A stretch of 43,778 nt of DNA from Verrucomicrobiota bacterium. Lineage in GTDB: Bacteria > Verrucomicrobiota > Verrucomicrobiia > Palsa-1439. A program made the position numbers and the translations under genes. The stretch spans positions 37,868 through 81,645 of the forward strand of contig PLZV01000059.1 of NCBI GenBank assembly GCA_003152315.1, written 5' to 3'. Under the pieces are notes generated by a model. That model was not told the DNA's origin and ran no database searches. It saw only the letters and a program-made list of their open reading frames with translations. Below, piece after piece: positions 1-43,778 of the stretch. Positions within the stretch are counted from its first letter, which is position 1; every line of letters begins with the position of its first letter.

Positions 1-800
1 TCCATCTCCATCTGCTCGAACTCGCGACTACGGAAGATGAAGTTGCGTGGCGTGATCTCGTTACGAAAGGATTTTCCAATTTGCGCGATGCCGAACGGAA
101 TTTTCACGCGCCCCGTATCCAGCACGGCCTTGAAATCGGCAAACATGCCCTGCGCGGTCTCGGGCCGCAGATACGTTTTCTCGGACTCTTCGCGCAAGGC
201 GCCCACATACGTCTCGAACATCATGTTAAAATTGCGCGCGGGGGTGAGACTGCCGGGCTCGCCGGTGGCGGGCGAGGGCACCAGCGGGATTTCCTCGGGC
301 GTGGCCTGCGTGAAATCACGCGGCTGGACCGGTTCCAGCTTCCCTTGGATGGCCTTCTTGCGTTTGAGCGTTTCGGCCTTCTCCTGCAATTCCTCGGTGG
401 TCCGCTCGGTTTCCAACATGCTCACGTACCCGACGATCTTGCCGTCGACGATCACGGGGGAAAACCAGATCTCGTCGGCGCGAAAACGTTGTTTGGAAGT
501 CTTGCAGTCCACCATCGGGTCGGTGAACCCGCCCACGTGGCCGGAAGCTTCCCAGACCTTCGGGTGCATGATGATGGACGTCTCGATGCCCACGACGTCG
601 TCACGGCCACGGACCATATCGTTCCACCAGCCATCGCGAATATTCTTCTTCAACTCCGCCCCGAGCGGGCCGTAGTCCCAGAAGCCATTGATGCCGCCGT
701 AAATCTCCGAGGATTGGAAGATGAACCCGCGCCGCTTGCAAAGCGCGACGATTTTTTCCATCAGCGGCGGCGATTTTTTGCTGTCCGTCTTATCCGTCAT
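1..800 (-). CDS. glyQS: Glycyl-tRNA synthetase, single-chain class II type (5' part, runs off the window)
   Basis: Joins glycine to tRNA-Gly in the cytoplasm. The minus-strand frame opens with ATG at 798-800 and stays open to the window edge, giving about 266 residues. It starts MTDKTDSKK, then has the N-terminal GlyRS block [19 protein letters not shown], the [12 protein letters not shown] stretch, the glycine-enzyme insertion with AxGHVGGFxDPMVDC, and class II motif 2 ([17 protein letters not shown]) close to the cut. This is the alpha2, eukaryote/archaea-like form and not the bacterial GlyQ+GlyS heterotetramer. The C-terminal catalytic half and anticodon-binding domain lie outside. A later Met (LMEKIV) is a possible alternative start, but the upstream one fits. 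The family call is firm. Confidence 0.95.
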
Positions 801-917
801 GGCAACGGCGGACTATGGCGAAACGCGCGAGTCAAGTCAAGGCGAGGGGCTGGTCGGTAGTGGCCGAATTTGGATTTCTCCGCCCTTTACTCAGACAAAA
901 GCCGCATTAAGAGTGAC

Positions 918-1892
918 TCAATTAAAATGAGCAGGTCTATCCTCCCAACGCCTGAACTGAAGGCCGCTCGTGTCTTCATTGGTCAGTGCCATCGTTTCAC
1001 TCTTTCGAAAATCCGTGTCGAATGCAGTACGGACAAAAATGATGGGTTGCACATCTACTGCGCCAGAAGAATAAACAACACGAAAACGGAGGCGGTCTTT
1101 GTTCCATCCTTCCTTAGGTATGGAGAGAAACAGCCAACCCACTACAGGAACCCCAGGAGGAACGATGGTGTTGCTAATCCGTTCGTTGAAATTATCTGGG
1201 AAATTGTGCGTTTCCCCATGCGAACCACCTGGGCCAAAAAGGATGAGGACAACCCGTCCAGTGCGAACATCAACAGACGGCATCACCACCCAACTGTTTG
1301 TGGCTACCTCTGTCTCCACCGAATATCCTCGAACAGACGAGGACAGTTGCTTCAAATTTGTAAATTCAGCGTGCATCAGCACATGAATTGCATACGCTGT
1401 CCGGTCTACAACAAGCCAGAAGAACGAAGGCAAATTTCTATCCGGCGTAATCAAAGCAGTGCCTATCGTCAGGGCGAAGGTTGGGGGTTCTGGCTGGTGC
1501 GGCGTGTTTTCGGCTTCTCGTTCATCTGCAATCTTAACCCACACCGAAACCGCGCAGAGGCATACCCCGATTGCCAAGAGTACAACCCCCCAAAACCTCG
1601 CCCAGTATTTCCTGAGATGATGGTTTGCGAGTACAATTCGCAAGCAATAGGCATCAAGCGATATCCCGGACAGCAAGAGGGAACATGAAAGGAGTTTTGG
1701 GGCGTGAGTAAGGAAAATGAATATCTCTCCAAATATGGAGAACAATGCGCCCACGGCCCCGCAAATAAGAATCTCAGGCTTCGTCGATTTTCCCTCTCTC
1801 TTACCGAGAGTGTTATCATCGGGATCAACATTTTTTCCCTTGGGGTCGCCTTCGGCCTTGTGGTTTTTGCTATCCTTCAGAGGCTCTTGCAT
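918..1892 (-). CDS. Unrecognised membrane-anchored protein
   Basis: 324 residues, not recognised. A charged, lysine-rich N-terminus (about residues 1-38) is followed by hydrophobic segments around residues 40-62, 68-90 and 98-117. A soluble C-terminal part of roughly 200 residues looks beta-rich (VVLILFGPGG, VVGWLFLSIP, LRFRVVYSSGAVDV). This suggests an inner-membrane anchor with a beta-sandwich-like domain. The plan resembles the protein at 2271-2942: hydrophobic N-terminus, then a domain with a GW/GY-x-LF strand and a late strand containing a D-x-x-G turn. No clear Shine-Dalgarno sequence is visible. It lies in a region that looks AT-richer than its neighbours and next to a transposase remnant, so transfer is plausible. 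Coding is supported mainly by ORF length and the ordered membrane pattern. Confidence 0.6.
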   Translation of the reverse strand: MQEPLKDSKNHKAEGDPKGKNVDPDDNTLGKREGKSTKPEILICGAVGALFSIFGEIFIFLTHAPKLLSCSLLLSGISLDAYCLRIVLANHHLRKYWARFWGVVLLAIGVCLCAVSVWVKIADEREAENTPHQPEPPTFALTIGTALITPDRNLPSFFWLVVDRTAYAIHVLMHAEFTNLKQLSSSVRGYSVETEVATNSWVVMPSVDVRTGRVVLILFGPGGSHGETHNFPDNFNERISNTIVPPGVPVVGWLFLSIPKEGWNKDRLRFRVVYSSGAVDVQPIIFVRTAFDTDFRKSETMALTNEDTSGLQFRRWEDRPAHFN

Positions 1893-2075
1893 TGAGAAAA
1901 ACTTGTGCGATGTTTCAATCGTTTCGGGTGCGTAAGTTAACTGGCAAACCAGCGTTCCTTACAATCGCTGATTGCGAGTTCAAGGCTCGCCGCATCCAAA
2001 ATGCCGTCCTAGCTCAGGCGGTAGTTTTCTCGCCTTTGGCTGCTAAAAGCAATGCTTTCCGTACCCACGTAGTTG

Positions 2076-2246
2076 ATGAATGCCTATAGAAAGAAACTGG
2101 AAAGCTTTAAGGCGGCAATCGGGCCAGATTTCGGCAATTACAATTTCGCGAAGATGCACAACACACTTCGCAGCACGCCAGCAATGGAAGCCGGTGTGAC
2201 TGATCACGCTTGGAGTTTGGAAGAAATCATTGGGCTGATTTGTTAA
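2076..2246 (+). pseudogene. Remnant of a transposase C-terminus
   Basis: A 56-codon frame begins MNAYRKKLESF and contains the block YNFAKMHNTLRSTPAMEAGVTDHAWSLEE. This closely resembles the extreme C-terminus of IS transposases of the 'NFvr.HktLr.TPAMAAGvtd..W...' type, which are widespread in Planctomycetes and Verrucomicrobia. The reading frame has a stop (TAG, 2070-2072) just upstream. No catalytic DDE region, terminal inverted repeat or target duplication can be seen, so only the 3' end of the element survives. It lies between two hypothetical genes on the other strand and marks this patch as a former insertion site. Confidence 0.6.
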
Positions 2247-2270
2247 ATCAAGGTCGACTGCGCAGTTTGT

Positions 2271-2942
2271 CTACTGGTGCGGTGGGAACGGTTGAACGTG
2301 GGTAATGGTGTGTGTACGCCCCTTTACATCCTTGAATGATAACTCAAACGATGTGTTGGGGATCTCTAGATAGCCCCGCCCTAAATTCGTCACTATGAAT
2401 AATACGTACCCCTCAGCCATTCCTCCGTCAGGAATCGGATTTGAATACGTCTTATCTACAAGCCAATCTTTCCTCTCAAGTGTCGCGTTTGTGCCGGTCG
2501 ACGGCGTGTGGAGCATTCCTGGAATGGTGATAGAGGAGGGAGTGTTTAGAACGGCGCCAAATGTGAATATTTCTTTTGCTGGAGATGTAATAGTCAGTTT
2601 CCAGTCGCGCAGTACTGTGGGGGAACCAGCATTGAAAACTGTGGTGTAGAATAAAATCCCCGATGTCTTATCATCGCCAGCCATGGACATCCATGCAAGG
2701 CCTGTGCTCACATCTGGTTCTGTGGCAGGAGAGGAAGCGGGGCCAGACGGTTTCACGGAGGCAAACAGCAGCAAAACTCCTGCACTCAATGCTAGTCCTG
2801 ACAACCAGAAGGCAAGTTCCTTCTTCCATTCCCAAGACTTTCCCCATACCCATGCAAGCCCCCGACCAGCCGCCGTCATAACAACTCCCCAAAATGCATT
2901 TCCAATGATCGTTTGCAGGGAGAAGAGACTTTTCCAGTCCAT
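2271..2942 (-). CDS. Unrecognised membrane-anchored protein
   Basis: 223 residues, not recognised. There are two hydrophobic segments: residues about 8-30 (TIIGNAFWGVVMTAAGRGLAW) and 43-62 (AFWLSGLALSAGVLLLFAS). A Pro/Ser linker follows, then about 150 residues of probable beta structure with the features FNAGSPTVLRDWKLTI, IPDGGMAEGYVLFIV and FELSFKDVKGRTH. This is the pattern of a small Ig-like or beta-sandwich domain held at the membrane. The ATG at 2940-2942 is the only reasonable start near the first hydrophobic segment; no strong ribosome-binding site is visible. Its layout echoes the protein at 918-1892, and the two may be distant relatives. No function is proposed. Confidence 0.55.
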   Translation of the reverse strand: MDWKSLFSLQTIIGNAFWGVVMTAAGRGLAWVWGKSWEWKKELAFWLSGLALSAGVLLLFASVKPSGPASSPATEPDVSTGLAWMSMAGDDKTSGILFYTTVFNAGSPTVLRDWKLTITSPAKEIFTFGAVLNTPSSITIPGMLHTPSTGTNATLERKDWLVDKTYSNPIPDGGMAEGYVLFIVTNLGRGYLEIPNTSFELSFKDVKGRTHTITHVQPFPPHQ

Positions 2943-3101
2943 GGAATGGCAGTGTGCGACAATCCGGGACCTCTGCCAAGCTGATAATCAGCAGTGGTTT
3001 TCATTCAAACTGACGGACTACCGACGGTCGGGCAGTGTCCCAATGTGAATTAAAAAGGGCTGAGAGGCCGAATGCAGGTGGTAGTCACTGCCAATAGAGG
3101 T

Positions 3102-3332
3102 GTATCGCTAATAGATAATTTTACTGGACACGGTGCGCTGGATGGGTATAGTCGAGCCGGTTCTTTGACAAGTGAAGAAAGCAGGCGTTTCAGTCGGGGG
3201 AGAAGGGGATGCAAAAACATGTATTTCTGCGAAACGAAGCCAAATGTAATGTGCGGAAAACAGGGGATAAGTAATTGTTGTGAAGGAAGATGCAAACATT
3301 ACAGAAAAATGACAAATGGCTTCGTTTTCCGC
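3102..3332 (-). repeat. Interspersed composite repeat, copy A
   Basis: Read on the minus strand, the first part (3332-3229) is bounded by inverted arms AACGAAGCC and GGCTTCGTTTCGCAGAAA and is about 100 bp long. About 75 bases later comes a second block (3154-3102) with CTATACCCATCC, GTGTCCAG and AAAATTATC...GCGATAC. The same two blocks occur in the same order at 12767-13068 and 42565-42910. Arm bases differ between copies but remain complementary (see findings). Short frames across it, such as those reading FVSQKYMFL or MYFCETKP, are by-products of the repeat and not genes. Apart from this repeat, the stretch 2943-3542 shows no gene. Confidence 0.65.
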
Positions 3333-3542
3333 GAAAACAGCATTGCGGCGTATTGCTCGATGCGACGGCGTGTCGAGTTTAGGAAGCCACCATTCGACCC
3401 GCAATGGCAGGACATTACGACGCTGGTCCGTAGCTTGATTTGTCATGGGTTTGGCTGGCTCTCTCGCAAACGCATCTACTTCGTAATGGCACAGTTATTG
3501 CACCCTTAGGAGGTTTGGAACTGGTTTTCGTGGGCTGGATGG

Positions 3543-6500
3543 ATGCCCGGTTCCTCAGGCGATGCAAATGAACGTATCAAGACTCGGTCGAAAAGAGAGT
3601 CGATAGTGACGCTCCGCCGTAAAATCGTCCTCATTGTCGGTGTCACACTGGTAGCCCTAATCGTGGCTTTTTACGGGGTCTCCTCGTCGATTCTGCTTAA
3701 GAACTTTGCCCTTCTCGAAAAACGTGACGTTATCCGCGACGTGAAGTGGGTGGAAAGTAACCTGGCGGGCCGAGTGGCCGACCTCAACGATAAATTGTCC
3801 GACTGGGCGGTTTGGGATGACACGTATCAATTCATCGAAGACCGCAACCAGAACTACATTCGCTCCCATCTTGGTGACACGGATTTCACCGAGCTGCGGG
3901 TGAATTTCATCGTCTTTGTGAATCGTAAGGGGCAGGTGGTGTGGAGCAAGGGCTTTGACCTGGGCACGCAGAAGGCGAAGTCCGCGCCCGAAAGTTTCCT
4001 GCGATTGCTGAACAGTAGTGGCAGCCCACTGCTACAGCACGCGAGCGCTGGCAGTGTGCATGCGGGCATGGTGCTGCTGGCCGAGGGTCCAGCCCTCGTG
4101 GTTTCGCGGCCCATCGTGACGAGCCGTCGCACGGGGCCGATCCGCGGTTCGGTAATTTTTGGGCGTTTTCTCGACGTCAGGGCGGTGCGGCAGATCGCGA
4201 ACGTCGCGCATTCGGTGTTGACCGTGCGCCGGGTTGACGATCCGCAGTTGCCGGGCGACTTTGCGCGGGCCGCGATTCACGAAGCCGGCGCGATTCGCGT
4301 GTCTGTTTCGGACGGTGATTTCATCAGTGGTTACACGGTCTGGAACGACATTTTCGGCAAGCCGGCATTGTTGCTGCGAGTGGACATGTCGCGCGAAATT
4401 CTCACACAAGCGCGGACGACAATCCACTATCTCGTGGCCTCGCTGCTGGTGGTCGGGCTGTGTTTTGGATTCGCGATGGTGGTGCTCATGGAGCGGTTTG
4501 TCCTGTCACGCGTGTCGGGGCTCATTGCGGACGTAGATCGGATCGGGGCGAGCAGCGATCTCGGCGCGCGGGTGTCGGTCAGCGGCGGTGATGAGCTGGC
4601 CGGCCTGGCAAGCGCGCTCAACAAAATGCTCGGGGCGCTCCAACGTTCGCAGGGCGACTTGCAGGAAAGCCAACGGCAATTGTCCTCACTGATGAAGAAT
4701 CTGCCCGGCATGATTTATCGCTGTCGGCACGATGAGGAGGGCCTCATCGAGTTCGCCAGCGAAGGGTGCGTCGAATTAACGGGCTACCAGCCGGGGGAGT
4801 TCCGACACGACAAGAGGATTTCCTACACACAATTGATTCACCCGGGAGATCGCGCGCGCATCCGCCAGGAAGTGCGCGAAGCGGTGCTGGCGAATCGACC
4901 CTTCCAGTTGCAGTACCGCATTACCACGGCGCAGGGCGGGACAAAGTCCGTCTGGGAGGAGGGACGGGGAATTATCTCGCCGAACGGCACGGTCGAGTTC
5001 CGGGAAGGCTTTCTTTCCGATGTGACGCAACAAAAGCTGGCCGCCGACCGACTTCGTCTGCAGGGCGCAGCGCTGGAGTCCGCCGCCAATGCCATCGTGC
5101 TGACCAACCGCGACGGCGTGGTTGAATGGGTCAACCCGGCCTTCAGTAAACTGACTGGTTACAGTTTTTCGGAAGCCTACGGCGAAAGGCTCTCCCTGCT
5201 GAAGTCGGGGCACCACGATGAAGCTTTCTACGAGGGAATATGGCGGACAATCCTTGCCGGTGAAGTGTGGCATGGCGAACTGGTCAACCGCCGCAAGGAC
5301 GGCGCCCTCTACACGGAGCGCATGACGATTGCGCCGGTCACGGACGAACAGGGTGAGATTGGGCATTTCATTGCGATCAAGGAAGACATCACGGAGCAGA
5401 AAACCCTGCAGGAGCAGTTCCTGCAGGCGCAGAAAGTCGAGGCGGTCGGGCGGCTCGCGGGCGGCGTGGCCCATGACTTCAACAACATCCTCACCGCCAT
5501 CGGGGGTTATGCCGAGATGATGATGCGCCGACTTTCCACCACAGATCCGCTCTATCGCCATGCGGACCAGATTCACAAGGCGACCGAGCGCGCCAGCGGA
5601 TTGACCCGCCAGTTACTGGCGTTCAGCCGCAAGCAGACGCTCCAGCCGCGCGTGCTCGATTTGAGCAACGCTGTCACCGACATCGAGAAGATGTTGCGGC
5701 GGCTCATAGGTGAAGACATCGAACTGCACACGATTCGCGGCGCCGCGGTCGGGCACGTGAAGGCCGACCCCGCGCAGATCGAGCAGGTCATTCTGAACCT
5801 CGCGCTAAATGCGCGCGACGCGATGCCGAAGGGCGGCCAGCTCATCATCGAGGTTGCCAACGCCACGCTCGACGAGGACTACGCGCGCCTCCATGCCGGT
5901 GTTTCGCCCGGCGAGTACGTGCTGCTCGCGGTAACGGACACGGGCGTGGGGATGAAGGAGGAAGTGAAGGAGCACATCTTCGAGCCGTTCTTCACGACCA
6001 AACCGCAAGGGGAAGGTACGGGACTCGGTTTGGCCACCTGCTACGGCATTGTCAAACAAAGCGGCGGTCACATCAACGTGTACACGGAGCCTGGTCGCGG
6101 CACGACCTTCAAAATCTACCTGCCGCGGGTCGAAACCTGTATCGATCCCCAACCGGAGCGGCCGAAGCTCCAGGAGCTTCCCAGTGGCCAGGAGACGATT
6201 TTGGTCGCGGAAGACGAGCCCGGTGTCCGCAAGCTGTCGGTTGATGTGCTGCGTGGCCTCGGCTACCACGTGATCGAAGCCGGCAATGGCGAGGAGGGCA
6301 TGCGCGCAGCCACGGAGGACCCGGGCGAAAAAATCGATTTACTCTTTACGGATGTCGTCATGCCACAAATGGATGGGAAGCAGTTGGCCGACTGGTTCGA
6401 GACGGCCCGTCCCGTGACGAAGGTGCTGTTTACTTCCGGCTACACCGCGGATGCGATCCTCCGGCGCGGAATCGTGGAAGATCGAATTGCCTTCCTTGAA

Positions 6501-6584
6501 AAGCCGTACACTCCGGCGGTATTGGCTCGCCGGGTGCGTGAGACCTTGGATGGGGAGGCGGGCAAATCTCTGCCCAACGGGTAA
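3543..6584 (+). CDS. Hybrid sensor histidine kinase: CHASE4-HAMP-PAS-PAS-HisKA-HATPase-REC
   Basis: A 1013-residue inner-membrane sensor kinase. TM1 is at about 27-49. A periplasmic CHASE4-type sensor follows (about 55-200; WVESNLAGRVADLNDKLSDW, WDDTYQFIED). TM2 is at about 295-315 and HAMP at 316-365. Two PAS domains follow (about 380-495 and 505-620). HisKA carries phospho-accepting His644 in GGVAHDFNNIL. The HATPase has N (LNLALNARDAM), DTGVGM and GEGTGLGLATCYGIV boxes. A C-terminal receiver has Asp937 (FTDVVMP) and the Lys of EKPY. The AHDFNN form of the H-box is typical of a kinase family common in delta-proteobacteria and Verrucomicrobia. The start is uncertain: AGGAGG at about 3509 is 30 bases upstream, and a GTG at 3606 would also leave TM1 intact. 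It is 8 bases from the next kinase, so co-transcription is likely. Confidence 0.93.
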   Translation: MPGSSGDANERIKTRSKRESIVTLRRKIVLIVGVTLVALIVAFYGVSSSILLKNFALLEKRDVIRDVKWVESNLAGRVADLNDKLSDWAVWDDTYQFIEDRNQNYIRSHLGDTDFTELRVNFIVFVNRKGQVVWSKGFDLGTQKAKSAPESFLRLLNSSGSPLLQHASAGSVHAGMVLLAEGPALVVSRPIVTSRRTGPIRGSVIFGRFLDVRAVRQIANVAHSVLTVRRVDDPQLPGDFARAAIHEAGAIRVSVSDGDFISGYTVWNDIFGKPALLLRVDMSREILTQARTTIHYLVASLLVVGLCFGFAMVVLMERFVLSRVSGLIADVDRIGASSDLGARVSVSGGDELAGLASALNKMLGALQRSQGDLQESQRQLSSLMKNLPGMIYRCRHDEEGLIEFASEGCVELTGYQPGEFRHDKRISYTQLIHPGDRARIRQEVREAVLANRPFQLQYRITTAQGGTKSVWEEGRGIISPNGTVEFREGFLSDVTQQKLAADRLRLQGAALESAANAIVLTNRDGVVEWVNPAFSKLTGYSFSEAYGERLSLLKSGHHDEAFYEGIWRTILAGEVWHGELVNRRKDGALYTERMTIAPVTDEQGEIGHFIAIKEDITEQKTLQEQFLQAQKVEAVGRLAGGVAHDFNNILTAIGGYAEMMMRRLSTTDPLYRHADQIHKATERASGLTRQLLAFSRKQTLQPRVLDLSNAVTDIEKMLRRLIGEDIELHTIRGAAVGHVKADPAQIEQVILNLALNARDAMPKGGQLIIEVANATLDEDYARLHAGVSPGEYVLLAVTDTGVGMKEEVKEHIFEPFFTTKPQGEGTGLGLATCYGIVKQSGGHINVYTEPGRGTTFKIYLPRVETCIDPQPERPKLQELPSGQETILVAEDEPGVRKLSVDVLRGLGYHVIEAGNGEEGMRAATEDPGEKIDLLFTDVVMPQMDGKQLADWFETARPVTKVLFTSGYTADAILRRGIVEDRIAFLEKPYTPAVLARRVRETLDGEAGKSLPNG

Positions 6585-6592
6585 AGCAAGCC

Positions 6593-8824
6593 ATGAACAA
6601 CGCCATTAACTCGGGTTTTCTCGATCAGCCGATTCTCTTCTTTCCGCCGGAGTGGATCAAGTCGGCGCTCGTGTTGGCGTTGATCACAGTCTGGATGGTG
6701 ATTGGGTTGTTTACGTACATGAACTATTCGGTGCGGCGGTCGCACCTTAGCCTTTGGACCGTCGGATGGATGTTCTATTCGGTGTATCTCGCGGCGTCGA
6801 TCGGACTGGAGGAATCGCCGCACACGGCGCTGCTGGTGATGGTCTCGCGGGCCTGCATCGGCATCAGTGCGCTGTTCATGTTCTGGGGCAGTTTCCAGCT
6901 TACAGAAGCGAAGCGCGACCAGCGCGAAATTGCGTTGGGAAGCGTGATGATGGTGATTTGGAGCTACGTGGGCGTTTATCGAGTGCAGGACGAACGCTGG
7001 ATTACGTTTCCGGTGTTCCTCCTCCTGGCAGGAGCCGGCGTGTACACGGGTGTCCTCTACATGCGGACGCGTCGACGTTCCCGTGGGAGTGTCATCCTCG
7101 GAGTTGGATTTCTGCTGTGGGGACTGCACCTGATCGCGTTCCCGCTGGCGAGCGGTTCGCAAGCCCTCATGGCCGTAGCGTATTTAACCTCAGCCATCCT
7201 GGCATTGCTGATTGTGGTGGGTATGGTCGTCGAGGACAGCGCGCACGCATCCGAGGTTGATTACCACGCGCTCTTCGATTCCTCCGGCGACGCAATCTTT
7301 CTGCTCGATTCCAAGACGCTGCAGGTGTTGCAAGCCAATCAGACGGCGTCACGCTTGAGTGGACGAAAGACGGAGGAACTGGTGGGACGAGCGCTTCTGG
7401 AATTCTGCGACCGTCTGCCGCCGACGTCCGTGCCCGTGAACGTCACCACACCCTCAGTCAATGAGCCCAACCGTGAGGTTCTCCTCCGTCGTCCGGATGA
7501 CAGCGAACTCATCTGTGAAGGACGCGCGGACCTTGTCCATTGTCCCAAGGGCCCCGTGCTGATGCTCACCATGCACGATATCACGGTGCGCAAGCGAACG
7601 GAGCAATCCCTCCGTGAAAGCACGCGCGAGCTGGGCAGCACCGTGGCGGAACTTCGCGAAACGCAAAAACAGATTGTCCAGCAGGAACGGTTGCGGGCCC
7701 TCGCGCAGATGGCCAGCGGCGTCGCGCATGATTTCAACAATGTCCTCGCCAAGATCCTCGGTTTTAACGAACTGCTCCTCGCCTGGCCGGAAAACCTCAA
7801 CGATAAGGAAAAGGTCAAGAAGTACCTGCAGATGACCAGCGCCGCCGCGCAGGAGGCGGTCAGTATCGTCAACCGCCTTCGTGAATTCTACCGCCACCGC
7901 AAAGAATCGGAAGTCTACCAGTCCATGGACGTCAATGAGACAATCGCGCAAGCCATTGTCCTCACCCAGCCAAAGTGGAAAGATCAAATGATGGCCAGCG
8001 GCGCGACCGTGGTGATTGACACCGACCTGCGCGACGTGCCGGCCATCCGCGGCAGCGAGTCGGATCTGCGCGAGGTGTTGATCAACGTGCTTTTCAACTC
8101 AGTCGACGCCATGCCCCGGGGCGGCACGATCAAGGTCGCCACACACGCCGAGGCCAACTCCATCACGATCGAAGTGCGCGACACCGGGGGCGGCATGACC
8201 GAGGAAGTCCGGCAGCATTGTTTTGAACCATTCTTCACAACCAAAGGCGAGCGCGGCACAGGGCTTGGCATGGCGATCGTGTACGGCATCGTGCAGCGCC
8301 ATGGTGGGTCGATTAGCATTGAGAGCGAGGTGGGGAAGGGGACGATTGTCGTCATTCACCTCCCGGTGTTGACGCCGGAGAGCGGCGCTGTGCTGCCGGG
8401 GAGCGCCCCACCGTCGGGCCCCCTGCGCATGCTGCTTGTGGAGGACGAGCCGCAAGTCTGTGATATCGAGGCGGAATATTTGCGAGGCGATGGGCACTTT
8501 GTCGAAACCGCCACCGATGGTTGTCAGGGCCTGAAGCAGTTTAAGGCCGGCCATTTCGACGTGGTTGTTGCAGACCGCGCGATGCCCGAAATGAACGGTG
8601 ATCAAATGACCGAAGCCATCAAGCAGATCTCACCCCGCACGCCGGTGGTATTGGTTACGGGCTTCGCCGACATGCCGATGGACGGCATCGAAGGGAAGCG
8701 CCTTCCGGACTTGATTATGCGCAAACCAATCACGCAGACGGCTTTGCGTCAGGCGATTGCCAGGGTTTTGGCGGCTGTTCCAAAGGCAGATCAACCGAAT
8801 CAGGCCGTAGTCAATAGTTTATAG
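6593..8824 (+). CDS. Hybrid sensor histidine kinase with multi-helix membrane input domain
   Basis: 743 residues. The N-terminal about 215 residues hold roughly seven hydrophobic helices (SALVLALITVWMVIGLFTYM through ILALLIVVGMVV), so the input domain lies within the membrane and has little periplasmic loop. A PAS domain follows (about 225-335; YHALFDSSGDAIFLLDS), then HisKA with His379 (SGVAHDFNNVLAKIL), an HATPase domain (LFNSVDAMPRGG, DTGGGM, GERGTGLGMAIVYGIV) and a receiver with Asp661 (VVADRAMPEM). Same AHDFNN subfamily as the upstream kinase, so the two may cross-talk. It starts 8 bases after the preceding stop. The ligand cannot be told from sequence. Confidence 0.92.
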   Translation: MNNAINSGFLDQPILFFPPEWIKSALVLALITVWMVIGLFTYMNYSVRRSHLSLWTVGWMFYSVYLAASIGLEESPHTALLVMVSRACIGISALFMFWGSFQLTEAKRDQREIALGSVMMVIWSYVGVYRVQDERWITFPVFLLLAGAGVYTGVLYMRTRRRSRGSVILGVGFLLWGLHLIAFPLASGSQALMAVAYLTSAILALLIVVGMVVEDSAHASEVDYHALFDSSGDAIFLLDSKTLQVLQANQTASRLSGRKTEELVGRALLEFCDRLPPTSVPVNVTTPSVNEPNREVLLRRPDDSELICEGRADLVHCPKGPVLMLTMHDITVRKRTEQSLRESTRELGSTVAELRETQKQIVQQERLRALAQMASGVAHDFNNVLAKILGFNELLLAWPENLNDKEKVKKYLQMTSAAAQEAVSIVNRLREFYRHRKESEVYQSMDVNETIAQAIVLTQPKWKDQMMASGATVVIDTDLRDVPAIRGSESDLREVLINVLFNSVDAMPRGGTIKVATHAEANSITIEVRDTGGGMTEEVRQHCFEPFFTTKGERGTGLGMAIVYGIVQRHGGSISIESEVGKGTIVVIHLPVLTPESGAVLPGSAPPSGPLRMLLVEDEPQVCDIEAEYLRGDGHFVETATDGCQGLKQFKAGHFDVVVADRAMPEMNGDQMTEAIKQISPRTPVVLVTGFADMPMDGIEGKRLPDLIMRKPITQTALRQAIARVLAAVPKADQPNQAVVNSL

Positions 8825-8871
8825 ATGGAACGTAAGCTGCTTAAAAGGGGTCTTAGGAAGGACGGTGGTTT

Positions 8872-9279
8872 ATGAGCAAGACGAAAGTTCTCATCGTGGA
8901 CGATGATATGGCTGCCAGCCGATTGTTGGCCATGGGGTTGGAAAAGACCGGTGCGTTTGAAGTGAAGGTTGAAAATAGCGCCACGCAGGCCTTCGGCCGA
9001 GTGCGCGAGTTTCGACCCAATGTGATCCTGCTCGACGTGTGCATGCCCGGCGCGGACGGCGGTGATGTTGCCTTCCAGATTCACGATGATCCCTCTCTGC
9101 GCTTGATACCGATTATTTTCCTTACGTCACTCATCTCCGGGCACGAGACAAGCAAGGCCGTATTGCGCGGTGGGTACGAGTTTCTGTCAAAGCCCGCCAG
9201 CCTTGGAAAAGTCATCGAGTCCATCGATCGACATGTCGGACGGCCAAGCGGGACCGTGAGCAGCGCGTCCGTGGCGTAG
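8872..9279 (+). CDS. Single-domain response regulator
   Basis: 135 residues: one receiver domain (about 3-125) and no output domain. The acidic pocket is Asp10-Asp12 (VDDD), the phospho-acceptor is Asp55 (ILLDVCMPG), the switch Thr is Thr86 (IFLTS) and the conserved Lys is Lys108 (LSKPA). A good ribosome-binding site (AGGAAGGA) precedes the ATG. Lying 47 bases after the second hybrid kinase and before a third one with an HPt domain, it is well placed to be a phosphoryl shuttle or a CheY-like messenger acting on a protein target. That role is inferred from domain content and position. Confidence 0.9.
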   Translation: MSKTKVLIVDDDMAASRLLAMGLEKTGAFEVKVENSATQAFGRVREFRPNVILLDVCMPGADGGDVAFQIHDDPSLRLIPIIFLTSLISGHETSKAVLRGGYEFLSKPASLGKVIESIDRHVGRPSGTVSSASVA

Positions 9280-9416
9280 CGCATGGAAGAGGATTACGGA
9301 GAATCGGCGGTGATGACGGTGGCAGCGTGGGTTTCCACGGCGCTGCTTAACTTTAGAGTAATGGACAGGAACCTGGATGGTTGCGGCGGTGAACCAAACC
9401 GCCTGGTATTCTGACG

Positions 9417-12125
9417 ATGAGTATATTCGCCAAGACATCCATTCGCGGCAAGTTGATGTGGATTACGATGCTCACCACTACGGGAGCCGTAATCCTCGCG
9501 TGCCTCGCCTTTGGCACATACGAGTTAATCAACTATCGCCACCAGATGAGTCGCGATCTTTCCGTGTTGTCCGAGATGATCAGCGCGGAGCAAGGGGTCG
9601 GGCGGGAGATTTCCGACCCCGAAGTAGTCAGGGAAGTGAATTCCTGGGCCAGCCAACAGCGGCCTGTCGTGCTGGCTTGCGTGTACAGCAAGGACGGCCG
9701 CCTCTTGATCAAATACGCCCGCGACAACGACATACCGCGGCGAGCGGTGCCCCAACTGTTGGGAGATGACATTGACCGAATCGAGCAAGGCTACCTCGTC
9801 CTCTATCAGCCGATTCTCCTGCAGGGAAAGAAAACTGGCACGGTCTTCATCCGCTCCGACCTGCGCTGGTTATCCGAGCGCCTGGTGGACGATCTCCGCA
9901 TCGTCGCGATCATCCTGCTCTCCTCATGGCTGGTGGCGCTGCTGTTGGCCTCGCGCTTGCAACGCCTGATTTCGGCCCCAATCCTCGACCTGGTGGAATC
10001 CGCGCGAACTGTCTCGGAAACGCACGACTATTCGATTCGCGCCGCGATTTCCTCAAATGACGAACTCGGGTTGTTGACCGGGGAGTTCAACCAAATGCTC
10101 CAGCGCATCCAGCAGCAGGACGAAGCGCTGCGTAGCGCGAAGGAAAAGGCCGAGTCCGCCACCCGTACCAAGAGTGAATTCCTCGCCAACATGAGCCATG
10201 AGATCCGCACCCCGATGAACGGGATCATTGGCATGACCGACCTGGCGCTGGACACGGAACTCTCCCCCGATCAGCGCGAGTACCTCAACACCGTCAAGCT
10301 TTCCGCCGATACGCTGCTCGCCTTGATTAACGATATCCTCGACTTCTCGAAAATTGAAGCGGGCAAGCTCGACTTGGATCCCATCGATTTCAGTTTGCGC
10401 GATAACCTGGGTGATACCCTCAAAACCCTGGCCATGCGCGCCCACCAGAAGGGGCTCGAGCTGGCCGCGCACATCCTGCCGGACGTCCCCGATGAATTGG
10501 TCGGCGACCCAATTCGCCTTCGCCAGATCGTGGTCAATCTCATCGGCAACGCGATCAAGTTCACCGAGACCGGTGAGATCGTCGTTCGCGTCGAGTTGGA
10601 CTCGCGGGTGGGTGACGACATCCACCTGCACTTTGCCGTGAGCGACACGGGTATCGGCATTCCCGCGGACAAACAGAGCGTCATTTTCGAGGCCTTCTCG
10701 CAGGCGGACGGTTCGACCACGCGCAAGTACGGGGGCACGGGACTCGGTCTCGCCATTGCCACGCAGTTGGTCCAGATGATGGGCGGTAAAATCTGGGTCG
10801 AAAGCGAAGTGGGCAAGGGCAGTACCTTCCATTTCACTGTGGTGCTGCGTCCGTCGAAGGACCTCAAATTGAAAACTCGCGCTTGTCGTGCGGACATGGA
10901 AGGACTACGAGTGCTCGTTGTCGATGACAACGCCACGAATCGACGGATCGTCGAGGAGGTGCTGCAGGGTTGGCAGATGAAGCCGGCAACAGCCAGCAGC
11001 GCCGCAACGGCGTTCGCCATGCTGAAGAAGGAAGGCGCAAGTGGCACGCCGTTCGATCTGGTGTTATTGGATTGCGTGATGCCGGAGGTGGACGGCTTTG
11101 GTCTGGCCGAGCAAATCCAGCAGGACCAGGCCATCGCGCAGACGCCGTTAATCATGTTTTCCTCGACAGGCCACGGCAGCGTTGCGGCACGTTGCCGCGA
11201 GATGGGGCTGGCTGGCTACATGACCAAGCCCGTCAAGCAGTCCGAACTTTTCGATGTCATTTCCACTGCGCTCGGCGATCAGAACCAGCCTGCCGGAGGT
11301 CCCGCCACACCGGGCACGGTGGCCGAACCGGCTCCGCCGCGCAAGCTGCGCGTATTGTTGGCGGAGGACAATCCCGTCAACCAGCGTCTGGTCGTCAAGC
11401 TGATGGAGAAACATGACCACACGGTAGTCGTCACCGGCAATGGGAAAGAAGCGCTGGCCGCGCTGGAAAATGGGCAGTTCCACGTGGTGATCATGGACGT
11501 ACAGATGCCAGAGATGGGCGGTTTTGAGGCCGTGGGGATCATTCGCGAGCGCGAAAAGGCAACGGGTGCGCACATACCGATCATCGCCATGACTGCGCAC
11601 GCCCTGAAAGGCGACCGCGAACGCTGCCTCGAGGCGGGAATGGACGCATACGTTTCCAAACCCATCCAGGCCCGGTTGTTATTCGAAGCGATCGCGAGCG
11701 TGGTTCCCATGACCGCGGCGGACGTGACCATGGAAGAGAAGCCGGTACCGGAAAAGGTGCAACTCGGCACGGTGGTTTTCAACAGTGAAGGGGCGCTGGC
11801 CATGCTGGACGGCGATACCGAACTTTTTGTTGAACTGGTGAAGCTCTTCATGACCGAGTCCGTCGATTTGCAGGACCAGATCCACGATGCCATCGAGCAA
11901 CACGACGCGGAGCATTTGGAGCGGGCCGCGCATTCGCTGAAGGGGTCCGCCGCCGCCTTCTGCGGGGAATCGACCCGCGCCGTGGCGCAAAAGCTCGAAG
12001 CCGTCGGCGCGAGCGGCGATCTTGATAAGGCGGGCGACTTGTTTGTCGAATTGCAGGACGAATTGGTGCGGCTGAAGTACGCGCTGGCGGAATACCGGAA
12101 GGAGAGTGTGCCGTGCGAGTCTTGA
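9417..12125 (+). CDS. BarA-like hybrid kinase: HAMP-HisKA-HATPase-REC-REC-HPt
   Basis: 902 residues. TM1 is about 15-38, a periplasmic sensor of about 120 residues follows, TM2 is about 160-182 ([17 protein letters not shown]) and HAMP about 183-237. HisKA contains His261 ([15 protein letters not shown]). The HATPase has [17 protein letters not shown] and GGTGLGLAI. Receiver 1 has Asp552 (LLDCVMPE) and receiver 2 Asp694 (IMDVQMPE). The C-terminal HPt has His839 (AAHSLKGSA). All phosphorelay residues are present. This is the tripartite plan of BarA and TorS-like kinases, with one extra receiver. It is the only HPt in the cluster, so it may serve the neighbouring hybrids too (inference). Its 3' end overlaps the next gene by 13 bases. 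Confidence 0.94.
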
Positions 12126-12742
12126 TTGCGGAAGATGACGCGGTGTCGCGCCGCTTGCTGGAGGCGACTCTTGCCAAATGGGGGTACGAGGTCGTCGTGA
12201 CGACCGATGGCTTGCAGGCACTCGAGGTGTTGAGCCAACCCGACGCGCCGTCCCTGGCGATCCTCGACTGGATGATGCCGGGTTTGGATGGCGCGCAAGT
12301 CTGTCTCAAAGCCCGTGAGTTGGCCGGCGAACGGCTTCTCTATATGATTTTGCTCACCGCCAAGGGCCGCAAGGAGGACATTGTCGAAGGCCTTACCGCC
12401 GGCGCGGACGATTACGTGATCAAGCCATTTGACCGTTCCGAATTGAAGGCCCGCATCAACGCCGGCGAGCGCATCCTCCGCCTGCAAGCCGAGCTGGCCT
12501 CGCGCGTGAAGGAACTCGAACTCGCGCTCACCAACGTCAAGCTGTTGCAAGGATTGTTGCCGATTTGTTGCTACTGCAAGAAGATCCGCGACGACAAAAA
12601 CTACTGGCAGCAGGTGGACACCTACGTCGCCGACCACTCCGAGGCGCAATTCACCCACGGCATCTGCCCCGATTGTCGCGATAAGATCGTGAAGCCCGAA
12701 TTGGCCCGCCTCAAGCTCGACCAGGAAGTGGTCTGCAAGTAA
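12113..12742 (+). CDS. Response regulator with C-terminal four-cysteine motif
   Basis: 209 residues from a GTG start inside the last codons of the preceding kinase, preceded by GGAAGGAGA; the overlap implies translational coupling. The receiver occupies about 1-120: acidic pocket EDD (7-9), Asp52 (LDWMMP), Lys104 (KPFD). A coiled stretch (about 120-145) leads to a short tail with two CxxC pairs, Cys152/Cys155 ([11 protein letters not shown]) and Cys185/Cys188 (HGICPDC), suggesting a zinc-binding knuckle. This tail ('LLPICxxCKKIRDD...YWxQ...HGICPDC') is known from many response regulators and PAS proteins, but its function is not established. No DNA-binding domain is present, so output is probably protein- or nucleic-acid-directed. 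Confidence 0.9.
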
Positions 12743-12766
12743 GCGGCAACTGGATTCGGCTTTGCC

Positions 12767-13068
12767 AAACGAACCCGATTCAAAAAATCCATTCGTACGT
12801 CCTAACATATTGCCGCCCTGCAACATCCATTCGCAATTTCGTGTTGGCAAATCCGGTTCGTTTCGCAGAAACACATGTTTCGCGGCCACTCCTCCCCTAA
12901 CGCCTCACCGTTGCCAGTCCTTTGTAGCGCCACTCGGTGCCTGCCCTGAGTCGGACCGAAGGGAGCGCCGTTTTGTTTGCCGCCGGTGCGCTTTAATTCA
13001 TAATGCACACGCCGACTATACCCATCCCGCCACCCTGTGTCCAGCAAAACTATCATTTGCCGATAGTC
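12767..13068 (+). repeat. Interspersed composite repeat, copy B
   Basis: Block 1 (about 12767-12880) is bounded by AAACGAACCC on the left and GGTTCGTTTCGCAGAAACA on the right, with AACATATTGCC between them. Block 2 (13013-13068) reads CTATACCCATCC, GTGTCCAGCAAAAC, then a small hairpin CTATC-ATTTGCC-GATAG. Between the blocks are about 130 bases without recognisable content. Order and orientation of blocks match copies A and C. The whole 490-base gap 12743-13232 shows no credible gene; the frame at 12762-13136 is made of the repeat. Confidence 0.65.
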
Positions 13069-13104
13069 GCTGCGGGACAAGAGTCGGGGATCAAGCGTTC
13101 GTAG

Positions 13105-13179
13105 AACGGGCGTCCCGCCCGTTTGTCTCAGGTTGAGATCCCCGGATTAAGGGGCGTGTGCTTCGCGAGAAGCACACGC
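13105..13179. repeat. Two adjacent hairpins in the gap downstream of hldA
   Basis: The first hairpin is AACGGGCG-TCC-CGCCCGTT (13105-13123, 8-bp stem). The second has an 11-bp stem around a GCGA tetraloop (GCGTGTGCTTC-GCGA-GAAGCACACGC, 13154-13179). They lie between convergent genes: the response regulator on plus and the heptose kinase on minus. Neither is followed by a strong T-run, so a role as classical terminators is doubtful. The first is preceded by GTAG, as is the hairpin at 39301-39321, which suggests a family of small palindromic repeats. Confidence 0.45.
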
Positions 13180-13232
13180 GCACTATCAGTTAGCGTCTAA
13201 GAACCTCGTGATTGAAGGGATTCTGGCTCCGC

Positions 13233-14243
13233 TCAGCGCCGTTTCCGCGCGAAGCTCTCCACTAGTTCGCCCGGCGAGCAGGTTGCGGTGCCGACCTTGC
13301 CGACGACGACACCCGCCGCGTGATTCGAGATCTCCGCCGCCTCAATCGGACCGGCACCCGCCGCCAGCGCCAGCACGAGCGTCGCAATCACCGTATCGCC
13401 GGCGCCCGACACATCGAATACCTCCTGCGCGACCGTCGGGATGTGGTGTGGCTTCTTGCCGGGACGGAACAAACATACCCCATGCTCGCCGAGTGTGATC
13501 AGCAGGTTGCGCGGCTTCCAGGTGCGCAATAGCTTTTGCCCCACGCGCAGCAGCGCTTCGTCGCCCAACACATCCTTATTGACCGGCTCGACGTACGGCA
13601 GGCCCGCCGCCGCGAACGCCTCGGCCCGGTTCGGTGTCACCGCGGTGAGCCCGGAGTAGCGGAGTCGGTGGCGCGAATTCGGGTCGGCGGCAGTCGTTTT
13701 GCGCGTCTGATGGGCCCGTCGTTGCAGGATGTTGAGCAGCCTTTGTGACAGAACGCCTTTGGCGTAGTCCTCGAAGACCACGGCCGAGAAGCCCTCCAGA
13801 TGGGACTCGAAACATTCCAACACTTTGCGCTCCAGTGCGGGCGATAGTTCGAGACATTTTTCGCGGTCGAAGCGGACCATCTGCTGGTTGTGGGCGACGA
13901 TGCGCGTCTTGACCGTCGTCGGACGGTTGGGATCCACAATCAGGCCGTTCGTATCGATGCCCTGTTGTTCGAGCAAATCGCGCAGTTCCGCGCCGGCATC
14001 ATCGTCCCCGAGCACGCCGAGGACGCTGACCGACGAGCCGAGCGCGCGGAGGTTGCGGGCGACATTTGCGGCGCCGCCGGGAAAGGACGATTCCTTCGTG
14101 ATTTCCACCACGGGCACGGGCGCCTCAGGCGAGATGCGGAAGACTTTCCCCTTGAGAAGCCGGTCGAGCATCACATCGCCGACCACGAGGATGCGTTGAT
14201 GGGGAAAGCGGGACAGGATTTCGCGGAGTCGCTTGGAGGTCAT
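13233..14243 (-). CDS. hldA: D-glycero-beta-D-manno-heptose-7-phosphate kinase (PfkB/ribokinase family)
   Basis: 336 residues from ATG at 14243, which overlaps the stop of the preceding gene as ATGA. It phosphorylates heptose-7-phosphate at C1 for ADP-heptose, needed for the lipopolysaccharide inner core. PfkB features: N-terminal VVGDVMLDR, the APVPVV and PGGAANVARN sugar-binding block, TTVKTRIVA, DPNSR, the LVT/VTPNRAE stretch, and the C-terminal anion hole DVSGAGDTVIAT. Length fits a stand-alone kinase: the nucleotidyltransferase half found in E. coli HldE is absent and must be encoded elsewhere. An upstream in-frame codon at 14273 is less likely because of the neat ATGA coupling. Confidence 0.88.
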   Translation of the reverse strand: MTSKRLREILSRFPHQRILVVGDVMLDRLLKGKVFRISPEAPVPVVEITKESSFPGGAANVARNLRALGSSVSVLGVLGDDDAGAELRDLLEQQGIDTNGLIVDPNRPTTVKTRIVAHNQQMVRFDREKCLELSPALERKVLECFESHLEGFSAVVFEDYAKGVLSQRLLNILQRRAHQTRKTTAADPNSRHRLRYSGLTAVTPNRAEAFAAAGLPYVEPVNKDVLGDEALLRVGQKLLRTWKPRNLLITLGEHGVCLFRPGKKPHHIPTVAQEVFDVSGAGDTVIATLVLALAAGAGPIEAAEISNHAAGVVVGKVGTATCSPGELVESFARKRR

Positions 14244-15181
14244 TTGAGTTGTTCGAGTGTCGCCGCCGCCCACAACGGGACGAGCAATTCATGATGGCCG
14301 ACGATGTAATAGCCATGACCGCCCTTGTGTGTGGGGCGACGGACGACGTTTTCGTCAGGACGATAATGGCGGATCATGTCGAACGTGACGGTGGTGAGGT
14401 TGTCCACCTTGTGGCCGAGGTTGCGGGCGATCGTGAGCGCCTTGAGGAACACCTCGGGCATGATGACGGCCGAGCCGATGTTCAGGACGATGCCGCCCTC
14501 GAGTTGGGCGACGACCGCGGCGAATTTCTGGAAGTCGAGGTACGTCGCTTCGCCGAGCACGCTGCCGTCCGCCGTCGGGTGCTGATGAATGATGTCCGTG
14601 CCGATGGCGATATGGACGGTGGCGGGAACCTTACTGACGACACTCTGGTGGAGGATGCTCAACTCGCGGTTGCGAAACTGGCCGGTGACGATGGCTTCCC
14701 CGAGCGCGCGGCCCGCGCCGAGGCCTTGTTTTACGCCGGCCGCGAGTGCCTGGTTCATGAGACGGCCCGTTTCGTCGATCATGCCAAAACTGCCATCATC
14801 GAGGCCGCGCTGGACGTCTTCGCTCGTCTCGCCAATGTAGGCGAGTTCGAAATCATGGATGGCGCCCGCGCCGTTGAAGGCGATGGCCGAGATGACGCCG
14901 CGTTGGATGAGGTCGATGAAGATCGGGTTGAGGCCGCACTTGATCGTGTGGGCGCCCATCATCACCACGATGGGCCGCTGGTTGCGGACCGCCGCGACCG
15001 TTGCGTCGACGATGGCGCGGAAATCGTTGCCCACGAGGATGTGCGGCAGTGAGTCGAGAAACTGCGCGAAGCTGCCGCCGGCCTTCCAGACGTGCGCCAG
15101 CTCGTCGAGATGGACTTTGTTCGGTCGCTCGCGAATCGGGTAGGTGCGGATGCGATCGAAGTCGAGCGGGGGAAATTCCAT
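14240..15181 (-). CDS. Conserved protein, distantly deoxyhypusine-synthase-like
   Basis: 313 residues from MEFPPLDFD; the ATG (15181) lies one base after the upstream stop, a better start than the one 30 bases earlier. The central part (MMGAHTIKCGLNPIFIDLIQ, then AIAFNGAGAIHDFELA and GETSEDVQRGLDDGSFGM) has the plan of the NAD-binding core of deoxyhypusine/homospermidine synthases: a 'no-go' helix, then NGAxxxHD. I cannot find the catalytic-lysine region of true DHS. The C-terminus (HKGGHGYYIVGHHELLVPLW) is different. I believe similar proteins sit beside heptose kinase genes in other bacteria, but this is from memory. Its chemistry is unknown; the operon suggests a link to heptose or lipopolysaccharide metabolism. 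Confidence 0.6.
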   Translation of the reverse strand: MEFPPLDFDRIRTYPIRERPNKVHLDELAHVWKAGGSFAQFLDSLPHILVGNDFRAIVDATVAAVRNQRPIVVMMGAHTIKCGLNPIFIDLIQRGVISAIAFNGAGAIHDFELAYIGETSEDVQRGLDDGSFGMIDETGRLMNQALAAGVKQGLGAGRALGEAIVTGQFRNRELSILHQSVVSKVPATVHIAIGTDIIHQHPTADGSVLGEATYLDFQKFAAVVAQLEGGIVLNIGSAVIMPEVFLKALTIARNLGHKVDNLTTVTFDMIRHYRPDENVVRRPTHKGGHGYYIVGHHELLVPLWAAATLEQLK

Positions 15182-15182
15182 G

Positions 15183-16025
15183 TCAGCGTTCCGACGCGAG
15201 GGTGCCGGCATTCAGGGACAACGGCGCGGACCTGACCGAGTCGCTGGGTTTGTTGGTCGTGGCCGGCGCAGGCTTGCCCGGCGTGATGCTGAAGAGGACC
15301 AACTTCGCGTTGCCAAGTTTCAACTCGGAACTGACCAGCAGCGGCAGGTGGCGCGCGTCGTCGCTGATCCAAAACCACATGCGGCCCTGATTGGCGGACA
15401 CGATATTCAGCGTCGGGTTCGGCTCGACCCGCAGCGCCTGGACATCACCGACGGGGCGCACCCACATCACCTTGCGTAGGTCGGGGCGGATGGTGACGTT
15501 GTAGTTGGTGTTGGCGGCGTTGATCATGAACGACTGCTCGGAGTCGAGAAGCAGTTTCTGCGTGCGTACGTAGTAGAGCGACGAGACCACGTCCTGGACG
15601 GGCTGATCGAGCGGTGTCCGGTGCTCACGGCCGTTGATCCGGCTCTTCATGACGGTCTCTTTGCTCGCGTAATCGAAGTGCGTGTCGTTGTTCTTGTGAT
15701 GCTTGCCCTCGGTCCGGTCTTCATGGTATTGGCGCGCGAACAGGCCGGCGCAGTCGAGCCAGCTCTCCGCTGTGCTGTCGACCGGGAACAGAAATTCGGC
15801 CAACCCGCTGGTCTTCGCCTTCGCGACGAGATGATAGCAGTCGTGACCGTCCACCGGCTCGATGTCCGCCACTTCCAGCGTGCCGCGCCCGACGACGAAT
15901 GGTCCCCAGAAAATCTGGTAGGTGAGCTTTTCGCCGACGGAAAAGGGGATGGACTCATCGCCATCGGCGAGCGCCACGCCGGACAACGCGACAAGTAGTC
16001 CAAGAATTGCTGTAAGTCTTTTCAC
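15183..16025 (-). CDS. DUF3108 periplasmic or outer-membrane-associated protein
   Basis: 280 residues. The signal peptide is about 1-20 (MKRLTAILGLLVALSGVALA). The mature part matches the DUF3108 family: FSVGEKLTYQIFWGPFVVGRGTLEV near the start, then DSTAESWLDCAGLF, FDYASKETVMKSRI and MWFWISDDARHLPL. The family is predicted to be a secreted beta-barrel or lipocalin-like protein of unknown function in Gram-negatives. It is the first gene of a minus-strand operon; the next gene begins one base after its stop. A Thr/Pro/Ser-rich C-terminal tail of about 30 residues is probably disordered. The ATG at 16025 directly precedes the signal peptide. Confidence 0.85.
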   Translation of the reverse strand: MKRLTAILGLLVALSGVALADGDESIPFSVGEKLTYQIFWGPFVVGRGTLEVADIEPVDGHDCYHLVAKAKTSGLAEFLFPVDSTAESWLDCAGLFARQYHEDRTEGKHHKNNDTHFDYASKETVMKSRINGREHRTPLDQPVQDVVSSLYYVRTQKLLLDSEQSFMINAANTNYNVTIRPDLRKVMWVRPVGDVQALRVEPNPTLNIVSANQGRMWFWISDDARHLPLLVSSELKLGNAKLVLFSITPGKPAPATTNKPSDSVRSAPLSLNAGTLASER

Positions 16026-16167
16026 AATGCTGAGTTGCGCGGAGTATAGGAACGCCTTCCGCAGGTTTCAACGAAAAAGCCCGTGGGTTTAGTTACGCTG
16101 GTTGGACAGCATGGGCGCGCAAGTATTCAAACTTCTCTGGACAAGGTGTTGCGGCGACACGTGCAGC

Positions 16168-16195
16168 TTGCGCTTTTCATCGCGGCGGCTACACT
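16168..16195 (+). promoter_or_regulatory. Possible sigma70-type promoter
   Basis: TTGCGC (16168-16173), 16 bases, TACACT (16190-16195). If used, transcription would start at about 16201, only a few bases before the ATG at 16204, giving a nearly leaderless mRNA. No Shine-Dalgarno sequence is visible in front of that ATG, which would be consistent. The match is modest. Confidence 0.25.
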
Positions 16196-16203
16196 GCGAG
16201 CCC

Positions 16204-17118
16204 ATGCGGCAAAGACTCCAGCGGGTGTGCGTGGTTGCGCTCGCGATCTTGCTTGCCCACCGGCTGGCACAGGCCGAGCCGCTCACGAATGTTCCCGCCA
16301 CGCCCCTGCAACAATCCGACGACTGTGTGCTGCGACTACACGAGGTCTACGACGAAGCGACCCGTTTGGAGGGAAGAACCCCGCAGGAGCAGGCGGCGCT
16401 GGCGGATTGTGTCCGCTCGCGCGTGCTGAAGATCAAGGGATTGCTTGATCTTACGGAAGAGACGCGAAAAGACATCCAGAAAGCCGTTCGGGCCGCGGAA
16501 TCGGACAAAGCGGTGGACTACCTGGGCAGTGTGAAAATCTGCTGCGCGCGCGCGGAGAAATTGCTCCTCGAAGCCGAGGGATGCGCCACCAGCCTTGCAC
16601 TCAAGACCACGCCTCCGCCAGCAGCGCCGTTGGTCGCGACGAACGCCCTGGGCACCACCGATGTCAAAATCACCCCGCGCCCGCCGTCGCCACCGGCTAA
16701 TCGACGATTCGTTGAGCGCACCATGCAAACGTGCCTGCACCACGAGCAATTCGCCGCTCTGCTGGCGCGCGCGATGAATTTGAAACTCGACCCCCACGTG
16801 TCGCCCGAGGATTGCAGCAAGATGCTGGCGAAACTCGCCATCGAACCGCTCGGCGGCTGGCACCTCGGCAAATGCGTGACCGTGGATAACGTCTACGTGG
16901 CCTGCGCCCGCGCGATGAACCTGAAAGTGAAAGACCCCGAAGACCCGCTCAGCTACGGCCAGGCGTTGCGCGACGAGGGCCTGGGTGTGGACACGCTGTT
17001 GCCCGAGCGCGACCCGAAACTGGATCCACCGTTCGTGGTGGACTCCGAAGTGCGCGCATTCTTAACAAGCGGCTACGCCGCCCCTCTCCCCAGCGCCAAA
17101 CGCGTCGCGCCGGATTAA
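16204..17118 (+). CDS. Unrecognised secreted protein with internal repeat
   Basis: 304 residues from the ATG at 16204, chosen because it opens directly into a signal peptide (MRQRLQRVCVVALAILLAHRLAQA); the longer frame from 16102 would bury it. The mature N-terminal half is helical and acidic/basic (QEQAALADCVRSRVLKIKGL). A Pro-rich linker is at about 145-180. The C-terminal half has a repeated unit starting ARAMNLKLDP...LAIEPLGGW and ARAMNLKVKDP...LRDEGLGV, joined by GKCVTVDNVYVAC. This repeat faintly recalls surface-layer homology motifs, but I would not assign that family. Its last 4 bases overlap the convergent VOC gene. Confidence 0.65.
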   Translation: MRQRLQRVCVVALAILLAHRLAQAEPLTNVPATPLQQSDDCVLRLHEVYDEATRLEGRTPQEQAALADCVRSRVLKIKGLLDLTEETRKDIQKAVRAAESDKAVDYLGSVKICCARAEKLLLEAEGCATSLALKTTPPPAAPLVATNALGTTDVKITPRPPSPPANRRFVERTMQTCLHHEQFAALLARAMNLKLDPHVSPEDCSKMLAKLAIEPLGGWHLGKCVTVDNVYVACARAMNLKVKDPEDPLSYGQALRDEGLGVDTLLPERDPKLDPPFVVDSEVRAFLTSGYAAPLPSAKRVAPD

Positions 17119-17507
17119 GCAACCGGGGTGCGGCAACAAACCTCCAGCTTGTTGCCCTCCGGGTCTTCGAAGAACACGGCGTAATAATCCGGTTCCTCGT
17201 AGAGTTCCGGCCCTTCGATGTTCAAAGCGTCGGCGTTGCGCGCTACTTCTGCCACGCGGTCCACTTCCTCCCGCGTCTCCGCCCAGAACGCGATGCGTGT
17301 GCCGTTCGGTGTGTGGTTCGGGTCGTGCGTGAATCCAAAGAACTCCGTCACCGCGCTGCCACGCCGCGGCGCTTCGTAACTCACCCACTCCTTGAGTTTT
17401 TGATCGACGGTGAACCCAAGCGCATTCAGCACCGGCACATAAAACTTCCTCGCGCGTTCGACATCGCGCACGCGCAAATCAATGTGGTCAAAATGACGGG
17501 ATTTCAT
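17115..17507 (-). CDS. VOC-superfamily (glyoxalase/bleomycin-resistance-like) protein
   Basis: 130 residues with the paired beta-alpha-beta-beta-beta plan of the vicinal-oxygen-chelate fold: RHFDHIDLRVRDVERARKFYVPVLNALGF in the first module and YEEPDYYAVFFEDPEGNKLEVCC in the second. His in the first strand and Glu in the last (KLEV) are candidate metal ligands. Substrate cannot be inferred; family members include glyoxalases, dioxygenases and thiol transferases. It ends convergently with the plus-strand gene, overlapping by 4 bases. Confidence 0.85.
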   Translation of the reverse strand: MKSRHFDHIDLRVRDVERARKFYVPVLNALGFTVDQKLKEWVSYEAPRRGSAVTEFFGFTHDPNHTPNGTRIAFWAETREEVDRVAEVARNADALNIEGPELYEEPDYYAVFFEDPEGNKLEVCCRTPVA

Positions 17508-17571
17508 TCTGTCGTCAGGTTGTCCTCAAACTATTGCGCGGTGTCTTGAACACATGTGGCAAATTGAGTGT

Positions 17572-17673
17572 TCATGAACCTGCGTTCGGTTGGAAAGTCA
17601 TCACTTCTTTCTTCCAGCCCTTCGGACACAAGACCGTTTCACTCGGGCTGGTGCGGGCGACGATTTGGCTGCC
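17572..17673 (-). pseudogene. Duplicated 3' tail of a codA-like gene
   Basis: The minus strand encodes QIVARTSPSETVLCPKGWKK and a few more residues, matching the C-terminus of the intact deaminase at 18291 (QIVARTTPSETVLCPKGWKK). DNA at 17600-17672 and 18316-18388 aligns without gaps with about seven mismatches over 73 bases. Several differences are synonymous in this frame, suggesting it diverged under selection before being cut down. Nothing of the remaining 400 residues is left; the orphan hicB begins right where the tail breaks off. Confidence 0.7.
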
Positions 17674-17677
17674 TGTG

Positions 17678-17893
17678 CTAGACGGGGAGTTCACAGTACG
17701 TCGAGTAGCTGTGAGGCGCAGGAACGTCCAGACCCTCTTCGCGGAGACCGTCGAGATGGAATTGAACTGCCTCGTGCATTGTCCCTTCGACTTCCTCGTG
17801 TGTTGCGCCCGTGGCAATGCAGCCGGGAAGATCGGGTGAGAAGGCTGAGTAGCCCGTGGAGGTCTTTTCGACAACGATGAGATACTTCGTCAT
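17678..17893 (-). CDS. hicB: HicB-family antitoxin-like protein (orphan)
   Basis: 71 residues with the HicB partial-RNase-H-like fold: YLIVVEKTSTGYSAFSPDLPGCIATGATHEEVEGTMHEAV. In HicAB systems HicB neutralises the HicA mRNase and represses its own operon. No HicA (a small dsRBD-like toxin with a catalytic His) is found on either side, and the usual C-terminal DNA-binding extension is missing; this is the short form. It begins one base after the stop of a 5'-truncated gene, so it was probably co-transcribed with that gene before truncation. Orphan HicB-like genes of this length are common in Verrucomicrobia and cyanobacteria and may have other roles. Confidence 0.75.
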   Translation of the reverse strand: MTKYLIVVEKTSTGYSAFSPDLPGCIATGATHEEVEGTMHEAVQFHLDGLREEGLDVPAPHSYSTYCELPV

Positions 17894-17894
17894 T

Positions 17895-18074
17895 TTAGCA
17901 AACGGTTAGGGCTCGCTCCACTGGGCTGGGTAGCTGAATCGGCAGAAAATACGACGCCGGGTACAAGTAGTCTTCGCCAGACTCGTCAACGACTCGAATC
18001 AAAGAGTGCGCCTCACCTTCGGCGTCGGGCAACGCGCGGTAGATTTTCCGCAATTCCAGCGATGCTTTGTAGCC
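17895..18074 (-). pseudogene. 5'-truncated small gene upstream of hicB
   Basis: Minus-strand frame of 59 codons plus stop: YKASLELRKIYRALPD, then HSLIRVVDESGEDYLYPASY, FLPIQLPSPVERAL. This resembles the body of small conserved proteins of the type '.AsLe.rKiYrvipD...RVvDESGEDYLYPa.yF..ielP..v..al', which I recall as beta-barrel-like and of unknown function. The first 10-15 residues and the start codon are missing: a TGA (18075-18077) precedes the frame directly and no in-frame ATG/GTG lies ahead of the conserved part. It ends one base before hicB, suggesting a former two-gene unit. Confidence 0.55.
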
Positions 18075-18182
18075 TCAGTTCTTTACGCAGATAACAAACT
18101 CTGACTTTCGATGTTTCCTTCTCATGGCCGTCCGCGCAATAAGCGCTTGATTTTCATTCCTTTTTCCCCGGTTTTCAAGCTT

Positions 18183-18247
18183 TCTGGAGGGCCACGCTCC
18201 GTCGTGGCCGCATTCCGCAAACGGACGCGACAGAGCGCGTCCCTCCA
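18183..18247. repeat. Double-hairpin repeat element
   Basis: Two outer arms (18185-18210 and 18222-18247) are imperfect inverted copies (21 of 26 positions), each starting or ending with TGGAGGG/CCCTCCA. Each arm is itself a hairpin: GGCCACG...CGTGGCC in the left, GGACGCG...CGCGTCC in the right. The bases that differ between arms change in pairs, so both stems survive. The left 29 bases recur exactly at 42377-42405. Probably a small non-autonomous palindromic element. Confidence 0.55.
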
Positions 18248-18290
18248 TTAATGGCGGCAAGTCTGGCGTGGCGCGGTGGGCCACCGCGCC

Positions 18291-19577
18291 CTACCGCTGC
18301 GATGGATCGAACGTAATCACTTCCTTCTTCCATCCCTTCGGGCACAAGACGGTTTCACTCGGGGTGGTACGGGCGACGATTTGGCCGCGGCGCATCACGA
18401 TCAGGCGCGGGGCGATGCGGCGGAGGGCGTCGAATTCGGTTGTGGCGTCGAGCAAGACCAGATCGGCGGGATTACCGATTGTGAGGCCGTAGTCTTTGTC
18501 GGTTGCGCCGAAGGCCTTCGCGGGATTTGTGGTGATCATGTCCCAGACTTGCGGGATTTCGCTGGCACCGCTCATTTGGCCATAATGGATCCAGACGAAA
18601 GCGACTTGCAGGGGATCACCGACGCCGAGCGGGTACCACGGGTCCATGATCGAGTCGTGGCCGATGCCGACGTTGACGCCGGCAGCGAGAAGTTCTTTCA
18701 CGCGTGTGTGGCCGCGGCGTTTGGGGTAGGTGTCGAAGCGGCCTTGGAGGACGCTGTTGTCGCAGGGGTTGGTGACCATGTGCAGGCCGGCGCGCTTGAT
18801 GAGACGAATTAGTTTGAACGCGTACGCGTTGTCCACGCTGTGCATGGATGTGGTATGGCTGGCAGTAACGCGTCCACTGAGGCCGCGCTTGATGGTCTCC
18901 GCCGCCAACACTTCCGTGAAACGCGAATTCGGGTCGTCGGTCTCGTCGATGTGGAGGTCGAGTGGTTTATGATACTGCTGCGCGAGGTCGCAGGCGAATT
19001 TCACGTCAGCCACGCCGTCGTCACGGGTCATTTCGTGATGCGGGATGCCGCCAACGATGTCGCATCCAAGTTCCATCGCTTGATCCATGAGCCGTTCGCC
19101 GTTCGGAAACGCGTAGATGCCGTCCTGCGGAAACGCGACAAGTTGAATGTCCACCAGTCCCGCGAATTCCTTCTTCACTTCGAGCAGCGCCTTAACCGCG
19201 GTGAGTTGTGGATCGCAGACATCGACATGGCTGCGGATGCGAGTGACGCCGTGAGCGAGTTCCCATTTCACGGCGAGCGTCGCGCGGCGCTTCACGTCGT
19301 CAAACGTGAGCGTCCGCTTGCGTTCCGCCCAAATCTCGATGCCTTCGATAAGCGTGCCACTCTGGTTGAAGCGTGGTTGTCCCACGGTGAGCGCGGCATC
19401 GAGGTGGACATGGATATCGGTGAACGGCGGCGAGACGAGTTTGCCGGCGCAGTCGATGACCTGGCGCGGGCGCGCCGTGATCTTGGGAGCGATCTTGGCA
19501 ATGAGGCCGTCGTTGACGGCGATGTCAATATTCTTGTCGTACCCGCGTACGTGCGCGTTGCGAAGAATCAGGTCCAT
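18291..19577 (-). CDS. codA: Cytosine deaminase / related amidohydrolase
   Basis: 428 residues from MDLILRN; the start at 19577 fits the usual N-terminal beta-sandwich strand. Hydrolytic deamination of cytosine (possibly isoguanine or related rings) with one divalent metal. Very close in order to E. coli CodA: metal-binding HVH in FTDIHVHLDAAL, QSGTLIEGIEIWAERK, RSHVDVCD, AFPQDGI, His and Glu of LHIDETDDPNSRF, ASHTTSMHS, LQGRFDTYPKRRG, and the Asp of GHDSIMDPWYPLG. The C-terminal tail ending near PKGWKKEVITFDP is not in E. coli CodA and is duplicated at 17572-17673. It stands alone; no CodB-like permease is adjacent, so it may salvage intracellular bases. Confidence 0.87.
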   Translation of the reverse strand: MDLILRNAHVRGYDKNIDIAVNDGLIAKIAPKITARPRQVIDCAGKLVSPPFTDIHVHLDAALTVGQPRFNQSGTLIEGIEIWAERKRTLTFDDVKRRATLAVKWELAHGVTRIRSHVDVCDPQLTAVKALLEVKKEFAGLVDIQLVAFPQDGIYAFPNGERLMDQAMELGCDIVGGIPHHEMTRDDGVADVKFACDLAQQYHKPLDLHIDETDDPNSRFTEVLAAETIKRGLSGRVTASHTTSMHSVDNAYAFKLIRLIKRAGLHMVTNPCDNSVLQGRFDTYPKRRGHTRVKELLAAGVNVGIGHDSIMDPWYPLGVGDPLQVAFVWIHYGQMSGASEIPQVWDMITTNPAKAFGATDKDYGLTIGNPADLVLLDATTEFDALRRIAPRLIVMRRGQIVARTTPSETVLCPKGWKKEVITFDPSQR

Positions 19578-19642
19578 GAAGCGCCTCCGTTGGGCGCATT
19601 GTAACGTGCCGATTGCCAAGCGGAAGCCTATTTTAAAAAGCG

Positions 19643-19670
19643 TTGACGGTCGTGGGCGATGGTGTTATCA
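19643..19670 (+). promoter_or_regulatory. Possible sigma70 promoter of the LysM lipoprotein gene
   Basis: TTGACG (19643-19648), 16 bases, TTATCA (19665-19670), about 36 bases before the ATG at 19706. AAGGAGG at 19684-19690 follows within the leader, though its 15-base distance to the ATG is longer than ideal. It sits in the divergent gap with codA. Confidence 0.4.
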
Positions 19671-19705
19671 CCAATACGTAATGCAAGGAGGAAGGCGTTG
19701 ATATT

Positions 19706-20254
19706 ATGAAGAGTCTCGCAAGAATTTTCCTGTCATGGGCCCTTATGGGGGCCGCGGTGCTGATTTTCAATGGCTGTGCGACGCAACAGAAGCGTATGCA
19801 GCCCGTCAACGAGGAACAGAAGAGTGAGTTCCTCAAGGGCATGGACGTGGTGGAGAGGCCGGAACTGGAACCGGAGTGGGCGGATTTCGTCAAGGACCAT
19901 TATCCGAACTGGCGCCACCACTATTGGGTGGACCGTGGCCAATGGGGAAACCGTGGTTACATCGTTGGTCGCCCGACTGCGGAAGCCGAGCCAGTGGTGG
20001 AAACGACCGTAACACCGCTGCCACCCGCGCCAATCACCCCGCCGACCATCGTCGAGAACGAACCGCCGAAGATCGAGGCACCCGAGAAGCCGACGAAGTA
20101 CGTGGTGAAGAAGGGTGACTCGCTCTGGAAGATCGCGGGCAAGGTCTATCACAATCCACTGAAATGGCCGCGCATCTACCGCGCCAACAAGGAAAAGATC
20201 AAAAACCCGAACCGGATTTTCGCCAATCAGGTTTTGATCATTCCGCAGGATTAA
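19706..20254 (+). CDS. LysM-domain lipoprotein
   Basis: 182 residues. Lipoprotein signal with lipobox FNGC (Cys24) after a hydrophobic segment, so the protein is likely anchored in the outer membrane or periplasmic face. A charged middle region has the WRHHYWVDRGQW patch. A Pro-rich linker with alternating Glu follows (about 95-130), and a single LysM domain closes it (about 132-180: YVVKKGDSLWKIAGKVYHNP...NPNRIFANQVLIIP). LysM binds the GlcNAc backbone of peptidoglycan. The linker-plus-LysM plan suggests a tether between membrane and cell wall. Confidence 0.88.
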   Translation: MKSLARIFLSWALMGAAVLIFNGCATQQKRMQPVNEEQKSEFLKGMDVVERPELEPEWADFVKDHYPNWRHHYWVDRGQWGNRGYIVGRPTAEAEPVVETTVTPLPPAPITPPTIVENEPPKIEAPEKPTKYVVKKGDSLWKIAGKVYHNPLKWPRIYRANKEKIKNPNRIFANQVLIIPQD

Positions 20255-20340
20255 CGGATGATGTGGGGCGGCTCGATTGCCAAGGGCGGGCACATGCAGT
20301 ATGTTTCCGGCGCATGAGGGAACGGCGCCTTAGCTGACAC

Positions 20341-21351
20341 ATGGCAAGCGAAACACTGCATTTCGACAATGCGCGCCAGGCGCAATCGCTCTACGCCAAC
20401 GAACCGAAAAATCTTCGCCTCGTTGAAGACCTGCTCAATCTCAAGGTCACAGCTCGCGACGGCTGGATCAATATCGAAGGTGCTCCGCCCGATATCGAGC
20501 GAGGCAAATCGCTCTTCACGGAACTCCAACAAGCCATCGGCCGCGGCACGTCCATTCGGCGACAGGAATTCAGCCGTGCCGTGAGCGCCATCTCGCGCGG
20601 CGAGCCGCTGAAGATGCAGGAGCTTCACGAGGGACGTGTTGACGTTTCCACCCGCAAGCGGCCCATCGTGCCAAAGACCCAGGGGCAGAAACGTTACCTT
20701 GAAGCGATCCGCAAGAACGACATTGTCATCGGCATCGGCCCCGCGGGCACCGGCAAGACTTATCTGGCCATGGCGATGGCCGTCCACGCATTGCGCAGCG
20801 ACCGCGTGGGCCGTATCATCCTGGCCCGGCCCGCCGTTGAAGCGGGGGAAGCGCTGGGGTTCCTGCCGGGGACGCTGGAGGAGAAAGTCAGCCCGTATTT
20901 GCGCCCGCTCTACGACGCGCTGCACGACATGATGGATCCCGACGAGATCCAGCGCCACCTGGAGCGCGGCGTCATTGAAATCGCGCCGCTGGCGTACATG
21001 CGCGGACGCACGCTCAACAACGCGTTTGTGATTTTGGACGAAGCGCAGAACGCGACCAGCGAACAGATGTTGATGTTTCTCACGCGTATGGGGTTCGACT
21101 CCAAGGTCGTGATCACGGGCGACATCACGCAGGTGGACCTGCCCGGCCACAAGATCTCGGGCCTGATTGAAGTGCAGGGCGTCCTCAAGGGTATCCCCGG
21201 TGTGGAGATCGCGTACTTCGACGAACACGACGTGGTCCGCCACGAGCTTGTCCAGAAGATCGTCACCGCTTACGCCAGGTTTAAGGAGGAGCGCGAACGT
21301 CGCCGGCAGGAAACCGCGGCAAACGGCAACGGCAAACCACCCGCCGCATGA
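20341..21351 (+). CDS. PhoH-like ATPase
   Basis: 336 residues, cytoplasmic. The N-terminal part (about 1-105) contains a KH-like RNA-binding region typical of the family. A P-loop ATPase domain follows: Walker A GPAGTGKT at 133-140, [26 protein letters not shown], Walker [11 protein letters not shown], and the sensor [10 protein letters not shown]. PhoH-like proteins of this type are linked to ribosome and RNA quality control and nearly always neighbour ybeY, as here (ATGA overlap). The last 20 residues are charged and low complexity. The ATG at 20341 lacks a good ribosome-binding site. Confidence 0.92.
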
Positions 21352-21821
21352 TCCCCGACAACAGCGGGGTGAGGGTTACGGTGAGCAACCGTCAGCGCCA
21401 ACTGAAGGTCGATACCCGTTGGCTGGCCGGGATGGCCGGGCGCGCGCTCGCCTTCATCCATGATGCCGACTCCCAGCTCGGGATCGCCCTCGTGGACGAC
21501 GCCACCATCGCCAGGCTCAACGCGCAATATCACGACACGCCGGGCCCGACCGATGTACTCAGTTTTGATTACGGGGAAGGGCAGGGAGAACTAATCATCT
21601 CTGTCGAGTGCGCCATCCGCCAAGCCAGGCATTTTCGCACGACGCCGGCGCGTGAACTTATTTTGTACGTCGTCCACGGCATCCTGCACCTTCACGGCTA
21701 CGATGACCAGACACCAAACGACCAACGACGCATGCGCGCGGCGGAGCGAAAGCTCATCTCACGGTTGGGGGAACATTTTGAATTCAAAGGCCTGATTTCA
21801 CAACGAACGGTGAAACGATAG
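21348..21821 (+). CDS. ybeY: Endoribonuclease YbeY (rRNA maturation), variant third metal ligand
   Basis: 157 residues, coupled to the PhoH-like gene by an ATGA overlap. YbeY is a single-strand endoribonuclease that matures the 3' end of 16S rNA and takes part in ribosome quality control. Family markers: LNAQYHDTPGPTDVLSFDY (usually N..yR....pTDVLSFp) and the metal site HGILHLHGYDDQTPND. The canonical motif is HxxxHxxxxxH; here His110 and His114 are present but the third position is Asp120 (GYDD in place of GYDH). Asp can bind zinc, and I believe this variant occurs in relatives, so the gene is probably functional. Confidence 0.9.
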   Translation: MIPDNSGVRVTVSNRQRQLKVDTRWLAGMAGRALAFIHDADSQLGIALVDDATIARLNAQYHDTPGPTDVLSFDYGEGQGELIISVECAIRQARHFRTTPARELILYVVHGILHLHGYDDQTPNDQRRMRAAERKLISRLGEHFEFKGLISQRTVKR

Positions 21822-21841
21822 CGTCGCAGGGCAGATCTTTA

Positions 21842-21869
21842 TTGACTTTTGCGACACAATGAGTTCTAT
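21842..21869 (+). promoter_or_regulatory. Possible sigma70 promoter of the secreted nuclease gene
   Basis: TTGACT (21842-21847), 16 bases, TTCTAT (21864-21869), in an AT-rich gap about 50 bases before the ATG at 21921. The leader lacks a strong Shine-Dalgarno sequence. Confidence 0.35.
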
Positions 21870-21920
21870 TTGATACTTCATGGTGATTATTCGAGGGTAA
21901 ACGTTCGCGTTTAGGGGACA

Positions 21921-23705
21921 ATGATAAAAGACGTCACGATGCGTTTTCTTCTGGGCGGTGTGGCCTTCCTTGTAGCCTCCGGCTTTCCGGCAGTTACTAC
22001 AGCCCAAACCAGAACCCTGCGGATCGTTACCTACAACATAGAAGATGACATTAGCGGCGCCACCGTTCCGCTGCCTGGCCTGATTGCTCCCTCCGGCGGA
22101 AGTGTGACAAACGGCGGTGTGCTCGAAGGGATTGGAGAAGAGATCCTGGGTAGCGACCCGGCACAACCGCTCGACATCCTGGCTTTGCAAGAGACGACCA
22201 GTAACGGGACGACGGTCCAGCCGATTGTGAACGGGTTGAACGCTTTCTATTTATCCCGTAACATCCCCGCCGGATATGCAATGAGCACCGTGCAGGGGAC
22301 GGAAAGCGGCGGCGACACCGCCGATGGAAACGGCCCCAACGCCATCGTCTACAATACGAATACCGTGCAGCTTATCGCCTCCGTCCCGGTCGATCCATCG
22401 GGCGGCACCAGTAAGCTGGGTTCCGCTAGTGGCGAATATCGCGAGGTGATGCGGTACGAGTTTGCACCAGCTGGCGTTACTCCGACTACGAACAATGAGT
22501 TTTACATTTACGTGAGCCACTACAAGTCGGGCACGACTTCCGCCGACCTGACTGCTCGCACCGGCGAGTCGGGAATTATCCGGACCAACTCGGCGACATT
22601 GCCCAGCAATGCGCGGGTGCTCTACGTGGGTGACTTCAACGTCAGCACCAGTAGTGAGGTGTCATACCAAAACATCGTCGGCAGTACACTGGTCGGGATT
22701 CAAGGGATCGACCCATTCAACACTAATGGCACCACCGGCATCAATTGGGCCAACGGCAGCCAGTTGGCCGTGAAAACGGAATCAGCCACCGATCTCCACT
22801 ACCGGGATGATTTTCAAGTGGTATCCAGCAATGTATTTGCCGGTGCGGCCGGCGGATTGGCGTTGGTTTCGGGAACGTATCACACCTTTGGCAACAATGG
22901 CACAACCCCTTACCAGGGCAGTGTGAATTCCGGTAATACCTCGCTGAACAGCGATCTCACGACGAATGTCACGGGGATCAGTGCGACGCAGCTTTACCAG
23001 TACCTGACCACTGCCAGCGATCATTTGCCCGTAGTGGCCGATTACACGATCCCGGTTCCCTCCTCCGCGCCAGTGGCCAGTTTCACCGGTAGCCCGGTCA
23101 GCGGCGTGGCCCCGCTCGCCGTGACCTTCACGGACACGTCCAGCGGCAGCATCACGAATTGGTCCTGGAACTTTGGCGACGGCGGCACGACCAATCTTGC
23201 GACCAACACCGTGCTCTACACGTACAGCACTGCCGGTGTCTACAGCGTGACGGAAACTGTCAGCGGTTCCGGTGGATCGGGCACCAACACCCAGGTGAAT
23301 TACATTGCGGTGTTGACGCCATTCCAAGCCTGGCAGATACAGTACTTCGGTAGCACTACCAACCCGGCGGCGGCATCGGGCGCTGATCCGGACGGTGACG
23401 GCCAGAATAATCTGGCAGAGTTCCTGGCGGGCACCATCCCGACCAACAGCGCCTCGGGCTTGCGCATCACTTCGATCACCGCTCAAGGTAGCGACGTCCA
23501 GGTGACCTGGGCTACGGCCGGCGGTCAGACGGACGTGGTGCAAGCGACCGCCGGCTTGCTGGACGGTTCCTATTCGACCAACTTCCTTGACCTAAGCCCG
23601 TTGATCATCATCTCGGGCAGCGGCGACGCGATCACCAATTACCTCGACAATGGCGGAGCCACCAACGTCCCAGGTCGTTACTACCGCGTGCGTATGCAGC
23701 CTTGA
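21921..23705 (+). CDS. Secreted endonuclease/exonuclease/phosphatase-fold protein with PKD domain
   Basis: 594 residues. The signal peptide (about 1-28) ends near TTAQT. The EEP catalytic domain spans about 30-375 with the family motifs in order: RIVTYNIEDD (Asn), ALQETTSNG (catalytic Glu), YVSHYKSG, YVGDFNVST (Asp-x-Asn) and the terminal SDHLPVVADY (Ser-Asp-His). It could be an extracellular nuclease or phosphodiesterase for nucleic-acid or phosphate scavenging. A PKD domain follows (about 383-465; NWSWNFGDGG), then a Ca-binding-like DPDGDGQNNLAEF motif and a beta tail ending GRYYRVRMQP. That last module of about 120 residues is shared with the broken gene downstream and resembles the C-terminal tails of many verrucomicrobial secreted proteins. 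Confidence 0.82.
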   Translation: MIKDVTMRFLLGGVAFLVASGFPAVTTAQTRTLRIVTYNIEDDISGATVPLPGLIAPSGGSVTNGGVLEGIGEEILGSDPAQPLDILALQETTSNGTTVQPIVNGLNAFYLSRNIPAGYAMSTVQGTESGGDTADGNGPNAIVYNTNTVQLIASVPVDPSGGTSKLGSASGEYREVMRYEFAPAGVTPTTNNEFYIYVSHYKSGTTSADLTARTGESGIIRTNSATLPSNARVLYVGDFNVSTSSEVSYQNIVGSTLVGIQGIDPFNTNGTTGINWANGSQLAVKTESATDLHYRDDFQVVSSNVFAGAAGGLALVSGTYHTFGNNGTTPYQGSVNSGNTSLNSDLTTNVTGISATQLYQYLTTASDHLPVVADYTIPVPSSAPVASFTGSPVSGVAPLAVTFTDTSSGSITNWSWNFGDGGTTNLATNTVLYTYSTAGVYSVTETVSGSGGSGTNTQVNYIAVLTPFQAWQIQYFGSTTNPAAASGADPDGDGQNNLAEFLAGTIPTNSASGLRITSITAQGSDVQVTWATAGGQTDVVQATAGLLDGSYSTNFLDLSPLIIISGSGDAITNYLDNGGATNVPGRYYRVRMQP

Positions 23706-23980
23706 TTGAGGGTCACCCGCCACCGCCATCACCAGCCCAAAAGGCCCGAATTTGCTCGACTTTCTCGCGGTGCTTTGGTCTAGTTCCATGCTGGAGAAGC
23801 GAATCGGCTGGCGTCACGATGCGTTTGCTCAATGGCGTTCCTCCAGGGTCGCAGGGCACAATGACGTTCTAAGAATGCATCGCGCGGGTCGCAGCGTAAA
23901 GCGGTCAATCCCAACACCACGCTACAGGCCTACCCACACCACGAATCCAAACTCGTGCCGCCTCTGAAGGAGAAGCCAGT

Positions 23981-25514
23981 ATGAATACCAGAATCCTAGC
24001 CGCCATCACACTTGGCATCGCGCTGACCCTTACCGCTCGCGCTCAGACCACCAACAGTTGGACCGGCGGCAACGACAAATGGGAATCGACCAATAACTGG
24101 TCGGGTTTGGTCGCACCATCGACGACCGACTCGGCCGACCTCATCACCAACGCGGGCAACAACACCGTCACCATCGATAATGCCACGCCCTCCGCGAATC
24201 TGACCATCAATAACCTCACTCTCAACGCCAACACGCTGCAACTAACCAACCCCGGCACCAACTCGACACTACACATCCTGAATCAGTTGACGCTCAACAC
24301 CGGTGCCACGTTCATCAATCTCGGCGGTACGCTCCTCGTTACCGGTCCGGCACAGGTCAACTAGGGCACGATGAGCTTCACGGGCGGTACGAATCAGATG
24401 GATTCAACCTTCATCGTCGCCAGCACTGCCAATTCCACCGGCACGGTTAGCCTCACTGGCGGGTCGTTTTTTGTTACCAGCAGCACTTTCAGTATCGGCA
24501 ACGACGGTACGGTGGGTGGCACCGGCGGCGTGGCCAATGTGACGGTGTCGGGCGGCCTGTTGCAGGCGGCCAGCATTTTGGTCGGAGACAACTCTTCTGG
24601 CAGCGCCAGTAGTTTCAACATCTCCAGCAATGGTGAGGTGATGGTGCAAGGCGGTTTGCGCGTCAACGGCAACCATCAACGGTGGCACGCTGGTAGTGAC
24701 GGTCGGGCCACCGCCGCCGTTTGAAGACGCCATCCTGAATAACCGTATCGTGGTCGCCTATGGGGCCGACGGCACGATGCTCGTGTCCAACGGCGCGGTC
24801 CGAACTCCGGCGCTGGTGCTCGGTGTCAACGCCGGCAACACCGGCACGCTGGAGTTATCCGGCGGCAGCGCCAGTGTGTTCTCGAACATGACCGTCGGTT
24901 TAGGGGGGTGCGCGTCGACGGGGATCGTCAATGTGACGGGCGGTAGTTTGTACGTGACCAACGGCGGCACGGCTGTACTGGAAGTTCGCAGCGGGACCTT
25001 CACGCTCAGCGCGGGCACGGTGGTAGTGGACAAGCTGGTGGTCACCAACGCGTGCGCGCGCCTGGTGCGCACCGGCGGTACGTTGGTGTACAGCCAACTG
25101 GTGCTCGACCCGAACCTGAGCGCCGTGGGTGACGGGATTCGGAACGCCTGGAAGCAGCAATACGGGCTGGATCCGTTCAACCCCAACCTGGCCAACGCGG
25201 ATGCCGACGGGGACGGGATGAGCAACCTGCAGGAGTTCCTGGCCGGCACCGACCCAACCAACAGCGCGTCGACATTTCGTATTACCAGCTTGACGCGCAC
25301 CGGCAGTAACGTCGCGGTCACGTGGACCATGGGCAGCGGCAAGACCAACGCATTGCAGCGGACCGCCGGGACCGGCAATGGAAGTTACCAGACGAACAAT
25401 TTCGCGGACCTGTTCATAGTCACCAACACCTTGAGAACGGTGACCAACTATCTGGACGTGGGCGGCGCGACCAACACCCCCGCCCGCTACTATCGCGTGC
25501 GGCTGGTGCCGTAG
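23981..25514 (+). pseudogene. Autotransporter-like beta-helix surface protein, broken by amber codon and frameshift
   Basis: Preceded by AAGGAGA. A signal peptide (MNTRILAAITLGIALTLTARA) and Asn/Thr-rich beta-helix repeats (NSWTGGNDKWESTNNWSG) run to a TAG at 24362-24364. The same frame resumes immediately (GTMSFTGGTNQ...) to 24724. From about 24670 the true continuation is one frame over: reading GTCAACGGC, skipping one A, then ACCATCAAC gives VNG-TINGGTLVVTV, which joins smoothly to the frame ending at 25514. Repaired, this would be one protein of about 510 residues with GxxxVTxGxL beta-helix repeats, a DADGDGMSNLQEF motif and the RYYRVRLVP tail. The TAG could derive from CAG (Gln). Genuine decay or a sequencing error are both possible. 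Confidence 0.75.
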
Positions 25515-25517
25515 GAG

Positions 25518-28448
25518 TTGCGGTTGTTGCCGGGGTTCGCGGTGGGTAATTGTAGAGTTGCCGCGGCTGGTGTTACCGGCTATAGTAAACGTCTCGTGCG
25601 AGTCTCGGGTTATGTAGTGGGGGTTGGGCTGGTGGTGGCGAGCGTTGCGCTTTCATTGCCGTCGTCGTACGCCATCTTGTTTAAATCGACCGCTGATCCC
25701 ACGTATAACACCACCGCGCCGAGTGGCACGCTCACCAATAGCGGCTGGCAATATGAAGGTTCCTGGGGAAGTTTTCTTGGCACGCCTGTCGCCCCGCTGT
25801 TTTTTATTGCGGCACATCATATTGGAGGCACAACGGGGGACGTATTCGTGCTGAATGGATTTACCTATCACACCACGGCGGTCTTCGACGATCCCAACAG
25901 CGATTTGCGGATGTGGCAGGTGGCGGAGACCTTTCCGAGTTACGCGCCGCTCTATACCAGCGTCGATGAAGTCGGCAAACACTACGTTGTGTTTGGTCGC
26001 GGCACGCAGCGCGGTCCGGCGGTCATCGTCAGCGGCGCGACCAACGGCTGGCAGTGGGGTGCCAGCGATGGCATCGAGCGCTGGGGCGAGAACGATGTGG
26101 CCACCACCGTCACCGGCGGGGCGACGTTGGGGGATTTTCTGAACGCGACATTCGACCGCGGCGCCAACTCGAACGAATGCGATTTCTCCGTCGGGGATTC
26201 GAGCGGCGCGATGTTCATCCAAAACAGCGGTGTGTGGCAACTCGCGGGCATTAACTACGCCGTCGACGGCCCGTTCAGCAACGCGGTGGATGGCACGATG
26301 TTTGAAGCGGCGTTGCTCGACCGCGGCGGATTGTTCCAGCTCAACGGCACCAACTGGACGTTTATCACCAATACCGGCGCGGACAGTCCGAGCGGGTTTT
26401 ACAGCACGCGCGTTTCCTCACACATCGGTTGGATCGATGGCGTCATCAGTAGCAATAGTCCCGTTGCGCCCGTCGCCAGTTTCGACGCGACGCCGACCTC
26501 TGCGGCGTGGCCGTTGACCGTGACGTTCACGGATACGTCTACGGGCACGGTTACGGATCGGTTCTGGAGTTTTGGTGACGGCGCAACCACGAATACGATC
26601 GCCAATATCCTGACGCACACGTATATCGGGCCGGGTGCCAACACCGTGACACTGATCGTCAGCGGGCCGGCCGGCGTCAGTACGAATGCACAAGCCAACC
26701 TCATTGTCGTGGTCAATCCGCCGCAGCTGTTGGTCCAGCCAACCAGCGCCGCTTACGGCTTTGTGGCGGTCGGCCAGACTAGCAATCAACAATTCCTCGT
26801 GATCAATGCCGGCGACGAGACGTTGATTGGAACCGCGCAGGTCAATAGCGTGGGCAGTCCTTTTGCCGTCACCAGCGGCAGTCCGTTCAGCGTGGGCGGT
26901 GGGCAGACCGGGCTGGTGAGCGTGAGTTTCAGTCCCGTGGCCACCGGTGCGTTTACCGACTCGGTTGCATTCGCCAGCAACGGCGGCGGCTCAACCAATG
27001 CCGTGACCGGTTCCGGCGCACTCGCGCCGACCGCCGGCCTTACCGGGGCCCCGACCAACGGCGCAGCGACGTTGCTGGTGAACTTCACGGATGCCTCCAG
27101 CGGAACGGTGACAAGTAGTGTGTGGGCTTTTGGTGACGGTGGCACGAGCACCCTGACCAGCCCGAGCCACTCCTACACCAATGCGGGCACTTTCTCGGTG
27201 AGCTTGACGGTGTTGGGCCCACTCGGGTCGAACACACTGCTGCTTGCGAACTATATTACGGTCACCAACGTGTTTGGTCGCCCCGTGGCCGCGTTTACCG
27301 CCAGTCCGACGAATGGCGCCGCGCCGTTGCTGGTGAACTTCACCGATGCTTCGACCGGCACGATCACGAACCACTCGTGGAACTTCGGCGACGGCAATAC
27401 GAGCGCGGCCGCCAGCCCAAGTCACTCCTACTCCATGGCCGGCGTCTATTCCGTGGCGTTGACGGTTCTGGGCCCCGGTGGGTCTGGCGCAACCAACCAA
27501 GTGAACCTGATTACCGTAACGAATGTGGTGAACGCACCGCCGACGGTGAGCATTGCTCGGCCGGCCAATGGCATGCTATATCCGCCGCTGACCAATCTGA
27601 CGATTACTATTGTCGCCAATGCCACGGCCAACGACGGTGGGACCATTAGCAAGATTGAGTTCTTTGCAGACGGCATAAAACTCGGGGAGACCACGTCCAA
27701 CCCGGGGACAAACTTCCTGGTCCATCCCACGCTCGGTGCTCACATCATTAGCGCGCGCGCGAGTGACTCGCTGGGCCTGACGAACATCTCTGCGGGCGCG
27801 ACGGTCACCATCGGTGCCAAGAACTCGCAATTGGGTGATTGGGAAGTCACGATCAGCGGCGCTGACAAAGGAGCGCAGTTCCTGACCTTCGAGGATGACT
27901 TCAGTGCCAGCGGCTTTGGGATCCGGTTCAAGACCTTTGGGCTCGACGACGTGTCGGGTCACTGGGGGTTCACGAATAAGCCGACGGGACAGGTGACGGG
28001 ACCGTTTATCGAGCAGACCGGCACCACGACGAATTGGACCGGCACATTCCTGGGGCCGGTGAAGAGCCTCAAGAGTATCAGCGGGGCGGTGAAAACCACC
28101 GCCTTGGGCACCTTCCACTGGAGGGGTGTGCCGGCTACGACATTCCCGGATCTGAGCGGCACATGGACCGGACTGGTGACAGTGGTTCGGACAACGCCGG
28201 CGACGGTGAGTTTCGTGTTCAGTCCCAACGCCAACGATTCAGCGGTCTTCGACGTCGCGACGAGCGGGGATCCGGGCACGGTGGTGGGACAGTTGCTGGT
28301 GACGTCACACAACAAGGCTTTTGCTTACGTCACGGCTGACGGCAAACAGCTCCGATTGTCAGGCACCTTCAACGCGCTACGCCGAACGCTGACGTTGCGG
28401 GGCACGGATGCAACTGCCGAGAGGGTCACCGTCAAGATTTCGAAATAA
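25518..28448 (+). CDS. Secreted trypsin-like serine protease with PKD and HYDIN-like domains
   Basis: 976 residues from TTG at 25518; a GTG at 25596 would place the hydrophobic signal (YVVGVGLVVASVALSLPSS) closer to the N-terminus and may be the real start. Peptidase S1-like domain about 55-300: His100 (FIAAHH), Asp129 (NSDLRMW), Ser228 in GDSSGAMF (canonical GDSGG changed to GDSSG). Then PKD 1 (about 315-400; FWSFGDGA), an ASPM/SPD-2/Hydin-like domain (about 404-500; SAAYGFVAVGQTSNQQF), PKD 2 and PKD 3 (about 503-675; VWAFGDGG, SWNFGDGN), a bacterial Ig-like domain (VSIARPANG...IEFFADG) and a C-terminal beta region. Thr/Ser/Asn-rich throughout, typical of large secreted Verrucomicrobiota proteins. 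It follows the broken gene by 3 bases. Confidence 0.75.
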   Translation: MRLLPGFAVGNCRVAAAGVTGYSKRLVRVSGYVVGVGLVVASVALSLPSSYAILFKSTADPTYNTTAPSGTLTNSGWQYEGSWGSFLGTPVAPLFFIAAHHIGGTTGDVFVLNGFTYHTTAVFDDPNSDLRMWQVAETFPSYAPLYTSVDEVGKHYVVFGRGTQRGPAVIVSGATNGWQWGASDGIERWGENDVATTVTGGATLGDFLNATFDRGANSNECDFSVGDSSGAMFIQNSGVWQLAGINYAVDGPFSNAVDGTMFEAALLDRGGLFQLNGTNWTFITNTGADSPSGFYSTRVSSHIGWIDGVISSNSPVAPVASFDATPTSAAWPLTVTFTDTSTGTVTDRFWSFGDGATTNTIANILTHTYIGPGANTVTLIVSGPAGVSTNAQANLIVVVNPPQLLVQPTSAAYGFVAVGQTSNQQFLVINAGDETLIGTAQVNSVGSPFAVTSGSPFSVGGGQTGLVSVSFSPVATGAFTDSVAFASNGGGSTNAVTGSGALAPTAGLTGAPTNGAATLLVNFTDASSGTVTSSVWAFGDGGTSTLTSPSHSYTNAGTFSVSLTVLGPLGSNTLLLANYITVTNVFGRPVAAFTASPTNGAAPLLVNFTDASTGTITNHSWNFGDGNTSAAASPSHSYSMAGVYSVALTVLGPGGSGATNQVNLITVTNVVNAPPTVSIARPANGMLYPPLTNLTITIVANATANDGGTISKIEFFADGIKLGETTSNPGTNFLVHPTLGAHIISARASDSLGLTNISAGATVTIGAKNSQLGDWEVTISGADKGAQFLTFEDDFSASGFGIRFKTFGLDDVSGHWGFTNKPTGQVTGPFIEQTGTTTNWTGTFLGPVKSLKSISGAVKTTALGTFHWRGVPATTFPDLSGTWTGLVTVVRTTPATVSFVFSPNANDSAVFDVATSGDPGTVVGQLLVTSHNKAFAYVTADGKQLRLSGTFNALRRTLTLRGTDATAERVTVKISK

Positions 28449-28508
28449 GGACGGCGGGGATGGGTGGCCGTTGACAGTGCTACCGACGGCGTCTACGATG
28501 TCGCACGC

Positions 28509-29150
28509 ATGAACGTGACGTTGATAAATCTTCGGAAGTCCTTCTTCGCGGGCCTGTTGGTCGTCGTGCCGGTGGCCGCATCGGTGCTAATTCTCCTCGG
28601 GATCTTCACCTGGGTGACCGATTTCATGCTGCCCGATTCCCTGCGCCAGCAGATGTTGACGCCGTTATATCGGATCGTTGCCTTGATTCTGTTTGTGGCG
28701 TTTACGATTGGGGTGGGGCGGGTGACGCGTTTGGTGGCGGGCAAGCGGATGGTGTCGGCCACGGAATCGCTCATTACGCACGTGCCCTTGCTGAACAAGA
28801 CGTATGGGTTCATGAAGGAAATCAGCCAAACGGTGCTTTCGGGAAAAAAGACGATGTTCCGGCGTGTGGTCTTGGTGGAATTTCCGCGGGCGGGCATGTA
28901 CACAGTCGGTTTCGTGACGAACGAGACCGGGGGCGAAATCCGAGGGAAGATGCGCGAGACGGTGATTAGCGTATTTGTGCCGGCGGCGCCAAATCCAACA
29001 AGCGGCATTCTGCTTTTCATCCCACGCGGGGAGTTGATCGACCTGGAGATGAGCGTGGCGGAAGGCATGAAAATGGTGATTTCGTGTGGCTCGGTCGAGC
29101 CGTTGTACACGCCGAAGGCACATAAACCCGCCACGCCCCTGGCGCGGTAA
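28509..29150 (+). CDS. DUF502 family membrane protein
   Basis: 213 residues from the ATG at 28509. Two N-terminal transmembrane helices (about 9-33, FFAGLLVVVPVAASVLILLGI; and about 52-72, LYRIVALILFVAFTIGVG), then a conserved cytosolic domain: PLLNKTYGFMKEISQTVL, FRRVVLVEFPRAGMYTVGFVT, VFVPAAPNPTSGILLFIPRGELIDLEMSVAEGMK. This is the DUF502 signature, found in many bacteria and in plants (COV proteins); molecular role unknown. It sits 6 bases before recO and is probably co-transcribed with it. Confidence 0.88.
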   Translation: MNVTLINLRKSFFAGLLVVVPVAASVLILLGIFTWVTDFMLPDSLRQQMLTPLYRIVALILFVAFTIGVGRVTRLVAGKRMVSATESLITHVPLLNKTYGFMKEISQTVLSGKKTMFRRVVLVEFPRAGMYTVGFVTNETGGEIRGKMRETVISVFVPAAPNPTSGILLFIPRGELIDLEMSVAEGMKMVISCGSVEPLYTPKAHKPATPLAR

Positions 29151-29156
29151 TCGTCC

Positions 29157-29798
29157 ATGGACACGGAGCGCGCCGAAGGGATTGTCTTGCGCCGTCAACC
29201 GGTGACAGAATCCAGTCTCCTTGTCACGTGGTACACACGCGAATTTGGCAAGCTGAAGACGTTGGCAAAAGGCGCTCGTCGGGCGAAGGGTCCGTTCCAG
29301 GGGAAAATCGATTTGTTCTACCGTGATGAGATTGTCTTTCTGCCGAACCGTCGAAGCGACTTACATCTTTTGCAGGATTGTTTCCTCGAGGAGCCGTACG
29401 CACGATTGCGCGAGTCCGTGGAGTCCTTGGCGGCAGCGTCCTACGTTTGCGAACTGGTCGACATGGCCACAGAGCGTGAAGACCCGAACATCAGGATCCA
29501 TGAGCTACTGACGGCGATTCTGGATGCGCTGGAGCGGCGAAATAGCGCGGTGCTGCTAATCTGGTTTGAGCTTCAGCTACTGGCGGCTGCAGGGTGGGCG
29601 CCGAAATGGCAGGCGACGACGAGTGTGAATAAGGTACTTCGGTCGCTCGCGAGCGCATCGTTGAAGGGCGTCGAGCGCGTCCGTTTGAGCACGGAGCAAA
29701 TCGTCGCAGGCCAGCAAGTTGTGTGGCAGTTGTGGGATGCTGAACTGGGGCGCAGGCCGCGGACGAGACCGTTCTTGGAGAGGAAAATCAAGAATTGA
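29157..29798 (+). CDS. recO: DNA repair protein RecO
   Basis: 213 residues. RecO anneals strands and, with RecR/RecF, loads RecA on gapped DNA. The N-terminal OB fold is clear (RAEGIVLRRQPVTESSLLVTWYTREFGKLKTLAKGARRAKGPFQG). A helical C-terminal domain follows (LQLLAAAGWAPKW). The four-cysteine zinc site present in many RecO proteins is absent: the usual 'G..P.l..C..CG' place has GWAPKWQ. The protein is somewhat shorter than E. coli RecO (242). The ATG at 29157 lies 6 bases after the DUF502 stop. Confidence 0.85.
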   Translation: MDTERAEGIVLRRQPVTESSLLVTWYTREFGKLKTLAKGARRAKGPFQGKIDLFYRDEIVFLPNRRSDLHLLQDCFLEEPYARLRESVESLAAASYVCELVDMATEREDPNIRIHELLTAILDALERRNSAVLLIWFELQLLAAAGWAPKWQATTSVNKVLRSLASASLKGVERVRLSTEQIVAGQQVVWQLWDAELGRRPRTRPFLERKIKN

Positions 29799-29998
29799 CG
29801 AATATCCCCGCAACCCATAATAATCGGCATACAGGTGAGGGCCCATTTTTCTGCTTGTGGGCAGTGCGATTCTAGCCATGTAGAACAAAGTGGTCCAGTT
29901 TGAATGGTTCGGAAGACAGGAGGCGCTTGTCATGAAGCGCACCGGCAGAGAGCCAACCAAAAGAAGATCCAGATCTAACTAGAGGAGTTTGTAAGATC

Positions 29999-31711
29999 AT
30001 GTCTACCCAAGTTGTAGAATTCCCTTCCCACGAGCGGTCCCATACGGAAGTCAATATAGTCCACATGATTGGGATTGCGACGGCTTGTGCAATCATTTGG
30101 TTTATTCTATTGGGGCTCACGCCGATTTCCAAAGCTAACTTCGTACGCGACCTGTTTCTCGGCTCCGAATCGAAGAATGGCGTGCTGGTGCACCCCTACC
30201 TGATCGAACGCGTCATCTTCCAAGGTTTGATAAGTTGGGTGTTTGCTCTATCCATGGGCAACATCGCTCTAAAGTTTCAGCGAATGAACAAAGAACGCGC
30301 CGCGATTGAAGACGCGGGATTACCTGAAGATCTCGACATGAGCGACAACGAGCGGCTCATTGAGGTTTACAATCGCGTGAAAGAGCGTCCCAACCTTATC
30401 GAGAGTGTTGGCCTCACGCGCGTTTCGCGCGTATTGGGCATGTGGATTAACACGGGCGATTTTGAGCGTACCACCGAATATGCACGCGAACAGGCTGACA
30501 TGGATGCGGCTGCTTCCGATTCATCTTTCCGACGAAATCGACTATTCATCTGGGCGATGCCGCTCTTGGGGTTCGTCGGCACGGTGTATGGTGTGGCGGC
30601 GGGCATCAGTGGTTTCGCCGCGTTCTTGACGGGCGCGAATGTGACAACGGAAGCGATCACGGGACAGATCGGCACGATCACCGAAGGCCTCGCAGTGGCG
30701 TTCATGTGCACGCTCTTGGGCTTGCTAACCGCCGGGCTGGCGGCGTTTCCGAGTTTGATGGTCGAGCGCAAGGAAGAAGAGGTTCTCGGCGAGATCGAAG
30801 AACTGGTCGAGGATCGCCTGCTCTCGCGGATGCCGTCGGCGGAAGTGCAGAAGGCGTTCCCCGTGGACGAGATGGTCGCCGCGATTCGCCAGGGGATGGA
30901 GGGCCTGCAGACGCAGTCGAAATTCCCCGTGGAAGAACTGGCCCAGGCCATCGATGCCGGTTTCCGTCGGTTGCCCAATCCCGACCGGTATGAGGAAGTA
31001 TTTTCGCGCGCGATTTCCAAGGCGGGAGACGTGATCAATCAAAAGTACGACGAATTTGCCCAGAATTACGAGCGCCGCATCAACGAGTTGGGTTCCCAGC
31101 TCGGCGGGAAGCTGGAAGGTGTGGCCAGCAACTTCAACAACGGCACGCAGCGCATCATGTCGGAACTCACCAAGACACAAGAGCGCAATCTGGAAATTTA
31201 CACGAAGAACGAACAGAAACTGGCGGACAACTTCGACGACTTGACGGAGCGGTTCACCCGGATCGCCAGGGAGCAGTCCGAGCAGTTTGGTGAGGCGCAC
31301 GAGAAGTACGTCGGCGCCATCCAGGAATTGGACAAGAAGGAAATTGCCCGCTTTGAGAAAATGGTGCAGGAGTTCAGCCAGCTTTCCACGCGACTGGCCG
31401 AATCATTCCGTCAAGCCGTTTCGTCTCTGGAGAGCGCGTCCACGCGCTACAGTGAGCGCATGCAACAGTCCGTCGGGTCGCTTAATGAGCAACTCGAGAA
31501 AGTCACCCAATTGGGTGCGGAGATCGACAAGGTGTTGCGGACTACGCAGGCAATGGAGGCGACCTTGCGACAGATGGGCAGTTCGGATGAATTCCGGCAG
31601 ACGCTGGCGAACCTCCGCAGTCACTTGAGTACGAGCGATGAATTGCTCAAGCAGCTCTCGCGTCCGCGCAAGGTCGTCTTCCAGGAAGCGCGCGGCGAAG
31701 ACGGAGTGTGA
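29999..31711 (+). CDS. MotA/TolQ/ExbB-like channel with long C-terminal helical tail
   Basis: 570 residues. Transmembrane segments are at about 20-43 (MIGIATACAIIWFILLGL), 72-92, 181-210 (FIWAMPLLGFVGTVYGVAAG) and 228-253 (LAVAFMCTLLGLLTAGLAAF), with a cytoplasmic loop (about 95-178) between TM2 and TM3. The last two helices carry the family's pore signature (PLLGFLGTVxG; TEGLxxAFxxTxxGL). About 310 residues of helical, coiled-coil-like tail follow (RINELGSQLGGKLEGVASNF, RFEKMVQEFSQL, SSLESASTRYSERM). Four helices plus a long tail recall ZorA or MotA more than TolQ. AGGAG precedes the ATG. Two ExbD-like genes follow directly, as expected for a proton- or sodium-driven stator complex. Confidence 0.85.
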   Translation: MSTQVVEFPSHERSHTEVNIVHMIGIATACAIIWFILLGLTPISKANFVRDLFLGSESKNGVLVHPYLIERVIFQGLISWVFALSMGNIALKFQRMNKERAAIEDAGLPEDLDMSDNERLIEVYNRVKERPNLIESVGLTRVSRVLGMWINTGDFERTTEYAREQADMDAAASDSSFRRNRLFIWAMPLLGFVGTVYGVAAGISGFAAFLTGANVTTEAITGQIGTITEGLAVAFMCTLLGLLTAGLAAFPSLMVERKEEEVLGEIEELVEDRLLSRMPSAEVQKAFPVDEMVAAIRQGMEGLQTQSKFPVEELAQAIDAGFRRLPNPDRYEEVFSRAISKAGDVINQKYDEFAQNYERRINELGSQLGGKLEGVASNFNNGTQRIMSELTKTQERNLEIYTKNEQKLADNFDDLTERFTRIAREQSEQFGEAHEKYVGAIQELDKKEIARFEKMVQEFSQLSTRLAESFRQAVSSLESASTRYSERMQQSVGSLNEQLEKVTQLGAEIDKVLRTTQAMEATLRQMGSSDEFRQTLANLRSHLSTSDELLKQLSRPRKVVFQEARGEDGV

Positions 31712-31756
31712 ACATGCGGAAGGTAATGGCACCCGTTAGGCAGGAACGCTGATTCC

Positions 31757-32254
31757 ATGGCGCGTCGCAAGCCATATGAAAAGATCGACATCAATGTCGA
31801 GCCCTTCCTGTCCATCATGGCGATCGTGCTGAAATTGATTTCCTTGATTCTCGTGGTGATCGTAATGCGCATTGCTGTCAACCCGAAGGGCAAACGCATT
31901 ATCGCGTTCGCCGGACTGTACTCCGGGCACAATAACGTAACGAACCCAAAGGTCCCTTCGTATATTGATTGCCAGCAAGACAAACTGGTGTTGTATCCCG
32001 GTGAAGTCAAGGTTGCCTGGGAAGATCTGCAACAGTCGGGGAATCCGGTTGAGAAACTGTTGGACAAAGTGCAGGCCCACAAGGATGACGAGTATGTTGT
32101 GGTCATGGTGCGACCGCGGTCGGTGAAGCTCTATCGTACGGTCCGCAATTTGATCGGGAAGCGGCCGATAGAGGTTGGCTACGATGCCATAGACGCTGAT
32201 TTCAAAGTTGATTGGAACGAGGCGGAAAAGGGCCTGGCTATTTCCACGGATTGA
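31757..32254 (+). CDS. ExbD/TolR-like protein lacking the intramembrane Asp
   Basis: 165 residues. Short basic N-terminus (MARRKPYEKIDINVEPF), one transmembrane helix (about 17-38, FLSIMAIVLKLISLILVVIV) and a periplasmic domain ending with VVVMVRPRSVKLYRTVRNLIG, which echoes the C-terminal 'v.i..d..v.y..v...+' strand-helix of ExbD/TolR. In TolR and ExbD the helix begins NVxPFIDxM, whose Asp is the proton-carrying residue. Here the matching stretch is NVEPFLSIM, so Ser19 sits where Asp is expected. 45 bases downstream of the channel gene. Role inferred: non-conducting partner of the next protein. Confidence 0.6.
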   Translation: MARRKPYEKIDINVEPFLSIMAIVLKLISLILVVIVMRIAVNPKGKRIIAFAGLYSGHNNVTNPKVPSYIDCQQDKLVLYPGEVKVAWEDLQQSGNPVEKLLDKVQAHKDDEYVVVMVRPRSVKLYRTVRNLIGKRPIEVGYDAIDADFKVDWNEAEKGLAISTD

Positions 32255-32259
32255 TCGAC

Positions 32260-32901
32260 ATGGCGAGGCGAAGAAGAAAGAAGAAGGCCGAGTTCGAGAT
32301 GCTTATCATTTCGTTCTGTGATATTATTACCATCTCGACGGCCGCTCTGCTCCTGGCTCTCTTCGTCACGGTGCAACTGGCCATCAAGATACCTGTTTTC
32401 AGACCGACGCCGCGTTCCGCTCCATCCTCAAAACAAGCTTTCTTCTTCGAGTGTCGAAACGACCACCTGTTCTTTGTCGACAAGGCTGGCCTGGATGAGC
32501 AGGTCGAGGAGTTGATGTCAAAATTGAATTCCGGGGTCCGCGGCGGAGATCTTGGGTCCTTTCAAAAAGCCATTCAAGGGCAAGAGGTTGGGAATCCCTA
32601 CTACAAAGTCGATCCGCGCTATTTGCTTGTGGGTCGAATGGTATTGGAGACTCGCGCGGGTACTTCCGGAGAAGGGGCCGGCGACCTGGAGAATCCCAAC
32701 AGCAAGTACCAGGCGATGCTGTCCCTATTGGATAAGGACAAGCAATACATTGCGTTTTTGGTCAGGGATGATAGTTTTAACGTGTTTCGCAAGGCCCGCC
32801 AGGTGGCGGACAGCTTGGGCCTCGATACGGGCTGGGAATTGCTCGGCATCGATGAACAAATCAACTTTGGCGAAGGCGGAATCGCGATAGGCACGCAGTA
32901 G
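32260..32901 (+). CDS. ExbD/TolR-like protein with intramembrane Asp
   Basis: 213 residues from ATG at 32260, 5 bases after the previous stop (an earlier in-frame start at 32212 would overlap that gene). Very basic N-terminus (MARRRRKKKAEFEM), one transmembrane helix (about 15-37, LIISFCDIITISTAALLLALFV) with Asp21 at the position of the essential Asp of TolR/ExbD, then a periplasmic domain (FFFECRNDHLFFVDKAGLDEQV ... YIAFLVRDDSFNVFRKARQVADSLGLDTGWELL). The last part has the strand-helix-strand pattern of ExbD and of the preceding protein. The pair would give a heteromeric rod within the channel (inference). Confidence 0.65.
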   Translation: MARRRRKKKAEFEMLIISFCDIITISTAALLLALFVTVQLAIKIPVFRPTPRSAPSSKQAFFFECRNDHLFFVDKAGLDEQVEELMSKLNSGVRGGDLGSFQKAIQGQEVGNPYYKVDPRYLLVGRMVLETRAGTSGEGAGDLENPNSKYQAMLSLLDKDKQYIAFLVRDDSFNVFRKARQVADSLGLDTGWELLGIDEQINFGEGGIAIGTQ

Positions 32902-32911
32902 GACCAGTCTT

Positions 32912-33937
32912 ATGGCCGGGAGCAACGGGAAGAACACGCGAGGAAAGGGATTAAAGGCCAACGTTATCGTTTGGGCGCTGCTGGCCGCCCTGCTATTGGC
33001 TGCGGGGGTCCTGGCTCTTAACGTAACCCAGCGATTCCGTCGCGTTGTTCTGGAGACGAATCAAGTCCGCACGGTCGTTCAGGAGGCCGTCCGGCGGCAG
33101 GAAATGATCGTCCGGGCACCGGCGCGCAAGGAATTCTCCGCCGCGTTTCTCCAAATGGCTTTTGGAGACAATCCCCAGCTTCTGGAGCAAATCAAGGAGT
33201 CTCTCGGCAAGGCCCTTGGCAACAATCCCGCGCTTGCCCAGGGCGACGTCGCCATGATGCTGGTTACCTATCGCGCGGAAGGTGAACTGCGCGATGTGGC
33301 GATCCACATCTTCGGGAACCTGGTGCCGGAGAAGCTGCCTGCGTTCAGTTCGGAGGGCTACTGGAAGTCTCAACTTCCCGACAATTTTTACAAGATGGGC
33401 CAATCCATGCTGTCCACGCTGGGGCGCGAGGTCGTCATCCTCGCCAGCCCTGAAGCCGAGAAACGACAGCGAGAACTGCTGGAAGCCGTGCTGAACGATC
33501 GTTACGAGAGCGTTCAGAACTACCTCCACGACCCGGTTTCATTTATTGCCGTGATTCCCGAGCCGGGCCTGCTGTTTACGGATCGTTTCCGGCCCTATAT
33601 GGCGGCGGCTTTGGTAAAAGGCAAGATCTCCATGGACGAAGCGCGCGTGGAGATGGTGGCTCTCAGCTTCGATCCGAAGAAAGCCCAGGAGTTGGCGCAG
33701 TTGTTGTCCGACACGCGGATAATGGGCGTGGGTATGGCCCGCGTGAGATTTGACAGTCCGGAGGCCGAGACCGCACTCCAGCAGTTATCCCGGGCTCAAA
33801 TTGTGGCGGACGGTCCGGCGGTGAAAATGAGCGCCATGATACCCTCCGAAGTGATCGAAAGAGGTCTGCCGAGACTCATTCGCGCTCTCGCGAAGGGTGT
33901 CGGGCGAATACAACGCGGACCGGGCTACCCCAGTTGA
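32912..33937 (+). CDS. Unrecognised envelope protein, paralogue of the one at 36139
   Basis: 341 residues, 10 bases after the second ExbD-like gene. Single N-terminal transmembrane helix (about 18-39, ANVIVWALLAALLLAAGVLAL), a probable coiled stretch (RFRRVVLETNQVRTVVQEAV), then about 270 periplasmic residues: MMLVTYRAEGELRDVAIHIF, GREVVILASPEAEKRQREL, LHDPVSFIAVIPEPGLLF, a helical region with FDPKKAQELAQLL, and KMSAMIPSEVI near the end. The same order of elements is found in the protein at 36139-37311. I do not recognise the family. Gene order places it with the channel, and its topology (helix in the inner membrane, bulk outside) would suit a partner of the ExbD-like pair. Confidence 0.65.
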   Translation: MAGSNGKNTRGKGLKANVIVWALLAALLLAAGVLALNVTQRFRRVVLETNQVRTVVQEAVRRQEMIVRAPARKEFSAAFLQMAFGDNPQLLEQIKESLGKALGNNPALAQGDVAMMLVTYRAEGELRDVAIHIFGNLVPEKLPAFSSEGYWKSQLPDNFYKMGQSMLSTLGREVVILASPEAEKRQRELLEAVLNDRYESVQNYLHDPVSFIAVIPEPGLLFTDRFRPYMAAALVKGKISMDEARVEMVALSFDPKKAQELAQLLSDTRIMGVGMARVRFDSPEAETALQQLSRAQIVADGPAVKMSAMIPSEVIERGLPRLIRALAKGVGRIQRGPGYPS

Positions 33938-33965
33938 TCGCTTCTGCGCACCACGGAGCATACCG

Positions 33966-35903
33966 GTGAGGAAGATCACGACACAGCGAGTCAGATGTTG
34001 GCTGGTCAGTTTGTTGAGCATTTTTGTGTTGTTGCCCCCGTCACATGGGCAACAGGTAGCATCGCCGCCCGCTGACTGCGGACTCGAGGTTGCGTACCAG
34101 CGCCTTCACTTTGACCGTCTCTATCCACCCGCAGCCGTTTCCTACATCCAGGGTAAGTTGCAAACCGCCCCGCGTGCCGTGGATATCCTGGCTGACCTGG
34201 CAAAGGACCAGCGCAGCGAAGTGCGGGTCTTGGTGGCGACGTTGCTGGGTGAACTTGGCGATCCGGATGGCGGCAAGATCCTGTGGCTTATGACCCGCGA
34301 CGAAGCGGAGCCGGTCCGCATCGCCGCCGCGGGAGGGCTGACGCGGCTGTCGCAGTTGACGCCCGTGGCCATTTCCGCGGACGGCTTGAAGGACGAACGG
34401 CCTGACGTGCGGCGGCTAACGGCGGCGACGCTACGGCAATTCGCGGATCCATCCGCGGAGCCGGAATTGATTGAGACCGTCCGGGATCCAGACGATCTGG
34501 TGCGAATGGAAGTCATCAGCGCGTTGGCCGTGTGTGGAACCAGCGCTTCGGTTCCGTCGCTCGGGGAGGCGTTGCGCGACAAGAACGCGCTCGTGCGGAC
34601 TGCTGCAGCCAGCGCCCTGGCGCATTTCGACGGCGCCTATTCGATTCCTGTACTGATCAAGGCCTTGGATGACGCGGACTGGCACGTCCGCGCCACGGCG
34701 ATCATGTCATTGTCGTCAACGGCGGGGGACCAAAAGGGTCGCGTCGCCCTGATTGTTGACCCCATCGCGGCCAAGCTTCAGAATGATCCGTACGCCCTCG
34801 TTCGTGACCGTGCCGCTGACGCGTTGGCCCACCCCGATGATGAAAGAGCCATCGCAGCGCTGGTTCACGCCATTGTCTCCGACGACCGCGAGGCCCGATT
34901 GCATGCCCATGAGGGGATCATCCGCAGTCGAGCCGTCTCGGCGTTACCGAGGCTGACCGAGTACCTGCACCATCCCAACCGCGATGTCCGCGAGAAAATC
35001 ATCCGCATCTTTGGGGAGATTGGCGGCAGCGAGCAATTTCCCGCAGTTATCGGAGCGTTAAACGACCCGGATCCCGTGGTTCGTCTCGCCGCAGTCCAGG
35101 CGCTCCGCCGACTGCGGGGAGAAGGGTTGGTTGAAGCGCTGGAGGACAGGTGCCGCGACGCCGATGCCAACGTGCGGGCGGAATCGGCCCGCACACTCGG
35201 CAATCTTGGGGAGCGGAAGGCGTTGTCGAAATTGGTGGATCTGCTTCGTGATTCCAACGGTTTCGTTCGTGCTGCCGCAGCCGAGGCGCTGGGCAAGCTG
35301 GGCGATCGGAGCGCGACAGCGGCTTTGATCGAGGTCCTCACGGGCGACAAGAGGGCGACGGCGCAGGCGTCCGAACAGGACGGTTTGGTCATCGGGACGC
35401 AGCCAGGCCCGCTGACGGAAATTGCCAGGATGAAGATGGTCGAGGAGAAGATCATCGCCGCCAAGGCCCTGGGCGACATTCGCGATCCCGCGTCGGTTGA
35501 CTCGCTGATCGAACGTGGCTTGAAGGCGGAAGATGCCGGGTTGCGGGCGGAGTCAGCGGTATCACTGGGCAAGATCGGTGAGCCGCGCGCCACCGAACCG
35601 CTGGAGGCGGCCGTGCGTCCCTACTACGAAGCGGCGCCGACGGACACCGAAGGCGTCACGATTGCCACGGGGCCAATCGATGAAAAGGTGCGCCTCATGA
35701 AGGAGAAGGAGTCTCGCGTTCGCGCCTCGGTTGCGTGGGCGCTTGGGCAGATTGGCGATGTCAACGCGAAGGAAATTCTCCTGCGCTCGATGAATGACGA
35801 GAACAGCCTGGTGCGCGATGCAGCCGCCGAGGCGTTGGCCAAAATCACGGAAAAGGAAGAGCGGATTGCGGTGGGCGCCGCGAATCAACCCGTGATTCAT
35901 TGA
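33966..35903 (+). CDS. Secreted HEAT-repeat protein (large)
   Basis: 645 residues from GTG at 33966, chosen because GGAG stands 7 bases ahead, it opens into a signal peptide (MRKITTQRVRCWLVSLLSIFVLLPPSHG), and it avoids overlap with the preceding gene (frame open from 33897). The mature protein is nearly all HEAT/PBS-lyase-type repeats of about 31 residues with the consensus 'D.+..VR..AA.ALG.+GD..A...L...L.D': for example DDLVRMEVISALAVCG, NALVRTAAASALAHF, NGFVRAAAAEALGKLGD, NSLVRDAAAEALAKI. These form a curved alpha-solenoid for protein binding, here in the periplasm. A loop region (about 480-500) interrupts the array. No catalytic motif. Likely a scaffold for the channel complex. Confidence 0.85.
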   Translation: MRKITTQRVRCWLVSLLSIFVLLPPSHGQQVASPPADCGLEVAYQRLHFDRLYPPAAVSYIQGKLQTAPRAVDILADLAKDQRSEVRVLVATLLGELGDPDGGKILWLMTRDEAEPVRIAAAGGLTRLSQLTPVAISADGLKDERPDVRRLTAATLRQFADPSAEPELIETVRDPDDLVRMEVISALAVCGTSASVPSLGEALRDKNALVRTAAASALAHFDGAYSIPVLIKALDDADWHVRATAIMSLSSTAGDQKGRVALIVDPIAAKLQNDPYALVRDRAADALAHPDDERAIAALVHAIVSDDREARLHAHEGIIRSRAVSALPRLTEYLHHPNRDVREKIIRIFGEIGGSEQFPAVIGALNDPDPVVRLAAVQALRRLRGEGLVEALEDRCRDADANVRAESARTLGNLGERKALSKLVDLLRDSNGFVRAAAAEALGKLGDRSATAALIEVLTGDKRATAQASEQDGLVIGTQPGPLTEIARMKMVEEKIIAAKALGDIRDPASVDSLIERGLKAEDAGLRAESAVSLGKIGEPRATEPLEAAVRPYYEAAPTDTEGVTIATGPIDEKVRLMKEKESRVRASVAWALGQIGDVNAKEILLRSMNDENSLVRDAAAEALAKITEKEERIAVGAANQPVIH

Positions 35904-35963
35904 ACCGGGTTGGCATTCGGTTCGTCCAGTTTCGTCCCATGGTCGTCTCATCAAGACAGGGAT

Positions 35964-35991
35964 TTGACATCACGCGACGTTGGCCTATCTT
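35964..35991 (+). promoter_or_regulatory. Strong candidate sigma70 promoter inside the channel cluster
   Basis: TTGACA (35964-35969), 16 bases, TATCTT (35986-35991): a perfect -35 and a good -10. It lies in the 235-base gap after the large HEAT gene and about 145 bases before the ATG at 36139, so the last two genes could be expressed separately from the first five. The remaining leader holds no gene. Confidence 0.5.
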
Positions 35992-36138
35992 TAACGGGCG
36001 TTGGATTCACGGAAAGAATTCCTGAAACTGGTCTGTTTCTGGCAGAATCGTGGTCTTTCCGTGGAGCCATGATCGAGGTCTCGGGAGTGAGAATCCTTAG
36101 CCACGGCTGGCACCGAACTTGCATATTTGAAAAGGGCC

Positions 36139-37311
36139 ATGAATAAAAAGATCGCTCGTTACCGAGGGCTCACACTCGATCCGCGGTTTGTTTCTCGCAG
36201 TTCAGCCATCGGTTTGGCGCTTTCCTTCGCTTCACTTTGTCTGGCGGCAACCTTGGCGCCGAATTCCGTAGTCCCCTCTCCGAATCCGGTGGTGACTGCG
36301 GTTCCCGTGACGTCGCATGCCGTCAATCAGCCCTCCCGCCACACCGCCGCGCTGGCTCCCGCTCAGTACAGCGAGTGTCTGCAGTTGTTGGGGGGAACCG
36401 ATCATGTCAGTCCCGTACTTGTGGACACTGTCTCCTCACTGCTGAATCATCCGTCCGAGGCGTCTCCGATTGTACCGCAGACCCAACCGTCGTTGATGGT
36501 CGTCAGTTACCACGAACAGGCCGGAGAGGCGCGTGACATCGTTGTGCAGATTTTCTTTGATCCCATCGCCGGGGGACAGAACGTGCTGAACGATGCCGGC
36601 TACGTTCACGCCCGGTTGGGAGACGAGCTGTCGGGTTCCGCCGATCAGCTTCTGGGACTGATGTTCCGTCAGGTGGCTTACTTCGGGCAGAAGAACGAAG
36701 TCGAGCGCCAACAACGGGCCTTTCAGGCGATGTTGAATGGCGACATGACGCTGTTGCGGGAGCAGACAATTGACCCCTTGCACGTCCTCGTGGTGATGCC
36801 GCACGGCGGCACGTTCCTGCCCACCAGCCTTCGCTCGCGTGTGCGTGGCATGGTGGTGGACGCCGAACTGGCTTTTGGCACGTGGAGCGGTCGCATTGGG
36901 ATGGTGACCGATGATAACGAAGCTGCGGAGCAAGTGGGTAACATCGTTGCCGCCTGGCGCGAAATGGCCATGTCCTTTGCCGACACGTTCGCCAGCCACA
37001 GTTCCGGCAAGCAACTCCGTGAATCGCTGAAATCGAGCACGGTCCAGGTCGCGGCCAATCGCGTACTGGCTTCCGCTTCGGTTGATTCACGCACGATCGT
37101 TCGCACGTCCAAGGAAATCACCGGCCACGGCGGGGGCTGTCCGCCGGGAGGTGCTTGCTCGAAAGACAAGGTGGCGATCTGCCATAAAGTCGATAGCCGG
37201 CACGAACAAACGTTGTGCGTGGCGCCGGCCGCAGTTGCAGCTCATCTGGCTGCTGGCGATCATTGTGGCCCCTGCGCGGGTGATGATGGTGGCGGCCACG
37301 GTAGACCATAA
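36139..37311 (+). CDS. Unrecognised envelope protein with C-terminal cysteine motif, paralogue of the one at 32912
   Basis: 390 residues from the ATG at 36139. A hydrophobic signal or anchor (about 20-40, SAIGLALSFASLCLAATLA) and a Pro/Val linker come first. The domain shared with 32912-33937 follows: LMVVSYHEQAGEARDIVVQI, FRQVAYFGQKNEVERQQRAF, IDPLHVLVVMPHGGTF, a helical part with AWREMAMSFADTF, then STVQVAANRVLASASVDS. The C-terminal extension is Gly/Cys-rich: CPPGGACSKDKVAICHK, then VAPAAVAAHLAAGDHCGPC. That resembles the 'KVtICH...AVaAHLahGD.lGpC' motif seen at the ends of other secreted bacterial proteins and probably holds disulfides or a metal. The paralogue lacks this tail. Confidence 0.65.
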   Translation: MNKKIARYRGLTLDPRFVSRSSAIGLALSFASLCLAATLAPNSVVPSPNPVVTAVPVTSHAVNQPSRHTAALAPAQYSECLQLLGGTDHVSPVLVDTVSSLLNHPSEASPIVPQTQPSLMVVSYHEQAGEARDIVVQIFFDPIAGGQNVLNDAGYVHARLGDELSGSADQLLGLMFRQVAYFGQKNEVERQQRAFQAMLNGDMTLLREQTIDPLHVLVVMPHGGTFLPTSLRSRVRGMVVDAELAFGTWSGRIGMVTDDNEAAEQVGNIVAAWREMAMSFADTFASHSSGKQLRESLKSSTVQVAANRVLASASVDSRTIVRTSKEITGHGGGCPPGGACSKDKVAICHKVDSRHEQTLCVAPAAVAAHLAAGDHCGPCAGDDGGGHGRP

Positions 37312-37402
37312 GAACGACGGCTGCGCCAATAGTCTTCACAAAAGATCGTTTTCCGGGTAGTAGAAACTGCGTTCATGTCAGGCAGCCTGTCTGGGGGGAA
37401 GG

Positions 37403-38470
37403 ATGCAAGACGACATCTGGGCCGGAATGAAGGAGGCAAAACCACTGAAATTTCCTCACGTCTTCCGCCTCTGGCTGCTTTTGTGGGCGCTTCCGGGTTT
37501 CTGTCTGGCGCAGGTTCCAAAGCCGACGCAGGCGGAGACCGACAAAAAGTTTGAGCGACTGGGGCGTTGGCTGAAATCACCGGACGAGAGTGTTCGCGTG
37601 GATGCCATCCAGGAACTCACTACGATTCACGACCCCGCCGCCGTCCCGTTGATCTTGCAGTGCCTTCAGGACACGAATACGGCGATACGCGGCGCCGCTG
37701 CGTGGAGCCTCCTGCTTTACCGCGGTCCGCAAGTCGTCAGCGCGCTGCGGCCGGTGTTGAACGACGAGGATGACCGCGTGCGGGCCTCCGCCGTCTGGTC
37801 GCTGAGCCACGTCGGCGGCAGGGCGGTCCTGCCGGATGTCGTCCGGCTGGCCACCAACGATGCCTCGGGAGTTGTTCGCTTCCGCGCCGTCTGGGGACTG
37901 GCGTTCTGCGGCGACAAATCAACGCTGCCCATTGTCGTCGATGCGCTGGGGGACTACAATAACGCCGTCCGCGAGCGTTCCGCGTTGCTGGCTCTCGATG
38001 CGTTGGCTGATAAATCCGTGCTACCCCTGTTACTCAAGCAGCGGCACAATATCCTCCCCGCCACGCGCCGCGTTGTCATGTATCTGCTGGCCAAGTACGG
38101 TGACGGCTCCATCATCCCCGGGCTTGTCGAAGGGCTTCAGGACCCGGATGCGCTGGTGCGCGCTGAGGCGGCGACCTCACTCGGGAAACTTCGCGCTCGC
38201 AAGAACCTGGATGCGCTGCAGCCATTGCTCAAAGACCCTGATGACCACGTGCGCGGCTCCACGGCCTACGCCATCGGCTTGATGGGCGACCCAGCGGGCC
38301 TCGCGCTGCTGCGCTCCTTGTCGCAGGACAACAGCGCGTTTGTGCGCGCCGTTGCGCCCGAGTCGTTGCAGAAGTTGGGGGACAAGACGGCCAAACCGCC
38401 GGAGGGCTTCAAAGCTGCCGAGCTATTTACCTTCCCGATCTACAGCCCCGAGCAGAAAGACCTTTACTAG
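37403..38470 (+). CDS. HEAT-repeat protein (small), probably exported
   Basis: 355 residues from ATG at 37403 with GGGGGGAAGG ahead. The N-terminus (MQDDIWAGMKEAKPLKF) is unusually polar before a hydrophobic stretch (about 22-36, LWLLLWALPGFCLAQ) that looks like a signal-peptide core; a later in-frame start (ATG, 37427) would make a neater signal. The mature part holds about eight HEAT repeats: ESVRVDAIQELTTI, NTAIRGAAAWSLL, DDRVRASAVWSLSHVGG, ALVRAEAATSLGKL, DDHVRGSTAYAIGLMGD. It is similar in style to the larger HEAT protein and closes the cluster. Its stop overlaps the convergent lpxA stop by 4 bases. Confidence 0.82.
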   Translation: MQDDIWAGMKEAKPLKFPHVFRLWLLLWALPGFCLAQVPKPTQAETDKKFERLGRWLKSPDESVRVDAIQELTTIHDPAAVPLILQCLQDTNTAIRGAAAWSLLLYRGPQVVSALRPVLNDEDDRVRASAVWSLSHVGGRAVLPDVVRLATNDASGVVRFRAVWGLAFCGDKSTLPIVVDALGDYNNAVRERSALLALDALADKSVLPLLLKQRHNILPATRRVVMYLLAKYGDGSIIPGLVEGLQDPDALVRAEAATSLGKLRARKNLDALQPLLKDPDDHVRGSTAYAIGLMGDPAGLALLRSLSQDNSAFVRAVAPESLQKLGDKTAKPPEGFKAAELFTFPIYSPEQKDLY

Positions 38471-39279
38471 TCCTCCGTCTGGTGAGCCGAAACCGAGGCC
38501 CGCGCCGGCGGACAAATCCCCTTCGGCGAATTCCGCACGAACTCGATGAACTCCCGCGCCTCGGCGGTTCTGTATGTACTGTCCGCTGACGCTTCCTGTA
38601 GCGCTTGCGTGCCGTTCACACCCGAGAGATAGAACAACTGATAAAGTCGCTTGAGTTCCGCAATCGCTTCGCGTGAAATCTTCATCCGCCGCAGTCCCAC
38701 CAGGTTCAGCGCATGAATCTCGTTGCGTTCCGCCTCAAGGGTGAACGGCGGCACGTTCATCGAGATGCGCGCGTTGCCCGAGCACATCGCCAACCGCCCG
38801 ATGTGCGTGAACTGGTGAACGACCGCGCCGCCAGAAATAATCGCGTAGTCGTCGACACGCACATGACCCGCCAGCAATACGGAATTGACGATGATCACGT
38901 TGTTACCGACCACGCAGTTGTGCCCCACATGCGCATTGGCCATCAGGTAGCAATCGTTGCCGATGATCGTCGCGCTCTCCGGCCCCGTCCCGCGATGCAC
39001 CGTGCAATATTCGCGAAATACGTTGCGGTCGCCGATTTTCAAATAACTGCGGCACGTACGGTCGAACTTCAAATCCTGCGGTTCGTGCCCGATCACCGCG
39101 CCCATGTGGATTTGATTGTCCCGCCCGATCTCCGTGTGCCCCGTCAGGTACGCATTCGCCCAAATCCGCGTCCCCGCACCAATCTTCACATGCTCCTCGA
39201 TGATCACATTCGGCCCCACCTCGACCGATGAATCGAGTTCCGCCTTCGGGTTCACAATCGCTGTCGCATGAATCGCCAT
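38467..39279 (-). CDS. lpxA: Acyl-ACP:UDP-N-acetylglucosamine O-acyltransferase
   Basis: 270 residues from MAIHATAIVNPKAELDSS; the start at 39279 matches the family N-terminus, while the longer frame runs through a hairpin repeat. First step of lipid A synthesis. Left-handed beta-helix of hexapeptide repeats (VEVGPNVIIEEHVKIGAGTRIWANAYL..., IGRDNQIHMGAVIGHEPQDLKF), catalytic His in NAHVGHNCVVGN, and a helical C-terminal domain (NLVGLRRMKISREAIAELKRLYQLF). QDLKF and the RNVFREYCTVHRGT block are typical of LpxA. Length is the family's usual 262-275. Its presence with hldA shows a lipopolysaccharide-making outer membrane. Confidence 0.93.
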   Translation of the reverse strand: MAIHATAIVNPKAELDSSVEVGPNVIIEEHVKIGAGTRIWANAYLTGHTEIGRDNQIHMGAVIGHEPQDLKFDRTCRSYLKIGDRNVFREYCTVHRGTGPESATIIGNDCYLMANAHVGHNCVVGNNVIIVNSVLLAGHVRVDDYAIISGGAVVHQFTHIGRLAMCSGNARISMNVPPFTLEAERNEIHALNLVGLRRMKISREAIAELKRLYQLFYLSGVNGTQALQEASADSTYRTAEAREFIEFVRNSPKGICPPARASVSAHQTED

Positions 39280-39300
39280 GTCGGGAATATACTGTTGTAG

Positions 39301-39321
39301 CGGCGCTTCTGTGAAGCGCCG
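39301..39321. repeat. Small hairpin between MOSC and lpxA genes
   Basis: CGGCGCTTC-TGT-GAAGCGCCG, a 9-bp perfect stem with a 3-base loop, directly preceded by GTAG. It lies in the 70-base gap between the MOSC stop and the lpxA start. No T-run follows on either strand. It may be a member of the same small repeat class as 13105-13123, or it may affect mRNA stability in this operon. Confidence 0.4.
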
Positions 39322-39349
39322 AATCTGCCAGGCCATTCTGGTACGCGTC

Positions 39350-39808
39350 TCAGAGAACTTGGATTGGATCACCAGCGCGGATCAGGCCGGCCTTCACCAC
39401 GCGGACGCAAATACCGCCGCGTCCGCCCGCCAGCGCGCGTGTCATGCCGGGTTCGGTGATGGTCTCGACGTAATGGCAGGGCGGGCGAGGTCGGTCGTAC
39501 TCCAGCGTGGCCTCGCCGATGGTGAACCTTTTGCCCGCGAGGTCGTGCAGCCGGATGCCACGCGTGACGATGTTGCGACGATGTTCGCCTTGGGCAACCT
39601 GGATACCCGTCTCCCGTAAAATATCATCCAGCGCCTCACCTTCGATCAACGTGACCTCACACTCGTCCACGCCGGAATAGTAGCCGACACGCATTTGATA
39701 TCGATCTCCCAAGAGACCTCCATCCACGACGGCTTCGACTTGCTCCACCGTCTGCATCATCGCGCCGCCTTGCGCCGTGACAAAAATCTTTTCCACGACT
39801 CCTTGCAT
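39350..39808 (-). CDS. MOSC-domain protein
   Basis: 152 residues, one MOSC beta-barrel domain: GGLLGDRYQMRVG near the start, CEVTLIEGEALDDI, RRNIVTRGIRLHDLAGKRFTIGEATLEY and the conserved Cys in RPRPPCHYVE. MOSC domains bind or transfer sulfur for molybdenum-cofactor enzymes or related metal-sulfur chemistry; the small stand-alone forms (YiiM-like) reduce N-hydroxylated substrates with a molybdenum cofactor. Starts 3 bases after the aldo/keto reductase stop. No molybdopterin genes are near, so the substrate is unknown. Confidence 0.85.
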   Translation of the reverse strand: MQGVVEKIFVTAQGGAMMQTVEQVEAVVDGGLLGDRYQMRVGYYSGVDECEVTLIEGEALDDILRETGIQVAQGEHRRNIVTRGIRLHDLAGKRFTIGEATLEYDRPRPPCHYVETITEPGMTRALAGGRGGICVRVVKAGLIRAGDPIQVL

Positions 39809-39811
39809 GGG

Positions 39812-40795
39812 CTACCACCGGTGATGTACTTGACCGCGGATGTATTTGTTGTAGATGGCTGCGACTTTTAACATCGTGGCGCGGCTCAAGTGGGGGAGGG
39901 ACGAGGCGAGCACGTTTTGTTCGGCCTGGTCGGGGCGTTTGGCGCCGGGGATGGCGCAGGTGACGGCGTCGAACATGAGGATCCAGCGCAACGCGAATTG
40001 CGCGAGTGTTGCGTCTATGGGTGTGAGCCGCTTTAGTTCTTCCACGGCTTTCAACCCGGTTTCGTAGTCCACGCCGGAGAACGTTTCGCCGCGGTCGAAG
40101 GCTTCGCCGTGACGATTGAATTTGCGGTGGTCGTCGGCGCTGAATTTCGTTTGTTTGGTCATCTTGCCGGTCAGCAGACCGCTGGCGAGGGGAACGCGGG
40201 TGAGGATGCCGACCTTGCGGCGTTTGGCTTCCGCGAAGAACAACTCGGCCGGACGCTGTCGGAACATGTTGAATATGATCTGCACGCTCTGGACGTGTGG
40301 GTACTCGATGGCTTTCAGTCCTTCTTCAACAGTCGCGACGCTCACACCGTAGTGATGAATCTTGCCGGCCTTTGCGATGTCGTCCAACGCCTCGAAGACT
40401 TCGGGACGGTAGTACACTTCTGTCGGGGGACAGTGCAGTTGTAGCAGGTCGAGGCGTTCGGTGCGGAGATTGCGCAGGCTGCGTTCGATGAAGTGGGTGA
40501 GGTTGCGTTTGTTGTAGCCGTCCGCCGTGTGCGGCGAGAGACGTCGGCCGGCCTTCGTCGCTACGTGGATCGTTTCGGAACGTTCCCGCATCACCTTCCC
40601 GACGAGCCGTTCGCTGTGCCCATCGCCGTAGACGTCGGCGGTGTCGATGAAGTTGACGCCGAGATCAATCGCGCGGTGAAGGGCGGCCAGCGATTCGCGG
40701 TCATCCACGGCTCCCCATGTTCCGCCGATGGCCCACGCGCCAAAGCTGATTTCCGAAACCTTCCAACCTGTTCGCCCCAAATCCCGATAGCGCAT
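39812..40795 (-). CDS. Aldo/keto reductase
   Basis: 327 residues from MRYRDLGRTGWKVSEISFG, with AGGAGA ahead. NADPH-dependent TIM-barrel oxidoreductase. Catalytic tetrad residues are visible: Asp and Tyr in FIDTADVYGDGHSE, Lys in VATKAG, His in LLQLHCPP. The C-terminal cofactor-binding stretch CAIPGAKRPDQAEQNV is typical of the AKR families that include YajO/IolS-like enzymes. It lies 16 bases after the Tat-exported protein gene and 3 bases before the MOSC gene. Substrate not evident, perhaps a sugar or its oxidised derivative given the upstream gene. Confidence 0.92.
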   Translation of the reverse strand: MRYRDLGRTGWKVSEISFGAWAIGGTWGAVDDRESLAALHRAIDLGVNFIDTADVYGDGHSERLVGKVMRERSETIHVATKAGRRLSPHTADGYNKRNLTHFIERSLRNLRTERLDLLQLHCPPTEVYYRPEVFEALDDIAKAGKIHHYGVSVATVEEGLKAIEYPHVQSVQIIFNMFRQRPAELFFAEAKRRKVGILTRVPLASGLLTGKMTKQTKFSADDHRKFNRHGEAFDRGETFSGVDYETGLKAVEELKRLTPIDATLAQFALRWILMFDAVTCAIPGAKRPDQAEQNVLASSLPHLSRATMLKVAAIYNKYIRGQVHHRW

Positions 40796-40811
40796 ACAAT
40801 TCTCCTTCTGA

Positions 40812-42308
40812 TCAATGCAATCCCAGTTCCCGCAATGCCGCGCCGGCACCGGCGAGGTTCTCGGGTTTCATCTCAACATAATTACGCGAGAGCATGATTC
40901 CCTGGGCTCCCGCCTTGAAGACGGCGAACACTTCCTGTTTGACGCTCTCCGGTGTGCATTGGCTGGATCCCGCGTGCACGGGCACGTCGATATCGATCCC
41001 CGGCCAGACCTGCGTTGACGTGCCGGCCACGGCGTCGAGCGTGCGCCGGGTCTCCCGCAGAACATAGTCGGCACTAAACCCCGCCGCCGTTACCTTGTCA
41101 TACGGCGCCTCCTGGTAATTGAGCACCCGATAGAGGAAGTCGAGGGTCTGGTCGTTCGGCACGTCGCCGAAGACGTTGCCATGGACGCTGTCCACGAAGC
41201 TGTGCATGCGTTCGCCGGCACAATTGGCGTACACGCAGGGTCGAACGAAATCAGACCAGCCGGTCATCAGCGCGTGGTCTTCTTCCGCTCGGTGAAACGG
41301 GCTGAACGACAGGTTCTGCCACAAGTGCCAGCCAACGATCAGCGACGGTTTGACCGATTTGATCTTGTGGTAGACATCGTGTTCCATTTCATGACGGCTG
41401 GTGACCCACAGGTTGTCCCACGCCAGCAGCTCGGGATATTTGAGCAACAGCCGCCAGAACGTGACGAAGTATCCGTCCCGCGGACGCTGGTTGGCCCGGC
41501 AATTGCGAACGTACATTTCCAACTCGCCGAACCCGCGTCGCGCCCGGTCGGCGTCGATCCCCAAACCTTTAGCCTTCGCCACGCAAAATTCGCAGAAGCA
41601 GGTGACCTTCCCCGGATCGGTCTTTCCGCCGTCATGCTGGGCGCCAAGCGCGTTGCACAGCGCGCCCTGCCGTTCCGAACCCCACATGATGCCGTCGATT
41701 TCATAATTCCTGGAATAGTCTTCCACAAGCCCCAACAGCCAGGCGCGATAACGGGGATTGTTGTAGCAGGGGCCGCCGGGATGGCCCTTCGCTCGCCGGC
41801 CATGGAAATCGACCTCGTACAGCGGTTCCCAATGCGGAATGGTGGCGGGGCATTGGTTGTCTTCGATGATCCATCCGAAAACTTTGACGCCGCGTTTATG
41901 GGCTGCGGGAATCAGGCGAGCGAACACATCCACGTCGCCAAATTCCGTGCCGCGCATGTCTTCATACGTAAAGCCCGTGTCCTTATAATACTCGATGTGC
42001 GGGATGGCAAAGTTTCCGCCGCGAAACCCCTCTGCCGGCAAACCCGCCCGCACCGCTCCGTGGGTATACATGAACGGGAGGATCACGTTCACGCCCGCCC
42101 GTTGTTGAAGATCGTCGAGCAGCTTGCCGACGTCCTGCTTCGCAAACGGAGCCGGGCTCGTCGCGATGGAAATGGTCGCGGCCTTGCGGACCGCTGGTTC
42201 GGCCATCGCCGCATCCGCCAGCAAGGCAAGCGGAGACAAAGCTGCCGTGACGCCGATAGCGGTCGCCGTCTTCAACGCTTCACGCCGGGTCATGGGTTGA
42301 TCAATCAT
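40812..42308 (-). CDS. Tat-exported, TIM-barrel-like putative glycoside hydrolase
   Basis: 498 residues. Twin-arginine signal: MTRREALKTATAIGVTAALSPLALL, cleavage near ADAAMA. The mature part has the alternating pattern of a TIM barrel: GVNVILPFMYTH, AAHKRGVKVFGWIIEDN, YRAWLLGLVEDYSRNYEIDGIMWGSER, SLIVGWHLWQN, GIMLSRNYVEM. The CxCxxC (TCFCEFC) after a substrate-contact loop recalls uncharacterised glycosidase-like families (GHL/DUF4434-like) of Verrucomicrobia and Planctomycetes, often near sugar oxidoreductases. Glu-Ser in MWGSERQG and an Asp/Glu pair in WIIEDNQC are candidate acids. Specific activity cannot be assigned. First gene of the minus-strand run GH-like, AKR, MOSC, lpxA. Confidence 0.65.
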   Translation of the reverse strand: MIDQPMTRREALKTATAIGVTAALSPLALLADAAMAEPAVRKAATISIATSPAPFAKQDVGKLLDDLQQRAGVNVILPFMYTHGAVRAGLPAEGFRGGNFAIPHIEYYKDTGFTYEDMRGTEFGDVDVFARLIPAAHKRGVKVFGWIIEDNQCPATIPHWEPLYEVDFHGRRAKGHPGGPCYNNPRYRAWLLGLVEDYSRNYEIDGIMWGSERQGALCNALGAQHDGGKTDPGKVTCFCEFCVAKAKGLGIDADRARRGFGELEMYVRNCRANQRPRDGYFVTFWRLLLKYPELLAWDNLWVTSRHEMEHDVYHKIKSVKPSLIVGWHLWQNLSFSPFHRAEEDHALMTGWSDFVRPCVYANCAGERMHSFVDSVHGNVFGDVPNDQTLDFLYRVLNYQEAPYDKVTAAGFSADYVLRETRRTLDAVAGTSTQVWPGIDIDVPVHAGSSQCTPESVKQEVFAVFKAGAQGIMLSRNYVEMKPENLAGAGAALRELGLH

Positions 42309-42376
42309 GATGAAGTCCTCGTTAATCGCGTTTCGAAATCGATGGATCGCCTTTCCAGTGCTTGGTCACAAATCCA

Positions 42377-42405
42377 TCTGGAGGGCCACGCTCCGTCGTG
42401 GCCGC
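42377..42405 (+). repeat. Second copy of the hairpin arm found at 18183
   Basis: 29 bases identical to 18183-18211, forming GGCCACG-CTCCGT-CGTGGCC. Only the left half of the double hairpin is present here. It lies in the leader of the Tat-exported protein gene, about 70 bases before its ATG, so it would be within or close to that gene's 5' untranslated region. Confidence 0.55.
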
Positions 42406-42547
42406 TTCGCGAAACACTACCGAGAGCGCCGCAAAATCACAAGACCGTACGAATCGAACAAAAAACCACAAGAGATAGTCCTCCGGCGGCCTCGATTCCC
42501 CGGAAAACAGGTCACTTTTCATAAAAACGACCCTCAAAACCCCCTCC

Positions 42548-42579
42548 CGGTGGGTTCGTTTTCGAAAACGAACCCACCG
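42548..42579. terminator. 32-bp perfect palindrome with following T5
   Basis: CGGTGGGTTCGTTTTC followed by its exact reverse complement (42548-42579), then TTTTT at 42580-42584. As RNA it would make a long stem capped by a few A/U bases and a short U-run, resembling a bidirectional intrinsic terminator. Each arm also equals the outer arm of the interspersed repeat beginning here, so it may come from a head-to-head junction of two repeat copies. Confidence 0.5.
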
Positions 42580-42910
42580 TTTTTGCCGAAAATTTTCCTG
42601 TGTAACACATTGCCTGCCTGATAGATAAATCATGTTTTTGCCCTGAAAATCGGTGGGTTCGTTTCGCAAAAACATATATAGGCCCCCGAGCTGCGCACAG
42701 CAGCGAGTCGCGCCGTAGCCTTGGCGAAGGCGGACTGCCGCGCCTTCCTAGTGTCCGCCATCCTGTCCGCCGAAGCCCTGGCGAAGGAGGAAGCTCGAAG
42801 TGCGACGGCGGATGAAAGTTGCGCGTCTAACGTTGGGTGTTGAACGTTCATTTGTTCAGTCTACCCATCCCCCAACACGCTGTCCAGCAAAAAGTATCAA
42901 TGAACGATAC
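42565..42910 (+). repeat. Interspersed composite repeat, copy C
   Basis: Block 1 (about 42565-42680): left arm AAAACGAACCCACC, interior GTGTAACACATTGCC, right arm CGGTGGGTTCGTTTCGCAAA. Block 2 (42858-42910): TCTACCCATCC, CTGTCCAGCAAAAAG, hairpin GTATC-AATGAA-CGATAC. Same order and spacing class as copies A and B. The 180 bases between the blocks hold GCCTTGGCGAAGGCGGA-like short inverted motifs. The whole stretch 42309-43242 (over 900 bases) shows no gene; frames reading MFLRNEPTDF or CFCETNPP are products of the repeat. Confidence 0.65.
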
Positions 42911-43242
42911 ACAGGCAATTTCCGATAGTGGCACGGGCAGCTTGGGCTTCGCAGCGTCCTCGCGAAGTAGGCTCTCGCCCGTGTTGAATTCCCCGTTCCT
43001 CGGCGTTCGGCGCGGGTCTCCCGACCGCGCCGCATGAATGACCGAAGGTCTCCACGGCCCGTTCCGCCCTTCCCATCCCCCCCCAATCCGTCACCCTGAG
43101 TCCCGTCATGCGACGGGATCCCGCAGAATTGCGGGACTTGTCGAAGGGCCTCTCGCCGGTTAACAGAATAGAAATCGGGAGCAAACTCAGCTACTCAGTT
43201 GACCGCCACAACCAGTTGCGGTATCGCTCTTCTGCGTTGAGC

Positions 43243-43422
43243 ATGGATAAGGAACAGGCAGTAGCTAAGCTAAGTAGTTTGATAGCTGAAATCGGAAGGC
43301 TAAAAGGGCTTTCACACTCTAATAGTGAGCTCACGAAGTGGCATAGAAATACGCAGATTGCTTTGGAGAAGATCTTCGGAAGTAACAGCCGCCATATTCC
43401 CGACTTTAATTCTGTCGGCTAA
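43243..43422 (+). pseudogene. N-terminal fragment resembling TIR-like/nucleotide-binding proteins
   Basis: 59 residues from the ATG at 43243: MDKEQAVAKLSSLIAEIGRL, then NSELTKWHRNTQIALEKIFG, SNSRHIPDFNSVG and stop. The block 'F.kW...T..ale+IFG..s+hi.dF..i' is familiar from the N-termini of longer bacterial proteins annotated as predicted nucleotide-binding or TIR-like, some in defence contexts. Such proteins are several hundred residues; here the frame stops exactly where the second domain would begin and nothing recognisable continues. The frame could open earlier (43108), but that part reads through repeat-derived DNA. Called as a truncated remnant. Confidence 0.45.
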
Positions 43423-43735
43423 GAGAAGTTCATCCCAAACTGACATGCGCGCACGATAGGGTTCATCGGCATCAACCGCAAGTGAGATTCACGCAAGAAA
43501 TTCCTAATCAAGAATTGTCCTTGCGATGTAGGCTTGCCGGTAGCGAGGAGATGCTGACGATGTAAGTCCGCTTTGCCGCAGACTTCGAGGTAAAACCCAC
43601 TCAGAGCATTCTTCTCCTGTGTCCCGAACCACGCTTTCGAGCAATCCCGCAACAGGTGTAGCAAGACCACAGGCGACAGCCTTGCACTTGTGGAGTAGAT
43701 TCGCTCCAACGCTTAATCAAAGACAGGAGTGCAAT
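43423..43735. other. Gap without recognisable gene
   Basis: 313 bases that look lower in GC. A 96-codon minus-strand frame (43419-43709) exists but needs a TTG start, has no ribosome-binding site and matches nothing I know. It could be a remnant of an accessory gene linked to the truncated fragment just upstream. No repeat, tRNA or promoter seen. Confidence 0.4.
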
Positions 43736-43778
43736 ATGCAAAAGCGCAAACTCGGAAAAAGTAATCTGGAAGTCTCGG
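43736..43778 (+). CDS. Aldo/keto reductase, first 14 codons (runs off the window)
   Basis: ATG at 43736 preceded by AGGAG. The visible peptide MQKRKLGKSNLEVS matches the standard N-terminus of aldo/keto reductases (M.kR.LG.snl.VS..G.G). Everything else lies beyond the window. It would be the second AKR in about 4 kb, on the opposite strand from the one at 39812. Confidence 0.7.
   Translation, partial: MQKRKLGKSNLEVS

Follow-up and report, generated by a model that had tools for sequence, protein, structure and literature searches.

A candidate ion-driven trans-envelope motor with two unlike rods in a conserved operon of Verrucomicrobiota

MotAB, ExbBD, TolQR and ZorAB are ion-driven motors of the 5:2 kind. 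How ion flow moves the axle in these motors is debated, and current models assume two equivalent aspartate sites. Force transducers of the TolA, TonB and vWA types share an SHLS motif with a histidine in the transmembrane helix. For the PVC group, a TolQ-like gene has been reported that is accompanied by two unlike TolR-like genes, a TPR gene and genes for vWA force transducers (PMC12204202, Mol Biol Evol 2025). The AglRQS gliding motor of Myxococcus is likewise composed of one TolQ-like channel and two TolR-like rods (PMC9389320, PMC3169522).

We analysed a stretch of 43,778 nucleotides from a Verrucomicrobiota bacterium (the window) and confirmed seven plus-strand genes, P1–P7, at positions 29999–38470. 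We assign a probability of roughly 0.55 to the reading that P1–P7 encode a trans-envelope motor of the 5:2 type that is powered by ion flow, has a mixed P2/P3 axle and works in outer-membrane upkeep. The gaps among P1–P5 are 45, 5, 10 and about 28 bases, and the subsequent gaps are 223 and 91 bases; the coordinates thus bear out the original prediction, made from the sequence of the window alone, of seven plus-strand genes with short gaps among the first five. That prediction had also proposed looking for the set in relatives. With a few spurious open reading frames left in the gene calls at the compared loci, P1–P5 were found in identical order in 10 of 11 genomes belonging to the window's family, the sole exception being a genome that is 53% complete. 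Because the order is kept in this way, the arrangement is not due to chance. A gene for an lpxA-like acyltransferase (38467..39372, minus strand; Hexapep and Acetyltransf_11 matches) is convergent with the operon and adjoins its last gene in all nine family loci with enough flanking sequence, and fabZ-lpxA lies on the same strand directly downstream of P3 in 11 distinct distant loci, an adjacency that can be inherited without shared function.

On sequence grounds, P1 (29999..31711, plus strand; 570 residues) is assigned as a divergent member of the MotA/TolQ/ExbB channel superfamily. The PF01618 (MotA_ExbB) profile matched residues 1–300 with 24.0 bits, above the cut-off of 22.9 bits, and matched 21 of 23 P1 homologues at E ≤ 0.01. 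Four hydrophobic helices (residues 20–38, 72–90, 182–200 and 231–249) are followed by a C-terminal tail of about 320 (315–330) residues, in agreement with the four-helix, long-tailed TolQ/MotA-like channel that had been predicted; the tail measures 330–391 residues across the window's family. The third and fourth helices bear the motifs PLLGFVGTV and GLAVAFMCT, respectively. Their threonines T195 (codon 30581..30583, plus strand; invariant in 23 homologues) and T238 (codon 30710..30712, plus strand; conservation of at least 90%) align with threonines of canonical channels from the same genome.

The channel of the ZorAB motor of Zorya also has a long cytoplasmic C-terminal tail, which is bundled there, and the ZorA models of PADLOC matched P1 at E 2e-7. 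We nevertheless regard a Zorya-type anti-phage defence as extremely improbable. The PADLOC and NCBIfam matches are nearly confined to the tail (residues 290–555) and resemble those of coiled-coil regions, on which ground we rejected the Zorya identity. No OmpA-type, peptidoglycan-binding domain was found in P2 or P3 by Pfam, NCBIfam or PADLOC, and the same three resources revealed no ZorC/ZorD or ZorE effectors among the seven proteins, as the original prediction had argued in separating the locus from Zorya. In the window's family, moreover, the operon is a core locus beside recO and lpxA rather than part of a variable island.

P2 (31757..32254, plus strand; 165 residues) and P3 (32260..32901, plus strand; 213 residues, ATG start) each contain one helix. 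Their profiles match each other in hhalign (98.9%, E 3e-17), which makes them paralogues and agrees with the two single-helix ExbD-like proteins predicted for this position; P2 is also syntenic in the family. Fold, motif and paralogy point weakly to ExbD/TolR rods. A Pfam search of P2 and P3 themselves matched no family, and 5 of 32 P3 homologues touched PF02472 at E ≤ 0.1 (best, 0.0018). For the AF2 model of P3 (pLDDT 86), VIA-align ranked the periplasmic domain of ExbD first (8pek; 84 residues at rmsd 3.0, Z 4.9) and TolR third (5by4; Z 4.2), both below Z 5 and standing among unrelated rows of similar Z. Foldseek found no match for the model in the PDB at E ≤ 0.001.

The two rods differ at the site of the proton-carrying aspartate. 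Among 88 distinct channel–rod–rod sets from Verrucomicrobiota and relatives, the helix aspartate is present in 88/88 second rods (D21 in P3; codon 32320..32322, plus strand) but in 18/88 first rods, where its state has changed at least four times on the channel tree. Every P2 of the window's family carries a serine at this site (S19; codon 31811..31813, plus strand). The loss of the aspartate from P2 in most clades could mean that P2 stands outside the axle as a plug, a regulator or a second, non-conducting partner of P1, while P3 homodimers, which would retain two aspartates like MotB and ExbD, drive the motor. We consider this possible but rather unlikely, given that each of the 88 sets retains P2 next to P3 and that the rod architecture of P2 is preserved. 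The first rod lacks the aspartate yet is always found beside an aspartate-bearing rod, and therefore a mixed axle of P2 and P3 is suggested.

P4 (32912..33937, plus strand; 341 residues) consists of a single N-terminal helix and a periplasmic domain. It belongs to no Pfam family, another 20 genomes of the phylum encode homologues (E 1e-25 to 1e-48), and it represents an undescribed protein family. P6 (36127..37311, plus strand), present in 6 of the 9 complete family loci, is its paralogue by profile match (E 2e-127) and alignment, so that the predicted pair of an anchored protein and its paralogue was recovered; in P6, a signal-type N-terminus replaces the anchor, and the C-terminus is rich in cysteine and histidine. 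Structure comparison with the P4 model (pLDDT 68) gave no reliable match: the best VIA match, TP0453 (Z 5.1), is too weak for use, and Foldseek detected nothing in the PDB at E ≤ 0.001. The profiles of P1, P2, P3 and P4 had no significant match among PDB sequences.

P5 (33966..35903, plus strand; HEAT_2 E 2e-83) and P7 (37403..38470, plus strand; HEAT_2 E 9e-53) are HEAT-repeat proteins with signal peptides. The P5 reading frame opens at 33897, and the probable start is the GTG at 33966. Hydrophobic signal-type N-termini were recognised by eye in all ten P5 orthologues, and P7 orthologues also begin with signal-type N-termini, which upholds the export of both HEAT proteins as first proposed. 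Considering that the channel and the rods belong to the ExbBD superfamily, the operon might energise a nutrient importer of the ExbBD–TonB kind. This is very unlikely, because the operon encodes neither a TonB-type C-terminal domain nor a receptor and, to our knowledge, HEAT proteins play no part in Ton systems. The operon also differs from ExbBD–TonB in its two unlike rods with one aspartate.

In distant genomes, the genes after the channel–rod–rod triad differ and P4 is unlinked to the triad, whereas it is linked in the window's family. P4–P7 might accordingly be merely co-transcribed with a motor that consists of P1–P3 and uses other partners. We find this unlikely, as P1–P5 stay together with short gaps in 10 of 11 family genomes and the unlinked P4 still co-occurs with the motor. 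Among 387 genomes, 18 contain both P4 and the P3 subtype, 4 only the P3 subtype, 2 only P4 and 363 neither (Fisher p 3e-25, uncorrected for kinship), a co-occurrence confounded by shared descent because the carriers outside the window's family may be one lineage. In the distant genomes, an exported propeller-like repeat protein takes the place of the HEAT genes after P4; none of the 11 genomes in the window's family contains this propeller-like family. We chose the label "propeller" because the proteins carry four to six repeats, each roughly 40 residues long; the family had no match in the PDB and touched PD40 once (E 0.11).

In our main reading, P1 would form a ring in the inner membrane, and P2 and P3 would form the mixed axle with the proton-binding aspartate on P3 only. 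Ion flow would turn or shift this axle, whose periplasmic domains would move P4, anchored in the inner membrane. P4 might then pass the motion to the exported P5 and P7, which could serve as flexible grips for partners in the outer membrane or the peptidoglycan. The motor would probably serve outer-membrane upkeep related to lipid A, additional to the cell's own Tol-Pal system. The pentamer, the dimer and its heterodimeric make-up, the rotation, the proposed service and the path of the force, whose passage to the HEAT proteins had been part of the original prediction, are all inferred. A more specific and distinctly tentative version would be a motor of 5:1:1 composition whose heterodimeric axle has one proton site instead of two, and in which P4 serves as an adaptor to interchangeable solenoids for the upkeep of lipid A or the outer membrane alongside Tol-Pal. 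If true, such a motor would step unlike MotAB or ExbBD, and its periplasmic solenoids would be exchangeable, HEAT in the window's family and propeller-like elsewhere. A widespread natural motor family in which the aspartate is kept in one rod and repeatedly lost in the other would test the sufficiency of a single site, and the P4 family with exchangeable partners would demonstrate outer-membrane coupling by parts besides TonB, TolA and vWA proteins.

The operon resembles Tol-Pal in having a channel, a rod and an anchored single-helix protein, and the exported propeller-like protein after P4 in distant relatives is reminiscent of TolB. It differs in that it has no Pal, no TolA-type domain and no TolB_N match. 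The same genome contains a separate tolQ-tolR-tolA-tolB-pal locus (G000:C33), and P1–P7 are therefore not the Tol-Pal set. The single PF00691 match of the genome sits in that locus; its TolB-like gene was recognised by sequence reading only, TolB_N having no match in the genome.

A single channel combined with two unlike rods is also the layout of AglRQS (PMC9389320, PMC3169522) and of the PVC set from the same bacterial group (PMC12204202), and P1–P7 might accordingly drive surface motility or adhesion in the manner of AglRQS-Glt or of the PVC genes. Such a function appears improbable. AglQ and AglS both retain the aspartate (PMC9389320) and the Glt partners are encoded in other clusters, whereas the first rod of the window lacks the aspartate and the operon contains no Glt-type beta-barrel or TPR genes but P4 and HEAT genes. 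No vWA DxSxS motif was found in P4, and the histidine of TolA/TonB-type helices is absent from the helix of the window's P4 and of seven other orthologues examined, which also counts against the contact between P4 and the motor in our main reading. The closest PVC look-alikes that we saw (L159, L161 and L169) have the aspartate in both rods, a short-tailed channel and a gene of about 1000 codons upstream; the TPR gene of the published set had no Pfam match in L159. As TolQ-like genes with paired TolR-like genes have been reported for the PVC group (PMC12204202), the motor core is already known, and the original description of the machine as uncharacterised holds for the rest but not for the channel and its paired rods. 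Its view that no existing named system has the full set agrees with the literature searched, in which we found no report of a single-aspartate axle or of a P4/HEAT module. The original prediction did not extend to the missing aspartate of one rod, the occurrence of P4 together with the motor in distant genomes, the propeller-like proteins that replace the HEAT proteins in those genomes, or the neighbouring lpxA. Within a search that mostly excluded subscription papers, no text linked HEAT repeats with ExbBD motors of the P1–P3 kind, and none besides PMC12204202 dealt with TolR-like paralogues lacking the aspartate. With partners unreported for the known motors, P1–P7 are probably, judging from their sequences, a distinct variant of an established type of machine.

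Seven genes, P1 to P7, lie on the plus strand at 29999-38470 of the window (G000:C21:37868-81645), which is part of a draft genome of 4.9 Mb. In P1 (570 aa), four hydrophobic helices precede a C-terminal tail, and residues 1-300 score above the PF01618 cut-off. Six other PF01618 channels of the same genome score far above P1, which is therefore the divergent one; its closest named relatives are from Verrucomicrobia MAGs at 60–62% identity. P2 and P3 have one helix each, match no Pfam family, and are paralogous (hhalign 98.9%, E 3e-17). P4, with a single N-terminal helix, matched no Pfam family either, and P6 is its paralogue. HEAT repeats were found in P5 and P7 by Pfam, and their orthologues have signal-type N-termini as judged by eye; P5 probably starts at GTG 33966. 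The seven genes, the four-helix channel with its tail, the two single-helix rods, the anchored protein with its paralogue, and the exported HEAT proteins are thus all present as originally predicted. P6 ends in a Cys/His-rich tail (37130-37311; ICH...TLCVAPAAVAAHLAAGDHCGPC), kept by most P6 orthologues and missing from P4. Elsewhere in the window, 3543-12125 encodes three consecutive large hybrid sensor kinases (CHASE4/PAS/HisKA/receiver; PAS/HisKA/receiver; HAMP/HisKA/two receivers/Hpt), and 21921-28448 holds a pair of long genes encoding PKD domains or PKD-like repeats; one of them also encodes an endonuclease/phosphatase domain, and the second (976 aa) was read by eye only.

P2 and P3 were assigned as rods mainly through the helix motif, the gene order, and their paralogy. 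The predicted P3 model, of good quality (pLDDT 86), gave nothing significant in Foldseek. A second structural comparison ranked the ExbD periplasmic domain top at Z 4.9 and TolR third at Z 4.2, unrelated chains ranking between the two and closely after them, so that the modelled likeness to the ExbD/TolR fold is supportive, short of proof. The P4 model (pLDDT 68) had no usable structural match.

The helix Asp is the proton carrier in MotB, ExbD, and TolR (PMC9389320). We aligned the helices of 109 sets of a channel and two rods, 88 of them distinct; because the loci were sampled through P1 and P3 queries, the following fractions are not population estimates. Asp occurs in all 88 distinct second rods (D21 in P3) and in only 18 of the 88 first rods, the others having Ser (45), Asn (10), Cys (8), Ala (6), or Pro (1). 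Ser 19 of P2 is Ser likewise in every P2 of the family. The first-rod state changed at least four times on the channel tree, a quick tree with long branches flagged. AglQ and AglS differ in keeping Asp in both rods (PMC9389320). In the window's genome, the two-rod locus L002 (G000:C23), where another channel precedes two ExbD-like genes and an exported protein, has Asp at the matching place in both rods, as judged by eye. A P3 homodimer with P2 acting as a regulator is possible, but a mixed P2/P3 axle would fit the Asp pattern best, since the Asp-less first rod is always kept beside an Asp-bearing one.

The expectation that the genes stay together in relatives was borne out. P3 was found in 10 of the 11 family genomes, the other being 53% complete, and all ten have P1-P2-P3-P4-P5 consecutively with short gaps (a contig end cuts P1 in one). 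Of the nine loci whose contig extends far enough, six continue with P6-P7 and three end at P5. P6-P7 appears to be a diverged duplicate of P4-P5, because P4 and P6 are paralogous and P5 and P7 are both HEAT proteins. Upstream, DUF502 and recO are common to at least five family loci; downstream, an lpxA-like gene is convergent with and adjoins the last operon gene in all nine loci with sufficient sequence. At 11 distinct distant loci fabZ-lpxA lies directly 3' of P3 on the same strand, so that two distant groups have lpxA beside the motor, each in its own arrangement.

Scanning genome contigs with the P1 alignment recovered relatives by the hundred, of which the best 80 belong to Verrucomicrobia, Kiritimatiellae, Lentisphaerae, and Planctomycetes. 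In almost every case the channel is followed by two rod genes, occasionally with one gene intervening. Around sets near the subtype of the window the neighbours differ: some have fabZ-lpxA with type II secretion gspD, gspE, and gspF, and others have P1 and P2 separated by an NHL-repeat gene. In L065, L067, L071-L073, L082, L084, and L086 the triad immediately precedes fabZ and lpxA, with gspD, gspE, and gspF annotated in L072 and recognised by homology in the rest. At L099:6799-7641, in a set with ~50% identity to P1 of the window, the gene that follows P3 where P4 would stand encodes a protein with an LppM domain (PF21946, E 8e-8). Larger proteins encoded at L063:8239-9957 and L089:8276-9175 match the profiles of P3 and P2 yet have no ordinary rod helix; that of L063 is 573 aa long and contains the rod-type domain.

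Strong P4/P6-profile homologues occur in 20 of the 387 other genomes of the phylum and the close P3 subtype (P3 profile, E<1e-60) in 22: both in 18, P3 only in four, P4 only in two, and neither in 363. The Fisher p of 3e-25 (~1e-8 counted by family) overstates the evidence, because kinship is ignored in both and the carriers outside the family may be a single lineage. The co-occurrence is still meaningful, the two genes being unlinked in distant genomes and direct neighbours in the family of the window. The gene after P4 in those distant genomes encodes an exported protein of ~440–500 aa that contains four to six ~40-residue repeats and resembles a TolB-type propeller; neither Pfam nor PDB gave it a match above threshold. 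It is missing from the window's family, where the HEAT genes are found in its place.

The computed results are the protein families, the pattern of Asp, the export signals, the synteny, the co-occurrence, and the linkage to lpxA. The most likely arrangement would be an ion-driven ring of P1 that encloses a P2/P3 axle having one proton site; the movement would be relayed to the outer membrane or wall through P4 and the HEAT proteins, which are exported, in the service of outer-membrane upkeep. We infer its stoichiometry, heterodimer, rotation, force path, and service.

As predicted, the system is not Zorya: the rods have no OmpA-type domain, no effector gene is among the seven, and ZorA matches fall almost wholly in the P1 tail. 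Nor is it the genome's Tol-Pal, which occupies a separate locus (G000:C33) with tolQ, tolR, tolA-like, tolB-like, and pal genes. Unlike TolA, TonB, and vWA transducers, P4 lacks their helix His, and the vWA DxSxS motif was not found in it. The original prediction could name no existing system with this set. This holds for P4, the HEAT partners, and the Asp pattern, on which we found no report in a search that most subscription papers lay outside, but not for the paired-rod core, which is already described as a TolQ-like gene with paired TolR-like genes in PVC bacteria (PMC12204202).
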